The position numbers and the translations under genes were made by a program. Under the pieces are notes generated by a model. It was not told where the DNA came from, did no database searches, and saw only the letters and a list, made by a program, of their open reading frames with translations. Shown here piece after piece: positions 1 to 64,000 of a stretch of DNA of 64,000 nt; within the stretch, counting starts at the first letter, position 1, and every line of letters starts with the position of its first letter. Source of the stretch: a virus; IMG/VR virus record IMGVR_UViG_3300045961_000282, positions 126,001-190,000 of that record, one strand, 5' to 3'.

Positions 1-700
1 CCTTGAACTCGTTGGCGTAGTCATGGCGGCAGAACATCAGTTGGTGTGTGCCGTTCATCCCCGGCTGCGCTGCGTCGTGGGCCTCCAGTTCCGACATCCG
101 CCCGTCGTCATAGGAGTGGCTCCAGTGAATCGTGTTGATTGCCAGCACGCCGCGGTAGCCGATACTGCGCCAGTGGCTGACGGCGGCCTTCATCGACGGC
201 GTCCACTGAGCCCACGTCACGTTGTTGGGCTCATTGAAGGGCTCGTAGATGACCGCCGGGTTGTCCTTGAACAAGGCGTTCACCTTGGCCATCATGTCGA
301 AAGCCTCGGTTGCTCGGCCGGGCCATGCCGACCCTTGGCTCAGGGAATCCCACCAGCAGATCTGCGTGTACATGCCCGCCTTGGTGGCCAGATCGACCCA
401 CTCCTTGGTGCGGTCGAGGTACTGCTGCTTGGTCAGCCCCCACTTCTGCCCGTTGTAATCGGTCGCATCGAGGCGAAGTCGCACGAGGTTGGCACCCCAC
501 GACCTGATGGTGTCGATGACCGTCGTGCGGCCCTTCCACTGATGCTCGGCGTGCTGCGCATGCCACTGGTCGTACCCGGGCACCCCCCACACGCAGACGC
601 CCGCGACCTGCAGGCGGGGACCCTTGGCCGATCCACGGCGCAATGAAGCGGGCGAGGATGAGGTGGCGGGGACGATGACGGGGCGTTCGAGGGCTGCCAT
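1..700 (-). CDS. GH5-type endoglucanase (cellulase), C-terminus cut by window edge
   Basis: The minus-strand frame opens with ATG at 700 and stays open to the window edge, so the C-terminal end is missing. Around residue 165 it reads YEPFNEPN, the GH5 signature with the acid/base glutamate in NEP. Upstream are beta-alpha barrel strands (GANLVRLRLD, YTQICWWDS). The expected reaction is hydrolysis of beta-1,4-glucan. No signal peptide is visible, unlike the GH6 neighbour, so the enzyme is either cytoplasmic, released at lysis, or virion-borne. A TACCGT -10 box six bases before the ATG suggests a leaderless transcript. It lies 28 bases downstream of the GH6 gene in the same direction. Confidence 0.85.
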   Translation of the reverse strand, partial: MAALERPVIVPATSSSPASLRRGSAKGPRLQVAGVCVWGVPGYDQWHAQHAEHQWKGRTTVIDTIRSWGANLVRLRLDATDYNGQKWGLTKQQYLDRTKEWVDLATKAGMYTQICWWDSLSQGSAWPGRATEAFDMMAKVNALFKDNPAVIYEPFNEPNNVTWAQWTPSMKAAVSHWRSIGYRGVLAINTIHWSHSYDDGRMSELEAHDAAQPGMNGTHQLMFCRHDYANEFK

Positions 701-728
701 GCGTCCACGGTAGCCCACGGGTCAACCG

Positions 729-1727
729 TCAGGAAGCAAGAGACGCCGCAGCCTGCGGCCACCACACTCCTGCGGGCGGCTCGCCCCGGCCGCACTCGCC
801 ATCAGAGTTTCCGGGCTGCTTGATCCACAGGTAGGCGTCGGCGCCGGGCTCATCGGTGCCAGTGGTGGGGCTCTTCCCCAGCCGCGCCGTCATGCTGTTG
901 CACCAGTCGCCCGGTTCGACGGGGGCGCCGTTGCGGCTGACGTCGATCACGTAGCGCGTGACGCCAACCCGACGGCCCATCTCGCGTGCATATTCGGCGC
1001 TGCGGGCCGTGGAAACGTGGTTGGACACGTTCACTGCGATGCCGGTGGCCCGACGAACTCCGGAACGCCCCAGCGCCCGCGCGAGTTCTGTGCGATCCAG
1101 TTTCCATGTCGCGTTTCCTGCGTCGAGGTAGACACGGGTTTCCCCCTCGGTCAACAACGTCACCGCCTCGGACAGCAGGGCGTACCGATTCTTCGTCCCA
1201 CCTTGGACCTGACATCCGTCGACGGCCTGCGCGACCGCATCTGGCTCAATGATCACGATGGCCCGACGACCCCCGATGCCAGCCGCGATCTGCTGAACCC
1301 AGCGCAGGTACTGCGCGTCCGTCCGAGCCCCGCCCTTGGAGTACAGGCCGCAGTCGCGATCAGGGATCCCGTAGACGACGATCATCGGGACCTGCCGGGC
1401 GACGGCAGCCTCATCGACCAAGCGATCCACGGCTGCGGTGGGATCTCGGAAGGGATCGGTGAACCATACGGCCGTCGGTTGGGCGGCTATCCGGGCAGTT
1501 GCTTGCACCAGTTCCGACGGCGCATCGTCGGGCAGGTTGTTCAGTGCCCAGACCGCCGAGCCCTGCGGACTTCGGTACAGCGTTGCCCCAGCCAGCGGAT
1601 TGCTGACCGACTCGGGAGCGTTGGCCACCTCCGCCGATGGGCGGCACGCCGTCATCGCGAGGGTGGCAACAACAACGAAGGGCACCCAGAAGGGTGCCCT
1701 TCGTTGGTTTCGATCAACTCTCGACAC
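729..1727 (-). CDS. GH6 endoglucanase/cellobiohydrolase lipoprotein, CslZ-like
   Basis: I chose the GTG at 1727, which overlaps the end of the upstream oxidase gene by 14 bases and gives 332 residues. The N-terminus has arginines, a hydrophobic run and the lipobox LAMTAC, so the protein is probably a surface lipoprotein. GH6 landmarks follow in order: YGIPDRDCG, IIEPDAVAQ, YLDAGNATW, NVSNH, YVIDVSRNG, GDWCN and DAYLWIKQPG. Family knowledge: GH6 enzymes cut beta-1,4-glucans with inversion. In Streptomyces the cslA-glxA locus is followed by a GH6 gene (cslZ) that processes the tip glycan, and this gene has the same position. Codons near the start form a GGGCACCC palindrome at about 1681-1700. 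Confidence 0.92.
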   Translation of the reverse strand: MSRVDRNQRRAPFWVPFVVVATLAMTACRPSAEVANAPESVSNPLAGATLYRSPQGSAVWALNNLPDDAPSELVQATARIAAQPTAVWFTDPFRDPTAAVDRLVDEAAVARQVPMIVVYGIPDRDCGLYSKGGARTDAQYLRWVQQIAAGIGGRRAIVIIEPDAVAQAVDGCQVQGGTKNRYALLSEAVTLLTEGETRVYLDAGNATWKLDRTELARALGRSGVRRATGIAVNVSNHVSTARSAEYAREMGRRVGVTRYVIDVSRNGAPVEPGDWCNSMTARLGKSPTTGTDEPGADAYLWIKQPGNSDGECGRGEPPAGVWWPQAAASLAS

Positions 1728-3624
1728 GGACCCACTTCGCAATCGAGGGCACTCCGTTGCTGTCGATGGCGAACAGCATGTAGTAGCCGGAGGGCACCAT
1801 CCCGAGGGAGTCGGGCACGATGCCGGTGGCGATTCCATCCTTGACGGCAAGGTCCTCCAGCGCGATCGAGCGCTGCTCGGGGTCGGTCAGGTGAGTCACC
1901 GCGCTGGGGCGGATCAACCGCATCCGATCGATGTCGCCCGTGACCTCGACGCTGATCCGCTCCCCGCGCTCCACGCTGGCCGGGGCCGCAAGGATCTCGG
2001 GCCGCGGCGTCCCCGTGAACAGGTACGGCGGGCGGTAGACCTCGATGCGGGTCTCGAACGTGCCCGGCGTGTGATTGTGCTCGTCGCCGAACAGCGGGTC
2101 AGACCCAATCGTCATCACCGAGCCGTCAGGCAGCAGCGCCGCCGTCGAGTGGTAGTTGCGCCCGATGTGGTTCGGCGCCGCCTCGATCAGCGTGTTGGTC
2201 GCCGGGTCCAGCATCATGGTCAGGCGCAGGTCGGACAGGCTCCTGCCCCGGTAGTCCCGCGAGCCGCCCGTGAGCAGAGTCTTGTCGTCAGGCAGGGTCA
2301 CGGCGCTGATGTACCGGCCCGGCTCAGGGTAGTCCGGTCCCGGCTCGTAGCGCGGCGTGTCGCTGGCATCGAGGTCGACGATGTCGATCCGGTTGGTCGA
2401 CTTGTCGCTCTCGCCCACGCCGCCGCCGCCGATAATCGCCACGCGCTGATCCTGTGCTGGGGCGAGCATGACCGACGACGACGTCTCGTTCATCTCTGGA
2501 TCGCGCAGTCCATCGACGTCCTGCCATGAGTTGTCCGACACGTCCCACAGGCCGGGCTGGCGGCCCTCATCGGCAGCGCCGTAGCCCGTGCTCGACCCGG
2601 AGTAGAACAGCCGCCCATCGGCCATGCGGAACAGTGACGGGTAGGTCGGGAAGAACCGATCCACCTTCCCGTCGTAGTGCCACGTCCCGTCACCGACGTT
2701 GAAGACCTCGTTCTGCCCCTCAAGGATGTAGCCGTGCTCGTCGAGGCCGGACACCGCGATGATGTTGTCGCCGTTGAGCGACACGAGCGTCGGATACCAG
2801 CGGGCGAAGTTCATGTCCTCGGTCTTGATGTACTTGCGCTGCTCGACGGAGTAGATGTAGGACGAATCCAGCCCGGCGTAGTTCTGCTTGTCCATCGTGA
2901 TGACGTTCGACCAGCCGTACAGGTTCTGCTGCTCGGCGTTCGAGAGGCGGGTCAGGTCGATGCGCTCAGCGTGCTCGGTCATGGCGTATTCCTTGCCCTC
3001 TTCGACCGCCTCGACCCACACGTTGGCCTGCCCCGAGGTCCACTTCCCATCCACGTCGCGGGCAGCGGGGATCACCCGATCCTCGGTGGTCACGTACTCC
3101 ATGCCGTTGGCGCGGCGCCAGACGTCGCCCTTCTTGACCTCGAACGGCTCTCCGGACTCGTTCTTGATCCACAGCGCCCCCGCAGCCTTCTTGACGTTGT
3201 CGGGCAGCACCTCGTACTTGGAGGTTCCTCCGGCCACCAGTAGGTCGCCGTTGGGCAGGTAGGCGTGGCCACCGCAGAACAGGTCCTCGGGGGTGTCGAC
3301 CTTGGTCGTGTCTCCGGTGACCGGGTTCCACAGAACGGTCTCGAACGTGCCTGCCTCGAACGCCTTGCGGCTGTTCCCCGAGCCAGCCAGCAGCAGCACT
3401 TCGCCGGAATACAGCAGGGCCGTGTGGATCGCCCGCACGCGGTACTCGTCAGGCAGTTCGATGGTCTGCCACTGGCCGTGCTCGCGGATGTAGTCCGGGC
3501 GTCCCTCGCGGTAATCCTGATAGGCGCGGGCCCCTGCGGGCCCGATGACGACGGCGTTGATCGACAGAATTCCGACCACGGCGACCGCGGTCACTATCCG
3601 ATTTCTGGTCCGGGCTGAGATCAT
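1714..3624 (-). CDS. glxA: GlxA-type mononuclear copper radical oxidase
   Basis: This 636-residue protein has one N-terminal membrane helix (about residues 10-30), kelch-like beta-propeller repeats and a C-terminal Ig-like domain (DUF1929 type), the galactose/glyoxal oxidase layout and close to the usual GlxA length. The copper site looks complete: Cys117 in LFCGGH and Tyr277 in RWYPT for the thioether cofactor, Tyr491-His492 in RNYHST, and His578 in AVTHLTD. Expected activity is oxidation of a primary alcohol or aldehyde on an extracellular glycan with release of hydrogen peroxide. The start overlaps the cslA stop by ATGA, so translation is coupled. In Streptomyces GlxA works with CslA at hyphal tips; the same role here is inferred. 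Confidence 0.93.
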   Translation of the reverse strand: MISARTRNRIVTAVAVVGILSINAVVIGPAGARAYQDYREGRPDYIREHGQWQTIELPDEYRVRAIHTALLYSGEVLLLAGSGNSRKAFEAGTFETVLWNPVTGDTTKVDTPEDLFCGGHAYLPNGDLLVAGGTSKYEVLPDNVKKAAGALWIKNESGEPFEVKKGDVWRRANGMEYVTTEDRVIPAARDVDGKWTSGQANVWVEAVEEGKEYAMTEHAERIDLTRLSNAEQQNLYGWSNVITMDKQNYAGLDSSYIYSVEQRKYIKTEDMNFARWYPTLVSLNGDNIIAVSGLDEHGYILEGQNEVFNVGDGTWHYDGKVDRFFPTYPSLFRMADGRLFYSGSSTGYGAADEGRQPGLWDVSDNSWQDVDGLRDPEMNETSSSVMLAPAQDQRVAIIGGGGVGESDKSTNRIDIVDLDASDTPRYEPGPDYPEPGRYISAVTLPDDKTLLTGGSRDYRGRSLSDLRLTMMLDPATNTLIEAAPNHIGRNYHSTAALLPDGSVMTIGSDPLFGDEHNHTPGTFETRIEVYRPPYLFTGTPRPEILAAPASVERGERISVEVTGDIDRMRLIRPSAVTHLTDPEQRSIALEDLAVKDGIATGIVPDSLGMVPSGYYMLFAIDSNGVPSIAKWVRVES

Positions 3625-5324
3625 GGAGCGGCCCTTTCAAGGCTTTGGGTGCTGATGATGTCGTCGTTGGACTTGCTGAGGTTCATGACCACCGGAGCAA
3701 GGCAGACGACGATCGCCAGCATCGCCCACATGCGCATCATGAAGTGGTCGTGGCCCAACGGAACGGATGCCACAAACGCGGAGGTCAGCAGTGCCCCCCA
3801 TGCCAGATGACGCGTCCGCCAGAACGTGGACATCCTCTCACGGCCCTGCGGTGCCGGTCCCTTCGGAGTGACATTGAACGCGCCGGGCTTGCGGCTGACT
3901 GCGTGCCACAGAGCCGTGACGTACAGCGGGGCCGACAGAATGGACACGGCCATCCCCGACATGCCGGACGAACCATGCTCCTCGTGCGGGGACACGTTGT
4001 GGCGGCGGTTCCAGAAGTAGATGCCCAACTGCAGTGCAGCGGCGTTGAGGTACAGCATCAGCCACAGACCCGCGGTGACCACGACGCTGCCGATGCCGGT
4101 GAGCAGGTACATCACGAGGTTGAAGGTGCCGATGATCCACGTCAGGGCGGCAGTCGGGTAGTAGGACATCAACATCATGTAGTGCACCCGGCGCCGCCAC
4201 GGCAGGGTAGGCATCAGGGTGCGGAACTGCCGGACCACCACGTCGTCGGTGCCGCGCGACCAGCGCACCTGCTGAGTGAAGTAATCGCCCCAAAGCGATG
4301 GACCTTCGCCGACTGCAAGCACGTCGGGGGTGTAGACCGACTTCCACTTGTTCCCTGTCGCCGGGTTGACCGACGCGTGCCAGACGATGCTGGTCGCGGC
4401 GTCCTCGGTGATGGAGTCCTGCAGCCCGCCGATCTCCATGAGTGCCGAGATCCGCACGGCGTTGTTGGTTCCGACGAACATTGCGCAGTCCCACGTGTTG
4501 GCCGCGCGCTGCAGCACGGAGTGGAACAGGTACTGCTGGCTCTCCGCGGCGCGGGTCACGAAGTTGTCGTAGTTGCCGTAGACCTGCGGGCCGACCACGA
4601 ACGCGACGTCGGGGTCACGGAAGTAGCCCAGCAACCGCTCGGCGAAGTTGGGCAGCGGCACGTGGTCAGTGTCGACCGAGATCCAGTAGTCGTAGTTGTA
4701 CCCGTGGGTGAACAGCCACGAGTTGTAGTTGCCGTGCTTGGTCTTGGCCTTGTACCGACCCTCAGCGGTGTTCCACTCCTCGATGCCCTTGCGCGAGAAG
4801 TGCCGCACGCCGATCTCGGCGCACATCGCCTTGACCTCGTCGTCGTCGCCCTCGTCGAGCACCCAGACGTCCAGAACACCGGAGTGCCTGATCTGCAGGG
4901 CGGCCTCGAGGGTCCGCCGCAGCATGTGCAGCGGTTCCTTGCCGGGCACGATTGTGGTGATAAAAGCCACTCGGCTGTCGGTTTCCGGCAGGACCGGAAT
5001 CGGGTCACGGGCGTGCACGGTGGCCATCGCCAACGTGCCGACGTTGATCAAGCGGAACGTCTCGATGGCTCCGATGAACACGATCATCGTGACGCTGACG
5101 GCGAGTTGCCAGCCACTCTGCCCCTGCGGGTAGTGACTGGGCCACATGAGCCAGATCAGGAACACCGACTGGAACAGCAGCGCTGCGCTGACCAGAAGGA
5201 TGGACCACAGGCGAGCCCTGCCGTGATTGAGTCGACGGTACTCAACAGTGTGCTCAGGACCTGCCTCAACGGGCTCACCGGCCAACTCGCTGTACCGGTC
5301 GTAGTCGTAGTGATACGTCTGCAC
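3621..5324 (-). CDS. cslA: CslA-like processive family 2 glycosyltransferase (cellulose-synthase-like)
   Basis: The GTG start at 5324 follows GGAAGAGG at a good distance; an ATG at 5342 is possible but has no ribosome site. The 567-residue protein has two N-terminal membrane helices (about 40-62 and 74-95), a GT2 catalytic domain and several C-terminal helices. Catalytic signatures are DEGDDD (157-162), DTD (218-220), TED (306-308) and QQVRW (351-355), the D,D,D,QxxRW set of cellulose and chitin synthases. It should polymerise a beta-linked glycan from a UDP-sugar and extrude it through the membrane. It heads an operon followed by glxA, GH6 and GH5 genes, the order seen in the Streptomyces csl locus. 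Confidence 0.93.
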   Translation of the reverse strand: MQTYHYDYDRYSELAGEPVEAGPEHTVEYRRLNHGRARLWSILLVSAALLFQSVFLIWLMWPSHYPQGQSGWQLAVSVTMIVFIGAIETFRLINVGTLAMATVHARDPIPVLPETDSRVAFITTIVPGKEPLHMLRRTLEAALQIRHSGVLDVWVLDEGDDDEVKAMCAEIGVRHFSRKGIEEWNTAEGRYKAKTKHGNYNSWLFTHGYNYDYWISVDTDHVPLPNFAERLLGYFRDPDVAFVVGPQVYGNYDNFVTRAAESQQYLFHSVLQRAANTWDCAMFVGTNNAVRISALMEIGGLQDSITEDAATSIVWHASVNPATGNKWKSVYTPDVLAVGEGPSLWGDYFTQQVRWSRGTDDVVVRQFRTLMPTLPWRRRVHYMMLMSYYPTAALTWIIGTFNLVMYLLTGIGSVVVTAGLWLMLYLNAAALQLGIYFWNRRHNVSPHEEHGSSGMSGMAVSILSAPLYVTALWHAVSRKPGAFNVTPKGPAPQGRERMSTFWRTRHLAWGALLTSAFVASVPLGHDHFMMRMWAMLAIVVCLAPVVMNLSKSNDDIISTQSLERAAP

Positions 5325-5395
5325 GGTCCCCTCTTCCTGCATGACGTGAGTATGGACGGTTGCGCCAGCAGGCCTTCCCTGTCTGACGAGTTGCC

Positions 5396-5440
5396 AAACC
5401 CTACCACGATTTGGATCCCTGCTAGTCCGTGCTAGGGTTT
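5396..5440. promoter_or_regulatory. bidirectional promoter between the two glycan operons
   Basis: AAACCCTA (5396-5403) and TAGGGTTT (5433-5440) form an inverted repeat 37 bases from centre to centre. Each arm supplies an outward TAGGGT -10 box, one for cslA-glxA and one for the plus-strand genes. The rightward box lies 7 bases before the GTG at 5446, which suggests a leaderless transcript. One regulator bound here could control both operons. Confidence 0.6.
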
Positions 5441-5445
5441 GCCCC

Positions 5446-5658
5446 GTGAGTGACATGGACCGCGACGCAGCGGTGGCCGGGGCCCTGTTCCTTGGATTCG
5501 TCGGAACCATCAGCCTGACAGTGGGGATCGCCATACTGTTCGGAGCCGGGTGGGCGTTCGTCGCCTTCGGGGGGATCACCTTGGTCAATGCATGGCTCAT
5601 GGGGGTGCGGAAGAGCCGCAGCAACGAAACCCTGCTTTTCGCCAACACCAACAACTAG
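5446..5658 (+). CDS. small two-helix membrane protein
   Basis: This 70-residue protein starts with GTG right at the predicted transcription start. Two hydrophobic segments (about residues 10-30 and 33-52) are followed by a short basic tail, so it is probably an inner-membrane protein. I do not recognise the family. It is the first gene of the rightward glycan operon and might assist the transferases, but only its location suggests that. Confidence 0.7.
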   Translation: MSDMDRDAAVAGALFLGFVGTISLTVGIAILFGAGWAFVAFGGITLVNAWLMGVRKSRSNETLLFANTNN

Positions 5659-5669
5659 GAGCAAGTCTC

Positions 5670-6020
5670 ATGGCACGTGAAGTTCAGATCATGACGTGGT
5701 GCGACCACTGTCTCAATGAGGAGAACCTGCAGGTCGAGGGCATGACGTACGTCGGGCTGAACAGCGCCGGGGCGCGCGTCGAGATCGACCTGTGCGCCGA
5801 GTGCGCCGAGTCCTTCCTCACCCCCGCCCTGTCGGCGCTGGACGCCTACGGGCGCGATGAGCCCAAGCCAAAGCGGCGCAAGCGCGTCGAGAGCCCGGCG
5901 CCCGCGGGCGGCCAGTGTCCCGACTGCGACAAGACCTTCCCGACCAAGCAGGCGCTGGGCATGCACCGCTGGCGTGCGCACAACGTCCCGGGCGAGGGTA
6001 AGGGCAAGAAGTCGGCCTGA
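5670..6020 (+). CDS. zinc-binding protein with N-terminal Cys cluster and C-terminal C2H2 finger
   Basis: The 116-residue product begins at an ATG with AGGAG upstream. Residues 11-45 carry two CxxC pairs (CDHC, CAEC), then a basic linker (KPKRRKR), then a classic C2H2 unit (CPDCDKTF...LGMHRWRAH). Such single-finger proteins are common in actinophages and are presumed nucleic-acid or protein binders. Its place between the membrane protein and the deacetylase gene suggests co-expression only. Confidence 0.8.
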   Translation: MAREVQIMTWCDHCLNEENLQVEGMTYVGLNSAGARVEIDLCAECAESFLTPALSALDAYGRDEPKPKRRKRVESPAPAGGQCPDCDKTFPTKQALGMHRWRAHNVPGEGKGKKSA

Positions 6021-6052
6021 CCAACACAACCACCACCTACAAGGGGGGATCT

Positions 6053-6670
6053 ATGCGTTTGATCGTTGCACCGCACGCCGATGACGAAGTGCTGGGATGT
6101 GGCGGCCTGCTGGCCAAGTACCCAGACGAGTGCTGGGTCGCCGTACTCTCGGACAAGAACGATGGTCGGATGACGGAGTTCTACCGGGCCAAGGGTGTTC
6201 TCAGGTACAAGCACAGCACCAAGGCTGACTTCGTCACCGGGGAACTGGCGGCACGGTCCCGTGAGGTCACGACGTGGCTGGATCAGTTGATCAAGCAGAT
6301 CAAGCCGAATGAGTTGTACCTGCCGACGCCGGGTGCACATCAGGACCACATCGCGGCCTACGAGTCGGGCGTCCGGGCGGCACGCCTGTCCTACACCAAT
6401 GGGGCGTGGTTCGTCCCCGCGGTGTTCCTGTACGAGATCCCGTCATACAGCACGGACCTGTACACGATCCCGTACCCGTGGAACCGCTTCGAGGTGCTCA
6501 CCGAGGAGCACATGGATGCCAAGGCGAAGGCCATCGAGGCCTACGCCTCACAGATGAACGGCGCGTTCAATCCTGCGCACTTCGCCCGCGAGCACGCTCG
6601 ATTCATCGGGGCGCAGCGCAATGTCGCTTATGCCGAACAGTTTGCGGTGGTCAGGGAGGTCCGCGCATGA
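6053..6670 (+). CDS. PIG-L/LmbE-family deacetylase
   Basis: This 205-residue protein has the zinc-binding signature APHADDEVLGCGG (His8, Asp10, Asp11) and a later GAHQDHIAAYESG, both diagnostic of the PIG-L superfamily. Members remove N-acetyl groups from GlcNAc-containing conjugates (MshB, PIG-L, and deacetylases in polysaccharide loci). The A/C-rich leader ends in AAGGGGGGAT before the ATG. Its stop overlaps the next gene by ATGA. Substrate is unknown; a HexNAc sugar of the nearby dehydrogenase/transferase pathway would fit. Confidence 0.88.
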   Translation: MRLIVAPHADDEVLGCGGLLAKYPDECWVAVLSDKNDGRMTEFYRAKGVLRYKHSTKADFVTGELAARSREVTTWLDQLIKQIKPNELYLPTPGAHQDHIAAYESGVRAARLSYTNGAWFVPAVFLYEIPSYSTDLYTIPYPWNRFEVLTEEHMDAKAKAIEAYASQMNGAFNPAHFAREHARFIGAQRNVAYAEQFAVVREVRA

Positions 6671-7323
6671 TTCTTGCGGCACATCAGTTGAACTTCATGC
6701 CGTATTCCGGTTTCTGGTACAAGATGGAGAAGGCCGATCTGTTCGACCTTCGCTATCAGGCCCAGTACACCGAGAAGGGGTACATCCGCCGGGTCAAGAT
6801 GCGCGACGCGTGGTGCGCAGTTCCTGTTGTCGACAAGCCGAAGTACGAGCCGACCAATGAGGTCCGCATCGACATCGCCAAGGCGCGAACGCAGATCTGC
6901 AACACCATCAAGGGTCGGTACGCAGGCGCCCCGTACTACAAGCAGCGTGGCGGCGACCTGATCGATCGGATCCAGAGTCTGGACACCGGCTACCTGTGGG
7001 AGTTCAACCTCGAACTCATCCTGTACCTGCGCGATGTTCTCGGGATCCAAACCCCCCTGACACTTGGAGTGGATACCATCGGCGGCAAGGCCGAGGGGGT
7101 CCTGAGTTTCATGCGGGTTTACCCCGGGGTAGAGACTTACCTGTCAGGGATCGGCGCCAAGGCGTATATGGAGGACACGTCGATCTTCGACGAGGCGGGG
7201 ATCAAGATCGAGTGGTCGAGGCACCGCGCGGTCACGCACGATTCGGTCGTCACCCTTCTGATGGACTACGCCGACCCCATGGAAATCATCATGCTTGAGA
7301 ATGAAGGGGACCAGAATGTCTGA
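6667..7323 (+). CDS. WbqC-like family protein
   Basis: The 218-residue product starts MILAAHQLNFMPYSGFWYKM, the typical WbqC-family opening with a HQ..F.PY.GF..K signature. Family members occur in O-antigen and capsule loci beside sugar-modifying enzymes, but their reaction is not settled. Translation is coupled to the deacetylase gene (ATGA). The context supports a part in making a modified sugar or a lipid-linked glycan. Confidence 0.8.
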   Translation: MILAAHQLNFMPYSGFWYKMEKADLFDLRYQAQYTEKGYIRRVKMRDAWCAVPVVDKPKYEPTNEVRIDIAKARTQICNTIKGRYAGAPYYKQRGGDLIDRIQSLDTGYLWEFNLELILYLRDVLGIQTPLTLGVDTIGGKAEGVLSFMRVYPGVETYLSGIGAKAYMEDTSIFDEAGIKIEWSRHRAVTHDSVVTLLMDYADPMEIIMLENEGDQNV

Positions 7324-7402
7324 TTCGTGCGCCCGTGGGTGCCGCGTGTTCTCGCGCAAGGAAAAGACGCAGGTGTGCATTGTCTGTGGAAAAGCAGAGT
7401 GA
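7316..7402 (+). CDS. 28-residue Cys-rich (zinc ribbon-like) peptide
   Basis: ATG at 7316 overlaps the WbqC gene end by 8 bases. The peptide has two Cys pairs (CARGC and CIVC), a zinc-ribbon pattern. Its stop overlaps the next GTG start by 4 bases, which argues that the chain of tiny frames is real. No function can be assigned. Confidence 0.5.
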   Translation: MSDSCARGCRVFSRKEKTQVCIVCGKAE

Positions 7403-7536
7403 GTGATCGCCTGCACGTTTATGGTCACACTGAGGATTGCGCGTGTCTTGCGTGCTCCTTCCTGAATGCCATAGCCGCCGCGCCCGGGGAGCGGACGTCG
7501 GACAAGATCAAATACGTTTTAGGAGACAGTGAATGA
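7399..7536 (+). CDS. small Cys-containing protein (45 residues)
   Basis: It starts with GTG overlapping the previous stop and ends with ATGA overlap into the dehydrogenase gene. It contains HTEDCACLAC, a His/Cys cluster that could bind metal. The tail of its frame carries the TTAGGAGA ribosome site of the next gene. I recognise no family. Confidence 0.5.
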   Translation: MSDRLHVYGHTEDCACLACSFLNAIAAAPGERTSDKIKYVLGDSE

Positions 7537-8777
7537 GCAAGGTGCTGATAGTTGGGATGGGCTACGTCGGCCTGCCTATCGCCGTACGTGCCGCCGAGGT
7601 TGGCCACGAGGTCATCGGCGTGGACGTGAGTCAGGACAAGATCGACTCGATCGCCACTGGGATGTCCTACATCGAGGACGTCAGCGACGAGCGGCTGCAG
7701 GCCGTGGTTGCATCAGGGGCCCTGCGGGCCACCGACCTCAGTGAGCGACACTCCTTCGAGATCGCGCTGATCACCGTGCCGACGCCGGTCGACGCGATGA
7801 AGCGGCCCGACCTGCAGTTCATCGAGGCGGGGGCGAACTACGTCGCCTCCTGCATGAACGGCGGCGAGGTTGTAGTGCTGGAGTCCACCACGTACCCCGG
7901 CACCACCGAGGATGTCGTCGCCGAGCGCATTCGCCGGATCGCTGGGCTGGAGCCGGAGCGCGACTACATGCTCGGGTACTCGCCTGAGCGCATCAATCCC
8001 GGCGACTCGGTGAACACCTTCGACACGGTTCCCAAGATCGTGTCCGGCACCGATGCGGCCTCGCTGGCGAGGATCCAGTCGTTCTACGACACGCTGGTCC
8101 AGCGGACCGTCCCCGTGTCCTCGCCGCGCGCGGCCGAACTGGCCAAGGTGTTCGAGAACACGTTCGCTCAGGTCAACATCGCGCTGGTCAACGAACTGGC
8201 ATTGGTCTGCTCCGAGTTGGGCCTCGACGTCGATGAGGTTCTCGACGCCGCCGCCACCAAGGGGCACTCGATCATGCGGTTCCGTCCCGGCCCCGGTGTC
8301 GGTGGGCACTGCATCAGCGTCGACCCGCTGTACCTGACGTGGATGCGGCGCAACATGGCGGGCAAGGCGTTCCGGTTCGCCGAACTGGCCGATGAGATCA
8401 ACGGCGGCATGCCCGAGCACGTGGTTCACCGGGCCCGCTCGGTGCTCAACGACCACGGGGTTCCGATCTGGAACTCGCGCATCGGCGTGCTGGGGGTTGC
8501 CTACAAGCCCAACGTCGCCGACATCCGGGAGTCTCCGGCTCTGGTTCTGGTTGAGCGACTGCGCGAGACCGGCGCGGAAGTCTCCGTGTTCGATCCGCAC
8601 GTCAACACCGCTGAGGATGCTGAACTGGCGGCAAAGTCCGCGGGGTCGTTCGACCTGATGATCGTGGCCACCGATCACGACGACTTCGACTACGAGGCCA
8701 TCCACAAGGGTGCCCGTGTCATCCTCGACACACGCAACCGCTACCCTCGGGGCACGGCGCGGGTCCACAAGTTGTGA
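7533..8777 (+). CDS. nucleotide-sugar 6-dehydrogenase, UDP-HexNAc (WbpA/WecC) class
   Basis: This 414-residue protein has an N-terminal Rossmann motif (GMGYVGLP, residues 8-15), ESTTYPGTTE, SPERINPGD, and the active-site segment GPGVGGHCISVDP with catalytic Cys260. The GPGxGGHC form is typical of UDP-GlcNAc and UDP-ManNAc dehydrogenases (WbpA, WecC), whereas UDP-glucose dehydrogenases usually have GFGGSCFPKD. It should oxidise C6 of a UDP-sugar to a carboxylate using two NAD. It probably feeds an acidic sugar to the transferase encoded 150 bases downstream. Exact substrate is inferred. Confidence 0.93.
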   Translation: MSKVLIVGMGYVGLPIAVRAAEVGHEVIGVDVSQDKIDSIATGMSYIEDVSDERLQAVVASGALRATDLSERHSFEIALITVPTPVDAMKRPDLQFIEAGANYVASCMNGGEVVVLESTTYPGTTEDVVAERIRRIAGLEPERDYMLGYSPERINPGDSVNTFDTVPKIVSGTDAASLARIQSFYDTLVQRTVPVSSPRAAELAKVFENTFAQVNIALVNELALVCSELGLDVDEVLDAAATKGHSIMRFRPGPGVGGHCISVDPLYLTWMRRNMAGKAFRFAELADEINGGMPEHVVHRARSVLNDHGVPIWNSRIGVLGVAYKPNVADIRESPALVLVERLRETGAEVSVFDPHVNTAEDAELAAKSAGSFDLMIVATDHDDFDYEAIHKGARVILDTRNRYPRGTARVHKL

Positions 8778-8802
8778 CCGCTTCCAAGGGGGGGTGTCTG
8801 CT

Positions 8803-8931
8803 GTGACCCAAGAATTCCTCATGTCCTACGGACAGATCACCATCATCGGCCTCGGGTCGTTGATAGGGCTGAGCGCGGTCCTGATCCATCGCGTGCGCAC
8901 TCGCCATCACAAGTACGGGAAGGGATCATGA
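8803..8931 (+). CDS. single-helix small membrane protein
   Basis: GTG at 8803 follows a strong AAGGGGGGG ribosome site by 8 bases, giving 42 residues; an ATG at 8821 is the alternative. One hydrophobic helix precedes a basic tail (RVRTRHHKYGKG). It overlaps the glycosyltransferase start by ATGA, so it may be a partner subunit of that enzyme. Confidence 0.6.
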   Translation: MTQEFLMSYGQITIIGLGSLIGLSAVLIHRVRTRHHKYGKGS

Positions 8932-10265
8932 CTCCGATAGGTCGCAACACCCCGGCTCGCGGTCTGGGCATGGTGGCCAGCCTGATCTTCATCGGGCTGT
9001 TCATCGGCTACTTCTCATGGTCGGCCATGGGCTGGATCAACCAGAGCGGCGCATGGTTGCTGGTCGGTTTCTTTGCCTTCTTCGCCACCATCACGCTGGG
9101 GAACATGATCTCCGGGCTGTTCTGGAAGTCGTTCACCGACCTCCCGGTCCCCGACGCCCGCGTGGTGGCCATCGTGCCGATCTATGCGGAAAAGACCGAG
9201 CGGGTCCACAAGGTGGTGCTCTCGCTGATCCATCAGACTCGCCCGCCGGACCACATCTACGTGGTCGACGACGGCTCCGAGCCACCGCTGGTGGGCTTCG
9301 AGCACCCGCTGGTGACGTGGATCCGACAGGAGAACGCAGGCAAGCGCCACGCGCAGGCACGCGCACTGGCCGAGTTCGACCGCGATGAGTACGACCTGAT
9401 CCTCACTGTCGACTCGGATTCGGTGTTCGACGCCGATGCGGTTGAGCACCTGATGCGCCCGTTCAACCACTCGGACATCCATGCCTCGACGGCGATGATC
9501 TACACGTCGAACTGGCGGGCCAACCTGATGACCCGGTTCACCGACATCAACCTGCAGATCTCGTGCTTGCAGATGCGGATGCTCCGCTCGTGGATGGGTA
9601 TTGTTACGCCGACCTCGGGGGCCATCGCCATCTACCGGCCGTGGGTGTTCTTCGACAACCTCGACGACTACCTGACCTCAGGCAACATCGGCGACGACCG
9701 ACGGCTGTCGTTCTACGCGCTCATGAAGGGCCGTGTCGTCACGGTCAACGAGGCGGCCTGCGAGACGCACCTGCCCGAGACGCCGCGCGGCATTTTCAAG
9801 CAGCGCACCCGTTGGGCCAAGTCGGCATGGCTGGGAACTCCCTTCGTGTGGACCAACCTCAAGCCGCTGGTGGTGTTCTTCTACACCTACCCGCTGCTGT
9901 TCGCCCTGCTGTGGCCGCTGTCGGTGGCGTTCCTGTCGTGGATCTGGATCGCCTACGGCATCCCGTCGCTGATGTACGGCGTCGCCTTCTGGTTCGTCAC
10001 GTCGTTCACGATGACCGGGGCTGCCTATGCCCAGCGGCCCTCGATGCCGTTCGGGCAGAAGGTGCTGCAGGTCGGGCTGTCCCTGCTCTACCCGATCTGG
10101 GGTCTGATCCTGCTGCGTCCCGCGGCGTACAAGGCGCTGGCCACCGTCCGCGATCAGAGTTGGGGGACCCGTGGAGCCGATGCTCCTGAGCCTGAGATGG
10201 ACGGCGTGGCCCCGGCCCCATCTGGTGGGCGCGTGATCGGCCTGCCCAAGAGGACTGCCGCCTGA
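8928..10265 (+). CDS. hyaluronan-synthase-like processive family 2 glycosyltransferase
   Basis: The 445-residue protein has N-terminal membrane helices (about 15-35 and 40-62), a GT2 domain and C-terminal helices (about 305-400). Key residues: DDG 114-116, DSD 162-164, SGAIAIYR, GDD 255-257 and QRTRW 292-296. The GDDR plus QxxRW spacing and the SGxxxxYR element resemble class I hyaluronan synthases and NodC more than CslA. It should polymerise and secrete a glycan from UDP-sugars. With the HexNAc dehydrogenase next to it, an acidic amino-sugar polymer is a reasonable inference. Confidence 0.92.
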   Translation: MTPIGRNTPARGLGMVASLIFIGLFIGYFSWSAMGWINQSGAWLLVGFFAFFATITLGNMISGLFWKSFTDLPVPDARVVAIVPIYAEKTERVHKVVLSLIHQTRPPDHIYVVDDGSEPPLVGFEHPLVTWIRQENAGKRHAQARALAEFDRDEYDLILTVDSDSVFDADAVEHLMRPFNHSDIHASTAMIYTSNWRANLMTRFTDINLQISCLQMRMLRSWMGIVTPTSGAIAIYRPWVFFDNLDDYLTSGNIGDDRRLSFYALMKGRVVTVNEAACETHLPETPRGIFKQRTRWAKSAWLGTPFVWTNLKPLVVFFYTYPLLFALLWPLSVAFLSWIWIAYGIPSLMYGVAFWFVTSFTMTGAAYAQRPSMPFGQKVLQVGLSLLYPIWGLILLRPAAYKALATVRDQSWGTRGADAPEPEMDGVAPAPSGGRVIGLPKRTAA

Positions 10266-10323
10266 GCGCTCACGGGGCTACTGTGGACGTACCAGAACGG
10301 TCACCTCACCAAGGAGTACACCC

Positions 10324-11526
10324 ATGCCCTCATTTCGCGAGGTCATCACGTCCATCTCGGGCTTGACCCACTACTACGCGCTGGACGACAAGACCAAGGC
10401 CACTGACTTGGTCGGCAAGATCAACGGCAAGGTCAACGGCAACGTCATGTTCGGCGCCAACGGGGCGACGTTCGACGGCAAGTCCAGCATCGAACTGGCC
10501 AACAGCGCCGACTTCTCCCCGGCTGGCACGGCGTCCAAGGCCCTGACCATCATCGCCTTCCACACCGTCACCGACTGGAAGCGCCAGTCGCACAACAACG
10601 AGTACGTCCACTGGATGGGCAAGGGCCGCACAGGCGCCCACGAGTGGGTGTTCCGGTACTACATCGACGGTGGCAGCGGTGAGGCGGCGACCCGCAAGCG
10701 GCGCACCTCGTTCTACTCGTTCAACCCGGCGGGCGGTCTGGGCACCGGCTCGTACTTCCAAGACGACGACGCCGCGGGCGTCGAGCGGGTGATCGGCGGC
10801 ATGGTCTGGGGCAACTCAGCCAGTGGCTCGACGCAGATGTGGAAGAACGGCGTGATCCGCGACACCGACGCGCTGAGCACCTACTCGGTCAACCCCAAGC
10901 ACACCGACGCCCCCGTGTTCCTCGGGTCGCGTGGGGACAACACGGGCTTCCTCGTTGGTCGGCTGCGCCGGGTGGCCTTCTTCAACCGCCGCCTCACCGA
11001 GGCTGAGATGAAGAAGATCTACGACGCCCGCAACTTCGTCGAGGTCGAGGAGGCCGTGACGCCTCCGCCGGTCGTGACTCCTCCGGCGGTGCTCGGCGAT
11101 GTCTACGTCGGCGCCAGCAAGCGGGCGTACAACGGGAAGAACGCAGCGCGCGCCGCGGACACGCTGGTCGTCTTCGACGATGCGTATGGTTCGAAGACCG
11201 ACACCAACGAGTGGGGGGCCGAAGTCCTGATCGAGAAGGGCAAGGTCACCGCCGTCCTCGACCAGCGCACGGGCGCAGAGGGAGCCAAGAACCTCGCCAT
11301 CCCCAAGGGCGGGGTCGTGCTGTCCGGCCACGGAGAGGCTCGCACGTGGCTGCTGGAACACGCGAAGGTCGGTGTGGTGGCTTCGGTGGGGTCCCCGCCC
11401 GTGGCGCCCGCTCCTGACCTCTCCGCGCAGGCCAAGGCAATCCGGGCGCAGGCCGCCGCGCTGCGCAAAACCGCGGATGAACTGGATGCCACTGCGGCGT
11501 CCATCGAGAAGGAGACGAGTGGCTAG
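10324..11526 (+). CDS. LamG/concanavalin-like domain protein with coiled-coil tail
   Basis: This 400-residue protein has a LamG-like jelly-roll fold in residues 1-240 (YYALDD, ATFDGKSSIELAN, FNRRLTEAEMKKIYDARN). A proline-rich linker (TPPPVVTPP) and a second domain (about 255-360) follow, then an alanine-rich helix ending in repeated KTADELDATAASIEKE. No signal peptide is present. LamG domains bind carbohydrate and are common in phage tail and capsid decoration proteins, so this may be a virion protein. AAGGAG lies ahead of the ATG. Confidence 0.75.
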   Translation: MPSFREVITSISGLTHYYALDDKTKATDLVGKINGKVNGNVMFGANGATFDGKSSIELANSADFSPAGTASKALTIIAFHTVTDWKRQSHNNEYVHWMGKGRTGAHEWVFRYYIDGGSGEAATRKRRTSFYSFNPAGGLGTGSYFQDDDAAGVERVIGGMVWGNSASGSTQMWKNGVIRDTDALSTYSVNPKHTDAPVFLGSRGDNTGFLVGRLRRVAFFNRRLTEAEMKKIYDARNFVEVEEAVTPPPVVTPPAVLGDVYVGASKRAYNGKNAARAADTLVVFDDAYGSKTDTNEWGAEVLIEKGKVTAVLDQRTGAEGAKNLAIPKGGVVLSGHGEARTWLLEHAKVGVVASVGSPPVAPAPDLSAQAKAIRAQAAALRKTADELDATAASIEKETSG

Positions 11527-12382
11527 GAGCACCATCCTGCGGGTGGGGGCGGCGACAGGCGCCGCCCTCGCCCTGCTGCTCACCCTGACCGCAGGCGTCT
11601 GGTCGCATCAGGACCGCACCGACGCCTTCAGCATCACGAACCTGTACCGCTCAGACCCCACAGGGCAGCGCTGGGCCGCCGACTGGACCCGGGAGTGGTC
11701 CAATGACCCATGGGTCGAGCGCGGCAGCAACAACGTGCGCTACCGCACCGAGAACGGTGTGCTGACCGTCACTGGGCCGACCAGTCGGCTCTACGTGCGC
11801 AATCCCGACATGAAGACCCAGTGGGGCAACGTCGAGGTGACCGTATACGGATACCGGGTCGCCGACGAGAACATCGGGTACTCCGGAATCGTCACATCGG
11901 CACGCACCAACCACGGCGTCTCGGATCCACTGGAATCCGCCCCGTGCGACTCTCGGGCCATCGCGGCACGGATGCGCTTCGATGGTTCCATTGACTTCGG
12001 AAAGGAAACCTCACATCCGACATGGGAGGCCGTTCCAGCCGGGATATTGTTCCCCGGCGGTCTGCCGTACAACAAGTGGATCGGCTACAAGCACGTCGTC
12101 TATGACATCCCCGGCGGGACCCGGCAGGAACTGTGGGTCGACCTCACCGAGGGCCGCAATGGCGGGACGTGGCGAAAGGTGGCGACCCACGACGACACCG
12201 GTCAGGTCGGCGAAGTCGCCTGTGCGCCCGACGTCGATCCCGCCCTGCCGCTGACCCTTGGCAAGCGCGACGGCTCCGAGAGTGGGCTGCCCAACCTCTC
12301 CGTGCTGTTGCGTGCCGATGGCGTGGATGACCTGCGCTACAAGTGGTTCTCCGTGCGCGACATCATTCCGCCGCGCGGCTGA
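11519..12382 (+). CDS. secreted or membrane-anchored beta-sandwich protein
   Basis: GTG at 11519 overlaps the previous stop by 8 bases and has GGAG upstream. The 287-residue protein starts with a signal/anchor (about residues 5-30). The remainder is rich in beta strands (NGVLTVTG, RLYVRNP, VEVTVYGYR) with two cysteine-bearing regions. The pattern recalls lectin- or lyase-type concanavalin folds in polysaccharide loci, but I cannot name the family. It ends the rightward glycan operon before a terminator. Confidence 0.65.
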   Translation: MARSTILRVGAATGAALALLLTLTAGVWSHQDRTDAFSITNLYRSDPTGQRWAADWTREWSNDPWVERGSNNVRYRTENGVLTVTGPTSRLYVRNPDMKTQWGNVEVTVYGYRVADENIGYSGIVTSARTNHGVSDPLESAPCDSRAIAARMRFDGSIDFGKETSHPTWEAVPAGILFPGGLPYNKWIGYKHVVYDIPGGTRQELWVDLTEGRNGGTWRKVATHDDTGQVGEVACAPDVDPALPLTLGKRDGSESGLPNLSVLLRADGVDDLRYKWFSVRDIIPPRG

Positions 12383-12392
12383 GATATGGGGC

Positions 12393-12425
12393 GGCCCCCC
12401 CTCGCATATCCGACGAGGAGGGGCC
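12393..12425 (+). terminator. terminator of the rightward glycan operon
   Basis: A 12-bp stem with one mismatch (GGCCCCCCCTCG / CGAGGAGGGGCC) follows the last gene by 10 bases and is trailed by CTTTGG. Confidence 0.65.
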
Positions 12426-12501
12426 TTTGGTTATCCCATTAGCAGTGGGTTCCTGCTTCATCGTCCCGACGGCACTTGAAGTGACGGATCATTTTCAAGG
12501 T

Positions 12502-12599
12502 CGCGGCGCCCTGCCATTAGGCCACCGAGACATGGGGTGTTGCTGCGGTCGCACAGGGCAACCAGAGTCTCGGACAGGAATTGAACCTGCATCTCCGCG
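12502..12599 (-). tRNA. candidate circularly permuted tRNA, possibly Glu(CUC)
   Basis: Read on the minus strand, a tRNA 3' half comes first (12599-12566: anticodon-stem strand CGCGG, AGAT, T-arm GCAGG-TTCAATT-CCTGT, acceptor CCGAGAC, base T). A 34-base spacer follows, then the 5' half (12531-12502: acceptor GTCTCGG, TG, D-arm GCCT-AATGGCA-GGGC, G, CCGCG). The acceptor pairs 7/7 and the anticodon stem 5/5. The flanks pair again: AGTGACGGA (12615-12607) with TCCGTCACT (12488-12480). The anticodon is uncertain because the loop would be completed by processing; CTCTCC next to the 3' half allows CUC. No CCA is encoded. Confidence 0.55.
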
Positions 12600-12675
12600 A
12601 GGAGAGTCCGTCACTATTCGATTCGGGTCGTACAGGTGGTGCTAAGACTGGAGCGAGAGCCTGAATCTGATGGGG

Positions 12676-12749
12676 GTCGCTGCCTCTACCGATTGGGCTA
12701 CGGACCCATGTGGTGGGCCCCGCAGGATTCGAACCTGCACTGTCACGAC
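12676..12749 (-). tRNA. second candidate circularly permuted tRNA with encoded CCA
   Basis: On the minus strand the 3' half comes first (12749-12711: GTCGT, GACAGT, T-arm GCAGG-TTCGAAT-CCTGC, acceptor GGGGCCC, A, CCA). Only CAT separates it from a 5' half (12707-12676: acceptor GGGTCCG, TA, D-arm GCCC-N10-GGC, A, GCGAC). Acceptor pairing is 6/7 with one G-G mismatch, and the anticodon stem GCGAC/GTCGT is 5/5 with one wobble. No linear partner for either half fits nearby. Anticodon not determined; repeated CAGACTCAGG elements flank the halves. Confidence 0.5.
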
Positions 12750-12842
12750 GTGTCCCTGAGTCTGAGCCTCAGCCTGAGTCTGTGCTCCATACCCACCCCC
12801 CACGGCCCGTGCAATACGGCGCAGGGGGAGTCTGTGTAGTTG

Positions 12843-13139
12843 TTACTCGCCGCACCAACCGTTCGGCGCGTCCCATGAGGGTACCGGCTGCAGCGCCGCC
12901 GCGGAGGCATCGCGCGACGTGCTGATGAAGCCCGCCCCTTCGATGCACAGGGCGACCATGGTCGGGTGCAGGTTCACGTTGGCGACCATCCGCACCTTGT
13001 CCGGGTCGGTGATAGGGACGCCCTTGAGGTCGCGGGCCTCCTGCGCGCTGCCGATCGGGCCGCCATCAGCGCAGGCGGCCACAGTCAGGCCGACCAGAGC
13101 GATGAGGGCTCCCGCGGCGACCGTGCGTGCGCGGTTCAT
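12843..13139 (-). CDS. small lipoprotein
   Basis: The ATG at 13139 overlaps the upstream stop by one base (TGATG). The 98-residue product has a lipoprotein signal ending in the lipobox LTVAAC. The mature part holds two further cysteines and no motif I recognise. It should sit on the outer face of the host membrane, as phage superinfection-exclusion or cor-like lipoproteins do, but nothing else shows that function. Confidence 0.75.
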   Translation of the reverse strand: MNRARTVAAGALIALVGLTVAACADGGPIGSAQEARDLKGVPITDPDKVRMVANVNLHPTMVALCIEGAGFISTSRDASAAALQPVPSWDAPNGWCGE

Positions 13140-13873
13140 CAGGCGCCCAGCAGGTAGTCGAAGATCTTCTTGCCGACGTGCACGTCGGTGATCTCCATCG
13201 AGTTGGCCTGCTCGCGGGCGAACTTGACCGCGTCCATCAGGGTGTCGACGCGAACGAGCAGTTCGGCGACCCGATCGGCCGGAACGGCACCGGAGAACTT
13301 GGTGGTCGACCAGTAGCCGACGACCTGATCCTCGTAATACATCTCGACCTGCGCCGGGTGCTTGTCGGTGGCCGGGGCCTTGACGTGGTTCTGCGGCACC
13401 TTCTTGGTCCGGGTGGTCTCGGTGACCTCGGTCGCCCACGCGCCCGCGGCGGCGTCGTGGTGCCACTTCTCTGAGGGATCCAGCGTCGGCAACTTCGAGA
13501 TGAAGGTGCGGATGTCGGTGATCTGCTTCTCGAGGAACAGCAGGCCGGTCACCGGGACATCGGCCAGCACGACGGTGCCGTCGACGACCACGTCGGCGCG
13601 GGCCTGCTGATTGGCGGCCTCCTTGGTCATGGTGACGTCGAAGAGCCGGGTCAGGTCGCGGCCGAGGTTGGCGAGGATCGTCTCGGCGTTCAACTGCACC
13701 AGCGTGGACTCCGAGGGCAGCCGGTCGCCCTCGTCGTCCTTGGGCCGGTAGGTGCGCGAGATGCCCGCGAACCGGGCTTCCTTCTGCAGCGCGTGGTAGG
13801 CGTCGGAGACTGCGCGGTGCGCGTGGGCCCGCACGCCCTTCTCGACAGCGAGGATCTGGTTCAACTTGGTCAC
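13139..13873 (-). CDS. DUF7873 family protein
   Basis: The 244-residue protein begins KLNQILAVEKGV and contains RTYRPKDDEGDRLPSES, ARADVVVDG, LLFLEKQ and HPAQVEMYYEDQVVGYW, which match the DUF7873 family of actinobacteria and their phages as I remember it. Function is unknown. It precedes the lipoprotein gene on the same strand and follows the VWA gene by about 45 bases. No signal peptide or membrane segment is seen, so it is cytoplasmic. Confidence 0.8.
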   Translation of the reverse strand: MTKLNQILAVEKGVRAHAHRAVSDAYHALQKEARFAGISRTYRPKDDEGDRLPSESTLVQLNAETILANLGRDLTRLFDVTMTKEAANQQARADVVVDGTVVLADVPVTGLLFLEKQITDIRTFISKLPTLDPSEKWHHDAAAGAWATEVTETTRTKKVPQNHVKAPATDKHPAQVEMYYEDQVVGYWSTTKFSGAVPADRVAELLVRVDTLMDAVKFAREQANSMEITDVHVGKKIFDYLLGA

Positions 13874-13917
13874 TGTGTCATTCCTCTTTCAGGTGGTGCT
13901 GGGAACTGTATCACGGC

Positions 13918-14520
13918 TCAGGGGGTGGCAATCACCGAGGTGTCCGTGGTGATCACCGAGGTGTCCACCGAGGCCGTCTCGCCCAGCACATAGGACGACA
14001 CCGAGCGGGTCAGCCCGGCATAGGTGCTCGACGTCTCCGTGGCGGAGTAGGACACCGGGGCGAACCCGACCGACGCGCCGGTCCGAACCGCCGAGAGGTC
14101 TGAGGCGAGGAACACGAACTCCCACCCGTCGGCCTTCGCGGCGTCGATCAGGTCGGACACGGACTCCTTGGTGTACTCCCGTGAGGCGTTCTCGCCGCCG
14201 TCGGTGACGATGACCATCACGACCTTCTCGGCCGGGTTCTTGGCCACGTGCTTGCGGGTGGAGGACACCGCCTTGCCGATCGCGTCCAGCAGCGCCGTGG
14301 CGCCGCGCGGCGTCAAGGTGTAGCCCGGCCACGCCGAGGCAACCACGGGCTTCACGGCTTCGGTGATCTTGTCGTCGAAGTCCCACAGGGCGATCGACAC
14401 GTCGTCGTTGCCCGCGAACTCCGCGACGAACGACTCGATGCCGCCCTGCGCGTCCTCGCGGGTCATCTGCATCGACCCAGAGCGATCGATCACCAAGCAC
14501 ACGTGCGCGGATGCTGTCAT
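13918..14520 (-). CDS. von Willebrand factor A domain protein
   Basis: The 200-residue protein has an intact MIDAS: DRSGS (residues 12-16), a threonine in RGATALLD and the aspartate of VTDGGEN. It lacks signal and membrane segments, so it is an intracellular VWA protein. These often work with MoxR/CobS AAA+ ATPases as metal-dependent adaptors; such an ATPase gene begins at 63162. The start overlaps the SLOG gene stop by ATGA. The tail is rich in Ser, Thr and Val. Confidence 0.88.
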   Translation of the reverse strand: MTASAHVCLVIDRSGSMQMTREDAQGGIESFVAEFAGNDDVSIALWDFDDKITEAVKPVVASAWPGYTLTPRGATALLDAIGKAVSSTRKHVAKNPAEKVVMVIVTDGGENASREYTKESVSDLIDAAKADGWEFVFLASDLSAVRTGASVGFAPVSYSATETSSTYAGLTRSVSSYVLGETASVDTSVITTDTSVIATP

Positions 14521-14864
14521 TGCGTCTCCTCGAATATCTCCACTGGGATTCCCGCCTCGCGGGCCAGATCGATGGTCATGTTGGTCCCCCGGGAACCGGG
14601 GCGCGGGAAGGCCAGCACCACATCGGGGCGCAGGGCGACCATCTCTGCGTTGCGCAGGTAGCCCGCCCGCTTTCCGAACTGGTTCCAGTCTGCCGGATGA
14701 GGGTCCTCGGGGACCCCGGTCATCTCACACCACTCGTGGGCGTACTGGTCGGCGCCGGTCGGGCACCGGCCGTTGATCACCAGCGTCGGGCTCTTGGCAG
14801 CCAGCGCGTCGTGCACGGTCTGGATGTCCGTCCAGTCCCGTGAACCAGTCACCATCACCCGCAT
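14517..14864 (-). CDS. YspA/DUF2493-type SLOG domain protein
   Basis: I chose the ATG at 14864, preceded by AAAGGA. The 115-residue protein shows the cpYpsA-related SLOG pattern: VMVTGSRDW near the start, NGRCPTGADQYAHEW, and a late PGSRGTNMTIDLAREAGIPV. SLOG Rossmann folds bind nucleotide-derived ligands and are frequent in phages and in conflict systems. It is the first gene of an operon with the VWA gene. Confidence 0.85.
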   Translation of the reverse strand: MRVMVTGSRDWTDIQTVHDALAAKSPTLVINGRCPTGADQYAHEWCEMTGVPEDPHPADWNQFGKRAGYLRNAEMVALRPDVVLAFPRPGSRGTNMTIDLAREAGIPVEIFEETQ

Positions 14865-14920
14865 TTGCAATCCTTTTGAAATCACTACCCCCACTCACCC
14901 CACATGCTACGGGCCGTGTC

Positions 14921-14954
14921 AAACACCCCCGGCTCGGAGGAACCGGGGGTGTTT
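14921..14954. terminator. bidirectional terminator
   Basis: AAACACCCCCGG and CCGGGGGTGTTT form a perfect 12-bp stem with A and T tracts on opposite sides, located between two minus-strand transcription units. Confidence 0.75.
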
Positions 14955-14967
14955 GGGTGGATCGAGG

Positions 14968-15243
14968 TCAGACGGGGCGATCCGGGGACTTCAGGGCGAT
15001 GTAGCCCGCCACCACCGAGGACAGGGTGACCCCTGCCCACGCGACAGCCGTGTAGACCACGGCGCCGAGTACGGCGAACAGGGCGGGCCACGCATCGCCG
15101 AAGCCGCGGTCGAACAGCACGCTCAGCCACGTGATCAGCCCACCGAGGATGAACAGTGCGCCCACCACGACGACGACGGTGGCCAGTGTGCGGAAGATCC
15201 GCGACACCGCCTCGGCGCGACTGGCCACATTCAGTTCTGCCAT
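14968..15243 (-). CDS. two-helix membrane protein
   Basis: The 91-residue protein has two hydrophobic helices (about 20-40 and 52-80) and short charged ends. TAGGAGG precedes the ATG. The size and topology resemble small phage holins, but there is no lysin gene nearby, so I leave the function open. It lies 43 bases downstream of the fibronectin-like gene. Confidence 0.7.
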   Translation of the reverse strand: MAELNVASRAEAVSRIFRTLATVVVVVGALFILGGLITWLSVLFDRGFGDAWPALFAVLGAVVYTAVAWAGVTLSSVVAGYIALKSPDRPV

Positions 15244-15286
15244 GACAACCTCCTAGGGGAAATGTTGGTCACGACTTTATGGCATT

Positions 15287-16753
15287 TCAGCGCTTCAAGT
15301 ACACGGCTTCCGACACCACGCCGAGGTAGCCGTACTTGCCCTTGACCACCACGCGGTACGAGCCCTTGGGCAGATTGATGGTGCGCGTTTCCGCTGAGCC
15401 CTTCGTCCGGTAGGTGCCGCCGCGGTACTTCCACGTCGAGCCCGTCCACTTCTGGACCCGGAAGGTCCAGTAGCCCTTGCCCTTGTTGGGGTTCACGTCG
15501 ACGTACAACTTGCTGGCCTTCGATCGCGCCGCGACGTAGACCGATGCCTGAGGAGTCGGTGGAGTCGCCACGGGCGGCTGTGGGGCCGGTGGGGTCACTG
15601 TCACCGTCGGGGTCGGTGTTGGGGTCGGGGTGGGAGTCGGTGTCGGGGTTGGGGTCGGTGTGACCGTCGGAGTCGGAGTCGGGGTTGGGGTCGGTGCAAC
15701 CGCCCTGGTCCTCGCCAGAATCGAGGTCCTTGCGCTGCGACCATTCTCATTCACGGCTTCGATCCAGACCGTGTAATCAGTATCAGCAGCGAGTTTCGTG
15801 AACGTGAAAGGATCAGGCACACCATTGCTGGTCGGAAAGGAATCTTCCCATGCGGGAACTGGCTTGCCTGAGGGGGTGCTCCAACCGAATCGATAAGCCG
15901 AAATGGTTCCGTTTGGGTCAGCGGGAACCGACCAGTTCAACGAAATCGTGCTTGCTGTGGTATCGCTGATGAATGCGCTGGGCGCTGACGGGGGCTTGGT
16001 CATCACCGTCTTCGGGATGAGGTTGATCACCGCTGGGTTGCTGGCCTTCGCTGCTGCCCAGTCCGTCTGCTGGTAGTAGTACCGATAGTCCACCGATTTC
16101 GTCGGCTGGTAGATGAAGGAGAACTCGTCACCGTTGACATCGACCGTGTCCACAGTCTTCCACGTGGTGCTGTCCAGAACTTGTAGGTCGATCCTCTCTG
16201 CCTTCTCCAGAACGACAGACAGGTACCCAGTGAGTCCAACCTTGTCGCCCTCGTTGACGGTCTGGGTGGCAGGAGAAGGGTTCGACAAATAGGGGGTTGA
16301 TCGACTGTAGAAGGTAAATGCAGTTCCGGGGTACAGGTATTTCTCTACCAATCTCACGTCGGCTGACTTCTGCTTGTAGTACACGACGATGTATGGGTAG
16401 TAGAACTTTCCGTACTGATCCTTGTACAGAATCGAATTTCTTCCTGCCAATGTCGCAGTGATTCCGTTGTCTGAGGTTTTGAGCATCGGGACGGTGCTGT
16501 AGCCACCAGTGGAGGCGTTGTACGCGTAGGCGAGCGCTGATGTGATAACTCCACAGGTCGTTGTCACCGACGCGGTGCTGCTCATGGTGGGAGCACTTGT
16601 GCCCGCCCCAGCCACGGACCCGCTGGCTGCAGTCACGGTGAGCGTGGGGCTCTGGGTGGCATCACAGTCCGCCGCCGACGCAGGGGGAACCACCACCACC
16701 CCCACCATCACCAGAGCAGCGGACAGGGCAAGGGCAAGGCGGCGGCGGATCAT
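15287..16753 (-). CDS. secreted fibronectin type III protein with Pro/Thr stalk
   Basis: With ATG at 16753 the protein is 488 residues. A signal peptide ends near PASA-AD. Residues about 30-240 form beta-rich repeats, followed by a fibronectin III domain (PPSAPSAFISD...ISLNWSVPADP...TDYTVWIEAVN). An alternating TPTPTPT stalk and a C-terminal beta domain (SYRVVVKGKYGYLG) complete it. It is probably exported and surface-attached. The middle of the gene is less GC-rich than its neighbours, hinting at separate acquisition. A TACCGT box 7 bases before the ATG suggests leaderless transcription. Confidence 0.8.
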   Translation of the reverse strand: MIRRRLALALSAALVMVGVVVVPPASAADCDATQSPTLTVTAASGSVAGAGTSAPTMSSTASVTTTCGVITSALAYAYNASTGGYSTVPMLKTSDNGITATLAGRNSILYKDQYGKFYYPYIVVYYKQKSADVRLVEKYLYPGTAFTFYSRSTPYLSNPSPATQTVNEGDKVGLTGYLSVVLEKAERIDLQVLDSTTWKTVDTVDVNGDEFSFIYQPTKSVDYRYYYQQTDWAAAKASNPAVINLIPKTVMTKPPSAPSAFISDTTASTISLNWSVPADPNGTISAYRFGWSTPSGKPVPAWEDSFPTSNGVPDPFTFTKLAADTDYTVWIEAVNENGRSARTSILARTRAVAPTPTPTPTPTVTPTPTPTPTPTPTPTPTPTVTVTPPAPQPPVATPPTPQASVYVAARSKASKLYVDVNPNKGKGYWTFRVQKWTGSTWKYRGGTYRTKGSAETRTINLPKGSYRVVVKGKYGYLGVVSEAVYLKR

Positions 16754-16809
16754 GGAACTCACGGTAGCCCACGAAGGGCCGTGAACCATACGGTACCGAC
16801 GAACTTTCT

Positions 16810-17238
16810 TCAGCAGCCGCCCACGGCTCCATCACCCAAGTACCCACTGCTGTACTGCTGGATGTCCGCGACGTCCACGCGCGTCCAGCCGATGGCCGTC
16901 ACATCCGGTGGCTCTCCGACGATGGGGTAGATCACGAACTCTGTCCCGTCGGGGAAGACCTCCTGCGTCCCTGCGGCGCGCGACCCGTCGATGGTCAACC
17001 ACTGCTGAACCGACTCGGAGAAGATCGTCCCAGTCAGACCATCGACGTTCTTCCCGCGAACGGCCCAGACCATGAAGTCAAACGAATGTTCGACAAACTC
17101 TCCGGGATGCTCCACGAGGTTGCTGATCATGTAGATGCACCGCAGATCCTCAACCACTGGTTCCGATGTCGGCTGCGGTGCTACGGGAACCACGGAGCAG
17201 CCGGTCAGCAGCAGCACGGCCACCCATGTCTCACGCAT
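16810..17238 (-). CDS. lipoprotein of unknown function
   Basis: The ATG at 17238 overlaps the upstream gene by 8 bases. The 142-residue product has a short signal with lipobox LLTGC, then a compact domain (CIYMISNLVEHPGEF...GTQEVFPDGTEFVIYP) and ends in a cysteine. Placement behind the helical paralogues suggests one operon. I do not recognise the family. Confidence 0.65.
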   Translation of the reverse strand: MRETWVAVLLLTGCSVVPVAPQPTSEPVVEDLRCIYMISNLVEHPGEFVEHSFDFMVWAVRGKNVDGLTGTIFSESVQQWLTIDGSRAAGTQEVFPDGTEFVIYPIVGEPPDVTAIGWTRVDVADIQQYSSGYLGDGAVGGC

Positions 17239-17599
17239 CGCTGTCCATCCTCGGCAGGACGTAGAACTCCGTGCGCCGCAGCACCTCTTGGGCACGCAGC
17301 ACCTCGATGGAGATCCGCTGAGCGGTCTCCCGCTTCTCCCACATGAACAATTGCTTTCGCGCGACCCGGCACAGATCCATTGCCTTCGCCAGCGATTTCA
17401 GTGCTACAGCACGTACCTCATCCTCGACGTAGGTCGGACCAGCAATGAACGCCCCGCGGGAGATGGTGTCGCTGACTTCGGCCAGCATCATCTCCGCCGC
17501 CCACACCTGCGCGTCGGAGTCGGCCGTAGTCAGTTCACCGAAACTCAGCAGCCCAGTAGCCGTGTCCAACTGCGCCACCAGCGCTGCGCTGTCGTTCAC
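17231..17599 (-). CDS. small helical protein of the 'EVxLP' paralogue family
   Basis: GTG at 17599 overlaps the previous stop (GTGA). The 122-residue protein is predicted mostly helical and ends in TEFYVLPRMD, the tail motif shared with the proteins at 28844-30870. That tail pattern (acidic residue, V/F, x, x, L/M-P) suggests one phage-specific family that expanded in two places. Function unknown. Confidence 0.65.
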   Translation of the reverse strand: MNDSAALVAQLDTATGLLSFGELTTADSDAQVWAAEMMLAEVSDTISRGAFIAGPTYVEDEVRAVALKSLAKAMDLCRVARKQLFMWEKRETAQRISIEVLRAQEVLRRTEFYVLPRMDSDA

Positions 17600-18093
17600 G
17601 CTCCACTCCTGAATGCCCGATGCGCTCCGCCGATCCCTGCACCCTTCCACGCCTGCACCACTGCAGCGACGGATTCGGAGTCCACCGTCAGTTGCTGGCC
17701 AGAGGAGGAGCGATCAAGGGCAGGCATCGGATGGAACTCCACCGAGGAGCAGCGCTCCAGAGCCATCTCAGTCCACGACGACAGCATCCGAATTCGACTG
17801 AACAACATCTCCCCGTTCCGCGGGTAGGTCGCCGCCGCCCGCGGAAGTTGCTCGATCTGCTCGATGATGGAGGCCAGCAGTTTGTCCATGTGCACCTCCG
17901 TCTCCCGCGGTGCTACGTGGTGTTCGGCCTGCCAGATCTGCTGCGCCTTGGAGGAGTCCACAGCCAGATGCACGGCGTGACGGGAGACCGCAGCGGCGAT
18001 GATTTCCTCAGCGGCCTGTGGATCATGGATGGTCGCCGACACCACTGCCAGCCGATCGCGCATGTCGTTCATCGCTCGATAGAAGGCGCTCAC
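17596..18093 (-). CDS. small helical protein, probable member of the same paralogue family
   Basis: The GTG at 18093 overlaps the upstream stop. The 165-residue protein is helical and contains CSSVEFHPMPALD near residue 115, similar to the VEVHxMP motif of the family, followed by about 50 additional residues. No catalytic motif is visible. It is translated in series with its neighbours. Confidence 0.6.
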   Translation of the reverse strand: MSAFYRAMNDMRDRLAVVSATIHDPQAAEEIIAAAVSRHAVHLAVDSSKAQQIWQAEHHVAPRETEVHMDKLLASIIEQIEQLPRAAATYPRNGEMLFSRIRMLSSWTEMALERCSSVEFHPMPALDRSSSGQQLTVDSESVAAVVQAWKGAGIGGAHRAFRSGA

Positions 18094-18686
18094 AGGGCCA
18101 CCTTGTAGACGTGCCGGGTCCCGTCCGGCTCGGTCAGGATGTAGGTGATCGTCCCCGTTGCGGAAGAGGTCTGCACGTCACACGTGGTCCCGCGCGGCAA
18201 CTCCCTGCCGTCGAGGTGGTAGATCGGAACCGACGGCGGCAGGACCACAGCAGCCATGCCGTCGACGTCGATGACCCGTTCCTCCTCGTCGGAGAACGAC
18301 ACCATCAGCGACGGCGCAGCAGGCATCGGACGAGGCGCGGACTTCGGCGCCTGAGGCAGGGGGTAGGAATCCACATTCCTCAACAGGGCTTCAAGGGTGG
18401 CGATCTGCGCGACGATCGACCACAGCGACCGCCGGGCCACATCTGCGGGGACCACCGGCAGTTCGCGTGCGCAGGACAGGATCGAGTGCACCGCTGCATC
18501 GATGGAGTCGACCACCTCAGGATCGCCGACCATCACCACCCGAGCGCTGACGACCGGCGAGAGTCGGGCAACCAACGCATCCACCTCGTGGGTGATCGAC
18601 TCTCCAGAGATGATCCCCTGCACCATTCGTTGCGCATCCAGCGTTGCGCGATGCAGCACTGGTTGCCAGTCGATGGCAGCGGTCAT
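18090..18686 (-). CDS. helical protein with C-terminal beta domain, related context
   Basis: ATG at 18686 gives 198 residues; a TTG at 18692 is also possible. A TAGGCT -10 box lies about 11 bases ahead, so the transcript is nearly leaderless. The first 120 residues are helical. The last 70 form a small beta domain (IYHLDGRELPRGTTCDVQ...GTITYILTEPDGTRHVYKV). It heads the operon that ends with the lipoprotein gene at 16810. Confidence 0.6.
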   Translation of the reverse strand: MTAAIDWQPVLHRATLDAQRMVQGIISGESITHEVDALVARLSPVVSARVVMVGDPEVVDSIDAAVHSILSCARELPVVPADVARRSLWSIVAQIATLEALLRNVDSYPLPQAPKSAPRPMPAAPSLMVSFSDEEERVIDVDGMAAVVLPPSVPIYHLDGRELPRGTTCDVQTSSATGTITYILTEPDGTRHVYKVAL

Positions 18687-18699
18687 CGCCAAAGCCTAT

Positions 18700-19300
18700 C
18701 AACCTATCCACCCATGCCCCCTCCGGTGCTACGCAGCGTATCGGTGCGGGCACCCCCGCTAGGGGGTGGGTGGACCCGAGGGTTCGACAGCGACGAGGCG
18801 GCACCGCGGGTCCCGCGGGTTCCGCGGGTTCGACAGGCGGGGCGGGACTCTTCCCGGGGGCGGATACGTGGCAAAGGCGAAATCGCAGATTTCGGCTGAT
18901 GGTGGAGCCGTTCCGCAGGAACGGATACGTTACGTAGCAGGACTTGAATTTTTTGATAGGTGGGGAGGGGGGACCCCCTAGGTATCCCACCGCCCCCCCA
19001 AACGTTTCCTGAAAGTGCCGGGGGGGTTCGGTCCAACGGTGCGTTTCGGTCCAACGGTGGCAACGGTGCAACGGCCCCCACCGACCCCGGTCGCGCGCAC
19101 GGGAGGCGGGGGGATCGTTTCGGTTCGAGGGTTTCGGACGGTTCCGGTCCCCATCGGCCCAACGGGACAACCGGACGTCAATCGTGTTCGTCGAATCACG
19201 TCGGGGCCAATGGATGCATGGCCCCCAAGCCAAGGGGCAGGCAAGGGGGGCCTCAGGGGGGCGAGGGAGCCTAGGGGCAGGCACAGGGGCTGGGCAGGAC
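18700..19300. repeat. G-rich non-coding stretch with iteron-like repeats
   Basis: I see no convincing gene here. The stretch carries three CCGCGGGTTC/CCGCGGGTCC units (about 18806-18833), two CGGTCCAACGGTG units and two further CAACGGTG-type units (about 19028-19075), and many runs of five to seven G. It also holds one reverse copy of the 10-bp dispersed motif (19087-19096). Iterons and skewed composition fit a replication origin or other protein-binding locus, but this is unproven. Confidence 0.45.
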
Positions 19301-19307
19301 AAGCAAA

Positions 19308-19340
19308 AGGCCCCTAGGACCTGTGGGGTCCTAGGGGCCT
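19308..19340 (-). terminator. terminator for the 51-residue gene
   Basis: AGGCCCCTAGGAC and GTCCTAGGGGCCT form a perfect 13-bp stem with a 7-base loop just after the stop codon at 19351. Confidence 0.8.
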
Positions 19341-19350
19341 CTGCTGGGGG

Positions 19351-19506
19351 CTACCAGTCACTCTGGGGGGCGTTGGGGCTGCCCAGAACCCAGAACGTGG
19401 CTTCGCGATCACTCATGCCTGCCCTGCGCGCCCTGCGAATCGCGAACAAGTCGCGCCAGCGCACGTGGGGCCAGACCTCGCCAGTCGCGCTGTTGATGAT
19501 CTCCAT
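19351..19506 (-). CDS. 51-residue basic protein
   Basis: ATG at 19506 follows AAAGGAGATAG. The product (MEIINSATGEVWPH...) is rich in Arg and Trp and lacks a known motif. The unit is well formed: TATAGT -10 box, hairpin leader, ribosome site, frame and strong terminator, so I regard the gene as real. Confidence 0.65.
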   Translation of the reverse strand: MEIINSATGEVWPHVRWRDLFAIRRARRAGMSDREATFWVLGSPNAPQSDW

Positions 19507-19534
19507 GGGGGCTATCTCCTTTGCGTGGGGGGTC

Positions 19535-19568
19535 AGGGGACTCTCCCCTGCTCACCTAGATAACTATA
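19535..19568 (-). promoter_or_regulatory. promoter with 5' leader hairpin (family member 1)
   Basis: On the minus strand TATAGT (19568-19563) precedes a GTGAGC and the hairpin AGGGGA-GAG-TCCCCT. The layout matches six other units at 20.7, 26.7, 33.2, 35.5, 40.3 and 45.3 kb. Confidence 0.65.
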
Positions 19569-19650
19569 CATGATTGGACTAGCAAAGGCTACCTTGGCAG
19601 GGGGCTGGGAGCCTGCGCCCCCACAGGAGTGGTGCTCACCTGAGGCAGGT

Positions 19651-19680
19651 TTGACACGTAACAATATCTAGTGCTAAGGT
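19651..19680 (+). promoter_or_regulatory. sigma70-type promoter
   Basis: TTGACA, 18-bp spacer, TAAGGT. The leader contains a CCCGGGG/CCCCGGGG hairpin before GAAAGGA and the gene at 19730. Confidence 0.75.
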
Positions 19681-19729
19681 TGTACCAACAGCCCGGGGAA
19701 AGGCCCCGGGGACCTGAAAGGAAACACTC

Positions 19730-20056
19730 ATGGACTTCCTCGTCACCATCCTCGCGATCGTCGTTCTGTTCAAGGTTCTGGCGTGGATGTTCGACAAGGT
19801 GCTTGGCCCCTTCCTGCTGGCCATTCCGATTGGCATCGTGATCTACCCGTTCGTGCTGCTCTGGCAGTTCAGCCCCGTGCTGTTCGTGATCCTCGTTGTG
19901 GTCGTGCCCGCGCTGGTCGCCAAGCCCGCGTGGAACGCCTACAAGGAGAACCGCGAGATCAAGGCGCAGGCCAAGGCCATCGCATGGCGGCGCATGATGG
20001 AGAAGCATCAGGAGACCGTCCGCGAACTGGAGAGCAAGGGCATCCAGTTCAAGTGA
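19730..20056 (+). CDS. membrane protein with C-terminal coiled region
   Basis: The 108-residue protein has two or three hydrophobic helices (about 3-22, 26-42, 46-64) followed by a charged helical tail (KENREIKAQAKAIAWRRMMEKHQE). The layout recalls small phage membrane regulators, but I do not recognise the family. It has its own promoter and is followed by a strong terminator. Confidence 0.75.
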   Translation: MDFLVTILAIVVLFKVLAWMFDKVLGPFLLAIPIGIVIYPFVLLWQFSPVLFVILVVVVPALVAKPAWNAYKENREIKAQAKAIAWRRMMEKHQETVRELESKGIQFK

Positions 20057-20065
20057 TGCACCAAC

Positions 20066-20102
20066 AGAACCCCCACCGTCCACGGTCGACGGTGGGGGTT
20101 CT
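20066..20102 (+). terminator. intrinsic terminator
   Basis: AGAACCCCCACCGT / ACGGTGGGGGTTCT, a perfect 14-bp stem, 9 bases after the stop codon. Confidence 0.85.
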
Positions 20103-20134
20103 GCCGTCTCCACCGCGCTTGCTATGGTTCCCCC

Positions 20135-20635
20135 ATGAGCGACCTTCCCGTGACCCCGTACCCCGACCCGACCGGCATCAACACGGCGGGGTGGTCGGGA
20201 AGCGAGACCTCGCATGAGGCGGCATTGCATGCCGTGGTTTCCGGCGATGACCGTCGGGTGCAGGCCCGGGCCCTTCGCATGCTGGCCGCGGCCGGGCCCG
20301 ATGGGCTGACCTCGAAGGAGTTCGGCATCGCCACGGGCATCCATCACGGTCGCTCGTCCGGCGCGATGAGCGTGCTGCATCAGGCCGGACTGGTCGCCCG
20401 GCTCAGGGATCGCCGTGGCCGCTATGAGATCTACGTGCTGCCCGATGAGGTGCGAGGCCGCAAGGTGTCGACCCGGCGGCACAACAAACCCAAGAGCGCC
20501 GCGGACTACAAGCGGGGATGGGATGAAGGTCGCGCCGAACTGCTGTCGATCCTCGCCGGGATGTCTCAGGAGGAGCGGGACTTCATCATCGAGCGGGCCG
20601 CGGCGCTGCATGACTCCCAGCCGCCGCTGTTCTGA
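20135..20635 (+). CDS. winged-helix-like protein
   Basis: The 166-residue protein has a helical central domain (RALRMLAAAGPDGLTSKEFGIATGIHHGRSSGAMSVLHQAG LVARL..) that fits a winged helix, with a wing ending in RYEIYVLPDEV. The same fold seems to open the protein at 20877, so the two are likely paralogous. TATGGT at 20123 lies 6 bases before the ATG, suggesting a leaderless mRNA. Probably a DNA-binding regulator. Confidence 0.7.
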   Translation: MSDLPVTPYPDPTGINTAGWSGSETSHEAALHAVVSGDDRRVQARALRMLAAAGPDGLTSKEFGIATGIHHGRSSGAMSVLHQAGLVARLRDRRGRYEIYVLPDEVRGRKVSTRRHNKPKSAADYKRGWDEGRAELLSILAGMSQEERDFIIERAAALHDSQPPLF

Positions 20636-20640
20636 GCGTT

Positions 20641-20698
20641 TTGATTCTGCGCACCGCTAGTGCTATGCTTGATCCATGAGCGAGGGAGAGTCCCCCGC
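20641..20698 (+). promoter_or_regulatory. promoter with leader hairpin (family member 2)
   Basis: TTGATT, 17-bp spacer, TATGCT, then hairpin GCGAGGGA-GAG-TCCCCCGC (one mismatch) and GAAAGGGAAC before the ATG at 20717. Confidence 0.7.
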
Positions 20699-20716
20699 CT
20701 AGCGAAAGGGAACCCG

Positions 20717-20806
20717 ATGAACCCGTACACGATGGACCGAAGCCTGATCCGCTGGCTGGAAGGCCGCGAGGAGCCCGCCGAAGTGGAGCAGGACTGGGAG
20801 GACTGA
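20717..20806 (+). CDS. 29-residue acidic peptide
   Basis: ATG at 20717 follows GAAAGGGAAC. The peptide (MNPYTMDRSLIRWLEG...) is acidic and helical. It has a promoter, hairpin leader and a terminator 10 bases after the stop, so a complete unit devoted to a micro-protein is evident. Function unknown. Confidence 0.6.
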   Translation: MNPYTMDRSLIRWLEGREEPAEVEQDWED

Positions 20807-20815
20807 TTCCCCCGG

Positions 20816-20848
20816 AAAGCCCCGGTTCCCGAAAGGGACCGGGGCTTT
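20816..20848 (+). terminator. intrinsic terminator
   Basis: AAAGCCCCGGT / ACCGGGGCTTT stem with an 11-base loop. Confidence 0.8.
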
Positions 20849-20876
20849 CGTATGCCCACCGCCGTATGATTGCCTG

Positions 20877-21794
20877 ATGACCAACGACACCCCCCGCAAG
20901 GCGCCCAAGATTGCCGCGGCGCGCGAGATTCTCTGGAACGCGGGATACAGCGGCCTGACGTGGCGCGACTACGCCGATGCGACCGGCGCCCACCATGGTG
21001 CGGCCTCCGGGATGCTGTCCCGGCTGCATCGCGATGGCGATGCCCTGCGGCTGGCCGAGAAGCGGGGCGCGGATTCGGTCTACGTCGCGCCGGAGTTCCG
21101 AATCAACCGGGATATTGTTCCGCCGAAGAAGCGCGCCGCGGAGCCGATCGCTCCCCTCCCCGTGGCTTCCGAGACTCCCCCGGCCATCGACATGGACGCC
21201 GTGTGGCGCGATGCCTACGCCGAGGGCGTGGCCGCCGGTCGCGCGCACGAGCGGACGATGGCCGAGAACGCCCGGGCTGAGCACGATGAGGCGATCCGGC
21301 TGGCCGGGTTCGCCGAGGGCGTGGCGCAGGGGGTGGCCGACCTCGAGGCCGCCCGAAGCGCGGCGTTCGCCGACGGGGTGGCCAAGGGCCGAGCCGACGC
21401 CCCGCCAACCGAGGATGCCGAGGCGGCCCGCCGGGAAGGCTTCGAGGCCGGTCGCGCGCAGGCCGAGGCCGAGTGGCAGGCCGGGTATGACGAGGGCGTC
21501 AAGGTCGGCGGCGACATCGCAATCGCGGAGATGAAGCAGCGGATGGTCGACGCCGGGGGCGAGCCGTACCTCAAGGGCCGCGCCGTGGGGCGCAAGGAGG
21601 GCGAGGAGGCGCTTCGGCGCCATGCGACCAAGGTGGCTGCCGAGATCGCCCGGGCCATCCGGGCCAACGGGTCTCCGGTCAAGACGCACCACAGCACGTG
21701 CTGGATGCAGCACCCGGAGTGCGCCGTGAAGGCCGTGGTGCAGGGCATCGGGGTGACGCCGGATCGGTTCCGCTCCGAGGTCAATGTCGCCTGA
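20877..21794 (+). CDS. winged-helix protein with Gly/Ala-periodic helical repeats
   Basis: Residues about 5-75 resemble the winged helix of the 20135 gene (GLTWRDYADATGAHHGAASGMLSRLH). Residues 100-240 contain repeating AxxxGxxxGR units (YAEGVAAGR, FAEGVAQG, FADGVAKGR, FEAGRAQ), the kind of amphipathic repeat that forms long helices or oligomers. TATGAT (20864-20869) 7 bases before the ATG indicates a leaderless mRNA. A DNA-binding scaffold protein is a fair guess. Confidence 0.7.
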   Translation: MTNDTPRKAPKIAAAREILWNAGYSGLTWRDYADATGAHHGAASGMLSRLHRDGDALRLAEKRGADSVYVAPEFRINRDIVPPKKRAAEPIAPLPVASETPPAIDMDAVWRDAYAEGVAAGRAHERTMAENARAEHDEAIRLAGFAEGVAQGVADLEAARSAAFADGVAKGRADAPPTEDAEAARREGFEAGRAQAEAEWQAGYDEGVKVGGDIAIAEMKQRMVDAGGEPYLKGRAVGRKEGEEALRRHATKVAAEIARAIRANGSPVKTHHSTCWMQHPECAVKAVVQGIGVTPDRFRSEVNVA

Positions 21795-21795
21795 C

Positions 21796-21825
21796 TTGAC
21801 GCCGTTCCAGGAGTCGTGCTAAGGT
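21796..21825 (+). promoter_or_regulatory. sigma70-type promoter
   Basis: TTGACG, 18-bp spacer, TAAGGT, followed by the A/C-rich leader ACCAACACCACGACGAAGGGA. Confidence 0.75.
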
Positions 21826-21854
21826 TGTACCAACACCACGACGAAGGGAACATC

Positions 21855-21983
21855 ATGAAGACCTGCTACAACTGCGACGAGGCCCTCACCGGCCCGGTCA
21901 AGACGATCGGCGACTACGTGTGGGACGAGGTGGACGGCGAGGTGCACGAGGAGTTCCTCGTGCACGTCACCTGCCCCGCCTAG
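21855..21983 (+). CDS. 42-residue zinc-ribbon-like protein
   Basis: ATG at 21855 follows GAAGGGAAC. The product has a CYNC pair near the N-terminus and a lone Cys near the C-terminus (VHVTCPA), a partial zinc-binding pattern seen in many actinophage small proteins. It is a monocistronic unit between a consensus promoter and terminator. Confidence 0.6.
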   Translation: MKTCYNCDEALTGPVKTIGDYVWDEVDGEVHEEFLVHVTCPA

Positions 21984-21992
21984 CGGGCACGC

Positions 21993-22030
21993 AAAAGGCC
22001 CCGGAACCCGAAAGGGAACCGGGGCCTTTT
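21993..22030. terminator. bidirectional terminator
   Basis: AAAAGGCCCCGG / CCGGGGCCTTTT stem lying between the convergent zinc-ribbon and lsr2 genes. Confidence 0.85.
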
Positions 22031-22038
22031 GCGTTGCC

Positions 22039-22389
22039 TCAGGCCTCGACGTGCTCCGGGGCCGGGGGGTTGTTCACGATGTAGGCATCCATGACGTGCT
22101 TCGGGATGCGGCCCCGATCCGGGACCGGCAGGCCGTTGGCCCGTGCCCACTGCCGGACCTCGCTGCCACCCTTCGAGCGGCGCTTGCCCGTGCGTGCGCG
22201 ACCGGCGATCGGGGTGCTGGTGGTCGGGCGGCCCGCGGCGATGAACGGGGCCAGCGCGTTGGCCAGCATCTCGCGGTTCGCCGCGCCGAGGTCGATCTCG
22301 TAAGACTTCCCGTCAAGGGCGAACGTCACGAGACGAACGCCGTCCTCGCTTCCATCGAGGTCGTCGATCTTCACCTGTCGCATTGCCAT
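22039..22389 (-). CDS. lsr2: Lsr2-family nucleoid-associated protein
   Basis: I chose the ATG at 22389, six bases after AGGAGA, giving 116 residues, close to the normal Lsr2 length. The N-terminal dimerisation domain is clear (KIDDLDGSEDGVRLVTFALDGKSYEIDLG). The C-terminal DNA-binding domain holds VRQWARANGLPVPDRGRIP with the RGR minor-groove clasp. Lsr2 binds AT-rich DNA and silences foreign genes. A phage copy may counter host Lsr2 or silence host or phage promoters. Confidence 0.92.
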   Translation of the reverse strand: MAMRQVKIDDLDGSEDGVRLVTFALDGKSYEIDLGAANREMLANALAPFIAAGRPTTSTPIAGRARTGKRRSKGGSEVRQWARANGLPVPDRGRIPKHVMDAYIVNNPPAPEHVEA

Positions 22390-22464
22390 CGTCATTCTCC
22401 TGTCGCTTTTTGGTGGGTGGTGGAGAAACAATATCGGACCCCACTGACATCGCGCGAGATGACA

Positions 22465-22560
22465 TCACCACTTCAGCAGGATTCCGAGGAACAGGAACAC
22501 CCCCCATCCGAGCAGGAACACGGTCAGCAGGGCCATGTCGTCCTCGTGGTCGCGCTTCAT
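22465..22560 (-). pseudogene. possible frameshifted small membrane peptide
   Basis: ATG at 22560 opens a frame (MKRDHEDDMALLTVFLLGWG) that turns non-hydrophobic at a run of six G. The frame shifted by one base continues as FLFLGILLKW and stops. Either the gene is broken, the run is miscounted, or a programmed shift occurs. Weak evidence. Confidence 0.25.
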
Positions 22561-22589
22561 GGACCGGAACCCTACACGCGCTGCTATGC

Positions 22590-22860
22590 TGGTGCCTTAA
22601 TTTGATTGGTTGGGCGAACCGGGACAGGCTTGGCTCCGCGTGTAGGAAGCCGGAGCGCTTTGCAAGGTCAGAGCATTTGACGTTTGACCTAGATTCCCGC
22701 CGCTCCCCGGGGAGCCAAGGCCCCGGCGCCTCATTCGAACGAGGTTGCCGGGGCCGCCTCATGCGCGCGACCGGCCCCGGTGGGGCAAACAAGCATTGGA
22801 CACCGATCCCGAACCCTCCCTAGAGTGAGTGCTGCCCGCGCTGGAACGCGGGCAGCACGA
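22590..22860 (+). other. non-coding leader region with two strong hairpins
   Basis: A TATGCT box near 22587 starts a 280-base stretch without a gene. It contains GGCCCCGGC/GCCGGGGCC (22719-22755), whose inner part is CCTC-GTTCGAAT-GAGG on the minus strand, like a tRNA T-arm, and GCTGCCCGCG/CGCGGGCAGC (22831-22856). It may be a small RNA or the leader of the HNH gene. The forward dispersed motif is at 22765-22774. Confidence 0.4.
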
Positions 22861-22884
22861 GCCCACCTAGGCAGAGGTGAACTG

Positions 22885-23586
22885 ATGACCAGTATGACCT
22901 GTTCGATCGACGGGTGCGACAAGCAAGCGCAGAAGCGCGGGTGGTGTATGGCGCACTACTCTCGATGGCACCGTCACGGGGACCCGCTCAAAGGCGGTCC
23001 CTCTAGGCAGTCGAGCGATGCTGTGACCTGTTCGGTCGATGGATGCGAGAAGAAGGTCCAGAGGCGCGGGTGGTGCGCGGCGCACTACACGCGATGGCGT
23101 CGCCATGGTGACCCGCTCAAAGGTGGCCCGACGATGCGTCCCAAGGACGTGCTCATCGAGGAGTGGTTTTGGACGCAGACCAAACCAAACGGCGACTGCC
23201 TTGACTGGACGCTGGAGACGAACAATCAAGGCTACGGACACTTCACATGGGACGGCGAAAACTGGCGCACCCATGTGTTCTCATGGCTCGTCACCAACGG
23301 ATCTACCAACGGCCTACAGGTTCTCCATCGCTGTGACCGACCGATGTGCGTGAACCCCGATCACCTGTGGCTTGGCACCATCTCCGACAACATGCGGGAC
23401 AAGGTGGAAAAGGGGCTTCAAGCACGAGGTTTCGCCCTGCCTCACACCAAACTATCCGATGATGATGTGCGCGAACTTCGCCTGCTGTGGGCGACCGGAA
23501 CGCTGTCGCAACAAGAAATAGCCTCCCAGTTCAGGATAACCGCGCCCTACGTATCTTTGATCGTGAACATGAAGCGGCGCCGGTAA
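22885..23586 (+). CDS. HNH homing endonuclease with duplicated zinc-finger module
   Basis: ATG at 22885 gives 233 residues. Two tandem copies of a Cys/His module (CSIDGCDKQAQKRGWCMAHY and CSVDGCEKKVQRRGWCAAHY) form the N-terminus. An HNH_3 domain follows (VLHRCDRPMCVNPDHLWLGT), and the C-terminus is a helix-turn-helix (LSQQEIASQFRITAPYVSLI). These enzymes nick or cut DNA and are mobile. It sits directly beside the terminase gene, a typical target neighbourhood. Base composition is lower in GC than nearby genes. Confidence 0.9.
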   Translation: MTSMTCSIDGCDKQAQKRGWCMAHYSRWHRHGDPLKGGPSRQSSDAVTCSVDGCEKKVQRRGWCAAHYTRWRRHGDPLKGGPTMRPKDVLIEEWFWTQTKPNGDCLDWTLETNNQGYGHFTWDGENWRTHVFSWLVTNGSTNGLQVLHRCDRPMCVNPDHLWLGTISDNMRDKVEKGLQARGFALPHTKLSDDDVRELRLLWATGTLSQQEIASQFRITAPYVSLIVNMKRRR

Positions 23587-23587
23587 G

Positions 23588-25432
23588 TTACCGCCTGCCC
23601 TTGTACGGAGAACGTTTTCCGAGGTTCGCTGCCCCTAGTGGCGGCAACCGATAGGCAGACATTGAGCGGGCACGCAGATTAGAATTGACGGCAAATGAAG
23701 CGCCCTTGACCTTGGTGGTGAGGGCCAGCGACGCCCAGACCATCGCGTCGAGACGTCCCGGAGATACCTTGGATTCCGCGGGGACCCATGAGGTGATCTC
23801 GGATTCCAACAGCGGGTGGTAGTTCAGCATATGCAGGCGGCCCTGCTCAGCAAGGGCCGCCACCGGCTCGGCGCGGGTTGCCTTGCCTGCTCGGGCGTGC
23901 ACGATGTAGACCGGCACGTTGGCATTCACCTGTCCGATGGCCATGCGGACCAGTTCGCCGCCCTGATTCCCCTCGGCCACCACTGGGCCGCCCCACTTGA
24001 TCGCCATGTCCACGACCCGCTTGGCCCAGACCGCCGGGCTGCCCAGCACGGTCGCATCCTCCACGACGTAGAGTTGGCGGCGGTAGAAGTCCCGCTCGGC
24101 GGTTCCCTTCACCACCACGATGCCCGCCTCGTCCTTGGGGCGCTCAGCAACACTGGGATCGACCCCGATCACCGTGTGCATCTTGATCCCGCCCGGCAGT
24201 TCGGTCACCCGTGCCGCATCGAGGTCGGACTGCATGAACAGCGCGCCCTCGATGTCGTGCAGCATCTCGCCCATCAGTTCCTGCTGGCCGATCCGGGTCC
24301 CTTCGTACAGGCCGAGGATCGTGGCGCGGAAGGACTGCGCAAGGTTGGCGAGGTTGTCATATGTCGTTCCACGGGTGATGACGATGCCGAACTCAGGATT
24401 CTCGGATTCCTCCAGCAGTTGGAACATCGAGGGAACGCGTCGCGGCGTGGTCGTGGCAACCATACGCGGCATGTCGCCATCAACCGGAAGTCGTAGACCC
24501 AGCCGCAAGTTGGCGAACGCCGTCAGACCATCGGCGCCGGAGACCTGCGGGTAGGAAGCAAACTCGTCGCAGTTGTGAATCAAGACTCCGGCGGCATAGA
24601 ACTCCGGCGCTCCGTTGATCGTGAGGTCATAGACATTGGCTCGACCCGCCGGGCGCACGGAAGCAACAGGAAACAGGGTGGTGCTCGAGTCTGTGCTGAG
24701 GCGGACGTGAACCATATCCCCGGCCTCGAGGTCGGCGGCCTGAACCCACGTGTCCCGCCTCGATTCGCTCGCCACCAACACGAGGTGATCGGGGGTGCAG
24801 CGCAATGTCGTCGGCCCGGCCTCGATCTCCACCACCTCGCGGTCGGTTCCCGTGCGCTGTGCGCGCGCGACCGGCCAGAAGCCGGAACGGGTGAGCACTT
24901 TCATCCCCGGCTGGATCTGTTCGATGGGCAGCGGCCCCAGCGAGGTGAGTACCGGCTCCCCTTCGGCTACGCACCACGCGGTGTCGAACTGGGGACCACG
25001 CAACTGGTCCGGCTCGTCGGCGGAGAAGGCCAATGCATACGCGCCGTTCGGCCACGACACCCGGCGCTTGGATGGCTCCCAGACGGGTACCTCGCCGGGT
25101 CGGGAGGACTCGATGATCCCCGACGGGCCGTTGACCATGACATCGCGGACGTCAGCAGCGGTGCGGCCCAGCAGCGCGATTCGCCTGCCGTGGCCATCGC
25201 GGACCCGTTCATTGATCCACTCAGCGGCGGTTCTCGTTTTCCCCCAACCCCGCCCTGCCATCGCCAGCCAAAGCACCCAGTCTCCGGACGGAGGGGTCTG
25301 GGAGGGCCTCCTCCAGAAGGCCCAATCGTGTATCAGCGACTCGGCATCAACCCCTTCAAGGGTCGCCTCGCGCTCCTCAGGGGGAAGCAGGGCGATGCGT
25401 TGGGCCATCGAGAGTTCGTGGCCGTAGGTCAT
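23588..25432 (-). CDS. terL: terminase large subunit with mini-intein
   Basis: ATG at 25432 lies 7 bases after a TATGGT box, so the mRNA is probably leaderless. The 614-residue precursor has Walker A GRGWGKT (61-67) and a Walker B region DTAW//CDEF split by an intein at residues 154-287. The C-terminal nuclease domain shows VDPSVAERPKDEAG, VVAEGNQGG and GRLDAMVWAS, matching the RNase H-like acidic triad. After splicing the protein would be 480 residues. It packages DNA into the procapsid. No small subunit or portal gene is evident next to it. Confidence 0.93.
   Translation of the reverse strand: MTYGHELSMAQRIALLPPEEREATLEGVDAESLIHDWAFWRRPSQTPPSGDWVLWLAMAGRGWGKTRTAAEWINERVRDGHGRRIALLGRTAADVRDVMVNGPSGIIESSRPGEVPVWEPSKRRVSWPNGAYALAFSADEPDQLRGPQFDTAWCVAEGEPVLTSLGPLPIEQIQPGMKVLTRSGFWPVARAQRTGTDREVVEIEAGPTTLRCTPDHLVLVASESRRDTWVQAADLEAGDMVHVRLSTDSSTTLFPVASVRPAGRANVYDLTINGAPEFYAAGVLIHNCDEFASYPQVSGADGLTAFANLRLGLRLPVDGDMPRMVATTTPRRVPSMFQLLEESENPEFGIVITRGTTYDNLANLAQSFRATILGLYEGTRIGQQELMGEMLHDIEGALFMQSDLDAARVTELPGGIKMHTVIGVDPSVAERPKDEAGIVVVKGTAERDFYRRQLYVVEDATVLGSPAVWAKRVVDMAIKWGGPVVAEGNQGGELVRMAIGQVNANVPVYIVHARAGKATRAEPVAALAEQGRLHMLNYHPLLESEITSWVPAESKVSPGRLDAMVWASLALTTKVKGASFAVNSNLRARSMSAYRLPPLGAANLGKRSPYKGRR
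24572..24973 (-). mobile_element. mini-intein inside terminase Walker B motif
   Basis: Intein residues 1-134 start with Cys (CVAEGEPVLTSLGPL), contain block B (TPDHLVLV) and end in VYDLTINGAPEFYAAGVLIHN followed by the +1 Cys of CDEF. All splice residues (Cys1, block B His, penultimate His, terminal Asn, +1 Cys) are present. There is no LAGLIDADG or HNH insertion, so it cannot home alone. Confidence 0.92.
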
Positions 25433-25504
25433 GGGGCGAACCATATCCCGCCGTCTCGGGTGTCAACCGCGGTTCATGCTCGATTCACGCGCGATGAATC
25501 CCGC

Positions 25505-26464
25505 TCACCAGTCCCGCACCGGCACCATCGCTCGCCCGATCAAGTAGGTCCCCGCCTCGGTGTGGATGTCGACGTACTCCTTGGGTTCGATGTCGGCGCT
25601 GGCATGGACGTAGTAGGCCGGGCGCACCTCGTTCGGGCGCTTGTTCGGCGCCGCCGCGCGGGCCACGGCGAGGTCGATGTCCCGCAGGTACATCCGCACC
25701 GGGTCGATCAGCACGCGGGTCAACGACTGGGTTGAGTTGTGCACCGCCGAGGACCGCCAGCCCAGTGAGGTCGCCACCTCGGCCAGTGCGTTGACGATCT
25801 CAGGGCGCCGGGAGCGGATCACGACGTGGCGGCGCAGGCCGCGGTTGAACACACCCTTGCCATCGAGCGCCCCGGCCATCAAGTCACGGCGCACCTCCAC
25901 AGGCGCCCGCCGGTACGCGAGCGCGACCGGCTCGGAGAAGGCGTCGATGCGATGCAGCCGCTCCAGCAGCCCATCGACGTAGAGGTAGGCGTGCTTGCCG
26001 TGGGCAGTGCGGCGGCGAACCTTCAGGCCGCGGGCCTCGATCATCTCGGCGGCCCGGTCGGCGAGATTGGCCGGAACCGACACCGCATCCTCGATGCCGG
26101 TGGTCCGCCACAAACCATACGTCCACGGATCGAGCGGCGGCCCGGCCTCGAGCCAGTCCTCGGGGATCTCCCCGATGAGCGCGATCCGCTCGGTCACCAC
26201 CGGGTCGCGGCGCTCGGCCTCGCCGGGCCACGCCTTCATCGACACCCACGCAGTTCCCAGCACGAGGTCGTGGTCGGTCGAGCAGCGGATCGGCGGGCCG
26301 GAGATCCGCAGTTCGGTGGCTCGGGGCGGGGTCTCGCGGGCTACGCGCGCGACCGGGGTCGGCTTGCCGGAGGAGTCATAGAGCAGGTCGCCGGGAGCCG
26401 CGCGCCACGCCTCGATCCATCCGGTCGGGGAGACCAGCGGGGTCTCGGGATGGATGCTCGGCAT
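25505..26464 (-). CDS. free-standing Hint (intein-like) LAGLIDADG endonuclease
   Basis: The 319-residue protein opens with an intein block A-like region (TPLVSPTGWIEAWRAAPGD) but with no catalytic Cys1. It has block B-like CSTDHDLVLG (61-70), two LAGLIDADG-type helices (YGLWRTTGIED at 116-126 and LMAGALDGKGVF at 195-206) and a C-terminal block F-like end (YVDIHTEAGTYLIGRAMVPV) without His-Asn. Splicing residues are lost, so it acts as an endonuclease. TATGGT six bases before the ATG suggests a leaderless mRNA. It lies immediately upstream of the intein-bearing terminase gene, so it may mobilise that mini-intein in trans. Confidence 0.82.
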   Translation of the reverse strand: MPSIHPETPLVSPTGWIEAWRAAPGDLLYDSSGKPTPVARVARETPPRATELRISGPPIRCSTDHDLVLGTAWVSMKAWPGEAERRDPVVTERIALIGEIPEDWLEAGPPLDPWTYGLWRTTGIEDAVSVPANLADRAAEMIEARGLKVRRRTAHGKHAYLYVDGLLERLHRIDAFSEPVALAYRRAPVEVRRDLMAGALDGKGVFNRGLRRHVVIRSRRPEIVNALAEVATSLGWRSSAVHNSTQSLTRVLIDPVRMYLRDIDLAVARAAAPNKRPNEVRPAYYVHASADIEPKEYVDIHTEAGTYLIGRAMVPVRDW

Positions 26465-26482
26465 GAGCGAACCATAGCAATG

Positions 26483-26641
26483 TCAGCCCAGCACGGCGTG
26501 GATGGTGTGCCTGTCTCCAACTGTCATTCGGCTGATCTTCACCACCTCGATGTCGCGGCGCGCGTTGAGGGACTCAAGGATGTCGCCCAGCGCGATCTCG
26601 GCCTGCGCCTCGGTCCCAGTGATGTCCACGTTGATCTGCAT
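26483..26641 (-). CDS. 52-residue protein
   Basis: ATG at 26641 is preceded by CTGACA, 17 bp and TAGCCT eight bases before the start, a near-leaderless unit. The product (MQINVDITGTEAQAEIALGD...) has a beta-alpha-beta pattern resembling small regulators or dodecin-like folds, but I cannot name it. It lies in front of the Hint-LAGLIDADG gene. Confidence 0.6.
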   Translation of the reverse strand: MQINVDITGTEAQAEIALGDILESLNARRDIEVVKISRMTVGDRHTIHAVLG

Positions 26642-26665
26642 GAGGAAGGAGGCTACCTGCTCGTG

Positions 26666-26723
26666 TTGATTCTGTCAGCCCCCTTGTGCTATGCTTATTC
26701 CTGTGAGCGAGGGAAAGTCCCTC
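26666..26723 (+). promoter_or_regulatory. promoter with leader hairpin (family member 3)
   Basis: TTGATT, 18-bp spacer, TATGCT (26690-26695), then GTGAGC and hairpin GAGGGA-AAG-TCCCTC. Confidence 0.7.
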
Positions 26724-26743
26724 CCCAACGAAAGGAAACCCCC

Positions 26744-26923
26744 ATGCAGGTGAACGTCCCGGTCCCCTTCCCCGGCACTGCCGAGGAACGCGCCGCCAAC
26801 CGCGCGACCCACTTCTTCGGCGGGATCGACGGGCGGTGCTTCGACTGCGACAGCCGCCCCACTCACGTGGCCGCCGACTACCCGTGCTGTGTCGAGCCGC
26901 CACGGATGTGGATCACCCGCTGA
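26744..26923 (+). CDS. 59-residue zinc-binding protein
   Basis: ATG at 26744 follows GAAAGGAAAC. The product carries CFDCDSRPTHV and CCVEPPRMW, a Cys4/His zinc-binding arrangement common among actinophage small proteins. It is a monocistronic unit with hairpin leader and terminator. Confidence 0.65.
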   Translation: MQVNVPVPFPGTAEERAANRATHFFGGIDGRCFDCDSRPTHVAADYPCCVEPPRMWITR

Positions 26924-26933
26924 CCCGATAGAG

Positions 26934-26966
26934 AACCCCCTCGACCAGATACCGGTCGGGGGGGTT
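26934..26966. terminator. terminator between convergent genes
   Basis: AACCCCCTCGACC / GGTCGGGGGGTT stem followed by TTCTG. Confidence 0.8.
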
Positions 26967-26998
26967 TTCTGTGCTCGCCTCCGTGAGCCGCCGCCAGC

Positions 26999-27916
26999 CT
27001 ACCGCCAGAACTCGGGCACGGAGTGGTCGTGGTCCGTGCGGCGACACCACGGCGACGCCTCGCGCCACTTGTGGGCGTAGGACAGCGGCTCGTCGGTGTA
27101 GTCGTCGTAGTCCATCCCTTGGTGCTCGCACCACGCTCGATGCGCCGCCCGCGTGCACTCGGGGCGGGTCCACTGGCCCAGCCCCCGCAGCAGCGCCCGC
27201 ACCTCACGTGCGCGCGACCGGTGGGCTGGGGTGAACGTGCACGCCTCGACCACCAGTTCGTGGTGCATCGACCCCGGGATGGGCCGGGTGTCGGATTCCT
27301 CCCAGTTATAGCAGTCCGGCGGCAGGGCGCCCTTGCGCCACATCGTCACCGCCGTCATCCGGCTCGGCCCCCACTCGTGGTGCAGCCGCATGAACAGGGC
27401 GTCCACCGCGTCGAACGTGTTGCGGTTGACCCACTTGTTCTCCTTGCGCGGGATGGTCATGCCCGCCCGCTCCTCGAGGATGTCCTCGGTCCAGCCCAGC
27501 GCCATCAGTGCGCGGACCTGCCACAGCGTCCACTCCGCCGGGAACCGCTTGGCGTCGCGAACCATAAGGGCCGGGTTGGACTTCACCTTCTCGACCGTCA
27601 GCAGCAGCGTGCGTTCCGTGCTGCGCGCGACGTTGACCCGGCCCGGCGTGAGCACGCGGTCCAGCGCCCGGCGCTCCATCCCGGAGATGGCCTCGATCTG
27701 GGTCCACCGCAGGCCCTGCCCCCGCAGCCACGTCAGGGCCTCGACCGACGTCGCTGCCGGAACCCGGTCGTAGTCGCTGGGTATCCCCGCCTTCAGGCGC
27801 GCCCGACGCGCTCGCCACGTTTCCGCGTGGGCGTCCTTGCAGGGGCGACAGCGGCAGCCAAGTGAGTAAGAACTCTGTGACGGTGCGCTACATGTAAAGT
27901 CTTCATCTGTGCTCAA
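26999..27916 (-). CDS. HTH-type DNA-binding protein
   Basis: The start is uncertain: a TTG at 27916 after TAGGTTGGGG, or a GTG further up. The TTG gives about 305 residues. The N-terminus has a Cys pair cluster (CRCRPCKDAH), then a basic helix and an HTH-like region (LRWTQIEAISGMERRALDRVL). The rest is helical with several Trp and a C-terminal His-rich tail. The architecture resembles actinophage immunity/excision regulators but I make no specific claim. It is divergent from the HNH gene at 27997. Confidence 0.6.
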   Translation of the reverse strand: MSTDEDFTCSAPSQSSYSLGCRCRPCKDAHAETWRARRARLKAGIPSDYDRVPAATSVEALTWLRGQGLRWTQIEAISGMERRALDRVLTPGRVNVARSTERTLLLTVEKVKSNPALMVRDAKRFPAEWTLWQVRALMALGWTEDILEERAGMTIPRKENKWVNRNTFDAVDALFMRLHHEWGPSRMTAVTMWRKGALPPDCYNWEESDTRPIPGSMHHELVVEACTFTPAHRSRAREVRALLRGLGQWTRPECTRAAHRAWCEHQGMDYDDYTDEPLSYAHKWREASPWCRRTDHDHSVPEFWR

Positions 27917-27996
27917 AGTTCCCCAACCTACTTTCTCTGGTCTGAACTTGTGTACGCTATCGTTGCCGCTGTTCACAGTGAAACAGGAGGTCGGCC

Positions 27997-28812
27997 ATGA
28001 GTTATCCATGCGAGGTCGAAGGTTGCCATCGGGGAGATGCATCCCGCCTCAGGGGAACGGAGGGCCCCCGCTTGTGCACCACCCACAAGCGGCAAATCAA
28101 GACGCGGGGCGAGGTGTGGCTGGTGGAAAAGTGGGTGAAGCCGCCCACCTGCGAAGGACCGGAATGCGACCGGGAGCCGAGGTTGCGCATCAAGGAAAGC
28201 GGGATCTGGCTGTGCAACTCCCACCGAATGCAACTGGCGAACGGGAAGCCGCTGACTCCGATCGGATCGACAGTTCATCGCGCCCCTGCGCGACCGGAAC
28301 GCCTCGCCCGAGAGTCCGACAAGGATCTGGCCCTGCGGCAGATGGTGGTCACCCCCGAACTGATCGGGAGGTTCTGGAGCAAGGTGGACGTTCGGGGAAG
28401 GGATGAGTGCTGGGAATGGAAGGCGTCGTTGACGGCGAGCGGATATGGGCAGTTCAGCCTTCGCTTCAAAGGCAAGTCCGTTCCTGTACCCGCCCACCGC
28501 GTGGCCAGAAGGTTCACCGAGGACGTGTCGGGGAAATGGGTGCTCCACTCCTGCGACAACCCCCCGTGCGTGAATCCTCAACACCTGCGGGTGGGGACGT
28601 CGAGCGACAACAACTCGGACATGGTCAAACGTGATCGTCATGTCTACGGCTCACGCAATCCCGTGGCCAAGGTGTCCGAAGAGCAGGTCAGCGAGATCAA
28701 GGCGCGCATCCGTGCCGGAGAACAGTTCACGGTGATCGCCGAGGACTACCCGATCTCTGCAGCGGGAATCGGGCACATCGCCGCTGGTCGCTCGTGGCGC
28801 CACGTCGAGTGA
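27997..28812 (+). CDS. HNH homing endonuclease
   Basis: The 271-residue protein begins after AGGAGG. It has an N-terminal Cys/His finger (CEVEGCHRGDASRL...CTTHK), a second finger (CEGPECDREP), an HNH_3 domain (VLHSCDNPPCVNPQHLRVGTSSDN) and a C-terminal HTH (FTVIAEDYPISAAGIGHI). The build matches the HNH genes at 22885, 37457 and 42255. It separates the HTH gene from the paralogue operon and is probably a mobile insertion. Confidence 0.9.
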   Translation: MSYPCEVEGCHRGDASRLRGTEGPRLCTTHKRQIKTRGEVWLVEKWVKPPTCEGPECDREPRLRIKESGIWLCNSHRMQLANGKPLTPIGSTVHRAPARPERLARESDKDLALRQMVVTPELIGRFWSKVDVRGRDECWEWKASLTASGYGQFSLRFKGKSVPVPAHRVARRFTEDVSGKWVLHSCDNPPCVNPQHLRVGTSSDNNSDMVKRDRHVYGSRNPVAKVSEEQVSEIKARIRAGEQFTVIAEDYPISAAGIGHIAAGRSWRHVE

Positions 28813-28843
28813 CTGGGTTCCACACGCGGGCAACGGCGGCCTC

Positions 28844-29269
28844 CTACTGGGCGAAGGGCATGAAGTAGACCTCGATGAGTTCGTGCTCCAACAGGTGGAG
28901 GACCTGATCGAGAACCGAGAGCGTAGTGGACAGGTGAGCCCGGGCGCGCGACACGTCCATCGGGTTCGGGTTGCTTCCGTCGCGCATCAGCCGACCGATG
29001 GCGTCGTCGGCCTTGATCACCCGGATGCGCGCACGCGAGAAGGTGTCGGCGACGAACTGGGGATGGTGGCCCGCGGCGATCTCGAGGCTGTCGTCGCCCG
29101 CCTCCTCGAGTTTGGTCATCAGGGTCACCACCCCGGCCAGTCGGTACCCGGCGTCGGCGAGGATGCGCTCGTTGGCCAGCGCGGCGTAGGTGTCCAGATG
29201 CAGCAGGGCGCTGGTGATCCCCTCCACCGCCTCGCGGATCAACGGGAGGAGGATGCGGTTGTCGGTCAC
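28844..29269 (-). CDS. helical protein of the 'EVxLP' paralogue family
   Basis: GTG at 29269 overlaps the previous stop by GTGA. The 141-residue protein is almost wholly helical and ends HELIEVYFMPFAQ, the family tail motif. It is the last gene of a five-gene operon whose members share this tail. No catalytic residues are evident; an assembly or regulatory role is possible. Confidence 0.65.
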   Translation of the reverse strand: MTDNRILLPLIREAVEGITSALLHLDTYAALANERILADAGYRLAGVVTLMTKLEEAGDDSLEIAAGHHPQFVADTFSRARIRVIKADDAIGRLMRDGSNPNPMDVSRARAHLSTTLSVLDQVLHLLEHELIEVYFMPFAQ

Positions 29270-29655
29270 CGCAGGGCAGTCCTCGGAAGTGCGTACACCT
29301 CGGATCCAGCGAGGAGCGTCCCGGCGTAGGCAACCGAGCGGGCGAGGATGTCGACCTCGTCGCGCAGCGATCCGACCGGGACGATGCGGTCGGTCAGGTG
29401 CCGATGCGCCATGTACGCGCGCGACCGGAGATCGGTGAGCAGCGAGGTCGGGTCGAACGGGCTGACCACGACCGCCCCGCCAAGGAGCACCACGACGTTC
29501 GACAGGGACTCATGGGCGATCTGTACCTGCTTGTGCGCTTCGGTCCAATCGGCCTCGTCACCGCGACGGGTGTAGGCGTTCAGCAGCGCTCCTGCCCCGC
29601 TCAGCCTGATCTCGGCGCGGGCCACCAGTTGCTCGATCTCGTCGCCGAGCCTCAT
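29266..29655 (-). CDS. helical protein of the 'EVxLP' paralogue family
   Basis: ATG at 29655 overlaps the upstream stop by ATGA. The 129-residue product is helical and ends GSEVYALPRTALR. It contains a forward copy of the dispersed 10-bp motif (29419-29428) inside the coding sequence. Function unknown. Confidence 0.65.
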   Translation of the reverse strand: MRLGDEIEQLVARAEIRLSGAGALLNAYTRRGDEADWTEAHKQVQIAHESLSNVVVLLGGAVVVSPFDPTSLLTDLRSRAYMAHRHLTDRIVPVGSLRDEVDILARSVAYAGTLLAGSEVYALPRTALR

Positions 29656-30137
29656 CGCATCGGCCCCCAGACCTCGCGGACCGACCCGTCGGGCAACTCG
29701 ATGCGCTCGTGGGACATCCAGCGCACCGGGCAGCGCAGCGGGTAGTGCGGGATGGGGCGCCCCATGCTGTGCACGGCTCCTCGTGCGGTGTCGACGGAGA
29801 TCCACTCGGTGAACATCCCGTCGGGCATCAAGTGGACCTCGATCCGCTCGGCGGCGTGGATCGTGCCGTTCAGGTAGTGGCGCATGTCCCCGACGGTGAT
29901 CCTCCCGTGGATCACCGCGTCGATCTCGATCTTGGCCTGGGACAGGCCGAACCGGAAAAGCATCAGGTCGTTCGGGTAGCCGATGTAGGTCACACCCTGC
30001 GGATCACGCAGCACATCGAGGTCGTCGGCCAGTTGGACAAACTCCTCGTGGCGAGCCGGTCCGTTGGGCATCCGGAAGATCATGTCCATCCGCTCCAACA
30101 GCGGGACTGTGAAGTCCGCGGCGTTCAGCGCGCCCAT
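29652..30137 (-). CDS. 'EVxLP' paralogue with additional C-terminal domain
   Basis: ATG at 30137 overlaps the upstream gene by 13 bases. The 161-residue protein has VTYIGYPNDLMLFRFGLSQ and AERIEVHLMPDG at family positions, then about 55 extra residues rich in Arg and Pro ending DGSVREVWGPMR. Comparison with the 30125 and 30487 products shows the same spacing between the YxGxP and EVHxMP elements. Confidence 0.65.
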   Translation of the reverse strand: MGALNAADFTVPLLERMDMIFRMPNGPARHEEFVQLADDLDVLRDPQGVTYIGYPNDLMLFRFGLSQAKIEIDAVIHGRITVGDMRHYLNGTIHAAERIEVHLMPDGMFTEWISVDTARGAVHSMGRPIPHYPLRCPVRWMSHERIELPDGSVREVWGPMR

Positions 30138-30490
30138 ACGGGTCCCCCATCACTCAGCGTCGGGAACCGCGAATCCGGCGGCATGGCATGACCCTCGACC
30201 CGGCGCGCGAGGTTGAGGGCGGCTTGGACGAAGGTGAGCGCCCACACCCCGGTGGTGGGGTCGAAGCGGTTCTCGAGGATCGCGCGGATCTCCTCCTCGG
30301 CCCGGTACAGGTGCGCGCACATCTCCTCCAGCACCTCAGCCGGGGCGACGTAGTGCACCCGCCTCCCCTCGCGGACGCGCCGCAGGTCGTCGGCGATGGC
30401 GCGAAGTCGAACCGGGTCGTTGGGCAGGGTGTTCAGCGCCGCCTGCAGGTCGTCGGCCAGCGGCTCGATCTGCCGGTAGACGCTCGTCAT
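30125..30490 (-). CDS. helical protein of the 'EVxLP' paralogue family
   Basis: ATG at 30490 overlaps the upstream stop by ATGA. The 121-residue product holds VHYVAPAEVLEEM and RRVEGHAMPPDSRF at the shared positions. It is co-translated with the first gene of the operon. Function unknown. Confidence 0.65.
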   Translation of the reverse strand: MTSVYRQIEPLADDLQAALNTLPNDPVRLRAIADDLRRVREGRRVHYVAPAEVLEEMCAHLYRAEEEIRAILENRFDPTTGVWALTFVQAALNLARRVEGHAMPPDSRFPTLSDGGPVWAR

Positions 30491-30870
30491 GCCCACTCCC
30501 GGCCCTTCTGGTCCACGGCGATGATCCAGTTCGTCCTCGGCAGGACATGGACCTCGATCTCGGTCGCGGCGGCGTACGCCTCGGTGAGGAAGTGCATCGC
30601 CCAGTGCTGGGCCTCCTCGACCTCAGTGCCGTTGCGGGCGGTCATCAGCAGGGAGATCTCTCTCTTGGTCCGATCGAGGTTGATCCGCAGGGTCCGCTCC
30701 CGACCGAGCGGCCCGACGTAGACGAAGGACGATCCCTGAGCCAGCCGGTAGAGGGTGTCAACAATGGCATACAGCGGAGTCTTATCGTTGTGGCACACCT
30801 TGAAGGCCGAGCGCAGGTCCTCGATGATCGGACCCACCATCGAGTCGGCAGTGGTAGTAGTGGTGATCAT
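30487..30870 (-). CDS. first gene of the paralogue operon, helical 'EVxLP' protein
   Basis: ATG at 30870 lies six bases after TATGCT, so the operon mRNA is leaderless. The 127-residue protein has FVYVGPLGRER and TEIEVHVLPRTNW at family positions. It leads five overlapping genes (to 28844). Duplication and divergence within one operon is the simplest explanation. Confidence 0.7.
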   Translation of the reverse strand: MITTTTTADSMVGPIIEDLRSAFKVCHNDKTPLYAIVDTLYRLAQGSSFVYVGPLGRERTLRINLDRTKREISLLMTARNGTEVEEAQHWAMHFLTEAYAAATEIEVHVLPRTNWIIAVDQKGREWA

Positions 30871-30949
30871 CCCCAAAGCATAGCAGGCCGGTCGCGCGCA
30901 CCCGGGGGGCTCGAATCCACGACCCGACATGACAGAGGCCCCGAACCGC

Positions 30950-30978
30950 TTGACACGGGTCGGGGCCTCTGAAAAGGT
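30950..30978 (+). promoter_or_regulatory. promoter reading into the structured non-coding region
   Basis: TTGACA (30950-30955), 17-bp spacer, AAAGGT (30973-30978). It lies partly within a hairpin (CAGAGGCCCCGA/TCGGGGCCTCTG) that could also terminate transcription from the minus strand. Confidence 0.5.
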
Positions 30979-30984
30979 TTGGTC

Positions 30985-31505
30985 CGTCTACGACAACCTC
31001 TGGGTCCCATGGTAATCCCGAACCGTGGCGCACGTCAAGCGTATTGACGCCCTGAGCGCGATGATCTGGGGCAGACCGTGGATATGCAGAGAGACCCTCC
31101 TGCATACAGGGAGCCGGGGATAGCAAGGGACCTCCGTCTTTGATCGGGAGGCCCCCCTACGAAATAGGGGGAGAAGGCCGTCAGAGGGCTAGTCAAGTTG
31201 AGCGTCCACCCGAGCGGGTTTCAGGAGCACCATCCCGCCACAGGCACAGAGGTGGGCGCATTGTTATGGCCCCGCAGGGATGCGGGATCCCAGCAGACCG
31301 TGCTGGCAGGGAGTAATCGCCCTGTCTATGGGCGCACCCGAGAGGTGCGTGCGGAACATCCGCCCTTGAGAATCCTCAGTTGCCGTACCCAGTTCAACGA
31401 TTGCTAATCCGCGAACTGGGTCGGCTCCTTGAGGATCGACCAGAACCCGCAGATCAAGGCCTCCCATGGGTTCCACAGATACAGGGAACTGCGGGACCCG
31501 CTAGA
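30985..31505 (+). ncRNA. candidate large structured non-coding RNA
   Basis: There is no credible gene in this 520-base stretch, yet many local stems exist: TATGCAG/CTGCATA, CCCCCTA-CGAAA-TAGGGGG, CCC-GAGC-GGG, CCGCA-GGGA-TGCGG (GNRA loop), CAGCA/TGCTG, CGCCC/GGGCG, GCACC-CGAGA-GGTGC. Nested long-range pairs also occur: ATCCTCA/TTGAGGAT around ACCCAGTTC/GAACTGGGT, and GCAGATC/GATCTGC. GNRA-like loops occur on the plus strand, and a plus-strand promoter lies upstream. It may be a large ornate RNA of the GOLLD/ROOL kind found in phages, but I cannot confirm a family. Confidence 0.5.
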
Positions 31506-31737
31506 TCTGCAGGTGCTTCCTGATATTGCTTTCCGTAACAGCCTTCCCACTCATCTCAAGTTCCATCGCCGCCATCAGCACGGCTCGATCAAGTGGGTCC
31601 ATGGCGAGGAGCGCGTCCAAGGTTGGTCCTCCGCCCGCTTGAATGTCGGCTAGTAGCGCTCTGTTCCGCTCCTTGTTCGTCTCCATCCGAACCTCTCGGC
31701 TGGGTGGACGCTTGCGCTTCTTGCTCTTTGGACTCAC
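31501..31737 (-). CDS. 78-residue basic-N-terminal protein
   Basis: GTG at 31737 lies six bases after TAAGAT, a leaderless arrangement. The product begins SPKSKKRKRPPSREV, a strongly basic arm, followed by an acidic helical segment. It could bind nucleic acid or be a small host-takeover protein. Family not recognised. Confidence 0.65.
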   Translation of the reverse strand: MSPKSKKRKRPPSREVRMETNKERNRALLADIQAGGGPTLDALLAMDPLDRAVLMAAMELEMSGKAVTESNIRKHLQI

Positions 31738-31840
31738 GTGGAAATCTTATCAACCGACCCACCTCGCGTAGGGGCGCGCGACCGGAAAGCGATCGCTCGA
31801 GGTCCTCCGTCTTCACTGAACATCGGGATATGGTTCGCCC

Positions 31841-31987
31841 ATGTCTTCTCCGCCGCGCCTGTCCATCCAGCGCCCCGGCCAGCAGCCGACCTACTGTGCT
31901 GGCTGCGGGAAGTGGCCAGCCGATCACAACGGCCCTGATGGCGCCCGCTACTGCGGCGACTGCCATAAGCGACTGTTCGGGTCCTAG
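31841..31987 (+). CDS. 48-residue zinc-ribbon protein
   Basis: ATG at 31841 lies six bases after TATGGT (leaderless). The product has YCAGCGKWPADH and YCGDCHKRL, a clear CxxC...CxxC ribbon. Its stop overlaps the convergent gene at 31984 by a few bases. Confidence 0.65.
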   Translation: MSSPPRLSIQRPGQQPTYCAGCGKWPADHNGPDGARYCGDCHKRLFGS

Positions 31988-32637
31988 GAGGAGAACAACT
32001 GCCCCTGCGCCACAGCCTCGCGGGCGGCGGCGTTGACCTGCTTGGCCAGTTTCCGCGCCTCAGCAGCCGTCAGGTGCAGCGGGCCGTTGGAGGTGTGCAC
32101 CAGAACCTCACCATCGACAGCAGCGGCGTGGAAGTGCGCCCGCCCCGGCAGCACCTCGAAGCAGGTGTCGGGGCCGTCGGGCACCACCACCCGCAGGCCG
32201 GTCGCGCGCAGGGCGGCGGCGATCTCCTCGGGGTCGCCGATCCAGTGCAGGAACAGCGAATCCACCAAGTCGTTGTAGACCGTCAGTCGGGCGGTGATGG
32301 AGTCGGCAGCAGCCTCCTCGGCGTGGGCCTCCATCCACTCCAGCGCCGCCTCATCGTCCTCGGGAAGGCGGTCCCAGAAGTCGTCGGTCTGCGGCATCGC
32401 ATCGGCGTCGCCCAAGAAGGCTCGGGAGTCCGTCTGCTCGTGCCACCAGATCGTCTTGAGGTCCTCGGGGAACTCGCCGTCGGCGCCGACCTGCCGGGCG
32501 ATCTCAGTCCATCCGCACGTCGCGCAGCACATCTCCCACGCGGCGGGCATGATCAGGTAGTCCCGAAGGGCCAGTTCCGCCAGCGCCGCGGCGAGACGCT
32601 CGCGGTCGTTCGCATGTTCGCGCGACCGGTTGCTCAT
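31984..32637 (-). CDS. conserved-looking protein with Cys cluster
   Basis: ATG at 32637 follows TACCGT by seven bases (leaderless). The 217-residue protein has WEMCCATCGWTEI near residue 35, an acidic middle and a C-terminal alpha/beta part (LTAAEARKLAKQVNAA). The region LVDSLFLHWIGDPEEI...GLRVVVPDG recalls an actinobacterial DUF (possibly DUF6891), which I cannot confirm. Two dispersed motif copies lie inside the gene. Confidence 0.6.
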   Translation of the reverse strand: MSNRSREHANDRERLAAALAELALRDYLIMPAAWEMCCATCGWTEIARQVGADGEFPEDLKTIWWHEQTDSRAFLGDADAMPQTDDFWDRLPEDDEAALEWMEAHAEEAAADSITARLTVYNDLVDSLFLHWIGDPEEIAAALRATGLRVVVPDGPDTCFEVLPGRAHFHAAAVDGEVLVHTSNGPLHLTAAEARKLAKQVNAAAREAVAQGQLFSS

Positions 32638-32754
32638 GGGCAGCACGGTAACCCAGCGTCGTGACCCAAGGGTTTGCTTTCTTGCAACCAGATTCCGTTG
32701 ACACGGGCGCGGCGAACTTGCAGTGCTGCACCAATTGGTCCAATCTGGTGTCCC

Positions 32755-33156
32755 ATGACGGTGACGGTTATGGTTGTTCAGCAGGATCTGACCCTCTGGC
32801 ACCTGCACAGTGCGTGCGCCGACCCGGACATCTCCGCCGACATATGGTTTGACGACGCCGACACCGCGCGCCGGATCTGTGGTCGCTGCCCCGTGCGCAA
32901 CGCCTGCCTGCAATATGCGATGGACGTCGAGGCTGACGGCGAACGGCTGCATGGAGTGTGGGGCGGATTGAGTCCCATCCAACGGCAGCGACTGCGCGAG
33001 AATCCCGAATCGCTGGATCGAATGCGCCGCGTGAGGTCCAAGACCCGGCTGCGCTCCCTGCCCTCACCGCGGATCAAAGCCGAGCAGCCACAACCGAAGC
33101 ACGAACTCCACCCCGTCCAACTGACCCTGATTGATTTGACTCAGCACACCGCCTAG
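32755..33156 (+). CDS. WhiB-family iron-sulfur transcription factor
   Basis: The 133-residue protein has the four WhiB cysteines (Cys21, Cys42, Cys45, Cys51; C-X20-C-X2-C-X5-C) and the GVWGG turn (68-72), then a basic C-terminal tail. WhiB proteins bind a 4Fe-4S cluster and sigma factor region 4. Phage WhiB proteins (as in mycobacteriophage TM4) can block host WhiB2 and septation. I used the ATG at 32755; there is no clear ribosome site. Confidence 0.92.
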   Translation: MTVTVMVVQQDLTLWHLHSACADPDISADIWFDDADTARRICGRCPVRNACLQYAMDVEADGERLHGVWGGLSPIQRQRLRENPESLDRMRRVRSKTRLRSLPSPRIKAEQPQPKHELHPVQLTLIDLTQHTA

Positions 33157-33194
33157 CGTATAGTTGTTCCTGTGAGCGAGGGAAGGACCCTCGC
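33136..33194 (+). promoter_or_regulatory. promoter with leader hairpin (family member 4)
   Basis: TTGACT, 17-bp spacer, TATAGT (33159-33164), then perfect hairpin GCGAGGG-AAGGA-CCCTCGC. The -35 box overlaps the end of the WhiB gene. Confidence 0.75.
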
Positions 33195-33217
33195 CCGAAT
33201 GAAAGGGAACAACCACC

Positions 33218-33364
33218 ATGAGCAACAACAACCGCCGCCCGCAGGCCTCCAAGCGCAACCGCGACGAGGCCTACCACAAGGCCTACGACCTCTGGGCCGC
33301 CGAGCAGGCCTACCAGCAGATGCTGGAGGAGTGGGAGCAGGACCTGCTCTACACCGAGCACTGA
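33218..33364 (+). CDS. 48-residue helical protein
   Basis: ATG at 33218 follows GAAAGGGAAC. The product has a basic arm (SNNNRRPQASKRNRD) and an acidic, aromatic helix (AYHKAYDLWAAEQAYQQM). It forms a complete unit with the hairpin leader and the terminator at 33375. No family recognised. Confidence 0.6.
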   Translation: MSNNNRRPQASKRNRDEAYHKAYDLWAAEQAYQQMLEEWEQDLLYTEH

Positions 33365-33374
33365 GGCAAAAAGC

Positions 33375-33407
33375 GAACCCCCCGTACCGAACTGGTACGG
33401 GGGGTTC
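33375..33407. terminator. terminator between convergent genes
   Basis: GAACCCCCCGTACC / GGTACGGGGGGTTC, perfect 14-bp stem. Confidence 0.85.
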
Positions 33408-33413
33408 GTCGTC

Positions 33414-33809
33414 TCAGCGGTTCGGCGAGAAGTGCGGGTCCTCCGTGAGCAGCACGCCCGCCATCCACGCGGCCATCGCGCCGGGCTGGGGTTCGATGTA
33501 TCCCCGCCACGGCCTGTCGAAGATCATGGCATCTCCTTCATCGCGATAGCGGCTTGCCCCCATCAGCACTTCGCGCCGCCCGTCCGGCAGGCCGGTGCCC
33601 ACCTTGTCGAGCACGGCCACGACGTAGAAGCGCCCCGACCCCCGCATCGGCGAGCGAGCGCGCACGCCCACGTGGCCGTCGGAGAAGGTCTCGACCTTGG
33701 TGACCTCGGCGCCGGGGACCAGCAGCGGGATCAATCGCTTGAGCAGCCAGTAGGGCGGCTCCTCAGCATCCACCGGAGCAGCGGCGCGAAGATCGGCGAG
33801 AAGGCTCAT
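33414..33809 (-). CDS. conserved-type hypothetical protein (131 residues)
   Basis: ATG at 33809. The product has a helical N-terminus (PPYWLLKRLIPLLVPGAEV) and a beta-rich remainder ending DPHFSPNR. No signal or membrane segment. A strong hairpin (33830-33867) lies just upstream. Function unknown. Confidence 0.65.
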   Translation of the reverse strand: MSLLADLRAAAPVDAEEPPYWLLKRLIPLLVPGAEVTKVETFSDGHVGVRARSPMRGSGRFYVVAVLDKVGTGLPDGRREVLMGASRYRDEGDAMIFDRPWRGYIEPQPGAMAAWMAGVLLTEDPHFSPNR

Positions 33810-33829
33810 GGGTCCTCACGGGAAAAGGG

Positions 33830-33867
33830 GAGAGCCCCAGTCTACGGGGGGGTCGACTGGGGCTCTC
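33830..33867. terminator. hairpin, terminator or leader structure
   Basis: GAGAGCCCCAGT / ACTGGGGCTCTC stem with a 14-base loop upstream of the gene ending at 33414. Confidence 0.6.
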
Positions 33868-33970
33868 AGGCCGGACGAACGAAGTGTCCCTGATCGACGG
33901 GGGAGCAGATCTGGGTCCTTCATGAGTTCGTGCCGAACAAAAGGAATGCTAACCGAACCCCGCGCTGGGG

Positions 33971-34216
33971 TCAAGCCAGCACGTCGCCGGGCAGCACGGG
34001 GCCAGCGATCCGCTCGCCGTTGACGTCGAGGATCACGATGGGGTTGGGCGCCTCGGAGAACATCGCCGGGCGCACAACGGTGACCAGCGTTCCCTCGATG
34101 GCGAAGTCGCCGCTGTTCAGCCGGATGTACGAACCGACCATCGTCTGGAGCAGGGCGAAGCGCGTCGCTGGGTCATGGGGAAGGACCAGCGGAGCCCGGC
34201 AAGCCGTGGTGCTCAT
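33971..34216 (-). CDS. 81-residue beta-rich protein
   Basis: ATG at 34216 follows AGGAGAGAGG. The product contains GDFAIEGTLVTVVRP and NGERIAGPVLPGDVLA, a small beta-barrel-like pattern. Cytoplasmic. Not recognised. Confidence 0.6.
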   Translation of the reverse strand: MSTTACRAPLVLPHDPATRFALLQTMVGSYIRLNSGDFAIEGTLVTVVRPAMFSEAPNPIVILDVNGERIAGPVLPGDVLA

Positions 34217-34320
34217 GGTTCCCACCTCTCTCCTTCTCGAGGCTCGAGTCTGATCTCGTGCCCGACAAACCATACTGTCACACAAGAAAAGACCCATGTC
34301 AAGAACAGGCGCGCCAACTT

Positions 34321-34527
34321 TCAACAATCCGATTCCGGCTCCTCGAGCCCCTTCTCAGGCGCGCGCGACCGGCGCCGATTCCACCAGAGACGGATCGGGA
34401 CGATGGCGAAAACGCCGATGGCTAGGGCGATCTCGGCCAGCAGCGACCACACAAGGGTTGCAAACTGATCTGGAGTCAGGGCCAAAGGAAAAGCCCCCTC
34501 GACCAGCAGGTCGAGGGGGCTTTCCAT
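34321..34527 (-). CDS. single-helix membrane protein, start overlaps a terminator hairpin
   Basis: With ATG at 34527 the protein is 68 residues with one membrane helix (about 25-45) and a basic then acidic tail. The first 14 codons coincide with a perfect hairpin (34490-34523). If that hairpin ends transcription from the upstream gene, the true start may be a TTG near 34482. Both readings keep the membrane helix. Confidence 0.5.
   Translation of the reverse strand: MESPLDLLVEGAFPLALTPDQFATLVWSLLAEIALAIGVFAIVPIRLWWNRRRSRAPEKGLEEPESDC
34490..34523. terminator. terminator hairpin overlapping a start region
   Basis: AAAGCCCCCTCGACC / GGTCGAGGGGGCTTT, perfect 15-bp stem with A and T tracts on opposite sides. 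Confidence 0.75.
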
Positions 34528-34539
34528 GCTTGCTCCGGG

Positions 34540-34689
34540 TTATCGCTCTTTCAGGCCGACGATTGCGAGGACTCCGGCGAACCCAAGGGTGAGCGCGGCG
34601 TCCATGTCGTCAATGACATCGAGGATGCCCAGAACGGATGCTCCAACGCCCATCACCACCGCGGAGATGGTGACGTAGGCAGGTCTCAC
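34540..34689 (-). CDS. 49-residue two-helix membrane protein
   Basis: GTG at 34689 overlaps the upstream stop (GTGA). The product (MRPAYVTISAVVMGVGASVLG...) has two short hydrophobic segments. It is similar in size to minimal holins. Transcribed with the gene at 34686. Confidence 0.6.
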   Translation of the reverse strand: MRPAYVTISAVVMGVGASVLGILDVIDDMDAALTLGFAGVLAIVGLKER

Positions 34690-34868
34690 AGTTCTTCGTC
34701 CAGCGTCACCGAGACGACGCGCTGGATCGGGACGGCCAGAACGACGACCCCGACCTCGGGGTCGATGATCTTGGCCCACGCCGGATCAAGGCTGACCTTG
34801 CCCGGTGCGGACTCGGCGAGGATCTTTCCATCACCCTGCTCGTACTCGATGGTCCATGACTGATTCAT
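34686..34868 (-). CDS. 60-residue beta-rich protein
   Basis: ATG at 34868 follows an A/C-rich leader (AACAACAACCACTACCAACGAAGGAG) with TACTAT upstream, the minus-strand version of the common leader. The protein (WTIEYEQGDGKILAESAPGK...) looks like a small beta-barrel. Function unknown. Confidence 0.65.
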   Translation of the reverse strand: MNQSWTIEYEQGDGKILAESAPGKVSLDPAWAKIIDPEVGVVVLAVPIQRVVSVTLDEEL

Positions 34869-34929
34869 TGGGGTGCTCCTTCGTTGGTAGTGGTTGTTGT
34901 TTCACGCAATAGTAGCACCCCGCGCGAGG

Positions 34930-35094
34930 TCAGGACGAGGAGGCCCTCGCCGCCAACCGTGCCGCGCGCTCAGCCAACTGCGCCTCTCGAGCCGCCCGGC
35001 GCGTCTCGCGCTCCTTCTGCTCGCGCAGTGCGGCGGACATCGATGGGGACTTGGGATCCCACGAACGGACATTGGGAGAGGTGCTGACGGCCAT
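34930..35094 (-). CDS. 54-residue Ala/Arg-rich helical protein
   Basis: ATG at 35094. The product has a short N-terminal segment and a long charged helix (LREQKERETRRAAREAQLAERAARLAAR), likely a coiled coil or nucleic-acid binder. No clear ribosome site, so confidence is moderate. Confidence 0.45.
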   Translation of the reverse strand: MAVSTSPNVRSWDPKSPSMSAALREQKERETRRAAREAQLAERAARLAARASSS

Positions 35095-35192
35095 GTTCGA
35101 CTCCGATGCGTGGAAGGTGGGGCGTCCCTGCGTCAGGTCAAGGATACGGATGTCGGGGACGCTGCACCCGGCGATTCCCTACCCTGCCGTGC

Positions 35193-35318
35193 ATGAAGCC
35201 ACAGGATCTGGCCGCCGATGTCCTGTACCTGTCCCTTGCCGTCCCGGTCGCGCTCGCGATGCACGTGGCCATCGGCGCAGTGGAGGGGATCGAGTGGCTC
35301 AAGAGCCTGCGTCCCTGA
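35193..35318 (+). CDS. 41-residue membrane protein
   Basis: ATG at 35193 lies seven bases after TACCCT (leaderless). One hydrophobic helix (DVLYLSLAVPVALAMHVAIGAV) followed by a basic end. It overlaps a second membrane gene in another frame. Confidence 0.55.
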   Translation: MKPQDLAADVLYLSLAVPVALAMHVAIGAVEGIEWLKSLRP

Positions 35319-35449
35319 CTGCCGCCGGGGTCGGCGCGCTGGCCGGAGTGATCGCCGCCGCCCTCGCTGGGTACGTCGTGGCCGAGCGGGTGACGACGTG
35401 GATGAGTTCTGTCATGTCCCCGTCGCAGACTGGTTCCAGCACGGATTAG
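35294..35449 (+). CDS. 51-residue membrane protein overlapping the previous gene
   Basis: GTG at 35294 with GAGGGG nine bases before. One or two hydrophobic segments (LTAAGVGALAGVIAAALAGYVVA). The 25-base overlap with the preceding membrane gene suggests a paired system such as holin/antiholin or spanin, but there is no lysin nearby. Confidence 0.5.
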   Translation: MAQEPASLTAAGVGALAGVIAAALAGYVVAERVTTWMSSVMSPSQTGSSTD

Positions 35450-35506
35450 GTGATCCGCACTAGTTCGTGTAGTCTTATTCCTGTGAGCGAGGGAAGTGCC
35501 CCGCTC
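35444..35506 (+). promoter_or_regulatory. promoter with leader hairpin (family member 5)
   Basis: GCACGGATTA-GGTGATCCGCACTAG leads to TAGTCT (35470-35475) and hairpin GAGCG-A-GGG/CCC-CGCTC. The upstream 50 bp is nearly identical to 45279-45330. Confidence 0.65.
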
Positions 35507-35528
35507 CTGATCCCTGAGGAGGGACCCC

Positions 35529-35801
35529 ATGTACGAGACCTACGAGGCCGCGATCGACGCGATTCAGGCGCTCATCGACGAGCCGTCCGTCCGTGACGAC
35601 GAGGTTGCCCAGTGCGAGGACTGCCTCCGCTACGGCGACGCTGAGAGCGACGACATGCGCTACGAGGACGAGCCGGGCGTCTGGCAGTGCGAGGAGTGCG
35701 CCGAGGCGTGGCACCGCCAGTGCATCGCGGACGCGCTCTACGACGTGCGCGGTCGCCTCGACTGGCAGGAGCGCACGGGGCGGCTGACTCTCTCCGTCTG
35801 A
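35529..35801 (+). CDS. 90-residue zinc-ribbon protein
   Basis: ATG at 35529 after GAGGAGGGACC. The acidic protein has CEDCLRYGD and CEECAEAWHRQC, a CxxC...CxxC ribbon. Monocistronic with a TTCG-loop terminator. Function unknown. Confidence 0.7.
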   Translation: MYETYEAAIDAIQALIDEPSVRDDEVAQCEDCLRYGDAESDDMRYEDEPGVWQCEECAEAWHRQCIADALYDVRGRLDWQERTGRLTLSV

Positions 35802-35810
35802 CCCCCCACG

Positions 35811-35832
35811 GCCCCCCGCTTCGGCGGGGGGC
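35811..35832 (+). terminator. terminator with TTCG tetraloop
   Basis: GCCCCCCGC-TTCG-GCGGGGGGC. Confidence 0.85.
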
Positions 35833-35886
35833 TTTCCCGTGCCCGCCTCGCGTGTGTGCGCGACCGGCGTTGCTAGGCTGCCGAGC

Positions 35887-36117
35887 ATGGCGCACCTCGA
35901 ATACTCCGAGCACTGGGCACGGCTGACTGAGCAGCGGCACGACGCCTACATGGACGCCCTGTACCAAGCGGCGCAGGACGGCGAGGACATGGAAACCCTG
36001 AGCGGCATCCCGTTCTGCGGCGAATGCTCAGAGTGCGAGCGCAGGGAGTCATGGGTGTTCCTGATGATGGAAGCCGTGAAGGCGCACCGCTGCGGGATAT
36101 TGAATCTCGTCGAATAG
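35887..36117 (+). CDS. 76-residue Cys-cluster protein
   Basis: ATG at 35887 lies seven bases after TAGGCT (leaderless). The product holds FCGECSECERRESW, three closely spaced cysteines, and a helical N-terminus (WARLTEQRHDAYMDALYQAA). It may bind metal. Not recognised. Confidence 0.65.
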   Translation: MAHLEYSEHWARLTEQRHDAYMDALYQAAQDGEDMETLSGIPFCGECSECERRESWVFLMMEAVKAHRCGILNLVE

Positions 36118-36136
36118 GCGTGCTAATATTGTTCCC

Positions 36137-36598
36137 ATGACCACCACCACCATCACCCTCGTCGACGCACCCGAGGTCACCTTCATCTCCGTCGGGGCGC
36201 CCGACGAGGACCTCGTGCAGCCGCTGAAGAACGCCTACTGGCACAAGCCTGAGGGCGGGATCTGGACCTGCCCCGCTGGCGCCGAGGAGAACTGGGCCAA
36301 CTGGTGCGCCACCGAGATGCCCGAGTGGATCGAGGGCACGGACACCTACCGCCTGACGCCGCGCGCCGGGACGCAGGTGGCGGTCATCGACTCGTTCGAT
36401 GACCTGCGCGCCCTGATCGAGGCCTACCCGCTGCGCGACGCGCTGAGCGGGACTGGCCTGAACTTCGAGGCCATGGCCCGCGACTTCGATGGGATCTGGC
36501 TGACCGCCCGTGGCCAGTGGGCCACCCGGTTCACGACCCCCGGCCTGTACGGGTGGGACGTCGAGACCGTGCTTTTCTTCCGGTGGAGTTTCCAGTGA
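36137..36598 (+). CDS. 153-residue hypothetical protein
   Basis: ATG at 36137 follows TAATAT by seven bases (leaderless). The protein starts with a Thr run and ends with a Trp-rich part (WLTARGQWATRF...LYGWDVETVLFFRW). It is compact and soluble. It overlaps the next gene by GTGA. I recognise a pattern common in actinophage small genes but no function. Confidence 0.65.
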   Translation: MTTTTITLVDAPEVTFISVGAPDEDLVQPLKNAYWHKPEGGIWTCPAGAEENWANWCATEMPEWIEGTDTYRLTPRAGTQVAVIDSFDDLRALIEAYPLRDALSGTGLNFEAMARDFDGIWLTARGQWATRFTTPGLYGWDVETVLFFRWSFQ

Positions 36599-36810
36599 TC
36601 CGCCCTGAGCAGCCCGAGCCCATCGAGGGGCTCTACGACGCCTTCTACGCCGTTGCCCTGCGCGGCAGGGAACTGGGCTCCGGCCCCTTCGATGGCGCGC
36701 TGTCCACCCTGCCCGATGGAGTGGTGGAGTACCTCGTTGCCATGAACATCCCCGTCGAGAACGCCAAGGGGATCGCCATGGGCATCGCCATCGGGCGGCT
36801 GCTTCCATAG
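36595..36810 (+). CDS. 71-residue hypothetical protein
   Basis: GTG at 36595 overlaps the upstream stop. The product is helical with a Gly-rich C-terminus (AKGIAMGIAIGRLLP). Co-translated with the preceding gene. Confidence 0.6.
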   Translation: MIRPEQPEPIEGLYDAFYAVALRGRELGSGPFDGALSTLPDGVVEYLVAMNIPVENAKGIAMGIAIGRLLP

Positions 36811-36882
36811 GCGCACACACGCGCGCACCACCGTCAAGAGCGCCCGCACCGTCAAGGTGAAGTGACCCTGAACCTTCCCAAG

Positions 36883-36908
36883 AAGGCCCCCGCTTCGGCG
36901 GGGGCCTT
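36883..36908 (+). terminator. terminator with TTCG tetraloop
   Basis: AAGGCCCCCGC-TTCG-GCGGGGGCCTT. Confidence 0.85.
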
Positions 36909-36957
36909 CGTCGTCTCCGAGAGTTGCTGTTCCTGAGGTTCCTGTGCTATGGTTTAC

Positions 36958-36963
36958 CTACCA
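36958..36963 (+). promoter_or_regulatory. -10 box and A/C-rich leader
   Basis: TATGGT followed by TTACCTACCAACACAACCAC and GAAAGGAGG. The same 30 bases recur before the gene at 38083. Confidence 0.65.
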
Positions 36964-36993
36964 ACACAACCACCACCACGAAAGGAGGCCCTC

Positions 36994-37443
36994 ATGAGGG
37001 ACGCAGTGATCATCGACGTTGATGGCACCCTTGCGAACGTCTCCGGCATTCGACATCACGTTCGTAAAACTGCGGATCATCCCTTCAAGGACTTCTCGAA
37101 GTTCCATGCCGAGAGCGTCGATTGCCCGCCGAACGAGCAGGCCGTGGCCATCGCCCGCGAGGCGCACGAGGCCGGGCTGGCCGTGCTGATCGTCACCGCC
37201 CGCCGAGCGATGTGGCGCCACCACACCGCGTGGTTCCTCGCCCTGCACGACATCCCCAGCGACGCGCTGTTCATGCGCGGCAACGACGACCACCGCCGCG
37301 ATGTCGAGGTCAAACGCGACATCCTCGCCCAGATCCGCACCCGGTGGAACCCGGTGCACGCCGTGGACGACAATCCAAGCATTTTGGCGCTCTGGGCCTC
37401 CGAGGGGATTCCGACCACCGTGATCCCCGGCTGGGAGGACTGA
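36994..37443 (+). CDS. HAD-family phosphatase like the Pnkp 3'-phosphatase domain
   Basis: ATG at 36994 after AAAGGAGG gives 149 residues. HAD motif I is DVDGTLA (8-14), motif II VTARR, and motif III/IV VHAVDDNPSI. The order and length match the C-terminal phosphatase domain of T4 polynucleotide kinase, without the kinase part. It may remove 3'-phosphates from RNA or DNA during repair or tRNA restoration, or act on nucleotides. Confidence 0.85.
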   Translation: MRDAVIIDVDGTLANVSGIRHHVRKTADHPFKDFSKFHAESVDCPPNEQAVAIAREAHEAGLAVLIVTARRAMWRHHTAWFLALHDIPSDALFMRGNDDHRRDVEVKRDILAQIRTRWNPVHAVDDNPSILALWASEGIPTTVIPGWED

Positions 37444-37456
37444 GTACCATATCTTT

Positions 37457-38029
37457 ATGGACCGAGTCGTTATGTGTTCCTACTGTGGCGAAAAGCCAAT
37501 AAAGGCTAATGGTCTGTGCTCTGGACATGCAGAGCAAATGCGATTAGGCAAGGAACTTAGGCCACTAGGCCGCAGGCGGCTCTGGTGGAATCCTGAATCC
37601 GTTCTGATCGACTACTCCAAACGCGATGCAGAAACAGGTTGTCTCATCTGGACCGCTGTCAAGAATCAGGCTGGATATGGCCTCTGCACCCTCGGCCTCG
37701 CTCACCGCGTCTCCTACAGAACATGGGTTGGCCCGATCCCCGAGGGCCTCTACGTCCTTCATCACTGCGACAACCCGCCATGCATCGAGCCGACTCACCT
37801 CTACGCCGGAACGCAGGCCGACAACATGCGGGACATGTACGCGCGCGACCGGCAACGACACTCTCCCCGACCCGGCGAAGCGAACCCCGCCGCGAAACTG
37901 ACCGAGGCGCAGGTGCTTGCCATCCGTGCCGACACCCGACCACAGCGCGCCATCGCGAAGGACTACAGGATCACGCAAGCGATGGTCAGTCTCATCAAGC
38001 GTCGAGAGAAGTGGACACACCTGCCATAG
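37457..38029 (+). CDS. HNH homing endonuclease
   Basis: The 190-residue protein has an N-terminal Cys finger (CSYCGEKPIKANGLCSGH), an HNH_3 domain (YVLHHCDNPPCIEPTHLYAGT) and a C-terminal HTH (RAIAKDYRITQAMVSLIK). The gene is richer in A+T than its neighbours, indicating recent insertion. It contains a forward dispersed motif (37843-37852). The promoter of the following gene resembles the one before the HAD gene, as if the element had landed between duplicated units. Confidence 0.9.
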   Translation: MDRVVMCSYCGEKPIKANGLCSGHAEQMRLGKELRPLGRRRLWWNPESVLIDYSKRDAETGCLIWTAVKNQAGYGLCTLGLAHRVSYRTWVGPIPEGLYVLHHCDNPPCIEPTHLYAGTQADNMRDMYARDRQRHSPRPGEANPAAKLTEAQVLAIRADTRPQRAIAKDYRITQAMVSLIKRREKWTHLP

Positions 38030-38035
38030 ACGTGC

Positions 38036-38041
38036 TATGGT
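38036..38041 (+). promoter_or_regulatory. -10 box and A/C-rich leader
   Basis: TATGGT then TTACCTACCAACACAACAAC and GAAGGAAC, nearly identical to the 36958 unit. Confidence 0.65.
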
Positions 38042-38082
38042 TTACCTACCAACACAACAACCACCAGAAAGAAGGAACTTCA

Positions 38083-38217
38083 ATGAAGTGGACTGGGGCA
38101 GATGATGTCCTTGCCGAGATACGCCGCGTCAACATCGCCTACCTCGAACACGAACTGCTCGACCCCCCGTACCTGCACACGGACCTGTGCAGGATCTGCT
38201 TCCCGCGCATCCGCTGA
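38083..38217 (+). CDS. 44-residue protein with Cys pair
   Basis: ATG at 38083. The product ends LCRICFPRIR, with a CxxC pair, after a helical acidic part. It is cotranscribed with the next gene. Confidence 0.6.
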   Translation: MKWTGADDVLAEIRRVNIAYLEHELLDPPYLHTDLCRICFPRIR

Positions 38218-38236
38218 CTCGACTGAGAGGAGTGAC

Positions 38237-38431
38237 ATGAAAACCGGCTTCGAGAACTACCACACCGATGCCCTCGCGTGGTGGGTGTGGCACATGGACA
38301 ACGACGGCTGCGAACGCTGCCCGGACGGCACCTCCCCCGAGGTCGCCGAGCGGGTCCGCGCCGAGTGGGCCACCCGCTCACAGGTCCTGCCCCGGCACCT
38401 GCGGGACGGGCGGTTCGACCGCATCCGCTGA
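38237..38431 (+). CDS. 64-residue protein with CERC motif
   Basis: ATG at 38237 after GAGAGGAG. It contains WWVWHMDNDGCERC and an acidic helix. Similar short Cys-pair proteins recur across the window. Function unknown. Confidence 0.6.
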   Translation: MKTGFENYHTDALAWWVWHMDNDGCERCPDGTSPEVAERVRAEWATRSQVLPRHLRDGRFDRIR

Positions 38432-38433
38432 CC

Positions 38434-38467
38434 AGCGCCCCGGCTTCCTCACGGAGGTCGGGGCGCT
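38434..38467 (+). terminator. intrinsic terminator
   Basis: AGCGCCCCG / CGGGGCGCT stem. Confidence 0.75.
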
Positions 38468-38482
38468 CTCGTGTGTACGTGC

Positions 38483-38544
38483 GCGCGACCGGCTCGTCGA
38501 TCGCTCGAGCCCCACCTCGACGACTTCGGGGGTCGTATGGTTCG
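38483..38544 (+). repeat. composite intergenic module 1
   Basis: GCGCGACCGG (38483-38492), a CTCGAG-containing middle and CGTATGGTTCG (38534-38544). The same order is seen near 41.4, 47.4, 52.3 and 55.2 kb and, reversed, at 44.6 kb. Confidence 0.7.
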
Positions 38545-38569
38545 GTTTGCATTAGGGCACCGCGGTCTG

Positions 38570-38575
38570 TATAGT
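38570..38575 (+). promoter_or_regulatory. -10 box with A/C-rich leader
   Basis: TATAGT then CATCACCACCACCACGACG and AAAGGAAC. Confidence 0.65.
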
Positions 38576-38612
38576 TGTAGCCATCACCACCACCACGACG
38601 AAAGGAACTGAC

Positions 38613-38843
38613 ATGGTGAAGATTGAGTTCGAGACGAACAACGAGGCGTTCGCCGACGCCCCCGGCATCGAGATCGCCCGCATCCTGCGGCGGCTCGCCG
38701 ACACGCTGGAGCCTGCCATGGGCGGCGACTGGGGACCCCTGCTCATCAAGGACACCCTCGGCAACACGGTGGGCGCCGCGCGGGTGCAGGTGTGCCGCTC
38801 CGACTGCCTGCTGGCCGACGGTCACCCCGGCGAGTGCGTCTGA
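38613..38843 (+). CDS. 76-residue hypothetical protein
   Basis: ATG at 38613. The product has a beta-strand start (MVKIEFETNN), a helix (IEIARILRRLADTLE) and a Cys-containing end (VCRSDCLLADGHPGEC). Monocistronic with its own promoter. Confidence 0.65.
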   Translation: MVKIEFETNNEAFADAPGIEIARILRRLADTLEPAMGGDWGPLLIKDTLGNTVGAARVQVCRSDCLLADGHPGECV

Positions 38844-38918
38844 GTTTGACATGGGCAGGCGATAGGCGTAATGTTAGTCATGTAAGAACAACAACACCAC
38901 AGAGAGAGCGAGAATGAG

Positions 38919-39146
38919 ATGACGTTCACGATGGACCTGCGCGGTTCGGGGGTCTACTCCTACGACGAGGAAGTCGCCATCGAGTGTGAGTGCGGCTCCA
39001 CGGAGGGCACCCGGTTCGTTGACGACTGGAAGGTCGCAGTAGTCACCTGCGACAACTGCCAGATGGAGCAGCCCGAGGAGGACGACGAGGACCCCGACTA
39101 CGCGCGGGACCTTTGGTTGGAGCAGGAGTACGAGGACCGCTACTGA
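38919..39146 (+). CDS. 75-residue zinc-ribbon protein
   Basis: ATG at 38919. CECGSTEG and CDNCQMEQP form a zinc ribbon, followed by a very acidic tail (PEEDDEDPD). TAATGT lies upstream. Function unknown. Confidence 0.7.
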   Translation: MTFTMDLRGSGVYSYDEEVAIECECGSTEGTRFVDDWKVAVVTCDNCQMEQPEEDDEDPDYARDLWLEQEYEDRY

Positions 39147-39150
39147 CCCC

Positions 39151-39178
39151 GAAGGCCCCCGGGAAACCGGGGGCCTTC
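39151..39178 (+). terminator. terminator with GAAA tetraloop
   Basis: GAAGGCCCCCGG-GAAA-CCGGGGGCCTTC. Confidence 0.9.
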
Positions 39179-39256
39179 GTCATTGCCGCGTTTGACGTTT
39201 GACACAACGGGCATACTGGAATGAGCACGACCACCAACAACACGAAAGGACCACCT

Positions 39257-40222
39257 ATGAGCATCCGCACTGACACCTATGCGCTGGCCACGTCGGCTGG
39301 CCGCAAGCCCGGCACGCCGGGCCACGACGACGCGGTGGCCTACCTGCGCTGCCGCTTCGCCGACCTCGACCTGCTTCCCTACAGGGACACCGACGACTGG
39401 GAGCACTCCTACACCGCCAAGGCGCGCGGCAGGCGCGTCACCATGACCAACCTGATCGGCGTGATCCCCGGCACCGACCGCACGCTGGCGCCCATCGTGA
39501 TCGGCGCGCACTATGACTCGGTGATCGAGTCCTACTGCGCCGACGACAACGCCTCGTCCGTGGCAGTCGTCCTCAACGTGGCCGAGCGCCTGAGCGCCGC
39601 GCCCCTGCGCCGCGACGTGGTGATCGCCGCGTTCGATGGTGAGGAACCGCCGTTCTTCCACTCTCCCGCGATGGGATCGACCCGTCTGGTGGAGGACGTG
39701 CTGGGCGAGGTCCACCTTGCCATCGTCATGGACCTGATCGGCCACCCGACCACACTACCCGGCACCGACCCGCACCTGTCCGTGGTGACCGGCGTCGAGT
39801 CGCACCCGAACCTGCGCAGCGCGCTGATCGGGGTTGACCTGCCGCTGCTGGTCGTGGACAACAAGCGGGTCGGCGACATGAGCGACCACCACGCCTTCCG
39901 GCTGGCGGGCAAGCCGTTCCTGTTCCTGTCCTCCGGCGAGTGGGAGCACTACCACACCGAGGACGACCTGCCCGAGTACCTCGACTACACGAAGTTGCAG
40001 CGGGTCGCCGATGCTGTCGAGCGGTTCGCCCGCAACGCCGACGTGGTGGAACTGGGCGCTGCGCAGCCGCACGACATTGAGGACTTGGAGGCGGCGCGCT
40101 TCGACACCCACCTGCCCGCCGACCTCATCGAGCCGCTGCGCCACGGGGTGTCCACCCGCGAGGCCCTGCCGTACATCATCGGCGGACTGCGGGCGTCGAT
40201 GTGGGGCGAGCGGTTCGCCTAA
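39257..40222 (+). CDS. M28-family zinc aminopeptidase
   Basis: ATG at 39257 after CACGAAAGGA gives 321 residues. The zinc ligands appear in order: GAHYDS, CADDNASS, FDGEEPPFF, VMDLIGH and MSDHHAF, the M28 H-D-E-D-H set with two metals. There is no signal peptide, so it acts in the host cytoplasm. It could trim host or phage peptides, or degrade host regulators late in infection. Such a peptidase is unusual in a phage. Confidence 0.9.
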   Translation: MSIRTDTYALATSAGRKPGTPGHDDAVAYLRCRFADLDLLPYRDTDDWEHSYTAKARGRRVTMTNLIGVIPGTDRTLAPIVIGAHYDSVIESYCADDNASSVAVVLNVAERLSAAPLRRDVVIAAFDGEEPPFFHSPAMGSTRLVEDVLGEVHLAIVMDLIGHPTTLPGTDPHLSVVTGVESHPNLRSALIGVDLPLLVVDNKRVGDMSDHHAFRLAGKPFLFLSSGEWEHYHTEDDLPEYLDYTKLQRVADAVERFARNADVVELGAAQPHDIEDLEAARFDTHLPADLIEPLRHGVSTREALPYIIGGLRASMWGERFA

Positions 40223-40246
40223 CTTGCTCTCTGCCACTGGCAGCGG

Positions 40247-40282
40247 TATAGTTGTCGGTGTGAGCGAGGGAGAGTCCCCCGC
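40247..40282 (+). promoter_or_regulatory. promoter with leader hairpin (family member 6)
   Basis: TATAGT (40247-40252), GTGAGC, hairpin GCGAGGGA-GAG-TCCCCCGC (40264-40282). Confidence 0.7.
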
Positions 40283-40301
40283 CGAACCGGAAGGAAACCT
40301 C

Positions 40302-40466
40302 ATGGCGAAGAACAGGGTGCCCGCGGGCGCCACGGCCAAGACGCCCGCGCAGGTGCAGGCCACTCTGGCCCTGCGCACCAGCGGAGCCAGCGGGCGGCAC
40401 GACTCGCGCCCGAAGCGGGCCAGAACCCGCGCCGCCAGCAAGCGTGCGGCCCTGCGGGAGTTCTAG
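40302..40466 (+). CDS. 54-residue basic protein
   Basis: ATG at 40302 after GGAAGGAAAC. Very rich in Arg, Lys and Ala (RPKRARTRAASKRAALREF), so it probably binds nucleic acid. Complete unit with hairpin leader and terminator. Confidence 0.65.
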   Translation: MAKNRVPAGATAKTPAQVQATLALRTSGASGRHDSRPKRARTRAASKRAALREF

Positions 40467-40477
40467 TCCCCCCAGCC

Positions 40478-40508
40478 AGAAGCCCCAGCGAAACCCGCTG
40501 GGGCTTCT
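40478..40508 (+). terminator. intrinsic terminator
   Basis: AGAAGCCCCAGC / GCTGGGGCTTCT followed by TGACTTTT. Confidence 0.85.
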
Positions 40509-40579
40509 TGACTTTTGGGGCCAGAATCGGTATCGTAGATACGCGATAGAGAACACGACCAACACGAAAGGACAACGAC

Positions 40580-41326
40580 ATGACGACGACTGAACGCAAC
40601 GAGCGGATCGTTCAACTGGCCGCTGACGGCTGGACCCTAGCAGCGATCGGCACCGAGGTCGGGCTGACTCGCGAACGAGTGCGCCAGATCCTCAACGACC
40701 ACGGCACGCGCACCCTGCGCCACGACGACCTGCTGGCCAAGGCAGCCGCCGACTGGCGGGCGAGCGGGCAGGTCAGGCACGCGCACGACGTGCTGCGCGA
40801 GCACCGCCTCGCAGCCAACAGCCGCAACATCGCGATGCTGCGCCGGGCCGTGCCGGAACTGTGCCTGCCCGCCAGCCGCGAGCAGGCCACGACATGGACC
40901 GAGGGCGCCATCGTCTCCGCGGTGCGTGACCTCGCCCGCCAGCACGGGTTCGACTTCGCGGGCGGCTGGATGCGGCTGAAGGACTACACCCGCCTGCGCG
41001 GCCCGCACGACCCCGCCCCGGCGACCATCGGTGCGAACTTCCTGTGGAGCGATATCGCGGTGAAGGCGGGCTTCAACCCGGCCAACGCCCCGCGGCGCGG
41101 GCGGCGCGGCGGCACGCGGCCCCGGCAGATCGCGCAGGCCGACCTCGACAACGCCGTGCTGGACTACATCGGCAGCGGCGAGCGGCTGAGCGCGGCGGGC
41201 TTTGAGCAGTACCTGAAGGACCGCCCCCACCTGCCGTCGATGGCCACGATCCGCAACCGCTTCCGCGCGGAGGGGATCAACACCATCGCCGGAATCTTCA
41301 CCGACGTGCAGGAACGGCTCGGCTGA
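40580..41326 (+). CDS. sigma-like HTH protein with homing-endonuclease-associated repeats
   Basis: The 248-residue protein starts with an HTH similar to sigma70 region 4 (WTLAAIGTEVGLTRERVRQIL). Two or three helical repeats follow with the pattern of HNH-associated repeats (IVSAVRDLARQHG...PATIGANFLWSDIAVKAGF and LDYIGSGERLSAAGFEQYLKD). There is no HNH motif, so it may be a degenerate homing protein retained as a DNA-binding factor. Leader ends CACGAAAGGA. Confidence 0.75.
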   Translation: MTTTERNERIVQLAADGWTLAAIGTEVGLTRERVRQILNDHGTRTLRHDDLLAKAAADWRASGQVRHAHDVLREHRLAANSRNIAMLRRAVPELCLPASREQATTWTEGAIVSAVRDLARQHGFDFAGGWMRLKDYTRLRGPHDPAPATIGANFLWSDIAVKAGFNPANAPRRGRRGGTRPRQIAQADLDNAVLDYIGSGERLSAAGFEQYLKDRPHLPSMATIRNRFRAEGINTIAGIFTDVQERLG

Positions 41327-41334
41327 TCCGAACC

Positions 41335-41371
41335 GAACGCCCCCGACTCCGGTGAGAAGTCGGGGGCGTTC
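41335..41371 (+). terminator. intrinsic terminator
   Basis: GAACGCCCCCGACT / AGTCGGGGGCGTTC. Confidence 0.85.
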
Positions 41372-41381
41372 GCGTATACGC

Positions 41382-41445
41382 GCGCGACCGGCGCTCGAGG
41401 ACGTCCGGCCGCCGAAGTCGACGAGTTCGGCGGCCGTATGGTTTG
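41382..41445 (+). repeat. composite intergenic module 2 with 11-bp palindrome
   Basis: GCGCGACCGG (41382-41391), CTCGAGG, perfect hairpin CGGCCGCCGAA / TTCGGCGGCCG (41406-41436), then CGTATGGTTTG. Confidence 0.7.
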
Positions 41446-41451
41446 CGGACC

Positions 41452-41492
41452 CTTCGGCCCTTCAGGGCCCTTCGGTCCTTTGGGACCCTTTT
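41452..41492 (+). repeat. tandem GGNCCCTT-type repeats
   Basis: About five imperfect 9-bp units (CCCTTCGGC, CCCTTCAGGG, CCCTTCGGT and so on) lie between the module and the promoter. Read on the minus strand they spell GPKGPEGPKG, but no gene supports translation. Confidence 0.5.
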
Positions 41493-41520
41493 TGACAGGG
41501 CCAGCCGCATCCCGTATTGT
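41492..41520 (+). promoter_or_regulatory. consensus promoter
   Basis: TTGACA, exactly 17 bp, TATTGT, then the leader ACGACCAACAACACCACAGAGGAG. Confidence 0.85.
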
Positions 41521-41565
41521 TGTAGTCACAACAGCACGACCAACAACACCACAGAGGAGAACGAC

Positions 41566-41808
41566 ATGGCACGCATCACGTGCGCCCACTGCAAGCAGAC
41601 CCACGCCACGGTGGCCGAGGTTCGCGAATGCGCCTACGAGCAGTACGAGGGCGAGGCACAGGCCCGCGCCGAGCACGAGGCCGAGATGGCCATCGAGCGG
41701 TACTTCGAGGATCGCGGGTGGTACGAGGCGGCGTTGCAGGAGGAGATGGAGGCCCGCATGGGCGTCATCGGATTCGCCGAAGCAATGGCCTTGGCCGAAG
41801 GCCGCTGA
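41566..41808 (+). CDS. 80-residue zinc-finger protein with acidic helix
   Basis: ATG at 41566 after AGAGGAGA. CAHCKQTHATVAEVREC forms a small C2HC finger. A long acidic helix follows (QARAEHEAEMAIERYFED). Monocistronic. Confidence 0.65.
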   Translation: MARITCAHCKQTHATVAEVRECAYEQYEGEAQARAEHEAEMAIERYFEDRGWYEAALQEEMEARMGVIGFAEAMALAEGR

Positions 41809-41817
41809 ACAGCACGG

Positions 41818-41849
41818 AGCCCCGGTTCCCCATCAAGGGAACCGGGGCT
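41818..41849. terminator. terminator
   Basis: AGCCCCGGTTCC / GGAACCGGGGCT. Confidence 0.85.
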
Positions 41850-41862
41850 TCGTCGTTGGTGC

Positions 41863-41899
41863 AGGAGCCCGGCACTGTCGCTTCAATGCCGGGCTCCTG
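41863..41899. terminator. terminator of the convergent minus-strand gene
   Basis: CAGGAGCCCGGCA / TGCCGGGCTCCTG, perfect 13-bp stem. Confidence 0.8.
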
Positions 41900-41903
41900 C
41901 GGC

Positions 41904-42230
41904 CTACTTGGCGAACAGCCGCAGGATGTTGGTGCGGCGCATCAGCGCCTTGTCGTCGCGGTCCATCCGCCCCAAGCCGGTGAAGGTGTAACCCTTCTCG
42001 TAGGCGTAGGTGCCAGTCACGATGTAGCCATTGCGATCCAGAATCTGCTTGCGCCGCGACTCGCACACGGTGCAGACCAGCACGCGCTCAACGTCGCCGC
42101 CCGGCAGCCATGCCGCCGAGTCAGGCTTCCAGTTGTGGCCCATGTCCCGACAGGCGAGGAATGGATCGGGGTAGCGCTTGAGAATGTCAGCGACCTTCTG
42201 CGAATGCAGGTTCTTCTTCGGGGAAGCCAT
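41904..42230 (-). CDS. 108-residue protein with Cys pair
   Basis: ATG at 42230 lies seven bases after TAGCAT (leaderless). The protein has ACRDMGHNW, VCTVCESRRKQI and GYTFTGLGRMD, a pattern seen in many actinophage proteins that pair a CxxC with later aromatic residues. It may be nucleic-acid binding. Function unknown. Confidence 0.7.
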   Translation of the reverse strand: MASPKKNLHSQKVADILKRYPDPFLACRDMGHNWKPDSAAWLPGGDVERVLVCTVCESRRKQILDRNGYIVTGTYAYEKGYTFTGLGRMDRDDKALMRRTNILRLFAK

Positions 42231-42254
42231 GAGCGTGATGCTATCACAGGCCTA

Positions 42255-43037
42255 TCAAGGCTCCACGCTGGTCAGCCACGCCCACGACTTGCCGTTCTTG
42301 ATGTTGCTAACCGTCGCCTGAGATACCTCGAAGTTCCTTGCGATGACGGGTTGTAGGTCCGTCGAACGATAGATCGCCAGAACCACATCTTCAGTCAGTT
42401 TTGCCCGACTGCGCTTCGGCTTCGGTGCACCGGTCGGTCTGGTCAAGTGTGCCCACGTGTTTCCGTAACGGATGTTTTTGACCGTTGATAATCCAATCCC
42501 GTAGGACTGCGCGATGTTTGCATGAGAGTCGGGCGAGTGATAAATCGCCAGCACGATCTCATCGGTGAGTTTGGCCCGAGGGCTGCGTCCGCCTCTCAGG
42601 ATGTTTCCATCAGCCTCTCGGTCCGCCATGTTCTCAAGGACTGTCCCCCACGCGAGATGGTTCGGATTGACGCACCAGCGGGTCTCGGACCCGCACTTGT
42701 GTAACGCCTGCTTGCCTTCCGGGCAGGGCCCATTGAGGAGAGTGCATGCATACCGGTGGGCGCGATGCTTCTCGTTCTTATAGGAGAAGGACGAGTACCC
42801 ATCCTGATCCACCTTGCCGGTCCAAACCCAATGGTCCTCGGGCTCATCACCGGGCTGCGCGTAGAACCAGAATGCCTCCTCGATGGAGGTAAACGCGGGA
42901 TGGAGCCGCTCGAAACCATCTCCCTCATGCCATCGCCACCGCTGGTAGTGCTTCTTGCACATCCCCCGAGCCTCGTGCGGCAGCGCGCAGGGCCGTCCAT
43001 CTGTAACAACCTCACATGCACGGGATGCTCTCGCCAT
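42255..43037 (-). CDS. HNH homing endonuclease
   Basis: The 260-residue protein has an N-terminal finger (CEVVTDGRPCALPHEARGMCKKHY), an HNH_3 domain (QALHKCGSETRWCVNPNHLAWGTV) and two tandem HTH units near the C-terminus (ANIAQSYGIGLSTVKNI and PVIARNFEVSQATVSNI). The gene is less GC-rich than the flanks. TAGAGC close to the ATG suggests a leaderless mRNA. Confidence 0.9.
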   Translation of the reverse strand: MARASRACEVVTDGRPCALPHEARGMCKKHYQRWRWHEGDGFERLHPAFTSIEEAFWFYAQPGDEPEDHWVWTGKVDQDGYSSFSYKNEKHRAHRYACTLLNGPCPEGKQALHKCGSETRWCVNPNHLAWGTVLENMADREADGNILRGGRSPRAKLTDEIVLAIYHSPDSHANIAQSYGIGLSTVKNIRYGNTWAHLTRPTGAPKPKRSRAKLTEDVVLAIYRSTDLQPVIARNFEVSQATVSNIKNGKSWAWLTSVEP

Positions 43038-43079
43038 GGGCTCTACCGTACATTACAGTCCGATGGATCGCCAGAACCA

Positions 43080-43361
43080 CTAAAGCCCAATGATGCCTCC
43101 TGCTCCCCGCAGTTCCACTGTCGCGACTCCGACTGCGACTCCTTGGAAGCCCATCTCATTCACCACGTCTGCAAGCGATTGGACGACTTGATACGGGTCC
43201 ACGTCATTGCCGTGGGCCACCGTCATGGTGATGGTGGTGACATACGCCTCGACGTTCGGGTCGGCAACGAACTCCCCGCCCTCGTACCCGCGCGCGACCG
43301 GCTCGTGCTCGTGCGGCTCGCCGCTGTCGTGACTGTGCTCGTGCTGCCAGTTCTTCGTCAT
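43080..43361 (-). CDS. 93-residue His-rich N-terminal protein
   Basis: The product starts with several His and acidic residues (WQHEHSHDSGEPHEHEP), a possible metal-binding arm, then a beta-alpha domain (YVTTITMTVAHGNDV...VVNEMGFQGVAVGVATVEL). One forward dispersed motif lies inside (43292-43301). Function unknown. Confidence 0.6.
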   Translation of the reverse strand: MTKNWQHEHSHDSGEPHEHEPVARGYEGGEFVADPNVEAYVTTITMTVAHGNDVDPYQVVQSLADVVNEMGFQGVAVGVATVELRGAGGIIGL

Positions 43362-43370
43362 GGTCGCAGC

Positions 43371-43859
43371 CTAGAACTTCGTGCCCGGCGCCCACGCCGC
43401 CGACAGGCGCAAACAGAACTCGACGGCGGGCGACATCGGCCAGACTTCGGAGGGGGCGAACCATATGTCGGTCGCCAACGGGCTGCGAACGTGGTCGACC
43501 GGCACCTCGGGCAGCGCAGGCCCCGGCCCCTCGGGCGCGAAGGCGTGCGGGCGGCCCCACATGTCGAGCACCGCCTCGACGTTGCGCGGGTCGCCCGTCT
43601 GGAAGGTCACGCCGCTCGGCTTGGCGTAGAGCCACGCATAGCGCTCGCCCGGCACCGCGCAGGTGACGTAGTGCGTCTTGAAGCCCGGCTGGACGTTGAA
43701 CTTCAGGTCCGGCTCGTACTCGGGCAGCCAGCACAGGAAGTCCCGCACCTCACTGGGCAGGGACTCGACCCCCTCGACGCGGTTGGCCTCGAAGAACTCG
43801 ATGGCTTCCTCGGGGGTGTCGAACAGGTGGGGGGTGCGGAACAAACGTGGCTTGCTCAT
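43371..43859 (-). CDS. 162-residue hypothetical protein
   Basis: ATG at 43859 follows AAAGGA. The protein contains FDTPEEAIEFFEANR and a beta-rich middle (KFNVQPGFKTHYVTCAVPGERYAWLYAK). It is soluble. I recognise no motif. A CGAACCATATG element lies inside the frame. Confidence 0.65.
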   Translation of the reverse strand: MSKPRLFRTPHLFDTPEEAIEFFEANRVEGVESLPSEVRDFLCWLPEYEPDLKFNVQPGFKTHYVTCAVPGERYAWLYAKPSGVTFQTGDPRNVEAVLDMWGRPHAFAPEGPGPALPEVPVDHVRSPLATDIWFAPSEVWPMSPAVEFCLRLSAAWAPGTKF

Positions 43860-43926
43860 GGGAAACATCCTTTCTGTCGATGGCAGGACCCCTTTGGTCC
43901 CGTCCGTGTGTGAAGGGTACGCGAAA

Positions 43927-43954
43927 GGCCCGACCCCCCATAGGGAGCCGGGCC
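43927..43954 (-). terminator. hairpin, likely terminator
   Basis: GGCCCGG-type stem (GGCCCG / CGGGCC) just after the gene that ends at 43967 on the minus strand. Confidence 0.55.
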
Positions 43955-43966
43955 GTGACGAGGCCG

Positions 43967-44479
43967 TCAGGCGGCTGCGTGCACGCGGCGCAGACGCGCC
44001 TCGCACACCGGGCCGATCCCCCGCGCCGCGCTCTGCGTCGCAGTCAGGGACCGCCCGCAGACCACGCAGAAGCCGTAGCCGTTGGACAGCCGCCCAGCCT
44101 CCTCGACCGTCAGGGGCGTGAGGCCCTCGGCGGCGAGGTTGCGCCCGGCACCCGGGGCGTAGACCCACCGGCCCCGGCGAGCGCCGGACTCGGTGACGTG
44201 GGCCTCCAGCCGCTTGGCGTAGGTGGCCGTGCCCGCCTTGTTGGGCACGACGACGAACACCTCCTCGCCGCGGACGTAGTAGCCCTCGGTCGCGGCCTGC
44301 GCCGGGGCGGCAGCCACGCGCGGCGCGGCCATCAGGCGGTCGATGAACCGGCTCGCGTTGCGAGCAGTCATGTCGGCACGGGCGTCGAACAGCACCTGAG
44401 CCTCGGCGTCGAGCACGCGCTCGGTGGCGAGGCGCTCAAGAAAAGCGAGTTGGCGGGGGGTGATCATCTTGACGGGCAT
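43967..44479 (-). CDS. DUF6011-like zinc protein
   Basis: ATG at 44479 follows an A/C-rich leader ending CCGAAAGGAACTGAC. The 170-residue protein ends with CVVCGRSLTATQSAARGIGPVC, the DUF6011 pattern, after a middle beta domain (GEEVFVVVPNKAGTATYAKRL). DUF6011 proteins are frequent in actinophages and thought to bind metal and nucleic acid. TATGCT lies upstream on the minus strand. Confidence 0.75.
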   Translation of the reverse strand: MPVKMITPRQLAFLERLATERVLDAEAQVLFDARADMTARNASRFIDRLMAAPRVAAAPAQAATEGYYVRGEEVFVVVPNKAGTATYAKRLEAHVTESGARRGRWVYAPGAGRNLAAEGLTPLTVEEAGRLSNGYGFCVVCGRSLTATQSAARGIGPVCEARLRRVHAAA

Positions 44480-44604
44480 TGTCAGTTCCTTTCGGTTGGT
44501 GGTGGTGGTGGCTGACAGACCTAAGCATAGCACCAGAATCAGGGGGAGTTCAAATCGACAGACTCGGCGGAGCGGGGTCCCGGGCGGCCCTCGAGGTCGT
44601 CGAC

Positions 44605-44690
44605 CGAACCATACGGACCCCCGGCGGCCCTCGAGGGCGGGCCTACGACTTTCCTCGGCGAGCACTTCGAGCCCGGCCCGCCGGTCGCGC
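44605..44690 (-). repeat. composite intergenic module 3 (reverse orientation)
   Basis: On the minus strand GCGCGACCGG (44690-44681) is followed by CTCGAGG and CGTATGGTTCG (44615-44605). Confidence 0.65.
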
Positions 44691-44702
44691 GCACACACGA
44701 GA

Positions 44703-44732
44703 AGGCCCCGACCCCCGAAGGGGCCGGGGCCT
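44703..44732 (-). terminator. terminator
   Basis: AGGCCCCG / CGGGGCCT stem after the minus-strand gene ending at 44741. Confidence 0.7.
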
Positions 44733-44740
44733 CCCCCCGA

Positions 44741-45088
44741 TCAGAACGAGAAGTCGAAGAACTTGTCCCGGTAACCGATGGCCAGCGTGCCGCCGTTGCC
44801 CTCGAAGCGCCCGCTCTTGCGCAGCGCGAAACGCTCGACCGAACGGTTCGGGTTCGGCAGGAACACGTACTCCTGCGACTCCGACATGCCGTTGCGGTCC
44901 ACCCGCTGGGTGTCGTCGCGCTGGGCGAGCACGGCCTTGACCTGCCCGGCGCAGGCACCGGACTTGAACCGCTCGACCCCGACGATCGTGTACGGGAGAC
45001 GGTCGGACCACATCAGCAGCGTGGCGCCCATGCCCACCTCGGGCTCGGGGGCGCCGATGGTGCTGGCGGCGAGAATGTTGTTGATCAC
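44741..45088 (-). CDS. 115-residue hypothetical protein
   Basis: GTG at 45088 follows AGGAGGAAGCAA and an A/C-rich leader, with TATGGT upstream. The protein has a short helical start and a beta-barrel-like body (LPYTIVGVERFKSG...NGGTLAIGYRDKFFDFSF). Function unknown. Confidence 0.65.
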   Translation of the reverse strand: MINNILAASTIGAPEPEVGMGATLLMWSDRLPYTIVGVERFKSGACAGQVKAVLAQRDDTQRVDRNGMSESQEYVFLPNPNRSVERFALRKSGRFEGNGGTLAIGYRDKFFDFSF

Positions 45089-45192
45089 TTGCTTCCTCCT
45101 TGGTGGTCGTCGTTGTGGTACAACCATACCACCGCATTAGTAGTGATGTCCAACTGGCTGGGTGATCGCAGACCCTCGCGCCTCACGTGTGC

Positions 45193-45202
45193 GCGCGACC
45201 GG
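45193..45202 (+). repeat. dispersed motif copy in an intergenic region
   Basis: GCGCGACCGG followed by GCGGGCC and a GGGC...GCCC inverted repeat. This is a partial module without the TATGGTT part. Confidence 0.6.
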
Positions 45203-45278
45203 CGGGCCGGGCTACGGACTAGCCCGCCGAGTTTGTGTCAGACCCCCGTCGCATGATGGAGGCACAACAGAACAGGGA

Positions 45279-45342
45279 GCACGGATTATGCGATCCGCAC
45301 TAGGTTGTGTATTGTTATCCATGTGAACAGGGACAGGCCCTG
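45279..45342 (+). promoter_or_regulatory. promoter with leader hairpin (family member 7)
   Basis: GCACGGATTA-TGCGATCCGCACTAG leads to TATTGT (45310-45315) and hairpin CAGGG-ACAGG-CCCTG. About 50 bp is duplicated from or to 35444. Confidence 0.65.
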
Positions 45343-45367
45343 ATCCGCTCAGTAGGAAGGACTCGCC

Positions 45368-45601
45368 ATGAGGCCCCGTCGCACGATCACCTTCTCCACC
45401 CACACGCCGATCCGCGTGAACGCCTTGGAGGCGTACATGCCCTTCGTCGTCGAGACCTCGCCCATCGGCCCGGCCTACGCCGTGACCATGGCGCCGACCG
45501 CGACCCTCAACGGACTCGACGATGAGGACACCCGTCGCGGGATCGTCTGCCCGCTCTGCTTCGTGGAGCAGGGACTCACGGGAGTCTGCGACTCCCACTA
45601 G
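45368..45601 (+). CDS. 77-residue protein with C-terminal Cys motif
   Basis: ATG at 45368 after TAGGAAGG. The product is beta-rich (PRRTITFSTHTPIRVNAL) and ends with CPLCFVEQGLTGVC, a short zinc-binding motif. Function unknown. Confidence 0.65.
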   Translation: MRPRRTITFSTHTPIRVNALEAYMPFVVETSPIGPAYAVTMAPTATLNGLDDEDTRRGIVCPLCFVEQGLTGVCDSH

Positions 45602-45616
45602 GGGGGAGGGGCCGGT

Positions 45617-45646
45617 TTGACAAAGGCCGGCCCCAACCCTCATACT
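45617..45646 (+). promoter_or_regulatory. consensus promoter
   Basis: TTGACA, 18 bp, CATACT, then leader and TAGGAGG. Confidence 0.7.
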
Positions 45647-45685
45647 TGAACTACTACCGAACACCACCACTAGGAGGAACCCAGA

Positions 45686-46213
45686 ATGACCGAGAACACC
45701 ACCACCACCCCCGCCGTCGCTGACGCCCTTGTCGCCGCGGCCACCGCCCCCACGACCCCCGTGGTCGTCCCCACCGCCCTGTCGCCCGAGGCGCAGGCGT
45801 ACCTCGACGCGATCAACGCGCCGGGCGTGAACGTCCTGCACGTCGCGTGGGTGTCGCCCGAGAAGAAGGTCGCTGCCGCGTTCCGTGGGCACGTCCTGAC
45901 CAAGGAGTCCACCGCGACGGTCATGACCGGCGTGGAGTACCAGAGCCTGTCGGTCAACAACGACCGCGAAACGGGGGAACTCCCGTGGGGCGAGTGGGTG
46001 CCCGAGCACTACCCGTACCTGATCCAGCACAAGGGATCGTTCTACGCCCGGCTCTACACGGTGGACGGCACGATCCGCACCACCTACAAGATCGACGGGC
46101 GGATCGTGAAGCGCGAGGACTACCTCGCCATGCTGGTGCCCAGCGCCCGCGAGCCCAAGCGCCCGAACGGCGGGTGCATCACGGTTCACGTTGAGGGCTT
46201 GACCGTTTTGTAG
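45686..46213 (+). CDS. 175-residue hypothetical protein
   Basis: ATG at 45686 after AGGAGG. A low-complexity Thr/Pro/Ala arm (residues 1-35) precedes a beta-rich domain (NVLHVAWVSPEKKVAAAF...GSFYARLYTVDGTIRTTYKID). It is well expressed to judge by the strong ribosome site. Function unknown. Confidence 0.65.
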   Translation: MTENTTTTPAVADALVAAATAPTTPVVVPTALSPEAQAYLDAINAPGVNVLHVAWVSPEKKVAAAFRGHVLTKESTATVMTGVEYQSLSVNNDRETGELPWGEWVPEHYPYLIQHKGSFYARLYTVDGTIRTTYKIDGRIVKREDYLAMLVPSAREPKRPNGGCITVHVEGLTVL

Positions 46214-46259
46214 CGGGATGGCACGGGGGGCCGATTGCCACGGCGTCGGCCCCCCGTGC

Positions 46260-46265
46260 TATGAT
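46260..46265 (+). promoter_or_regulatory. -10 box with A/C-rich leader
   Basis: TATGAT then CACCCATCACCACCACCACG and AAGGAGA. Confidence 0.65.
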
Positions 46266-46299
46266 TCACCCATCACCACCACCACGAAGGAGAATGACC

Positions 46300-46647
46300 A
46301 TGGGAAACACAACCACGCAAGGACTGGCCGAGGCTGTGGCCGAGGGCATCGCGTCGCGGCGACAGGCCCTGACGGCCCACGTCACGACCGGCTTCTTTCC
46401 ACCGCTTCCCCGCGAGTACGTCGCCGTGGCCGAGGCCGTGCTCGACGCGCTGGAGGACGCCGGGGTCGTTGAGGACGACGACTTGGGATGGGACGTGATC
46501 GACCCGAGCGTCTGGCAGCGCGATATCGACCTGCCCGCGCTGAACCCGATGCCGCGCGAGGCGCGCGTCTACGACGACGGCACGGGCACCGCCACGGTCG
46601 CCGCCCTGTTCCGCGCCCTGCGGCTGGAGTACCTCGTCGGCGTCTGA
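46300..46647 (+). CDS. 115-residue hypothetical protein
   Basis: ATG at 46300 sits six bases after AAGGAGA; an ATG at 46294 touches the ribosome site and is less likely. The product is helical then acidic (LDALEDAGVVEDDDLG) with a C-terminal helix. Function unknown. Confidence 0.65.
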   Translation: MGNTTTQGLAEAVAEGIASRRQALTAHVTTGFFPPLPREYVAVAEAVLDALEDAGVVEDDDLGWDVIDPSVWQRDIDLPALNPMPREARVYDDGTGTATVAALFRALRLEYLVGV

Positions 46648-46725
46648 CCGGCCCAAGGAACGCCCTCACCACGGTGGGGGCGTTTCTGCATGTCTGGACC
46701 CATGACGGCCACTAGCCTGCCGCCT

Positions 46726-46992
46726 ATGGACACCCCCAACGTCGTCAAAACCGTTGTCGCCGCCGTCATGGCCGCGGGCGGCGCCTTCCTGCTGGCATGG
46801 GAGGACGGCGTGATTGAGCCGTCCGAGTGGAGCACGATCCTGCTGGCGGGCTTCTCTGTGCTCACGGGCGGCGCCGCGCTAGCCGAACGATCCCGCGCCG
46901 AGAACGCCGAGGGCGAGGTGCTGCGCCTACGGATGCGCGAGGTGGCAGACTCGCCCATGCCCGAGGACACCGAGACGAAGGAAGCCCAATGA
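46726..46992 (+). CDS. holin-like two-helix membrane protein
   Basis: ATG at 46726 lies seven bases after TAGCCT (leaderless). The 88-residue protein has two hydrophobic helices (VVKTVVAAVMAAGGAFLLAW and WSTILLAGFSVLTGGAALA) and an acidic, charged C-terminus. This topology fits phage class II holins. No endolysin gene is adjacent, so the call is tentative. Confidence 0.6.
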   Translation: MDTPNVVKTVVAAVMAAGGAFLLAWEDGVIEPSEWSTILLAGFSVLTGGAALAERSRAENAEGEVLRLRMREVADSPMPEDTETKEAQ

Positions 46993-47336
46993 CCGACGAC
47001 ACGACGACCACTGAGGCCCCCGAGGCCCCCGCAGGCGACTCCTTCGAGGTGTCCATGCGCGCCGGAGACGACACGCGCACCGTCGCCTTCGCGGGGCGTG
47101 CGCTGTTCCGCGACGTGCGCCTGACGTGGGTGGCCGAGGTGCGTTCCGATGGCATCGCCATCCACCCGACCTATGACGGCGAGGCCCCCGAGGGCGCCGA
47201 GGCGCTGCTCGACGGCATGGCCGACATTCTGGGCCGCACCGTGGCGCAGGCCAACGCAAGCGCCGCCAACGCCTACCGGGCCGCCATCACCGAGTCGCTG
47301 GGCGAACTCACGGTGCAGCGGGCGCTGTTCCTGTGA
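46989..47336 (+). CDS. 115-residue hypothetical protein
   Basis: ATG at 46989 overlaps the upstream stop (ATGA). A Thr/Pro/acidic arm precedes a beta domain (SFEVSMRAGDDTRTVAFAGRALF) and a C-terminal helix. Cotranslated with the membrane proteins on both sides, which suggests a shared role. Confidence 0.6.
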   Translation: MTDDTTTTEAPEAPAGDSFEVSMRAGDDTRTVAFAGRALFRDVRLTWVAEVRSDGIAIHPTYDGEAPEGAEALLDGMADILGRTVAQANASAANAYRAAITESLGELTVQRALFL

Positions 47337-47419
47337 GCCGCTCCATGCTGCTTGCCATGCTGATCGGCGCGCTTCTGGCCGTCACGGTCTCCATCGTGCT
47401 GGTGCGCGTCCTCGCGTAA
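47333..47419 (+). CDS. 28-residue single-helix membrane peptide
   Basis: GTG at 47333 overlaps the previous stop. Nearly the whole peptide is one hydrophobic helix (MLLAMLIGALLAVTVSIVLV). It ends the three-gene operon that starts at 46726. Confidence 0.55.
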   Translation: MSRSMLLAMLIGALLAVTVSIVLVRVLA

Positions 47420-47424
47420 CGCGC

Positions 47425-47502
47425 GCGCGACCGGCGGCCCTCGAGGGTCCCGAGGATTTGGGGATCCCTAAACTCGACGAGTTCGAGGCTTCGTATGGTT
47501 CG
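47425..47502 (+). repeat. composite intergenic module 4
   Basis: GCGCGACCGG (47425-47434), CCCTCGAGGG, CTCGACGAGTTCGAGG, then CGTATGGTTCG (47492-47502). Confidence 0.7.
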
Positions 47503-47632
47503 CGCCGAGTTGTGTCATGCCCTCGATGCACACTGGTGGAACAACAGAACAGCGGGACGGTCGATTGGACTTGCATCACCCCATCCCGTAAACTAGTTGC
47601 TACAACAACCACCACAACAGAAAGGCGCTGAC

Positions 47633-47920
47633 ATGAACGAGCCGACCATCACCGGAGTCATCTCCGAGGGCACCCTGCGCAACTCCGACCTGATCCCGGC
47701 GTTCGCCCGTGTGCTGGCCACACTGGACCCCAACCACCCGAGCGGGCCGGAGTTCGTGGTCCAGATCGAGAAGATCGCCCGCACGGCGGCGTGGGACTCC
47801 GAGGAGGCTGACTTCCTCCTCGCTGACCTGCAGGACGGAATCGCCGAGGCGATGCCCGAGGGCTGGCACTTCGGTACCCACGAGGGCGACGGGGCGTGCT
47901 TCGGGATCTTTCAGGACTGA
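47633..47920 (+). CDS. 95-residue hypothetical protein
   Basis: ATG at 47633 after the leader AACAACCACCACAACAGAAAGG. The helical acidic product ends in EGWHFGTHEGDGACFGIF, a short aromatic/Gly segment that recurs in other actinophage small proteins. Function unknown. Confidence 0.65.
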   Translation: MNEPTITGVISEGTLRNSDLIPAFARVLATLDPNHPSGPEFVVQIEKIARTAAWDSEEADFLLADLQDGIAEAMPEGWHFGTHEGDGACFGIFQD

Positions 47921-47941
47921 TCCCCACCACAGCGGGCCGAT

Positions 47942-47971
47942 CTGACAAGGGTCGGCCCGCTGTGGTATGCT
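47942..47971 (+). promoter_or_regulatory. consensus promoter
   Basis: CTGACA, 18 bp, TATGCT, then ACAACAACCACCACTACCGAAAGGA. Confidence 0.8.
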
Positions 47972-48009
47972 TGATCCACAACAACCACCACTACCGAAAG
48001 GAATCACTC

Positions 48010-48270
48010 ATGCAGTTCACTGACACCTACTTCGAGGGGCGCATCGGCACCACGCTCGTCATCTTCGACTCGATCTACGAGGTCGAGTTCGACATCTCCA
48101 CGGGTGACGTGGAAGGCCTGCGCTTGCAGGGGGAGTCCGTCGACTTCGACCACGCCCTGCTCGCCATCCTGTCCGAGACGGTCGACTTCGAGCGGATCGG
48201 CGACCGGCTGATCGACGCACTGGAAGCAGCCAAGGCCGATATCGAGGCCGCGCTCAACGAGGGCGACTGA
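48010..48270 (+). CDS. 86-residue acidic protein
   Basis: ATG at 48010. A beta-hairpin start (TTLVIFDSIYEVEFDIS) is followed by an acidic helix (DRLIDALEAAKADIEAAL). Pairs with the next gene two bases downstream. Confidence 0.65.
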   Translation: MQFTDTYFEGRIGTTLVIFDSIYEVEFDISTGDVEGLRLQGESVDFDHALLAILSETVDFERIGDRLIDALEAAKADIEAALNEGD

Positions 48271-48272
48271 CC

Positions 48273-48635
48273 ATGCTCAACACTCCGAGCGACCGCGCCA
48301 TCGCGGCCAACGCGATGCTGCACTGCGCCCTGTGGTCATCCACGGACGAGGACAGTGAGCCGCTGGATGCGTCCTACGACCCGCGCGACATCGCGCCCGC
48401 CACGGTGGCGGCGCTGACGGGCGACCTGTTCGACTTCATCGACGCCGAGATTGCCGACCTGATCGACCTTGACGCCAGTCAGGTCGGCCATGACTTCTGG
48501 CTCACGCGGAACCACCACGGAGCCGGATTCTGGGACCGTGGACTGGGCGAGGTCGGCAAGCGCCTGACCACGGCCGCGCAGGCGTTCGGCGAGGTCACCC
48601 TCTACATCGGCGACGACGGCTGGATCTACGCCTGA
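48273..48635 (+). CDS. conserved actinophage protein with GHDFWLTRN motif
   Basis: ATG at 48273. The 120-residue product contains GHDFWLTRNHHGAGFWDRGLGEVG and LYIGDDGWIY. I recall this pattern from many unrelated phages and some plasmids, always as a small protein of unknown function. The aromatic and His residues could form a binding site. Confidence 0.75.
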   Translation: MLNTPSDRAIAANAMLHCALWSSTDEDSEPLDASYDPRDIAPATVAALTGDLFDFIDAEIADLIDLDASQVGHDFWLTRNHHGAGFWDRGLGEVGKRLTTAAQAFGEVTLYIGDDGWIYA

Positions 48636-48636
48636 C

Positions 48637-48666
48637 TTGACGAAACTCGGGCTGACAAGGTAAGGT
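48637..48666 (+). promoter_or_regulatory. consensus promoter
   Basis: TTGACG, 18 bp, TAAGGT, then TTGTACCAACACCACAACG and GAAAGGAAAC. Confidence 0.8.
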
Positions 48667-48700
48667 TGTACCAACACCACAACGACGAAAGGAAACAACA

Positions 48701-49033
48701 GTGATTCTTCCCGAGATCAACAAGAGGCGCCGCGGCCATCGGTTCTACCCGATCTGGACCGACGAGGTGCCCGCCCTACGCAGCACCGAGGGTCAGGATG
48801 ACCCGATGGTCCGCGCCCACTACTTCGTGGGCTCGTGGGACTGGTACGTCGTCGAGTGGGACCCCGAGACGGGCGAGGCGTTCGGCTTCGTCAAGGGCCT
48901 CGATGAGGAACTGGGCTACTTCTCGCTGGTCGAGATGGAGGCCACCCTCGCCCGCGGCCTGTTCCCCATCGAGCGTGACCTCTACTGGGACCCGGTGCCG
49001 CTGAGCACCATCACCCGAACGGTGCGTGCCTGA
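48701..49033 (+). CDS. DUF2958-like protein
   Basis: GTG at 48701 after GAAAGGAAAC. The 110-residue protein has the pattern of DUF2958: YPIWTDEVPAL, DPMVRAHYFVG, WYVVEWDPETGEAFGFVKGL, ELGYFSLVEME and FPIERDLYW. The family is spread by plasmids and phages; function unknown. Confidence 0.75.
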   Translation: MILPEINKRRRGHRFYPIWTDEVPALRSTEGQDDPMVRAHYFVGSWDWYVVEWDPETGEAFGFVKGLDEELGYFSLVEMEATLARGLFPIERDLYWDPVPLSTITRTVRA

Positions 49034-49043
49034 CCCCACGCGC

Positions 49044-49083
49044 AAAGGCCCCCCGCATCCGACATGGGATGCGGGGGGCCTTT
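49044..49083. terminator. bidirectional terminator
   Basis: AAAGGCCCCCCGCATCC / GGATGCGGGGGGCCTTT, perfect 17-bp stem. Confidence 0.9.
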
Positions 49084-49090
49084 GCCGTGC

Positions 49091-49258
49091 CTAACCCTTG
49101 GGCAGGATGCGGGTCATCTTCGTGCCGCACGCCGGACAGGTCCCCTTGGCCAAGCGAGTGGTCCGGTTGCCCTTCACCGACAACTCGATGGCACCCGTGA
49201 ACTCCCGCTTCGCCTTGCACTTCACGCAGTAGGCCTCGCCTGTGTAGGTGTCGCTCAT
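49091..49258 (-). CDS. DUF5679-like zinc ribbon protein
   Basis: ATG at 49258 lies six bases after AAGGAG. The 55-residue protein has YCVKCKAKREF and GTCPACGTKMTRI, matching DUF5679 (topoisomerase-type zinc finger). It probably binds nucleic acid. Confidence 0.85.
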   Translation of the reverse strand: MSDTYTGEAYCVKCKAKREFTGAIELSVKGNRTTRLAKGTCPACGTKMTRILPKG

Positions 49259-49296
49259 CAGCATCTCCTTCGTGTGTGCGTGCACACTACACGCGC

Positions 49297-49306
49297 GCGC
49301 GACCGG
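49297..49306 (+). repeat. dispersed motif copy upstream of the DUF5679 gene
   Basis: GCGCGACCGG within CGCGCGCGCGACCGGCTCGAG; partial module. Confidence 0.6.
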
Positions 49307-49365
49307 CTCGAGCCGCCGCCGGAGCCTCACCAGACCTCGATTGGGTGGGTGTCCTAGCGGCGTGC

Positions 49366-49371
49366 TATGCT
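49366..49371 (+). promoter_or_regulatory. -10 box with A/C-rich leader
   Basis: TATGCT then GCAACAACCACCAACACAAC and GAAAGGAGA. Confidence 0.7.
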
Positions 49372-49413
49372 TTGCAGGCAACAACCACCAACACAACCTG
49401 AAAGGAGAACAAC

Positions 49414-49605
49414 ATGACTCGACTTCCCGCAGGAGGAGAAACTCCCGCAGAGCGCATCGCCGTCCTTGAGGAGTTCATGGCGCTGGAGGAGCAGATTGCT
49501 CCCGCCGCGGACCCTGCCGCTCGCATGGAGGCGCTGCTGCTACTCGATGCCATGTCCGGGGGACTACCCCGGCACCCCAATGCCGCTGGCCCCCTGAACG
49601 TCTGA
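49414..49605 (+). CDS. 63-residue helical protein
   Basis: ATG at 49414. Acidic helical product (AERIAVLEEFMALEEQIA) without motif. Followed at once by a long hairpin that overlaps the promoter of the next gene. Confidence 0.6.
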   Translation: MTRLPAGGETPAERIAVLEEFMALEEQIAPAADPAARMEALLLLDAMSGGLPRHPNAAGPLNV

Positions 49606-49606
49606 G

Positions 49607-49648
49607 AGCACGACGCAGCGGATTTGCAAGATTTCGCTGCGTCGTGCT
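49607..49648 (+). terminator. terminator overlapping the R-M promoter
   Basis: AGCACGACGCAGC / GCTGCGTCGTGCT; the 3' arm runs into TAGTGT, the -10 box of the next unit, so one element may both end and start transcription. Confidence 0.7.
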
Positions 49649-49703
49649 AGTGTTATTCCATAACCACCTAGCAACACCACCACCACCTGAAAGGATCACC
49701 ACC

Positions 49704-52226
49704 ATGACCACTGCTGCTGACCGCGCCAAGGCGCTCGCCGCGAAGTACGCCGCCACCACGAGTGAGCGCCAGCATGACCAGAACTTCATCCGCGACTTCG
49801 TGGGCGTGTTCACCGACCGCGACCCCGCGGACATCTTCCGGTTCCAGTACCCCGTCGAGACCCCGCGCGGCACGACTGGCGCGATCGACGCCCTGTGGGA
49901 GAGCCACATCCTGTTCGAGATGAAGTCGGCGGGCAAGGACCTGCACGCAACCCTCAAGGATCAGGTGCGCCCCTACGTCGCCCATCTGGCCCCGGCGAAG
50001 CACCCGCAGATGTACATCATCAGCGACTTCCAGAACTTCCTCGTCGTGGACCCCGACGGCACCAAGCACGAGTTCCCACTGGCGGACCTGCACGCCCACG
50101 TGTCCCTGTTCACCCCGATCTTCGACGGCCTCCCGGCCTACCTGCGCAGCCACGGCACCGTGAACGAGCAGGCGGCATCGCTGCTGAGCGCGGTCCTCAA
50201 GGGCCTGCGGAAGAACGGCTACTCCGAGACGGACCTGCCCGCGCTGGCCACCCGGTTGCTGTTCGCCCTGTACGCCGACGACAACTACGTCTGGAAGAAC
50301 GGCACGTTCCACGGCGACGTGCTGGGCACCCCGGCTGACGGGGCCACCCTTGGCCGTGTGATCGACGGCATCTTCCGACTGCTCGACAGCCCGAACGCCG
50401 ACGCAACAGACTACTGCTACATCAACGGCAGCATGTTCGCCGGGGACATCGCGGTGCCCGTGTTCGACGCGGATACCCGTGAGGCGCTGCTGGAGGCCTG
50501 CGAGTACGACTGGCGCGGCTTGGACCCGATGATCTTCGGGACGATCTACCAGTCAGCGATGGACGCCGACGAGCGCCACGCGGAGGGCGCGCACTACACC
50601 CACGAGCAGGACATCCTCGACGTGCTGGGTCCGGCGTTCCTCGACAACCTGAAGGCGCAGTATGCCGCCGCACAGGGGAGCGCGACCAAGTTGCGCAACT
50701 TCCTCAAGCGCCTGTCGGAGATCGAGGTCCTCGACCCGTCGTGTGGATCGGGCAACTTCCTCATGGTGGCCTACCGCGAGTTGCGCGCGCTGGAGACCGC
50801 CGCGTCGCTCGACCTCGCGGCGGGCGGCGCCAAGACGATCCCGGCGCAGCGCGTGTCACTGGCGCAGTTCCACGGCATCGAGTACAACGCCCTGTCGGCA
50901 TCGGTGGCCCGCACGAGCCTGTGGCTCACGCTGCACGCCGCCGATCAGCGGCACACCGAGGCAATGGGCGAGTTGATGTGGGACACGTTCCCGCTCAAGG
51001 ACGTGGCCGACATCCGGCACGCGAACGCGGTCACGACCGACTGGAACGCCGAGTTCCCGAACCTGACGGCCATCGTCGGCAACCCGCCGTACATCAGCGC
51101 GAAGAAGGAGCGCGACGGCGGACAGAATGCCCAGCAGGTCGCGGAACGCAAGGCGCTGGGCATCAAGGGCGGGATGATGGACTACGCCCACATCTGGATG
51201 GTCAAGTCTGCGCAGTACATCGCCGAGTTCCCCGATACCCGGTCAGGTCTCGTGGTGACGGATTCCGTCGCACAGGGCACGCAGGCATCGGGCCTGTGGT
51301 CACACCCGGCCATGCAGGACGTGTACCCGATCTTCGGGCGGCAGTCCTACGTCTGGCCCGGCGATGCATCGGTGCGCGTGGTGAACTACGGCCTTGGCTC
51401 CAAGCCTGAGGCAGTCGAGTTGCGCGCCGAGGATCGCAGCATGATCCCGGCTGCCTACCTGACCCCCTACCTCACGCCGACCGACATCCCCTCGCGGGCC
51501 ACGGCCAACGTGTCGCGCACGGCCCCGGCGTGGATGGTGAACCTGAAGAACGGTACTTCGTATGCCGACTTCGGCCACTACGCCAAGTTGGGCGACGACC
51601 TCGCGGTCATCCAGCGCGACCATCCCGAGATGCTGGTGAACAAGGTGTCATCCTCGAACCTGCTGTCAGGCAAGGATGATCCGGTGCTGTGGTTCGGAAA
51701 CCGAACCTCGAAGGCTGTGGCTCACAAGGCCATCGCGCCACGGCGCGAGGCTGTGCGGATCAAGCGTGGCGCCGGGCACCCGAAGGGACCGGAGTGGGTT
51801 CCGTCGTCCGTGGTCACCGGGACGTTCATGGTGGTGCCCGCGACGTTCAGCAAGAGTTACGAGCGCACGCCCGTCGTGATCCTGTCGGGCACGAACTACA
51901 TGACCCAGAAGGTCTACTACGCCCCGGTGGATTGGTTCATGGCCGGGCTGGTCATGTCCAAGCGCGCGATGGACGCCCAGATCGCAGGCGGCAGCAAGAT
52001 GGGCAAGGGCGGCGACGTTCAGTACGGCACCGGCTACCTGTACGGGATGCCTGCCCCGACCAACGACACCCCCGAGTTGCGGGCCAAGATCGCGGCCAAG
52101 GCACAGGAGTGCATCGCCGCCCGGCCCGGCCCGGCAGCCGAGTGCATGAAGGTCACCAACATGCCCGAGTCGCTGGCGAAGTTGCACCGCGAGTTGGACG
52201 CGCTGGTCGATGAGTGGTGGGGCTGA
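49704..52226 (+). CDS. MmeI-like type IIL restriction-methyltransferase fusion
   Basis: ATG at 49704 after GAAAGGA gives 840 residues. The N-terminal nuclease shows D62, E72 and K74 in AIDALWESHILFEMKSAGKDL, the D-ExK of MmeI enzymes. A helical spacer leads to an adenine methyltransferase with motif I DPSCGSGNFL (about 342) and motif IV GNPPY (about 458). The C-terminal 300 residues are the target recognition domain. One polypeptide thus cuts and methylates. A phage may use it to protect its own DNA or to attack rival phages. It has its own promoter; no separate subunits are adjacent. Confidence 0.88.
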   Translation: MTTAADRAKALAAKYAATTSERQHDQNFIRDFVGVFTDRDPADIFRFQYPVETPRGTTGAIDALWESHILFEMKSAGKDLHATLKDQVRPYVAHLAPAKHPQMYIISDFQNFLVVDPDGTKHEFPLADLHAHVSLFTPIFDGLPAYLRSHGTVNEQAASLLSAVLKGLRKNGYSETDLPALATRLLFALYADDNYVWKNGTFHGDVLGTPADGATLGRVIDGIFRLLDSPNADATDYCYINGSMFAGDIAVPVFDADTREALLEACEYDWRGLDPMIFGTIYQSAMDADERHAEGAHYTHEQDILDVLGPAFLDNLKAQYAAAQGSATKLRNFLKRLSEIEVLDPSCGSGNFLMVAYRELRALETAASLDLAAGGAKTIPAQRVSLAQFHGIEYNALSASVARTSLWLTLHAADQRHTEAMGELMWDTFPLKDVADIRHANAVTTDWNAEFPNLTAIVGNPPYISAKKERDGGQNAQQVAERKALGIKGGMMDYAHIWMVKSAQYIAEFPDTRSGLVVTDSVAQGTQASGLWSHPAMQDVYPIFGRQSYVWPGDASVRVVNYGLGSKPEAVELRAEDRSMIPAAYLTPYLTPTDIPSRATANVSRTAPAWMVNLKNGTSYADFGHYAKLGDDLAVIQRDHPEMLVNKVSSSNLLSGKDDPVLWFGNRTSKAVAHKAIAPRREAVRIKRGAGHPKGPEWVPSSVVTGTFMVVPATFSKSYERTPVVILSGTNYMTQKVYYAPVDWFMAGLVMSKRAMDAQIAGGSKMGKGGDVQYGTGYLYGMPAPTNDTPELRAKIAAKAQECIAARPGPAAECMKVTNMPESLAKLHRELDALVDEWWG

Positions 52227-52243
52227 CCTACCCCACGCCCCCG

Positions 52244-52278
52244 AAACCCCCCGGTTCCCCTGTGGAGCCGGGGGGTTT
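52244..52278 (+). terminator. intrinsic terminator
   Basis: AAACCCCCCGG / CCGGGGGGTTTT with T tract. Confidence 0.85.
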
Positions 52279-52304
52279 TGCGTGCTCGCCTCACGCGTAC
52301 GCGC

Positions 52305-52372
52305 GCGCGACCGGCAACCCTCGAGCGTTGATCGAGACTCCTCGAGACTCCTCCGGGAGGCCGTATGGTTCG
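52305..52372 (+). repeat. composite intergenic module 5
   Basis: GCGCGACCGG (52305-52314), two CTCGAG-type sites, then CGTATGGTTCG (52362-52372). A TTGTGTCAGACCCC element follows, also found after the modules at 45.2 and 47.4 kb. Confidence 0.7.
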
Positions 52373-52449
52373 CCGCCGGTGTTTGTGTCAGACCCCTGCC
52401 GCACACTGCCTGCACCAAACAGGATTTGGCGCAGGCAGGAAACTGCTGC

Positions 52450-52455
52450 TATGCT
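52450..52455 (+). promoter_or_regulatory. -10 box with A/C-rich leader
   Basis: TATGCT then ACAACAGCACGACCACCACTACCGAAAGGA. Confidence 0.7.
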
Positions 52456-52497
52456 TGACCCACAACAGCACGACCACCACTACCGAAAGGACACACC

Positions 52498-52893
52498 ATG
52501 ACCACACATGCCGTTGCCCTCCCCGATGCGACCCTCGACCGGATCGCCGACGACCGCTCGATTGCCTACCGCTGGGAGCGCCCCGACGTTGACGTGCCCG
52601 ACAAGATGGACGACCACGGCGTCCGGTACGCGGAGTTGTACGTCTACCACTCCAAGCACAGCAAGGAGTACGTCGCGATGCTGCACATCATCGACGTGTT
52701 CCCGGGGTGGATCCAGTCGCACATCTCCCCGCGCCACGGCATCACGATCCTCAAGCGCCCCGTTGCGCGTCACAGCGCCAAGGCGCTGCAGCAGCACGCC
52801 AACGAGGCCATGCAGGTGATGATCGACCACATGGACGACAGCCGCGTGGCGACCCTGTTCAGCGGCCACCCGCTGCCGGACTCCCGCGCCTGA
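52498..52893 (+). CDS. 131-residue hypothetical protein
   Basis: ATG at 52498. The product has DDHGVRYAELYVYHSKHSKEYVAML and a His-rich helical end (QQHANEAMQVMIDHMDD). It looks like a compact alpha/beta protein. Function unknown. Confidence 0.65.
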   Translation: MTTHAVALPDATLDRIADDRSIAYRWERPDVDVPDKMDDHGVRYAELYVYHSKHSKEYVAMLHIIDVFPGWIQSHISPRHGITILKRPVARHSAKALQQHANEAMQVMIDHMDDSRVATLFSGHPLPDSRA

Positions 52894-52913
52894 TCCCACC
52901 ACGGAGGGCCGAT

Positions 52914-52943
52914 TCGACAAGGGTCGGCTCCCCGTGGTAAGGT
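52914..52943 (+). promoter_or_regulatory. consensus promoter
   Basis: TCGACA, 18 bp, TAAGGT, then TTCTACCAACACCACAACG and GAAAGGA. Confidence 0.8.
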
Positions 52944-52977
52944 TCTACCAACACCACAACGACGAAAGGACACCGAC

Positions 52978-53304
52978 ATGAGCACGACGATCATCACGTT
53001 CGGCCCCGACCAGCGCCCCGAGCCCGGCGCCTACTTCGTGATTCGCGGCTGCGACCACGAGGCCGCCCGTGCCATCGCGTTCGCCCTGTTCGGCCCCGAG
53101 TTCTGCACGTCCTACGACGGCGACTCCGAGCGCGGGGCGAACATCCTCGACAACCCCGAGCGCACCATGATCGGCGGCGTCGAGGTTCACCTGCCCCCGA
53201 CCGGCGACCTGCCCGGCGAGTCCTCGCCGCTCATCGACGCCATGCGCCGCGGCGAGGCCCTGTTCATCGACGAGGCTGTCCTGACTGACGGGGACGACCA
53301 GTGA
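52978..53304 (+). CDS. 108-residue hypothetical protein
   Basis: ATG at 52978. The acidic product contains PGAYFVIRGCDHEAARAIAFALFGPEFC. It overlaps the next gene by GTGA. Function unknown. Confidence 0.65.
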   Translation: MSTTIITFGPDQRPEPGAYFVIRGCDHEAARAIAFALFGPEFCTSYDGDSERGANILDNPERTMIGGVEVHLPPTGDLPGESSPLIDAMRRGEALFIDEAVLTDGDDQ

Positions 53305-53867
53305 CCCGCCGCCTGAGCGAGTTCGCCAGCAACGGCGCCAACCGCTCGTGGAAGGTCGAGGACGACGGGCGGACCACGACGGTCACCCTGTGGACCATCG
53401 CGCTGCACGAGCCGACGTGTCGGTTCGCCAAGACCAACAGCCGCGGCGGGCCGTATCAGGTCCACGACTACCTGCCCAACTACGGGCAGGACAACCTGAA
53501 CTGGCTCAAGGTGCGCGGCGTGGACGGCCCGGCAGCCAGCGACCGCACCGTCGCGTGGACCGGCTGCAAGGTGTGCGGCACCGCCTCCATTCCCCGCGCT
53601 GAGTGGGGGGCGATGGTCGACGTCATGCGCGACGAGTGGGCCGAGGCCGACCGCCGCGAGCGGCTCGAGTACGCGGCCAAGCGAGCCGTCGAGGATGCCC
53701 GCGACGCCCGCAACCGCTACATCGCTGAGGCCGAGGCCGATGCCTACGACGCGGAGTTCCGCGACACAGTGGAGGCCCGCATGGCCGTGGTCCGTGCTGC
53801 CGCCCGCGCCAAGTGGGAGGCCGACAACGCCGAACTGGCGATGCTGCTGGGGGGCGACCATGCGTGA
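53301..53867 (+). CDS. 188-residue protein with long C-terminal helix
   Basis: GTG at 53301. The N-terminal domain has beta strands and two cysteines (CRFAKTNSRG, CKVCGTASIPRAEW); the C-terminal 75 residues form a charged coiled coil (RRERLEYAAKRAVEDARDARNRYIAEAEAD). Cotranslated with the following membrane protein. Confidence 0.65.
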   Translation: MTRRLSEFASNGANRSWKVEDDGRTTTVTLWTIALHEPTCRFAKTNSRGGPYQVHDYLPNYGQDNLNWLKVRGVDGPAASDRTVAWTGCKVCGTASIPRAEWGAMVDVMRDEWAEADRRERLEYAAKRAVEDARDARNRYIAEAEADAYDAEFRDTVEARMAVVRAAARAKWEADNAELAMLLGGDHA

Positions 53868-54060
53868 GCGCCCCGGCCCGTCGTGGCCGTCGTTCTCCTT
53901 CGGCCTGCTGGTGCTGGTCGCCCTGCTCGTCACGGCGATGTACCGCGCTGAGCAGCGGCACCTGACCGAGACCCGCGACATGTGTCTGGCCGCAGCGGAC
54001 ACCGAGTACCAGAAGGACTCGTGCATCCGCGAGTACGAGATCAACTCCGGCTGGTTCTGA
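53860..54060 (+). CDS. 66-residue membrane protein with periplasmic-type tail
   Basis: ATG at 53860 overlaps the previous stop by 8 bases. One hydrophobic helix (FSFGLLVLVALLVTAMY) is followed by a charged tail with two cysteines (MCLAAADTEYQKDSCI). It could be an i-spanin-like protein, but context is insufficient. Confidence 0.6.
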   Translation: MRERPGPSWPSFSFGLLVLVALLVTAMYRAEQRHLTETRDMCLAAADTEYQKDSCIREYEINSGWF

Positions 54061-54074
54061 GTCCCGACGGGGAT

Positions 54075-54104
54075 TTGACAGAACCGACGGGGAGCGCATA
54101 TGCT
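54075..54104 (+). promoter_or_regulatory. promoter of tRNA-Trp
   Basis: TTGACA, 18 bp, TATGCT, ending 14 bases before the tRNA. Confidence 0.85.
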
Positions 54105-54118
54105 TTTACTAGAAGCGG

Positions 54119-54190
54119 ATCCGAGAGCGCAGGTTGAGCCGGACGGTCTCCAAAACCGTCTTCGTGAGAGTTCGAATCTCTCCTCGGGTG
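54119..54190 (+). tRNA. tRNA-Trp(CCA)
   Basis: Acceptor ATCCGAG/CTCGGGT (7 pairs, one wobble), reduced D-arm, anticodon stem ACGGT/ACCGT with loop CTCCAAA (anticodon CCA), T-arm GAGAG-TTCGAAT-CTCTC, discriminator G. No CCA is encoded. A dedicated promoter and a following GGTCCCC/GGGGACC hairpin show it is a single-gene unit. Confidence 0.88.
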
Positions 54191-54256
54191 CTGGCGCGAG
54201 TCAGGCGCGGAATCGGCAGCGAATGAGTCTGCAACGGCGCTGAAAGCCGAGAAAAG

Positions 54257-54285
54257 GGTCCCCTCGACCGCAGACCGGGGGGACC
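54257..54285 (+). terminator. hairpin after tRNA-Trp
   Basis: GGTCCCC / GGGGACC stem about 70 bases after the tRNA. Confidence 0.5.
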
Positions 54286-54325
54286 TGCCTGACACCACCA
54301 TCACCATCACGACGAAAGGAGCGAC

Positions 54326-54529
54326 ATGATGAAGGTCACGCACGGGATCCCCGTGCTCAACGGCAGGATCGAACTGAGCATCGACGAGTTCGACGGCACG
54401 CCGATCATCAAGATCCGCAGCGATGAGGACTGCTGCGACGACCAGACCATCCTGCACCTGAACGACAGTCAGGCTCGAATCCTGCTGGCGAGCCTGCGGA
54501 TGGCGCTGCGCGACCTGAAGGAGGGCTGA
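54326..54529 (+). CDS. 67-residue protein with Cys-Cys
   Basis: ATG at 54326 after GAAAGGAG. The product has a beta-rich start, DEDCCDDQTILHLND and a C-terminal helix (RILLASLRMALRDL). Function unknown. Confidence 0.65.
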   Translation: MMKVTHGIPVLNGRIELSIDEFDGTPIIKIRSDEDCCDDQTILHLNDSQARILLASLRMALRDLKEG

Positions 54530-54532
54530 GCA

Positions 54533-55141
54533 GTGGGTCAGTATTGGACCCCTGTGCTGAGTTCCGCCGCGTCCGCCGCCGACTTCACCGAGCGCATCGA
54601 CGGCTGGGCCTACTCCCACGACTGGAAGAACGGCCTCAAACTCATGGAGCACTCATGGGTCGGCAACAAGTTCGTGGACGCCATCGTGCGCGATCTGGTG
54701 TCCCGCCCGCGGCGCCTCGTGTGGGCGGGCGACTACGCAGACCCTGAGCCGGGCGTGCTCGTCAACGGAGATCTCGCGACCCTGTACCACTACGTCTACG
54801 AGACGGTGCACCTCGCGCCGTACCAGATCAAGCCCGCCGACCACGACAGGGTCTACCCGGCGCGCTATCTGGTCAATCACGACCTGAAGGTGTTCGTGGA
54901 CATGAAGAACCTGCCCGAGGACCGCGAGGGCTGGCAGATCCACCCGCTGCCGCTGCTGACCGCCGAAGGCAACGGGCGCGGCGGCGGCGACTTCGGCGGT
55001 CATGGCGGGCGGCACTCCAAGGATGCGGTCGGCTCATGGGCGCGCCACGAGATCAGCGTGCTCCCTGCGTCATCGTGGAAGCGCTTCGAGAGCCTGAAGC
55101 GCATGGGGTACGCCGAGGTCGTCCCCGAGTTCATGGAGTAA
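54533..55141 (+). CDS. conserved-looking 202-residue protein
   Basis: GTG at 54533. The protein begins MGQYWTPVL, then DWKNGLKLMEHSWVGNKFV, RRLVWAGDYADPEPG and a segment NHDLKVFVDMKNLPED. I recall a plasmid/phage family starting MGQYY.PV and containing KLMEHS; its function is unknown. The C-terminus is Gly-rich. Confidence 0.75.
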   Translation: MGQYWTPVLSSAASAADFTERIDGWAYSHDWKNGLKLMEHSWVGNKFVDAIVRDLVSRPRRLVWAGDYADPEPGVLVNGDLATLYHYVYETVHLAPYQIKPADHDRVYPARYLVNHDLKVFVDMKNLPEDREGWQIHPLPLLTAEGNGRGGGDFGGHGGRHSKDAVGSWARHEISVLPASSWKRFESLKRMGYAEVVPEFME

Positions 55142-55151
55142 TCCCCCGAAC

Positions 55152-55189
55152 AAGAACCCCCGGCGTGCCCCTCGCGTCGGGGGTTCTTC
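55152..55189 (+). terminator. intrinsic terminator
   Basis: AAGAACCCCCG / CGGGGGTTCTT. Confidence 0.8.
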
Positions 55190-55201
55190 GTGTGTACGCG
55201 C

Positions 55202-55268
55202 GCGCGACCGGCGGCTCGAGGTGAGGCTATGACTTTCTCGAGCCTCCTCCGGTGGGCCGTATGGTTCG
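55202..55268 (+). repeat. composite intergenic module 6
   Basis: GCGCGACCGG (55202-55211), CTCGAG sites, then CGTATGGTTCG (55258-55268). Confidence 0.7.
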
Positions 55269-55307
55269 CCCCGTTCCCTCGATTTGTTACGTTCCGAATC
55301 CACGTGC

Positions 55308-55313
55308 TATGCT
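55308..55313 (+). promoter_or_regulatory. -10 box with A/C-rich leader
   Basis: TATGCT then CAACACCGCACCACCACCAC and GAAAGGA. Confidence 0.7.
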
Positions 55314-55357
55314 TGGGGCAACACCGCACCACCACCACTACGACGAAAGGACTTCTC

Positions 55358-55666
55358 ATGGCACTCACCACCCTGCACACCGAGTACGGTCGGATGGACC
55401 AGTCGCTCGTGATGACCACCGTGGCCCGCCGCTCGGACGACAAGCGCTTCCGCGTGCGGATCAGGCGCAACGCCTACGACCACCAGAGCCACGCCATCGC
55501 TGAGGTCTGGACGGCCAACGGCTGGACCGAGGTCACCCGGCGGCTGGACTTCGCCTCCCTGAAGGTGGCGGAGTTCTCCTACGTCCACAAGGGCGAGACG
55601 TGGCACTACGCCGCAGACACCGACGCCCGCGCCCTCATGAAACTCGCGATGGAGTTGGTCCCGTGA
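55358..55666 (+). CDS. 102-residue hypothetical protein
   Basis: ATG at 55358. Beta-rich product (KRFRVRIRRNAYDHQSHAIAEVW) ending in a helix. It overlaps the next GTG by 4 bases. Function unknown. Confidence 0.65.
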   Translation: MALTTLHTEYGRMDQSLVMTTVARRSDDKRFRVRIRRNAYDHQSHAIAEVWTANGWTEVTRRLDFASLKVAEFSYVHKGETWHYAADTDARALMKLAMELVP

Positions 55667-55890
55667 CGCCCGATGAACTGTTGCAGCGGATCAACTACCC
55701 CCTGCTGCGCCAGCAGCGGGCCACCCTGAGCCAGATCATCGACGTCCTCGACGAGGCCGACCAGAACCCCGCAGCGATGGAGGCGGCGGTCAACCTGACC
55801 GGCCTGCGCTCCCTGATCTACGCGATCATGGACGTGGCCGACGACGCGGGCTACATGCCCGAGGACGACGATTTGGCGGACTCCGCATAG
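55663..55890 (+). CDS. 75-residue helical protein
   Basis: GTG at 55663. All-helical acidic product (LLRQQRATLSQIIDVLDEADQN) with an acidic end. Cotranslated with the previous gene. Confidence 0.65.
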   Translation: MTPDELLQRINYPLLRQQRATLSQIIDVLDEADQNPAAMEAAVNLTGLRSLIYAIMDVADDAGYMPEDDDLADSA

Positions 55891-55896
55891 CCGTGC

Positions 55897-55902
55897 TATG
55901 CT
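55897..55902 (+). promoter_or_regulatory. -10 box with A/C-rich leader
   Basis: TATGCT then CTACCACCACAACAACGACG and AAAGGAAG. Confidence 0.7.
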
Positions 55903-55939
55903 TCTGCTACCACCACAACAACGACGAAAGGAAGCGACT

Positions 55940-56383
55940 ATGACCTTCACGATCAAGAATGTCCGCGACACGGCGGGCGGGGCGTACTCGTTCTCGCTCT
56001 ACGAGGACGGCGAGCGCGTCGCCGTCATCACCAACGACGGGCGCGGCGGGCCTGACAACATCGAGCCCGTCCTGACCGAGGGCAAGGTCTGGCGCGATGA
56101 GGTCGCCCGCTTGGAGGCCACGCTGACCGCGTGGGCCGAGGCCGTCGTGCCCGAGTGGTACCTGACCGACCACGGCAACTACCCGCGCCTGACCCCCAGT
56201 TGGGAGTTGGCTCTGGGCTACCTGAGCGAGTCGGCGGAGTACGACCGCATGGCCCGCACCGCCGGGCCGGGGCGCTACCTGCTCCGCCTGCCCGACGGGC
56301 GCATGGGCTACGGCCTGCCCAACCACCCCAGCAACCGCGCTGCGCTGCGCTGGGAGGCAGGGGATTGGATTCCCGCCGCCTGA
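55940..56383 (+). CDS. 147-residue hypothetical protein
   Basis: ATG at 55940. An N-terminal beta domain (MTFTIKNVRDTAGGAYSFSLYED) and a helical part; the C-terminal PGRYLLRLPDGRMGYGLPNHPSN is distinctive. Function unknown. Confidence 0.65.
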   Translation: MTFTIKNVRDTAGGAYSFSLYEDGERVAVITNDGRGGPDNIEPVLTEGKVWRDEVARLEATLTAWAEAVVPEWYLTDHGNYPRLTPSWELALGYLSESAEYDRMARTAGPGRYLLRLPDGRMGYGLPNHPSNRAALRWEAGDWIPAA

Positions 56384-56408
56384 CCATCGTGACCCCCGTC
56401 GGGTTGAT

Positions 56409-56438
56409 TTGACAGATTGATCCGACGGGGATTGTGAT
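56409..56438 (+). promoter_or_regulatory. consensus promoter
   Basis: TTGACA, 18 bp, TGTGAT, then CCATCACCACCACAACAACG and GAAAGGAAC. Confidence 0.7.
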
Positions 56439-56475
56439 TCCATCACCACCACAACAACGACAGAAAGGAACCGAC

Positions 56476-56940
56476 ATGCTGAACCCCATCGTGCTCGACG
56501 AGGCCGCGCTGCGTGCCCGCTTCGAGCAGACCGACGACTACGACGGCTTCTCGGAGTTCGACCCGATCAACTCGGGGGAGTTCGACTCCATGCTGGTCGC
56601 CATCATGACCGCGGTCAACGAGGCGCTGCCGGTGACCAACGCCGACCGGGCAGGCACCCGCCAGCACCCGTGGAGCAACTCGCTCGACCCGGTGCTGCCC
56701 ACCGAGAGCATCGACGTGTGCCTGATCGCTGACCTCGACGGCACGGTCGCTGGGTACATGTGGACCTACGACCTGTACGGCGCGCGACGCCTGTCGCTGG
56801 CCACCGGCTTCACGGAGTGGAAGAACATGCAACCCGAGGGCGAGGGCATCGACGCCTGCGTCGAGATCGCGAAGATCGTGATCGGCCACGTCAACCGCGC
56901 CATCGCCGACTTCACCGAGTTCGTCGGGGGTGCCAAGTGA
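56476..56940 (+). CDS. 154-residue hypothetical protein
   Basis: ATG at 56476. Acidic alpha/beta product with ESIDVCLIADLDGTVAGYMWTYD near residue 80. It overlaps the next GTG start by 4 bases. The DLDGT resembles a HAD motif, but no other HAD motif follows, so I do not assign it. Confidence 0.65.
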   Translation: MLNPIVLDEAALRARFEQTDDYDGFSEFDPINSGEFDSMLVAIMTAVNEALPVTNADRAGTRQHPWSNSLDPVLPTESIDVCLIADLDGTVAGYMWTYDLYGARRLSLATGFTEWKNMQPEGEGIDACVEIAKIVIGHVNRAIADFTEFVGGAK

Positions 56941-57497
56941 CCGAGATCATCGAGCGCGTGCTCGTGTCCGAGGGCTCGACGCTGACCGTGTGCGACCCCT
57001 GCTACCTGATCGACAGGTCCGATCCGAACGACCGGCTGGTCTACGGCCACACCGAGGCCCTGCCCGACCACGGACCGTTCGCCCTGTCGGCGATCACCGA
57101 GGCGCCGCTGCACCCCGGAACGTGGGAGGTCTACGCCCACGAGGCCGTGGAGGGTGGATGGGGACCGCGCATCTGGCACGCCGGGCTGCGTATGGTTCGC
57201 CCCCCGGCGGCGGACGACGCGACGACCACCGAGCAGGGCGTCGATGCGGGGATGGTTGGCTTCTTCGTCAACCGCCCCCGCATGACGTACAACGACACGT
57301 GGACCACCGACGACGGGGCGACCACGCTGGAACTGACCCGTCTGTTCCAGAAGGGTCACACCTTCGCGTGGATCACCGACTCGGGCTACGGCGACGGCGC
57401 CTACCCGGTCACGGCCATCTGGTCGCAGGGCCGGATCATTCAGGTCGAAGCCACCTACATCGGCTTCGACGGGGATGACGATAACGACGGGATTTGA
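56937..57497 (+). CDS. 186-residue beta-rich protein with CDPCY motif
   Basis: GTG at 56937. Contains LTVCDPCYLID, PGTWEVYAHEA, MVGFFVNRPRMTYNDTW and ITDSGYGDGAYPVTA. The last segment resembles DUF4241-type proteins found in phages and bacteria. Function unknown. A CGTATGGTTCG copy occurs inside the frame (about 57188). Confidence 0.65.
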   Translation: MTEIIERVLVSEGSTLTVCDPCYLIDRSDPNDRLVYGHTEALPDHGPFALSAITEAPLHPGTWEVYAHEAVEGGWGPRIWHAGLRMVRPPAADDATTTEQGVDAGMVGFFVNRPRMTYNDTWTTDDGATTLELTRLFQKGHTFAWITDSGYGDGAYPVTAIWSQGRIIQVEATYIGFDGDDDNDGI

Positions 57498-57523
57498 CCT
57501 AGATCCGACGGGGATGCTAGGCT
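57494..57523 (+). promoter_or_regulatory. consensus promoter
   Basis: TTGACC, 18 bp, TAGGCT, then TCTACCAACACCACCACAAC and GGAAGGAAC; the -35 box overlaps the upstream stop codon. Confidence 0.8.
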
Positions 57524-57557
57524 TCTACCAACACCACCACAACAGGAAGGAACAGCC

Positions 57558-57827
57558 ATGCAGAAGATCATCTACGGGACCGACACGGGTTCCATCGAGG
57601 CATACGACCAATGCGTCGTGCTGCTCGTCTCCGACGACGCCGCGATGGACGACCTCATGGAGGGGGCCGATCCCGACATGCTGGAGGGCGTCACCGAGCA
57701 GAGCCTCGTGACGTGGGAGGACGTGCGCGACGCGCTCGTCCTCGCCATGCGGGCCGAGGGCATCGACCCCGTGACGCAGGCCAAGGTCGTGCTCACAGTT
57801 CTCGACGCAATCGACAACAACGACTGA
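57558..57827 (+). CDS. 89-residue acidic protein
   Basis: ATG at 57558. Beta-start (KIIYGTDTGSIEAYDQCVVLLVSDD) and helical end. Heads an operon of six small genes to 58834. Confidence 0.65.
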   Translation: MQKIIYGTDTGSIEAYDQCVVLLVSDDAAMDDLMEGADPDMLEGVTEQSLVTWEDVRDALVLAMRAEGIDPVTQAKVVLTVLDAIDNND

Positions 57828-57836
57828 GGGGGAACC

Positions 57837-57992
57837 ATGGCGACATACCTTCGTGAGGACGACGGCTCGCTGAGCCTGCTGTCGAGGACCTTCCCCATGG
57901 GCAAGTCCGAGTTCGTCTGCTGCGTCCGCGAGGACGGCACGGTCATCATCGCCGCGCCCGAGGATGTGTTGGAGAAGGAGGACGTGGCATGA
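57837..57992 (+). CDS. 51-residue acidic protein
   Basis: ATG at 57837 after GAGGGGGAAC. Contains SEFVCCVREDGTVIIAAPED. ATGA overlap with the next gene supports it as a real gene. Confidence 0.6.
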   Translation: MATYLREDDGSLSLLSRTFPMGKSEFVCCVREDGTVIIAAPEDVLEKEDVA

Positions 57993-58141
57993 GCGACAAG
58001 ATCAAGGTCGAGTACGCGGATGGCACCACGGGCGAGTTGTCCGTGCCGTCCGGTCCGCCGGACCGCAGCGCGTTCGATGCGGTCATGAGCATGTTCGGCG
58101 CGCTCGGCGCGTTCGATGTCATCCGCGAGGAGGAGGAGTGA
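57989..58141 (+). CDS. 50-residue acidic protein
   Basis: ATG at 57989 overlaps the previous stop. Product MSDKIKVEYADGTTGEL... ends in EEEE. Overlaps the next GTG by 4 bases. Confidence 0.6.
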   Translation: MSDKIKVEYADGTTGELSVPSGPPDRSAFDAVMSMFGALGAFDVIREEEE

Positions 58142-58326
58142 GCGAGTACCGAACCCTTGGGTTCTACCTGCGGCTCGACTTCGCGCCCGACGGCGTGCTG
58201 GCGCGGCTGTTCGACATTGACGACGTGAGCGAGTCCGACCCGCTGGCCGAGGCCACCGGACCCACCGCTGACGCGGCGGTCGCCGAACTGGTCAGCACCA
58301 TCACCTTCGACACCACCGACTTGTAG
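58138..58326 (+). CDS. 62-residue hypothetical protein
   Basis: GTG at 58138. Alpha/beta product (RTLGFYLRLDFAPDGVLARLFDIDD). Cotranslated in the operon. Confidence 0.6.
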   Translation: MSEYRTLGFYLRLDFAPDGVLARLFDIDDVSESDPLAEATGPTADAAVAELVSTITFDTTDL

Positions 58327-58337
58327 AGAGGAACGAC

Positions 58338-58601
58338 ATGACCACCAACGACGACAAGGGGCCGATCAACCTCGTGTGTCCCCGCTGCTCGAGGTTTGTC
58401 CCCAACAACGAGACGCCCGGCGCCTACCCCGGCGCGATGACCCGGTGGGGTGGCCGTCAGATCGAGATCTGCTCGCAGTGCGGGCAGGACGAGGCGATGG
58501 CCCAGTTCACCGTCATCGGCACGAACACCGACCCCATGCTGGTCGTCCACCCGACCAAGGGCGTGCGCCCGTGGGACAACCCGCCCAAGGGGCTGACGTG
58601 A
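58338..58601 (+). CDS. 87-residue zinc-ribbon protein
   Basis: ATG at 58338 after AGAGAGGAAC. LVCPRCSRFVP and ICSQCGQDE form a well-spaced zinc ribbon. Stop overlaps the next start (TGATG). Confidence 0.7.
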   Translation: MTTNDDKGPINLVCPRCSRFVPNNETPGAYPGAMTRWGGRQIEICSQCGQDEAMAQFTVIGTNTDPMLVVHPTKGVRPWDNPPKGLT

Positions 58602-58834
58602 TGCCGTGGACCGTCATCTCCTATGACGACGACACCGGGCAGGTGATGGGCGACTGGGTGATGGCGCAGGACCAGTGGGAGGCGTTCGCCGTCGCGCGAG
58701 GCATGCGCAGCGACGTTCTCACCTTCATCACCTTCGTCGCTGCCGTGCCGGGCCACGTCACGGTCGACCCGCCCACGGAGACGGGCGTCGTCTGCGCCGC
58801 CGTGGACTACCCGGATTGGACAGTACCCGCCTAG
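58601..58834 (+). CDS. 77-residue hypothetical protein
   Basis: ATG at 58601. Product MPWTVISYDDDTGQVMGDWV... is beta-alpha-beta with no motif. Last gene of the operon. Confidence 0.6.
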   Translation: MPWTVISYDDDTGQVMGDWVMAQDQWEAFAVARGMRSDVLTFITFVAAVPGHVTVDPPTETGVVCAAVDYPDWTVPA

Positions 58835-58840
58835 GTGTTA

Positions 58841-58846
58841 TACACT
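58841..58846 (+). promoter_or_regulatory. -10 box with A/C-rich leader
   Basis: TACACT (upstream TTGGAC overlaps the previous gene), then ACCAACATCACCACTACG and AAAGGAGA. Confidence 0.6.
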
Positions 58847-58884
58847 TGGGCTACCAACATCACCACTACGAAAGGAGAACGACG

Positions 58885-59277
58885 ATGCAAGCACGACTCA
58901 TCGACCACGACGTTCGCGCCCTCGCCGAGTTCGAGGGGGTGCGCGTCGAGACGGTGCGTACCTCGCGCGGCTACGACAACGGGTTCGAGGTTGATCGCGT
59001 CGAGGTGCACGCCTTCTGGTGCGCAGCCAACCCGCAGTGGGACGAGCCCGAGGGCTGGTCCGTTCGGGTCAACGTCAAGGGCTGGCCCCTGACGGCCAAG
59101 GGAACCCGCGACAAGCGGGTCAGCGATCGCACGCTCGTCCACGACGTGCCCTCGTGGCCCGAGGTCGTCCACGAGGCCGCCCGCGCTGCCTACGATCTGG
59201 CGCTGAGCCGGGGCATCGCGTGGCGGGAGGTCCTCGGCGACGACGGCCAGCCCGGCACCACCCTGACCCTGCTCTGA
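58885..59277 (+). CDS. 130-residue hypothetical protein
   Basis: ATG at 58885. Alpha/beta product with WCAANPQWDEPEGWSVRVNVKGWPLTAKG and a helical C-terminus. Function unknown. Confidence 0.65.
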   Translation: MQARLIDHDVRALAEFEGVRVETVRTSRGYDNGFEVDRVEVHAFWCAANPQWDEPEGWSVRVNVKGWPLTAKGTRDKRVSDRTLVHDVPSWPEVVHEAARAAYDLALSRGIAWREVLGDDGQPGTTLTLL

Positions 59278-59294
59278 CAGCGCAGGGGGCGGAT

Positions 59295-59324
59295 TCGACA
59301 CGGGTCCGCTCCCTGTGCTAGGCT
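59295..59324 (+). promoter_or_regulatory. consensus promoter
   Basis: TCGACA, 18 bp, TAGGCT, then a longer leader carrying AGAAAAACTGGCAGACCC before AAAGGAG. Confidence 0.8.
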
Positions 59325-59386
59325 TCTACCAACACAACCACCACCTCTGCTAGAAAAACTGGCAGACCCAAGAAAGGAGCAAGATC

Positions 59387-60118
59387 ATCGGACTCGACAT
59401 CTACCTGCACAGCCGCGGCTACGCCGCCGCCTCCCGCAAGGAGGCTGCGCTCTGGGAGGACTGGAAGGAGGGTGACCCCCATCCGGAGGTCGCCTACCCC
59501 GAGGAGCCCGCCTCCCGCGCCAGCGCGCTGCACCCGGGCAACATCTGCACGCCGACCTACCTGCGCTCGTCCTACAACGAGGGCGGGTTCAATCGGGCGG
59601 TGCCGCGGTTCCTCAAGGACAACGGCACGTCGCTGTACGGCATCTTCGAGCCGCTGATCGGCGGCGAGGATGGCGAGTACCTGTTCGAGGTCACCGACCC
59701 CGGCAAGGTGCTCATGGTCCGCGACCGTGCCCGCGACGTGGCCAAGCGACTGCGTGCGCTGGAAGCGCCGCTGACCACGATGAAGTTCCGCAACTGGCAC
59801 AACCCGTCCATGTCGGAGTTCGATGCCATCGAGTGGACCGAGAAGAACCTCGACAAGGCGAAGAAGGGGACCACCGAGTTCGACAAGATGGCCTTCACGG
59901 CCAAGGAGGGCTTCTTCGACCCCACCGGGGTCAGGGTCCACGGTGTGACGTTCGACCCGAGCGGCGAGGTCATCCTCGTGATCCGCGCGGAGACGGACGG
60001 AAAGCCGTGGTCCACGTCCTACGCCGACTCCGCAGAGATCCTCGCTGAGGAGTTCTGCCAGACCATGCTCGACCTCATCGAGTCCGAGGGCGGCGCAACG
60101 CTCGTCTGGAGCGCCTAG
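59387..60118 (+). CDS. MGLDIYL-type protein with apparent ATC start codon
   Basis: The open frame extends well upstream of the first GTG (59600), and the extra sequence is clearly coding. The best start is the ATC at 59387: AAAGGAG lies seven bases before it, and reading it as Met gives MGLDIYLHSRGY, the opening of a widespread phage/bacterial family (MGLDIYLYR). No ATG, GTG or TTG lies between ribosome site and frame. The 243-residue product has SYNEGGFN and a helical/beta remainder. Function of the family is unknown. Confidence 0.75.
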   Translation: MGLDIYLHSRGYAAASRKEAALWEDWKEGDPHPEVAYPEEPASRASALHPGNICTPTYLRSSYNEGGFNRAVPRFLKDNGTSLYGIFEPLIGGEDGEYLFEVTDPGKVLMVRDRARDVAKRLRALEAPLTTMKFRNWHNPSMSEFDAIEWTEKNLDKAKKGTTEFDKMAFTAKEGFFDPTGVRVHGVTFDPSGEVILVIRAETDGKPWSTSYADSAEILAEEFCQTMLDLIESEGGATLVWSA

Positions 60119-60385
60119 GTCGTCGTGGTCCGCACGGGGCGCGCCTGACCCGGCGTCCGAGTACGGGAACTTCCATGCCTCGTCATGCCGCGCATGACGT
60201 GACGAGGTATCCCGTGCTCAACCTATCCGCCGGGCGAACGACGCCCTCGACGCCTCCCGTTGGACATGCGGGGCACGGCGGGGAAAGGGTGCATCCGGCC
60301 CCCGTGCGGACCACGACTTTTCTTGCACAGGATTCCTGTGCTAGGATTTGAATACAACCACCACAACGACACGAAAGGAATCACA
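60119..60385 (+). other. intergenic region with a long inverted repeat
   Basis: No gene seen. CTCGTCA / TGACGAG arms around CATGCCGCGCATG (about 60178-60207) form a hairpin that may terminate the upstream transcript. TAGGAT near 60342 and a CACCACAACG leader start the next unit. Confidence 0.5.
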
Positions 60386-60592
60386 ATGACCACCATGAAT
60401 GTGACCCGCGAGCCCCTGCTCACGAAGGCGGACCGCTGCGAGGCCTGTGCTGCCGCTGCGATGGTGCGCGTGCGCACCGAGAACCTCGGCGTCTGGCTGT
60501 TCTGCGGCTCGCACTGGGACCGCAGCAAGGACGCCCTGCCCGGCGTGGTGCACGTCCACGACGAGCGCAACCCCTTGGGGGTGCGGTCATGA
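60386..60592 (+). CDS. DUF7455-like zinc protein
   Basis: ATG at 60386 after GAAAGGAA. The 68-residue product has RCEACAAAAMVRV, a central hydrophobic strand and FCGSHWDRSKDAL, matching DUF7455 small zinc proteins of actinobacteria and phages. Overlaps the next gene by ATGA. Confidence 0.78.
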   Translation: MTTMNVTREPLLTKADRCEACAAAAMVRVRTENLGVWLFCGSHWDRSKDALPGVVHVHDERNPLGVRS

Positions 60593-60942
60593 TCCCGTTC
60601 TCGGTCGCCCGCGGGGCGGCCCAGTTCGTCATCGACCTCGTTGTCGTGGCCAACGAACTGCGCAAGCAGGACAACGAGCCTGAGCACGTCCACAAGTCCC
60701 TGACCCGCCACGAGGCCGGGCGCATCGGGCTGGAGATGGTCATGGTCATGCGGCAGTCCCGCGAGAACCCGGGCACCTTCCAGCCCATGATGCAGGCCAT
60801 CATGGACGACCTCGACTGCACCGAGCAGATCGTGGACGTGGCCATGTCGCTGGCGGGCATGGTCGCGGTTCTGGCCAAGGATGAGGACATGACCCGGTTC
60901 GGCGAGTTCATCCTTCGCCACGAAGTGCAGGAGATGCCATGA
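60589..60942 (+). CDS. 117-residue helical protein
   Basis: ATG at 60589. All-helical product with Met-rich segments (GLEMVMVMRQSREN, MMQAIMDDL). Overlaps the next start by ATGA. Function unknown. Confidence 0.65.
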   Translation: MIPFSVARGAAQFVIDLVVVANELRKQDNEPEHVHKSLTRHEAGRIGLEMVMVMRQSRENPGTFQPMMQAIMDDLDCTEQIVDVAMSLAGMVAVLAKDEDMTRFGEFILRHEVQEMP

Positions 60943-61409
60943 GCGAGCGGCCCACGGCGGTGCAGATGCTGGAGCCCGCGCGCATCACGCGCGAGCGGGT
61001 GGAGCACTTCGTGCCCCAGATCCTGTACGTCCCGCGCAACGGCAGGCCACAGTTCGTCGCCGCCGATGGTGAGGGCTCTGCGCCCGAGGCTGTCGGCGCG
61101 GTGCTGGCCCAAGTGCGTGCGGCGCACGGCCCCGCCGAGTGGATCGCGGTGACTGTCGATGCCTACGCCAAGAACTTCGCTGAGGACCCCGGCTTCATCG
61201 CGCGCGGCGAACTCAGCGAGGCGTTCGCCGAAGGTGACCCCGCGGTGGTCGAGCAGATGATCGTCATTCTGGTCGACCGCTATAAGGGGGTCGAGGTCGC
61301 CTCGCAGAACTACCGCTACCTGCCCTCCGAGGGCTGGGAGTGGAGTGAGCCGGACACGCGGGGCGAGTTCGATGGCGACCTCATGAAGACCATCAAGTTC
61401 TACATGTAG
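60939..61409 (+). CDS. 156-residue hypothetical protein
   Basis: ATG at 60939. Alpha/beta product; PAEWIAVTVDAYAKNFAEDPG and GVEVASQNYRYLPSEGWEW stand out. It closes a three-gene operon. Function unknown. Confidence 0.65.
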   Translation: MSERPTAVQMLEPARITRERVEHFVPQILYVPRNGRPQFVAADGEGSAPEAVGAVLAQVRAAHGPAEWIAVTVDAYAKNFAEDPGFIARGELSEAFAEGDPAVVEQMIVILVDRYKGVEVASQNYRYLPSEGWEWSEPDTRGEFDGDLMKTIKFYM

Positions 61410-61460
61410 ATATCCCGAAACGTCCGCGCCTCGCGCGGAGCGCGCTTGTGGTGGGCGCGC

Positions 61461-61513
61461 GAAGGCCCCGAGCCGGGTTGAGTTTTCCTTTCCTCCCCGG
61501 CCTCGGGGCCTTC
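61461..61513 (+). terminator. intrinsic terminator
   Basis: GAAGGCCCCGAG / CTCGGGGCCTTC with a 29-base loop that contains a GAGTTTTCCTTTCCTCC tract. Confidence 0.7.
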
Positions 61514-61536
61514 CCATGTCTCACGCGCCTACGCGC

Positions 61537-61546
61537 GCGCGACCGG
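61537..61546 (+). repeat. dispersed motif copy next to tRNA-Cys
   Basis: GCGCGACCGG just beyond the 3' end of the minus-strand tRNA; another forward copy is at 61708-61717. Confidence 0.6.
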
Positions 61547-61551
61547 TGTAG

Positions 61552-61623
61552 AGGCGGAAAAGAGAGTCGAACTCTTGTATGCAGATTTGCAGTCTGCCGC
61601 CTGTGCCGCTCGGCCATTCCGCC
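61552..61623 (-). tRNA. tRNA-Cys(GCA)
   Basis: Acceptor GGCGGAA/TTCCGCC (7/7), TG, D-arm GCC-GAGCGGCACA-GGC, anticodon stem GCAGA/TCTGC with loop CTGCAAA (anticodon GCA), variable ATAC, T-arm AAGAG-TTCGACT-CTCTT, discriminator T. No CCA is encoded. It lies on the opposite strand to all nearby genes. Confidence 0.92.
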
Positions 61624-61750
61624 GCTGATCATGATAATGCTGCGCTACCACCACGCCCAAGCCGGTGAACGGTGATTCGTATCACGGAAGGAAAGCCTCG
61701 CCTGCGCGCGCGACCGGCCCCGGCGCGCGCGCTATCTCCCGAACCTTTGG

Positions 61751-61771
61751 CGAACCATACGAGATATGGTT
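61751..61771. promoter_or_regulatory. inverted TATGGTT element, possible operator
   Basis: AACCATA-CGAGA-TATGGTT is a perfect 7-bp inverted repeat made of two copies of the motif that elsewhere occurs singly. Confidence 0.5.
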
Positions 61772-61860
61772 TATGACCCTGACACCGGCGAGGCCCCCCC
61801 TGCTTCGCCGGACAGACCCCCACCTCGTCAGCGGAGAGACCCCCCTTCGTAACCATAGAT

Positions 61861-61890
61861 TTGACATGTGTCAGGGCTTGGGCTTACTCT
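61861..61890 (+). promoter_or_regulatory. consensus promoter
   Basis: TTGACA, 18 bp, TACTCT, then CAACAACGCAACACCACCACCAACCGAAAGG (leader). Confidence 0.8.
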
Positions 61891-61934
61891 TGTGTCAACA
61901 ACGCAACACCACCACCAACCGAAAGGGGAACGAC

Positions 61935-62288
61935 ATGAGCACGATGAGCATCGAGTCCGAGGGCCGCATGTGGGTCCACGCCGAACTGCCCGAGGGCGTC
62001 GCGGGACGACCGGGCTACCAACTCGGCTGCCGCTGCGGCGACTGCGTGGAGGCCAACCGGGCCTACATGCGGGAGTACCGCGCTCGGATGCAGCACACCA
62101 AGCAGCGCTCCGATGGCACGGCTGAGTACCACTCGCACAAGGGCCAGCCCTCCAAGCGCACGGCCCGCAGGTGGGGCTGCACGCACTCGCAGTGCCTCGC
62201 CAAGGCGGGCCTGCGCCTGAACGACGAGGGCGTCGTGGTCGATGCCGTGACCGGCGTGGTCGATGCCCACTTCGGTGAGGCGGCGTGA
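61935..62288 (+). CDS. 117-residue Cys/Arg-rich protein
   Basis: ATG at 61935 after GAAAGGGGAAC. Contains LGCRCGDCVEANRAYMREYRARM and RRWGCTHSQCL, a pattern like the short zinc/HNH-associated proteins of actinophages (CxCxxC followed by a basic helix). Probably nucleic-acid binding. Overlaps the next GTG. Confidence 0.7.
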   Translation: MSTMSIESEGRMWVHAELPEGVAGRPGYQLGCRCGDCVEANRAYMREYRARMQHTKQRSDGTAEYHSHKGQPSKRTARRWGCTHSQCLAKAGLRLNDEGVVVDAVTGVVDAHFGEAA

Positions 62289-62632
62289 TCACGGCGGTCG
62301 CGTGGCGGCAGGTGCGCATGGCGCTGGTGGATGACCACATCCTGTTCGGCACGCGGGTGATCCGTGCGCACTACAAGGGCGGCTCCGCAGTCTGGCGCTT
62401 CCTCGTCCACGACTTCGGCACCCCCGAGGAAGCGCGGCGGTACGCAGTCGAGTGCACGGCCACCCTCGAACGGGAGGGCGCGACTCTGGTCCCCCCGGTC
62501 GCGTTCGGCCTACGCCGCGCAGACGAGGAACGACTGAGCGCCTTGGCCACGGAGGTCTGGGTCCCTTGCGCGGACGACAGCCCCGAGGTCGCGGCGATCA
62601 CCCGCGTGCTGAGCAAGGGCAAGAAACTCTGA
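62285..62632 (+). CDS. 115-residue hypothetical protein
   Basis: GTG at 62285 overlaps the previous stop. Alpha/beta product with AVWRFLVHDFGTPEEARRYAVE. Function unknown. Confidence 0.6.
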   Translation: MITAVAWRQVRMALVDDHILFGTRVIRAHYKGGSAVWRFLVHDFGTPEEARRYAVECTATLEREGATLVPPVAFGLRRADEERLSALATEVWVPCADDSPEVAAITRVLSKGKKL

Positions 62633-62633
62633 T

Positions 62634-62663
62634 TTGACCTGAGCCACGTCTAGGGCTTATGGT
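62634..62663 (+). promoter_or_regulatory. consensus promoter
   Basis: TTGACC, 18 bp, TATGGT, then TCTACCAACACCACAACTACG and AAGGGAG. Confidence 0.8.
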
Positions 62664-62701
62664 TCTACCAACACCACAACTACGAACGAAGGGAGCACGA
62701 C

Positions 62702-63058
62702 ATGAGCACCATCGCTTACGGATGGGAACTGACCGCCCCGAGCACATCGGGTGGCAAGGTCTACCAGATCACGGTGATCGACAACATCATCGTCACGGGC
62801 TGGGGATCGACCAGCACCACCACGCGCCAGTTCATGGTCGAGGCGCACGTCGATTCCCAGTGGGCCAGCCGCTGGGCTGTGGAGCGCACCGCCGAGAAGG
62901 AGTCGCGCGGCTACTCGCTGACCACCCCGCCGCACGCCCATGAGATCGACCCGGCGATGCTGGGCGAACTGCGGCGTATGGTTGGCCACCGCGGCGCCAG
63001 CGCCCGGCTCCAACAGGCGTTCAACCTGCTGATCCAGCACGGACGCACGGCAGCCTGA
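62702..63058 (+). CDS. 118-residue hypothetical protein
   Basis: ATG at 62702. Beta-rich first half (GGKVYQITVIDNIIVTGWG) and helical second half ending LIQHGRTAA. Resembles WGR-like small domains (KxYxxxV...xxxxWGR) but lacks the strict motif, so I leave it unassigned. Confidence 0.65.
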   Translation: MSTIAYGWELTAPSTSGGKVYQITVIDNIIVTGWGSTSTTTRQFMVEAHVDSQWASRWAVERTAEKESRGYSLTTPPHAHEIDPAMLGELRRMVGHRGASARLQQAFNLLIQHGRTAA

Positions 63059-63075
63059 GCACGAACCAAACGGAT

Positions 63076-63105
63076 TTGACCCGTGTCAGAGCGGGATGCT
63101 ATGCT
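63076..63105 (+). promoter_or_regulatory. consensus promoter
   Basis: TTGACC, 18 bp, TATGCT, then a leader ending GGAAAGGATCACCACC. Confidence 0.8.
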
Positions 63106-63161
63106 TCTGGCACAACGAACAACCGAACACAATGACCACCACTACGGAAAGGATCACCACC

Positions 63162-64000
63162 ATGCCCACCACCACCCCCACCACCCCCGGCGCGCAGACC
63201 GTTGCCGATGCCCTGTCCCGCTTCACGGCGGGCACCATGACCCCCCCGGCTGCTGCGGCTGCCGCGACCCCCACGACCCCCCCGGTCGCCACTGGCTCGC
63301 GCATCTCGTTCCCCCGCCCGAACGGCGAGGCGTACTACCCGCGCATCGTGGACGGCTCCACGCACGACGTGGCGCTGCTGCGCTCGGCGCGCGGCTCGGT
63401 GCTGACCGACAACCTGTACGTCCTGCTCTACGGCGAGCCGGGCACGGGCAAGACGGCTGCCTTTGAGGCGGCGTTCCCCGATGGCCTCACGCTGTCCGGT
63501 GACGGCGACACGACCACCGACGACTTCGTGGGGTCGTGGGTCCAGAACCCTGACGGCACCTACGAGTGGGTCGACGGCCCGCTCATCATCGCGATGGAGA
63601 ACGGCCTGCCGTTCCTCATTGACGAGGTTGCCCTGATCGACACGAAGGTCATGGCCCTCGTCTACTCCGCGATGGACGGGCGCGGCGAGATTCGCATCAA
63701 GGCCAACCCGGCGCGCGGCATCATCAAGGCGCAGCCCGGCTTCTACGTCGTCGGTGCCTGCAACCCGAACGCCCCCGGCGCTCGCATGTCCGAGGCGCTC
63801 ACGTCGCGGTTCAGCCTGCACATCGAAGCCACCACGGACTACGACCTTGCCAAGGCAATCGGCGTCCCGGCCAAGGCGATCACGGTCGCGAAGAACCTCG
63901 ACTCCAAGCGGTCGTCGGGCGAGGTCGCGTGGGCGCCCCAGATGCGCGAGTTGCTCGCCTTCAAGCGCACGTCCGAGCGGTTCAGCGTCGGCATGGCCGT
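63162..64000 (+). CDS. MoxR/CobS-like AAA+ ATPase, C-terminus beyond window
   Basis: ATG at 63162; the frame is open at the window end. A low-complexity Thr/Pro/Ala arm (1-45) precedes the ATPase: Walker A GEPGTGKT (about 95-102), Walker B PFLIDEVA and sensor 1 GACNPNAPGARMSEALTSRF. These enzymes act as chaperone-like remodelers, commonly with VWA partners; the phage VWA gene is 49 kb away at 13918. In phages such ATPases are of unclear role. Confidence 0.9.
   Translation, partial: MPTTTPTTPGAQTVADALSRFTAGTMTPPAAAAAATPTTPPVATGSRISFPRPNGEAYYPRIVDGSTHDVALLRSARGSVLTDNLYVLLYGEPGTGKTAAFEAAFPDGLTLSGDGDTTTDDFVGSWVQNPDGTYEWVDGPLIIAMENGLPFLIDEVALIDTKVMALVYSAMDGRGEIRIKANPARGIIKAQPGFYVVGACNPNAPGARMSEALTSRFSLHIEATTDYDLAKAIGVPAKAITVAKNLDSKRSSGEVAWAPQMRELLAFKRTSERFSVGMA

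Follow-up and report, generated by a model that had tools for sequence, protein, structure and literature searches.

The balance of the evidence tilts towards a large actinophage of lytic type that took up a complete CslA-GlxA-CslZ system together with an endoglucanase, retained both over a long time, and uses the system to coat infected cells. The genes form a minus-strand cluster at the start of the window, by which we mean the whole 64,000-nt stretch analysed here (positions 126,001 to 190,000 of the 206-kb viral record IMGVR_UViG_3300045961_000282), and they encode a GT2 transferase (CslA), GlxA, a CslZ-type GH6 glucanase and a GH5 cellulase. All four proteins named in an initial annotation of this DNA were found at this place and on this strand, with family and PDB E-values that exclude chance. 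To our knowledge, filamentous soil bacteria had until now been the only known bearers of the CslA-GlxA-CslZ machine. Coordinates are those of the window unless the record is named.

Four glucan enzymes on one strand

CslA (3621..5342, minus strand, 573 aa) is a cellulose-synthase-like GT2 membrane transferase, which matched Pfam GT2 families down to 1e-12, NCBIfam CelA at 3e-30 and BcsA in the PDB at 2e-18. Alignment with 107 relatives showed that its motifs LDEGDD, DTD, TED and QxxRW are intact, and chromosomal CslA proteins are 50–55% identical to it, against about 51–56% for CslA of the Streptomyces system. An upstream TTG considered as the start codon was replaced by the ATG at 5342. The next gene, glxA (1714..3624, minus strand, 636 aa), begins with an ATG that overlaps the cslA stop codon as ATGA (3621-3624), and encodes a membrane-anchored radical copper oxidase with, by Pfam, a GlxA barrel and a galactose-oxidase E-set domain. 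The protein matched PDB entry 4unm at 3e-154 and is 43% identical to S. lividans GlxA and 42–49% identical to GlxA of Streptomyces, and hydropathy places an N-terminal hydrophobic segment, a membrane helix or anchor, at residues 10–28. The NCBI equivalog model NF052501 covers the full length with 770.4 bits (E 1.3e-231), which is ∼30 bits below its cut-off of 800, and by this cut-off the phage protein would be classed as a divergent homologue. The copper ligands (Tyr and two His), the Cys-Tyr cofactor pair and the stacking Trp are all present (C107, W266, Y267, Y481, H482 and H568, numbered on a 626-aa form), as the initial annotation had maintained for the ligands; five of these residues are invariant across 116 chromosomal GlxA relatives, and W266 is shared by 115.

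The GH6 glucanase (729..1727, minus strand, 332 aa; Pfam 2e-56) was read from the DNA as starting at GTG 1727, with 729-1685 as an alternative extent. Its N-terminus, QRRAPFWVPFVVVATLAMTAC, carries by inspection a twin-arginine and a lipobox-like motif, and the catalytic Asp of RDCG is kept; hence the protein has the features of CslZ, a GH6 lipoprotein with its catalytic Asp, the lipoprotein part being judged by inspection only. Of the GH5 cellulase the window holds the 5′ part (1..700, minus strand), the gene extending beyond base 1 to give a complete frame of 374 aa at record positions 125576-126700. It matched Pfam PF00150 at 5e-22 (79 bits against a cut-off of 23.5), its two catalytic Glu were recognized by inspection in FNEPN and ESEFGNY, and no signal peptide was found in it. 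Its C-terminal tail is also present on a LamG-like protein (10324..11526, plus strand), and outside this phage the motif does not recur. None of the four reading frames is interrupted, and at about 50% divergence all the catalytic residues that were checked have been retained. For the csl proteins, homology at the sequence level is enough to settle the fold.

Arrangement of the cluster and comparison with chromosomal csl loci

The four genes had been described as one coupled operon, and this held for cslA and glxA through their ATGA overlap, but coupling was shown for no other pair. At the glxA/GH6 junction a 15-bp perfect hairpin (1673..1706, minus strand; −34.9 kcal/mol with flanks, z −5.7) lies 8 nt past the glxA stop codon and overlaps codons of the GH6 signal peptide, and GH6 and GH5 are separated by a gap of 28 nt. 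This hairpin resembles in style other gene-end hairpins of the record; it is a candidate terminator or attenuator, and its strength may restrict expression of GH6 and GH5. Scans for consensus promoters and terminators gave matches no more numerous than in shuffled sequences. A small zinc-finger-like protein (5670..6020, plus strand; Pfam zf-C2H2, below cut-off) is encoded divergently from cslA.

The gene order had further been said to copy the Streptomyces locus, a wording that the comparison does not support. The phage set is like the Streptomyces system (glxA = SCO2837) in its three families, their order and the cslA-glxA coupling, and in its membrane-anchored GlxA with a Cys-Tyr copper site and a GH6 lipoprotein-type partner (PMC11022532, PMC9040799), but differs in being phage-borne, in the hairpin between glxA and GH6, and in having an extra GH5 while no LPMO (LpmP) was found in the record. 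Moreover, among Streptomyces loci that have the full trio, 78 of 78 carry GH6 convergently, on the strand opposite to the other two genes. The phage GH6 is co-directional; the Streptomyces arrangement, with cslZ on the opposite strand and lpmP nearby, is thus not that of the phage. In other actinobacteria cslA, glxA and GH6 share one strand, as in the phage, in all nine loci (L133-L135, L137, L138, L141, L142, L145 and L146), but these clusters are chromosomal and without an adjoining GH5, and the phage genes branch separately from them. GH5 was beside none of the 100 chromosomal csl loci searched. Trees, which the initial annotation had proposed together with searches of phage genomes, placed the phage genes outside those of Streptomyces, next to them on deep branches of their own, and for this reason the csl trees gave no name for the host.

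Phage context of the cluster

The cluster is internal to the record, with the portal gene (record 120470-122215) on one side and, on the other, the gene of a phage hallmark, an intein-containing terminase large subunit (23588..25444, minus strand). In codon usage the cluster is nearer to the phage than are 94% of gene sets drawn at random from the phage, and it lies far from chromosomal csl genes. Because of these flanks and this codon usage, and because the GH5 tail is found on another phage protein, the cluster is, on sequence grounds, not a piece of host DNA. Hence the claim of a phage-borne cslA-glxA-cslZ set plus GH5 was borne out, also by the family matches, and the check on the possibility raised with it, that the segment is host chromosome or an assembly chimera, came out in favour of phage origin. 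No tyrosine integrase or serine recombinase was found in the record, and a Streptomyces prophage was dropped on this ground and on that of codon usage unlike Streptomyces csl genes. The relatives of the portal are from Microbacterium phages, Arthrobacter phages and a lake phage; none of those in IMG/VR (80 loci, ≤54% identical) is flanked by csl genes or by genes of the cassette described below, so that no close relative was found for a dN/dS or empty-site comparison.

The neighbouring cassette and relatives in other viruses

A glycan cassette on the plus strand adjoins the csl cluster. It starts with a PIG-L family deacetylase (6053..6670; Pfam 3e-11, 66% relative in phage record G758) and a WbqC-like protein (6667..7323; Pfam 2e-28, 59% relative in G758), followed by a nucleotide-sugar dehydrogenase of the UDP-glucose/UDP-HexNAc dehydrogenase family (7533..8777; 68% relative in G758), and a second processive GT2, which is NodC-like (8970..10265; NCBIfam NodC 8e-28, 73% relative in L257/G758). 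The gene of the LamG-like protein with the GH5-like tail comes next. The NodC-like synthase cassette was found again in that other phage, L257/G758, in which csl genes were not found. For the second GT2, an alignment-free AlphaFold model was of poor quality (pLDDT 53) and was left out of the conclusions.

No GlxA homologue was detected by tblastn in 50,697 phage records, in keeping with the earlier statement that no described phage was known to have this set. Exact-pattern scans of IMG/VR, which reach near relatives only, also gave no relatives of GlxA or, with a single sequence, of CslA; tblastn is the stronger test of absence. The full csl set is known from one record only. Parts of it have counterparts elsewhere. 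A 95.7-kb phage of a different lineage in IMG/VR (L252), with portal and tape-measure genes, encodes a CslA-like synthase that is 39% identical over nearly the full length, but its gene is flanked by two GH16 glucanases and then a second GT2, and no GlxA was found. Synechococcus phage S-CBWM1 likewise encodes a cellulose-synthase-like GT2, a putative cellulose synthase, but the match to CslA covers 44% of its length at 31% identity, the neighbouring gene is of efflux type, and no GlxA or GH6 is annotated alongside. Streptomyces phage Gilgamesh has a GH6 protein among its tail genes.

Among viruses of algae, chloroviruses encode a synthase and a UDP-glucose dehydrogenase that produce a hyaluronan coat on infected cells, hindering attachment of other viruses (PMC5408694). 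Their genes (PBCV-1 has, ugdh and gfat; CVK2 chitin synthase) resemble the present set in the virus-encoded processive GT2 synthase, in the UDP-sugar dehydrogenase, here in the neighbouring cassette, and in the coat predicted on the infected cell (PMC5408694), but they make other polymers, the described hyaluronan set has no copper oxidase partner, and the two are not homologous as modules. The phage thus combines virus-encoded processive synthases (CslA and the NodC-like GT2) with a precursor enzyme, the nucleotide-sugar dehydrogenase.

Proposed function and alternatives

It is plausible that the phage coats or reshapes the host surface, as first proposed, and by analogy with chlorovirus hyaluronan the most likely role is a glucan coat on infected cells. 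During infection CslA would polymerize UDP-glucose into a β-1,4-glucan across the membrane, and membrane-anchored GlxA would form a complex with it, its copper radical oxidizing or maturing the chain. The orthologous CslA-GlxA of S. lividans made cellulose in vitro (PMC11022532). The GH6 lipoprotein would then open the wall and trim the chain to let the glucan reach the surface; in the bacterial system CslZ and LpmP are needed for glycan at the surface, and hyphae that lost glycan deposition were lysozyme-sensitive (PMC9040799). The outcome would be a cellulose-like coat that shields the infected cell from other phages or lytic enzymes, or glues cells together. Because it has no secretion signal, GH5 would meet the glucan only on release at lysis or as virion cargo, and could cut progeny free. 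What the sequence shows is the genes, their catalytic residues, the cslA-glxA coupling, the membrane anchor and the position in the phage genome; expression during infection, the nature of the polymer and the gain to the phage are inferred.

The coat model is supported by the intact residues, the ATGA coupling, the GlxA anchor and model match, the phage location and codon usage, and also by the adjoining phage-conserved cassette, the CslA-like gene between GH16 genes in L252, and searches of the record that turned up no LPMO, tyrosine integrase or serine recombinase. It is weakened by the single record, the GlxA score under the equivalog cut-off, the absence of LpmP and the hairpin before GH6 and GH5, and because the benefit of the coat to chloroviruses themselves has not been shown (PMC5408694). 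A fuller version, which we put forward tentatively, is a two-polymer matrix on infected actinomycete cells, in which CslA-GlxA cellulose is joined by a NodC-like glycan from the adjacent cassette, proposed to be fed by the nucleotide-sugar dehydrogenase, and is later cut by GH6 and GH5.

Alternatively, the cluster might steer host development instead of coating cells against rivals: an extra csl dosage would make a filamentous host aggregate, adhere or extend its tips more in a long-lived carrier or pseudolysogenic state, and so raise phage yield or spread. The csl genes of Streptomyces do control its morphogenesis and the formation of pellets (PMC9040799; PMC4736821), and a carrier state requires no integrase, but this reading is unlikely given that neither tyrosine integrase nor serine recombinase was found and no partition gene was seen among the genes scanned, and that the host is not known to be filamentous, the portal relatives being those from Microbacterium, Arthrobacter and lake phages. 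Somewhat less probable still is a role in entry or exit, in which GH6 and GH5 digest host glucan and CslA and GlxA only alter or replace the host tip glucan. The GH6 protein among the tail genes of Gilgamesh is consistent with this, as is a GH5 without signal peptide whose tail is common to another phage protein, as might be expected of virion- or lysis-associated enzymes; however, degradation needs no complete synthase with a membrane partner, and the GH6 of the present phage has retained an N-terminus of lipoprotein type and is not in the setting of a tail protein. Two further readings were considered and dropped as very improbable: a chimera of host chromosome and phage contig, which the single record and its ends without terminal repeats would allow but the position from portal to terminase, the phage-like codon usage, the cassette conserved in another phage and the GH5 tail motif oppose, and decaying passenger genes with no role, to which long tree branches might point but against which the open frames and kept catalytic residues speak.

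Implications for phage biology

Phage enzymes known so far mostly strip glycans off the host surface, and this phage appears, from its genes, able to build one there by a complete multi-protein synthase. If the two-polymer reading is true, a virus of bacteria would have its own equivalent of the hyaluronan coat of chloroviruses, and its virus-encoded synthase complex would include a copper-radical oxidase. If the genes work, they would provide a natural half-diverged CslA-GlxA pair for dissecting the need for a copper radical oxidase in cellulose synthesis. Moreover, the question posed by the chloroviruses, how a virus profits when it coats its host, would come within reach of standard bacterial genetics, and phages may be carriers of cellulose-synthesis genes between actinobacteria.

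Phage setting and make-up of the csl cluster

The whole IMG/VR viral record was read (206,257 bases, 301 predicted genes, 87% coding); the window covers its positions 126001-190000. On its minus strand, over window positions 5342-1 and running on beyond the window, lie cslA (3621-5342), glxA (1714-3624), a GH6 gene of CslZ type (729-1727) and a GH5 gene (1-700), and Pfam, NCBIfam and PDB comparisons confirmed these four identities of the initial annotation far above chance level. That the cluster is instead an assembly chimera or a fragment of host chromosome is very improbable, because a portal gene (phrog_776, 2e-99), tape measure, tail-fibre and portal/protease-type genes adjoin it on the same strand and an intein-containing terminase stands on its opposite flank. 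Moreover, in codon usage the four genes stand at 1.61 from the rest of the phage, a smaller distance than for 94% of four-gene sets drawn at random, and chromosomal csl genes are far off, at 4.29. In a search of 2.7 Mb of phage and Streptomyces DNA, the C-terminal tail motif of GH5 recurred only on a LamG protein 10 kb away. This motif, common to GH5 and the LamG protein (10324-11526), is helical, LRxxADxLDAxAA.

The closest known portal relatives, at 45-52% identity, are from Actinomycetia phage DSL-LC01 (Dishui Lake) and ~190 kb Microbacterium/Arthrobacter phages. Terminase and portal are near neighbours in DSL-LC01 and phage A3Wally, whereas here ~27 kb lie between the two, a stretch that takes in the csl cluster and its neighbouring cassette. 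A predicted 3,976-aa protein (record 108008-119938) is encoded between the portal and capsid genes, where both of those phages also have giant proteins. The intein-containing terminase large subunit is encoded at window 23588-25444, and the gene beside it (25505-26464) has a weak homing-endonuclease match; elsewhere a 686-aa protein matches an intein splicing domain (record 43548-45608), and an MmeI-like restriction-modification methyltransferase is found at window 49704-52226.

Intactness of the enzymes

Over its full mature length, the phage GlxA aligns with that of S. lividans (PDB 4unm) at 43% identity. When the phage proteins were aligned with 104-116 chromosomal relatives, the checked catalytic positions of CslA, GlxA and GH6 were conserved in the relatives and all present in the phage: LDEGDD, DTD, TED and QQVRW in CslA; C107, W266, Y267, Y481, H482 and H568 in GlxA, whose copper ligands are thus complete as first annotated; and the RDCG aspartate, EPDA and DAYLW in GH6. 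The GH5 motifs FNEPN and ESEFGNY were found by inspection, and GH5 carries no signal peptide. GlxA has a basic N-terminus followed by a single hydrophobic anchor, and the best GH6 start, GTG at 1727, gives a twin-arginine, hydrophobic and lipobox-like N-terminus; CslZ is Tat-exported in S. lividans (PMC4736821) and a lipoprotein in S. coelicolor (PMC9040799). Judged by this conservation, the phage genes very likely encode a working glucan synthase.

Gene junctions and hairpins

Coupling, originally proposed for all four genes as one operon, is shown only for cslA and glxA, where the glxA ATG overlaps the cslA stop (ATGA); beyond glxA, a perfect 15-bp hairpin (window 1673-1706; -34.9 kcal/mol, z -5.7) begins 8 bases 3' of the glxA stop and overlaps the first GH6 codons. 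Like hairpins lie a few bases 3' of many other stop codons in the record. Those at record 26424, 46901, 146065, 175042, 196312 and other positions are perfect, 11-19 bp long and lack a U-run; mostly placed a few bases past stops, they look like the phage's own terminators. The glxA-end hairpin, being of this recurrent style, is a possible terminator or attenuator of the phage, so that expression of GH6 and GH5 may be weaker than that of cslA-glxA, or separate from it.

Rarity among phages and origin

No GlxA homologue was found by tblastn in 50,697 phage records, and the literature searched held nothing on a phage CslA or GlxA, so the proposal that no described phage has this set was upheld. 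CslA gave weak partial phage matches only, one of them to a cyanophage S-CBWM1 protein annotated as a putative cellulose synthase; GH6 matched Streptomyces phage Gilgamesh, within its tail-gene region, and one faecal phage contig; GH5 had no relatives in the phage search. A viral GT2 'cellulose synthase' is listed in an estuarine survey (PMC12285232). A different, 95.7 kb IMG/VR phage with portal and tape measure (IMGVR_UViG_3300047576_000046) carries a CslA-like synthase (39%) between two GH16 glucanases, followed by a second GT2 (7211-12671); GlxA was not found in it.

Chromosomal relatives were sampled from 80 named Streptomyces loci and further actinobacterial genomes. Trees were built for GlxA, CslA and GH6, and in all three the phage sequence branched deeply and alone, apart from the Streptomyces clades; with an outgroup, phage GlxA fell inside the csl family, although exact placement is unsure because the branches are long. 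Contrary to what had been suggested, the gene order does not copy the Streptomyces locus: GH6 is on the opposite strand, facing glxA, in all 78 Streptomyces loci having the three genes, whereas it is co-directional in the phage, as in 9/9 loci of other actinobacteria. Hence the cluster was probably acquired early, and its donor would be an actinobacterium other than Streptomyces or a lineage not yet sampled. GH5 adjoined none of the 100 chromosomal csl clusters searched, and its sole relative in 395 genomes was 37% identical. Several Streptomyces genomes have two full-length GlxA genes, one nearer the phage protein in identity. An SPFH/Band-7 membrane protein is encoded at record 30982-31857; in Streptomyces, too, there is an SPFH gene, located upstream of the csl cluster (PMC9040799).

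Neighbouring glycan cassette and proposed role

Divergent from cslA are genes for a PIG-L deacetylase, a WbqC-like protein, a nucleotide-sugar dehydrogenase, a NodC-like GT2 and a LamG protein (window 6053-11526). A second, 105 kb phage record (L257; G758:20113-26155) has all of these genes, identically ordered and with 59-73% identity; it shares tail-gene similarity and has no csl genes. By sequence comparison, this recurrence makes the cassette a conserved phage module. A NodB-type polysaccharide deacetylase (record 24997-26415) matches, in its C-terminal region, sequence 3' of the GT2 in G758.

S. lividans CslA-GlxA suffices for cellulose synthesis in vitro (PMC11022532). In S. coelicolor the glycan needs CslZ and the LPMO LpmP to pass the peptidoglycan, and hyphae that lose its deposition are lysozyme-sensitive (PMC9040799); the phage set, by comparison, has no LpmP, and CslZ alone hydrolyses peptidoglycan in vitro (PMC9040799). 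On the simplest reading, the phage would make a cellulose-like coat on infected cells, with GlxA copper loading dependent on host Sco and DtpA (PMC4736821) and GH5 released at lysis; we lean towards such coating as the main role. In function the nearest parallel is PBCV-1, whose hyaluronan coat impedes attachment by other viruses, its benefit being unproven (PMC5408694). Together, the csl cluster and the cassette suggest that the phage invests in surface-glycan making.
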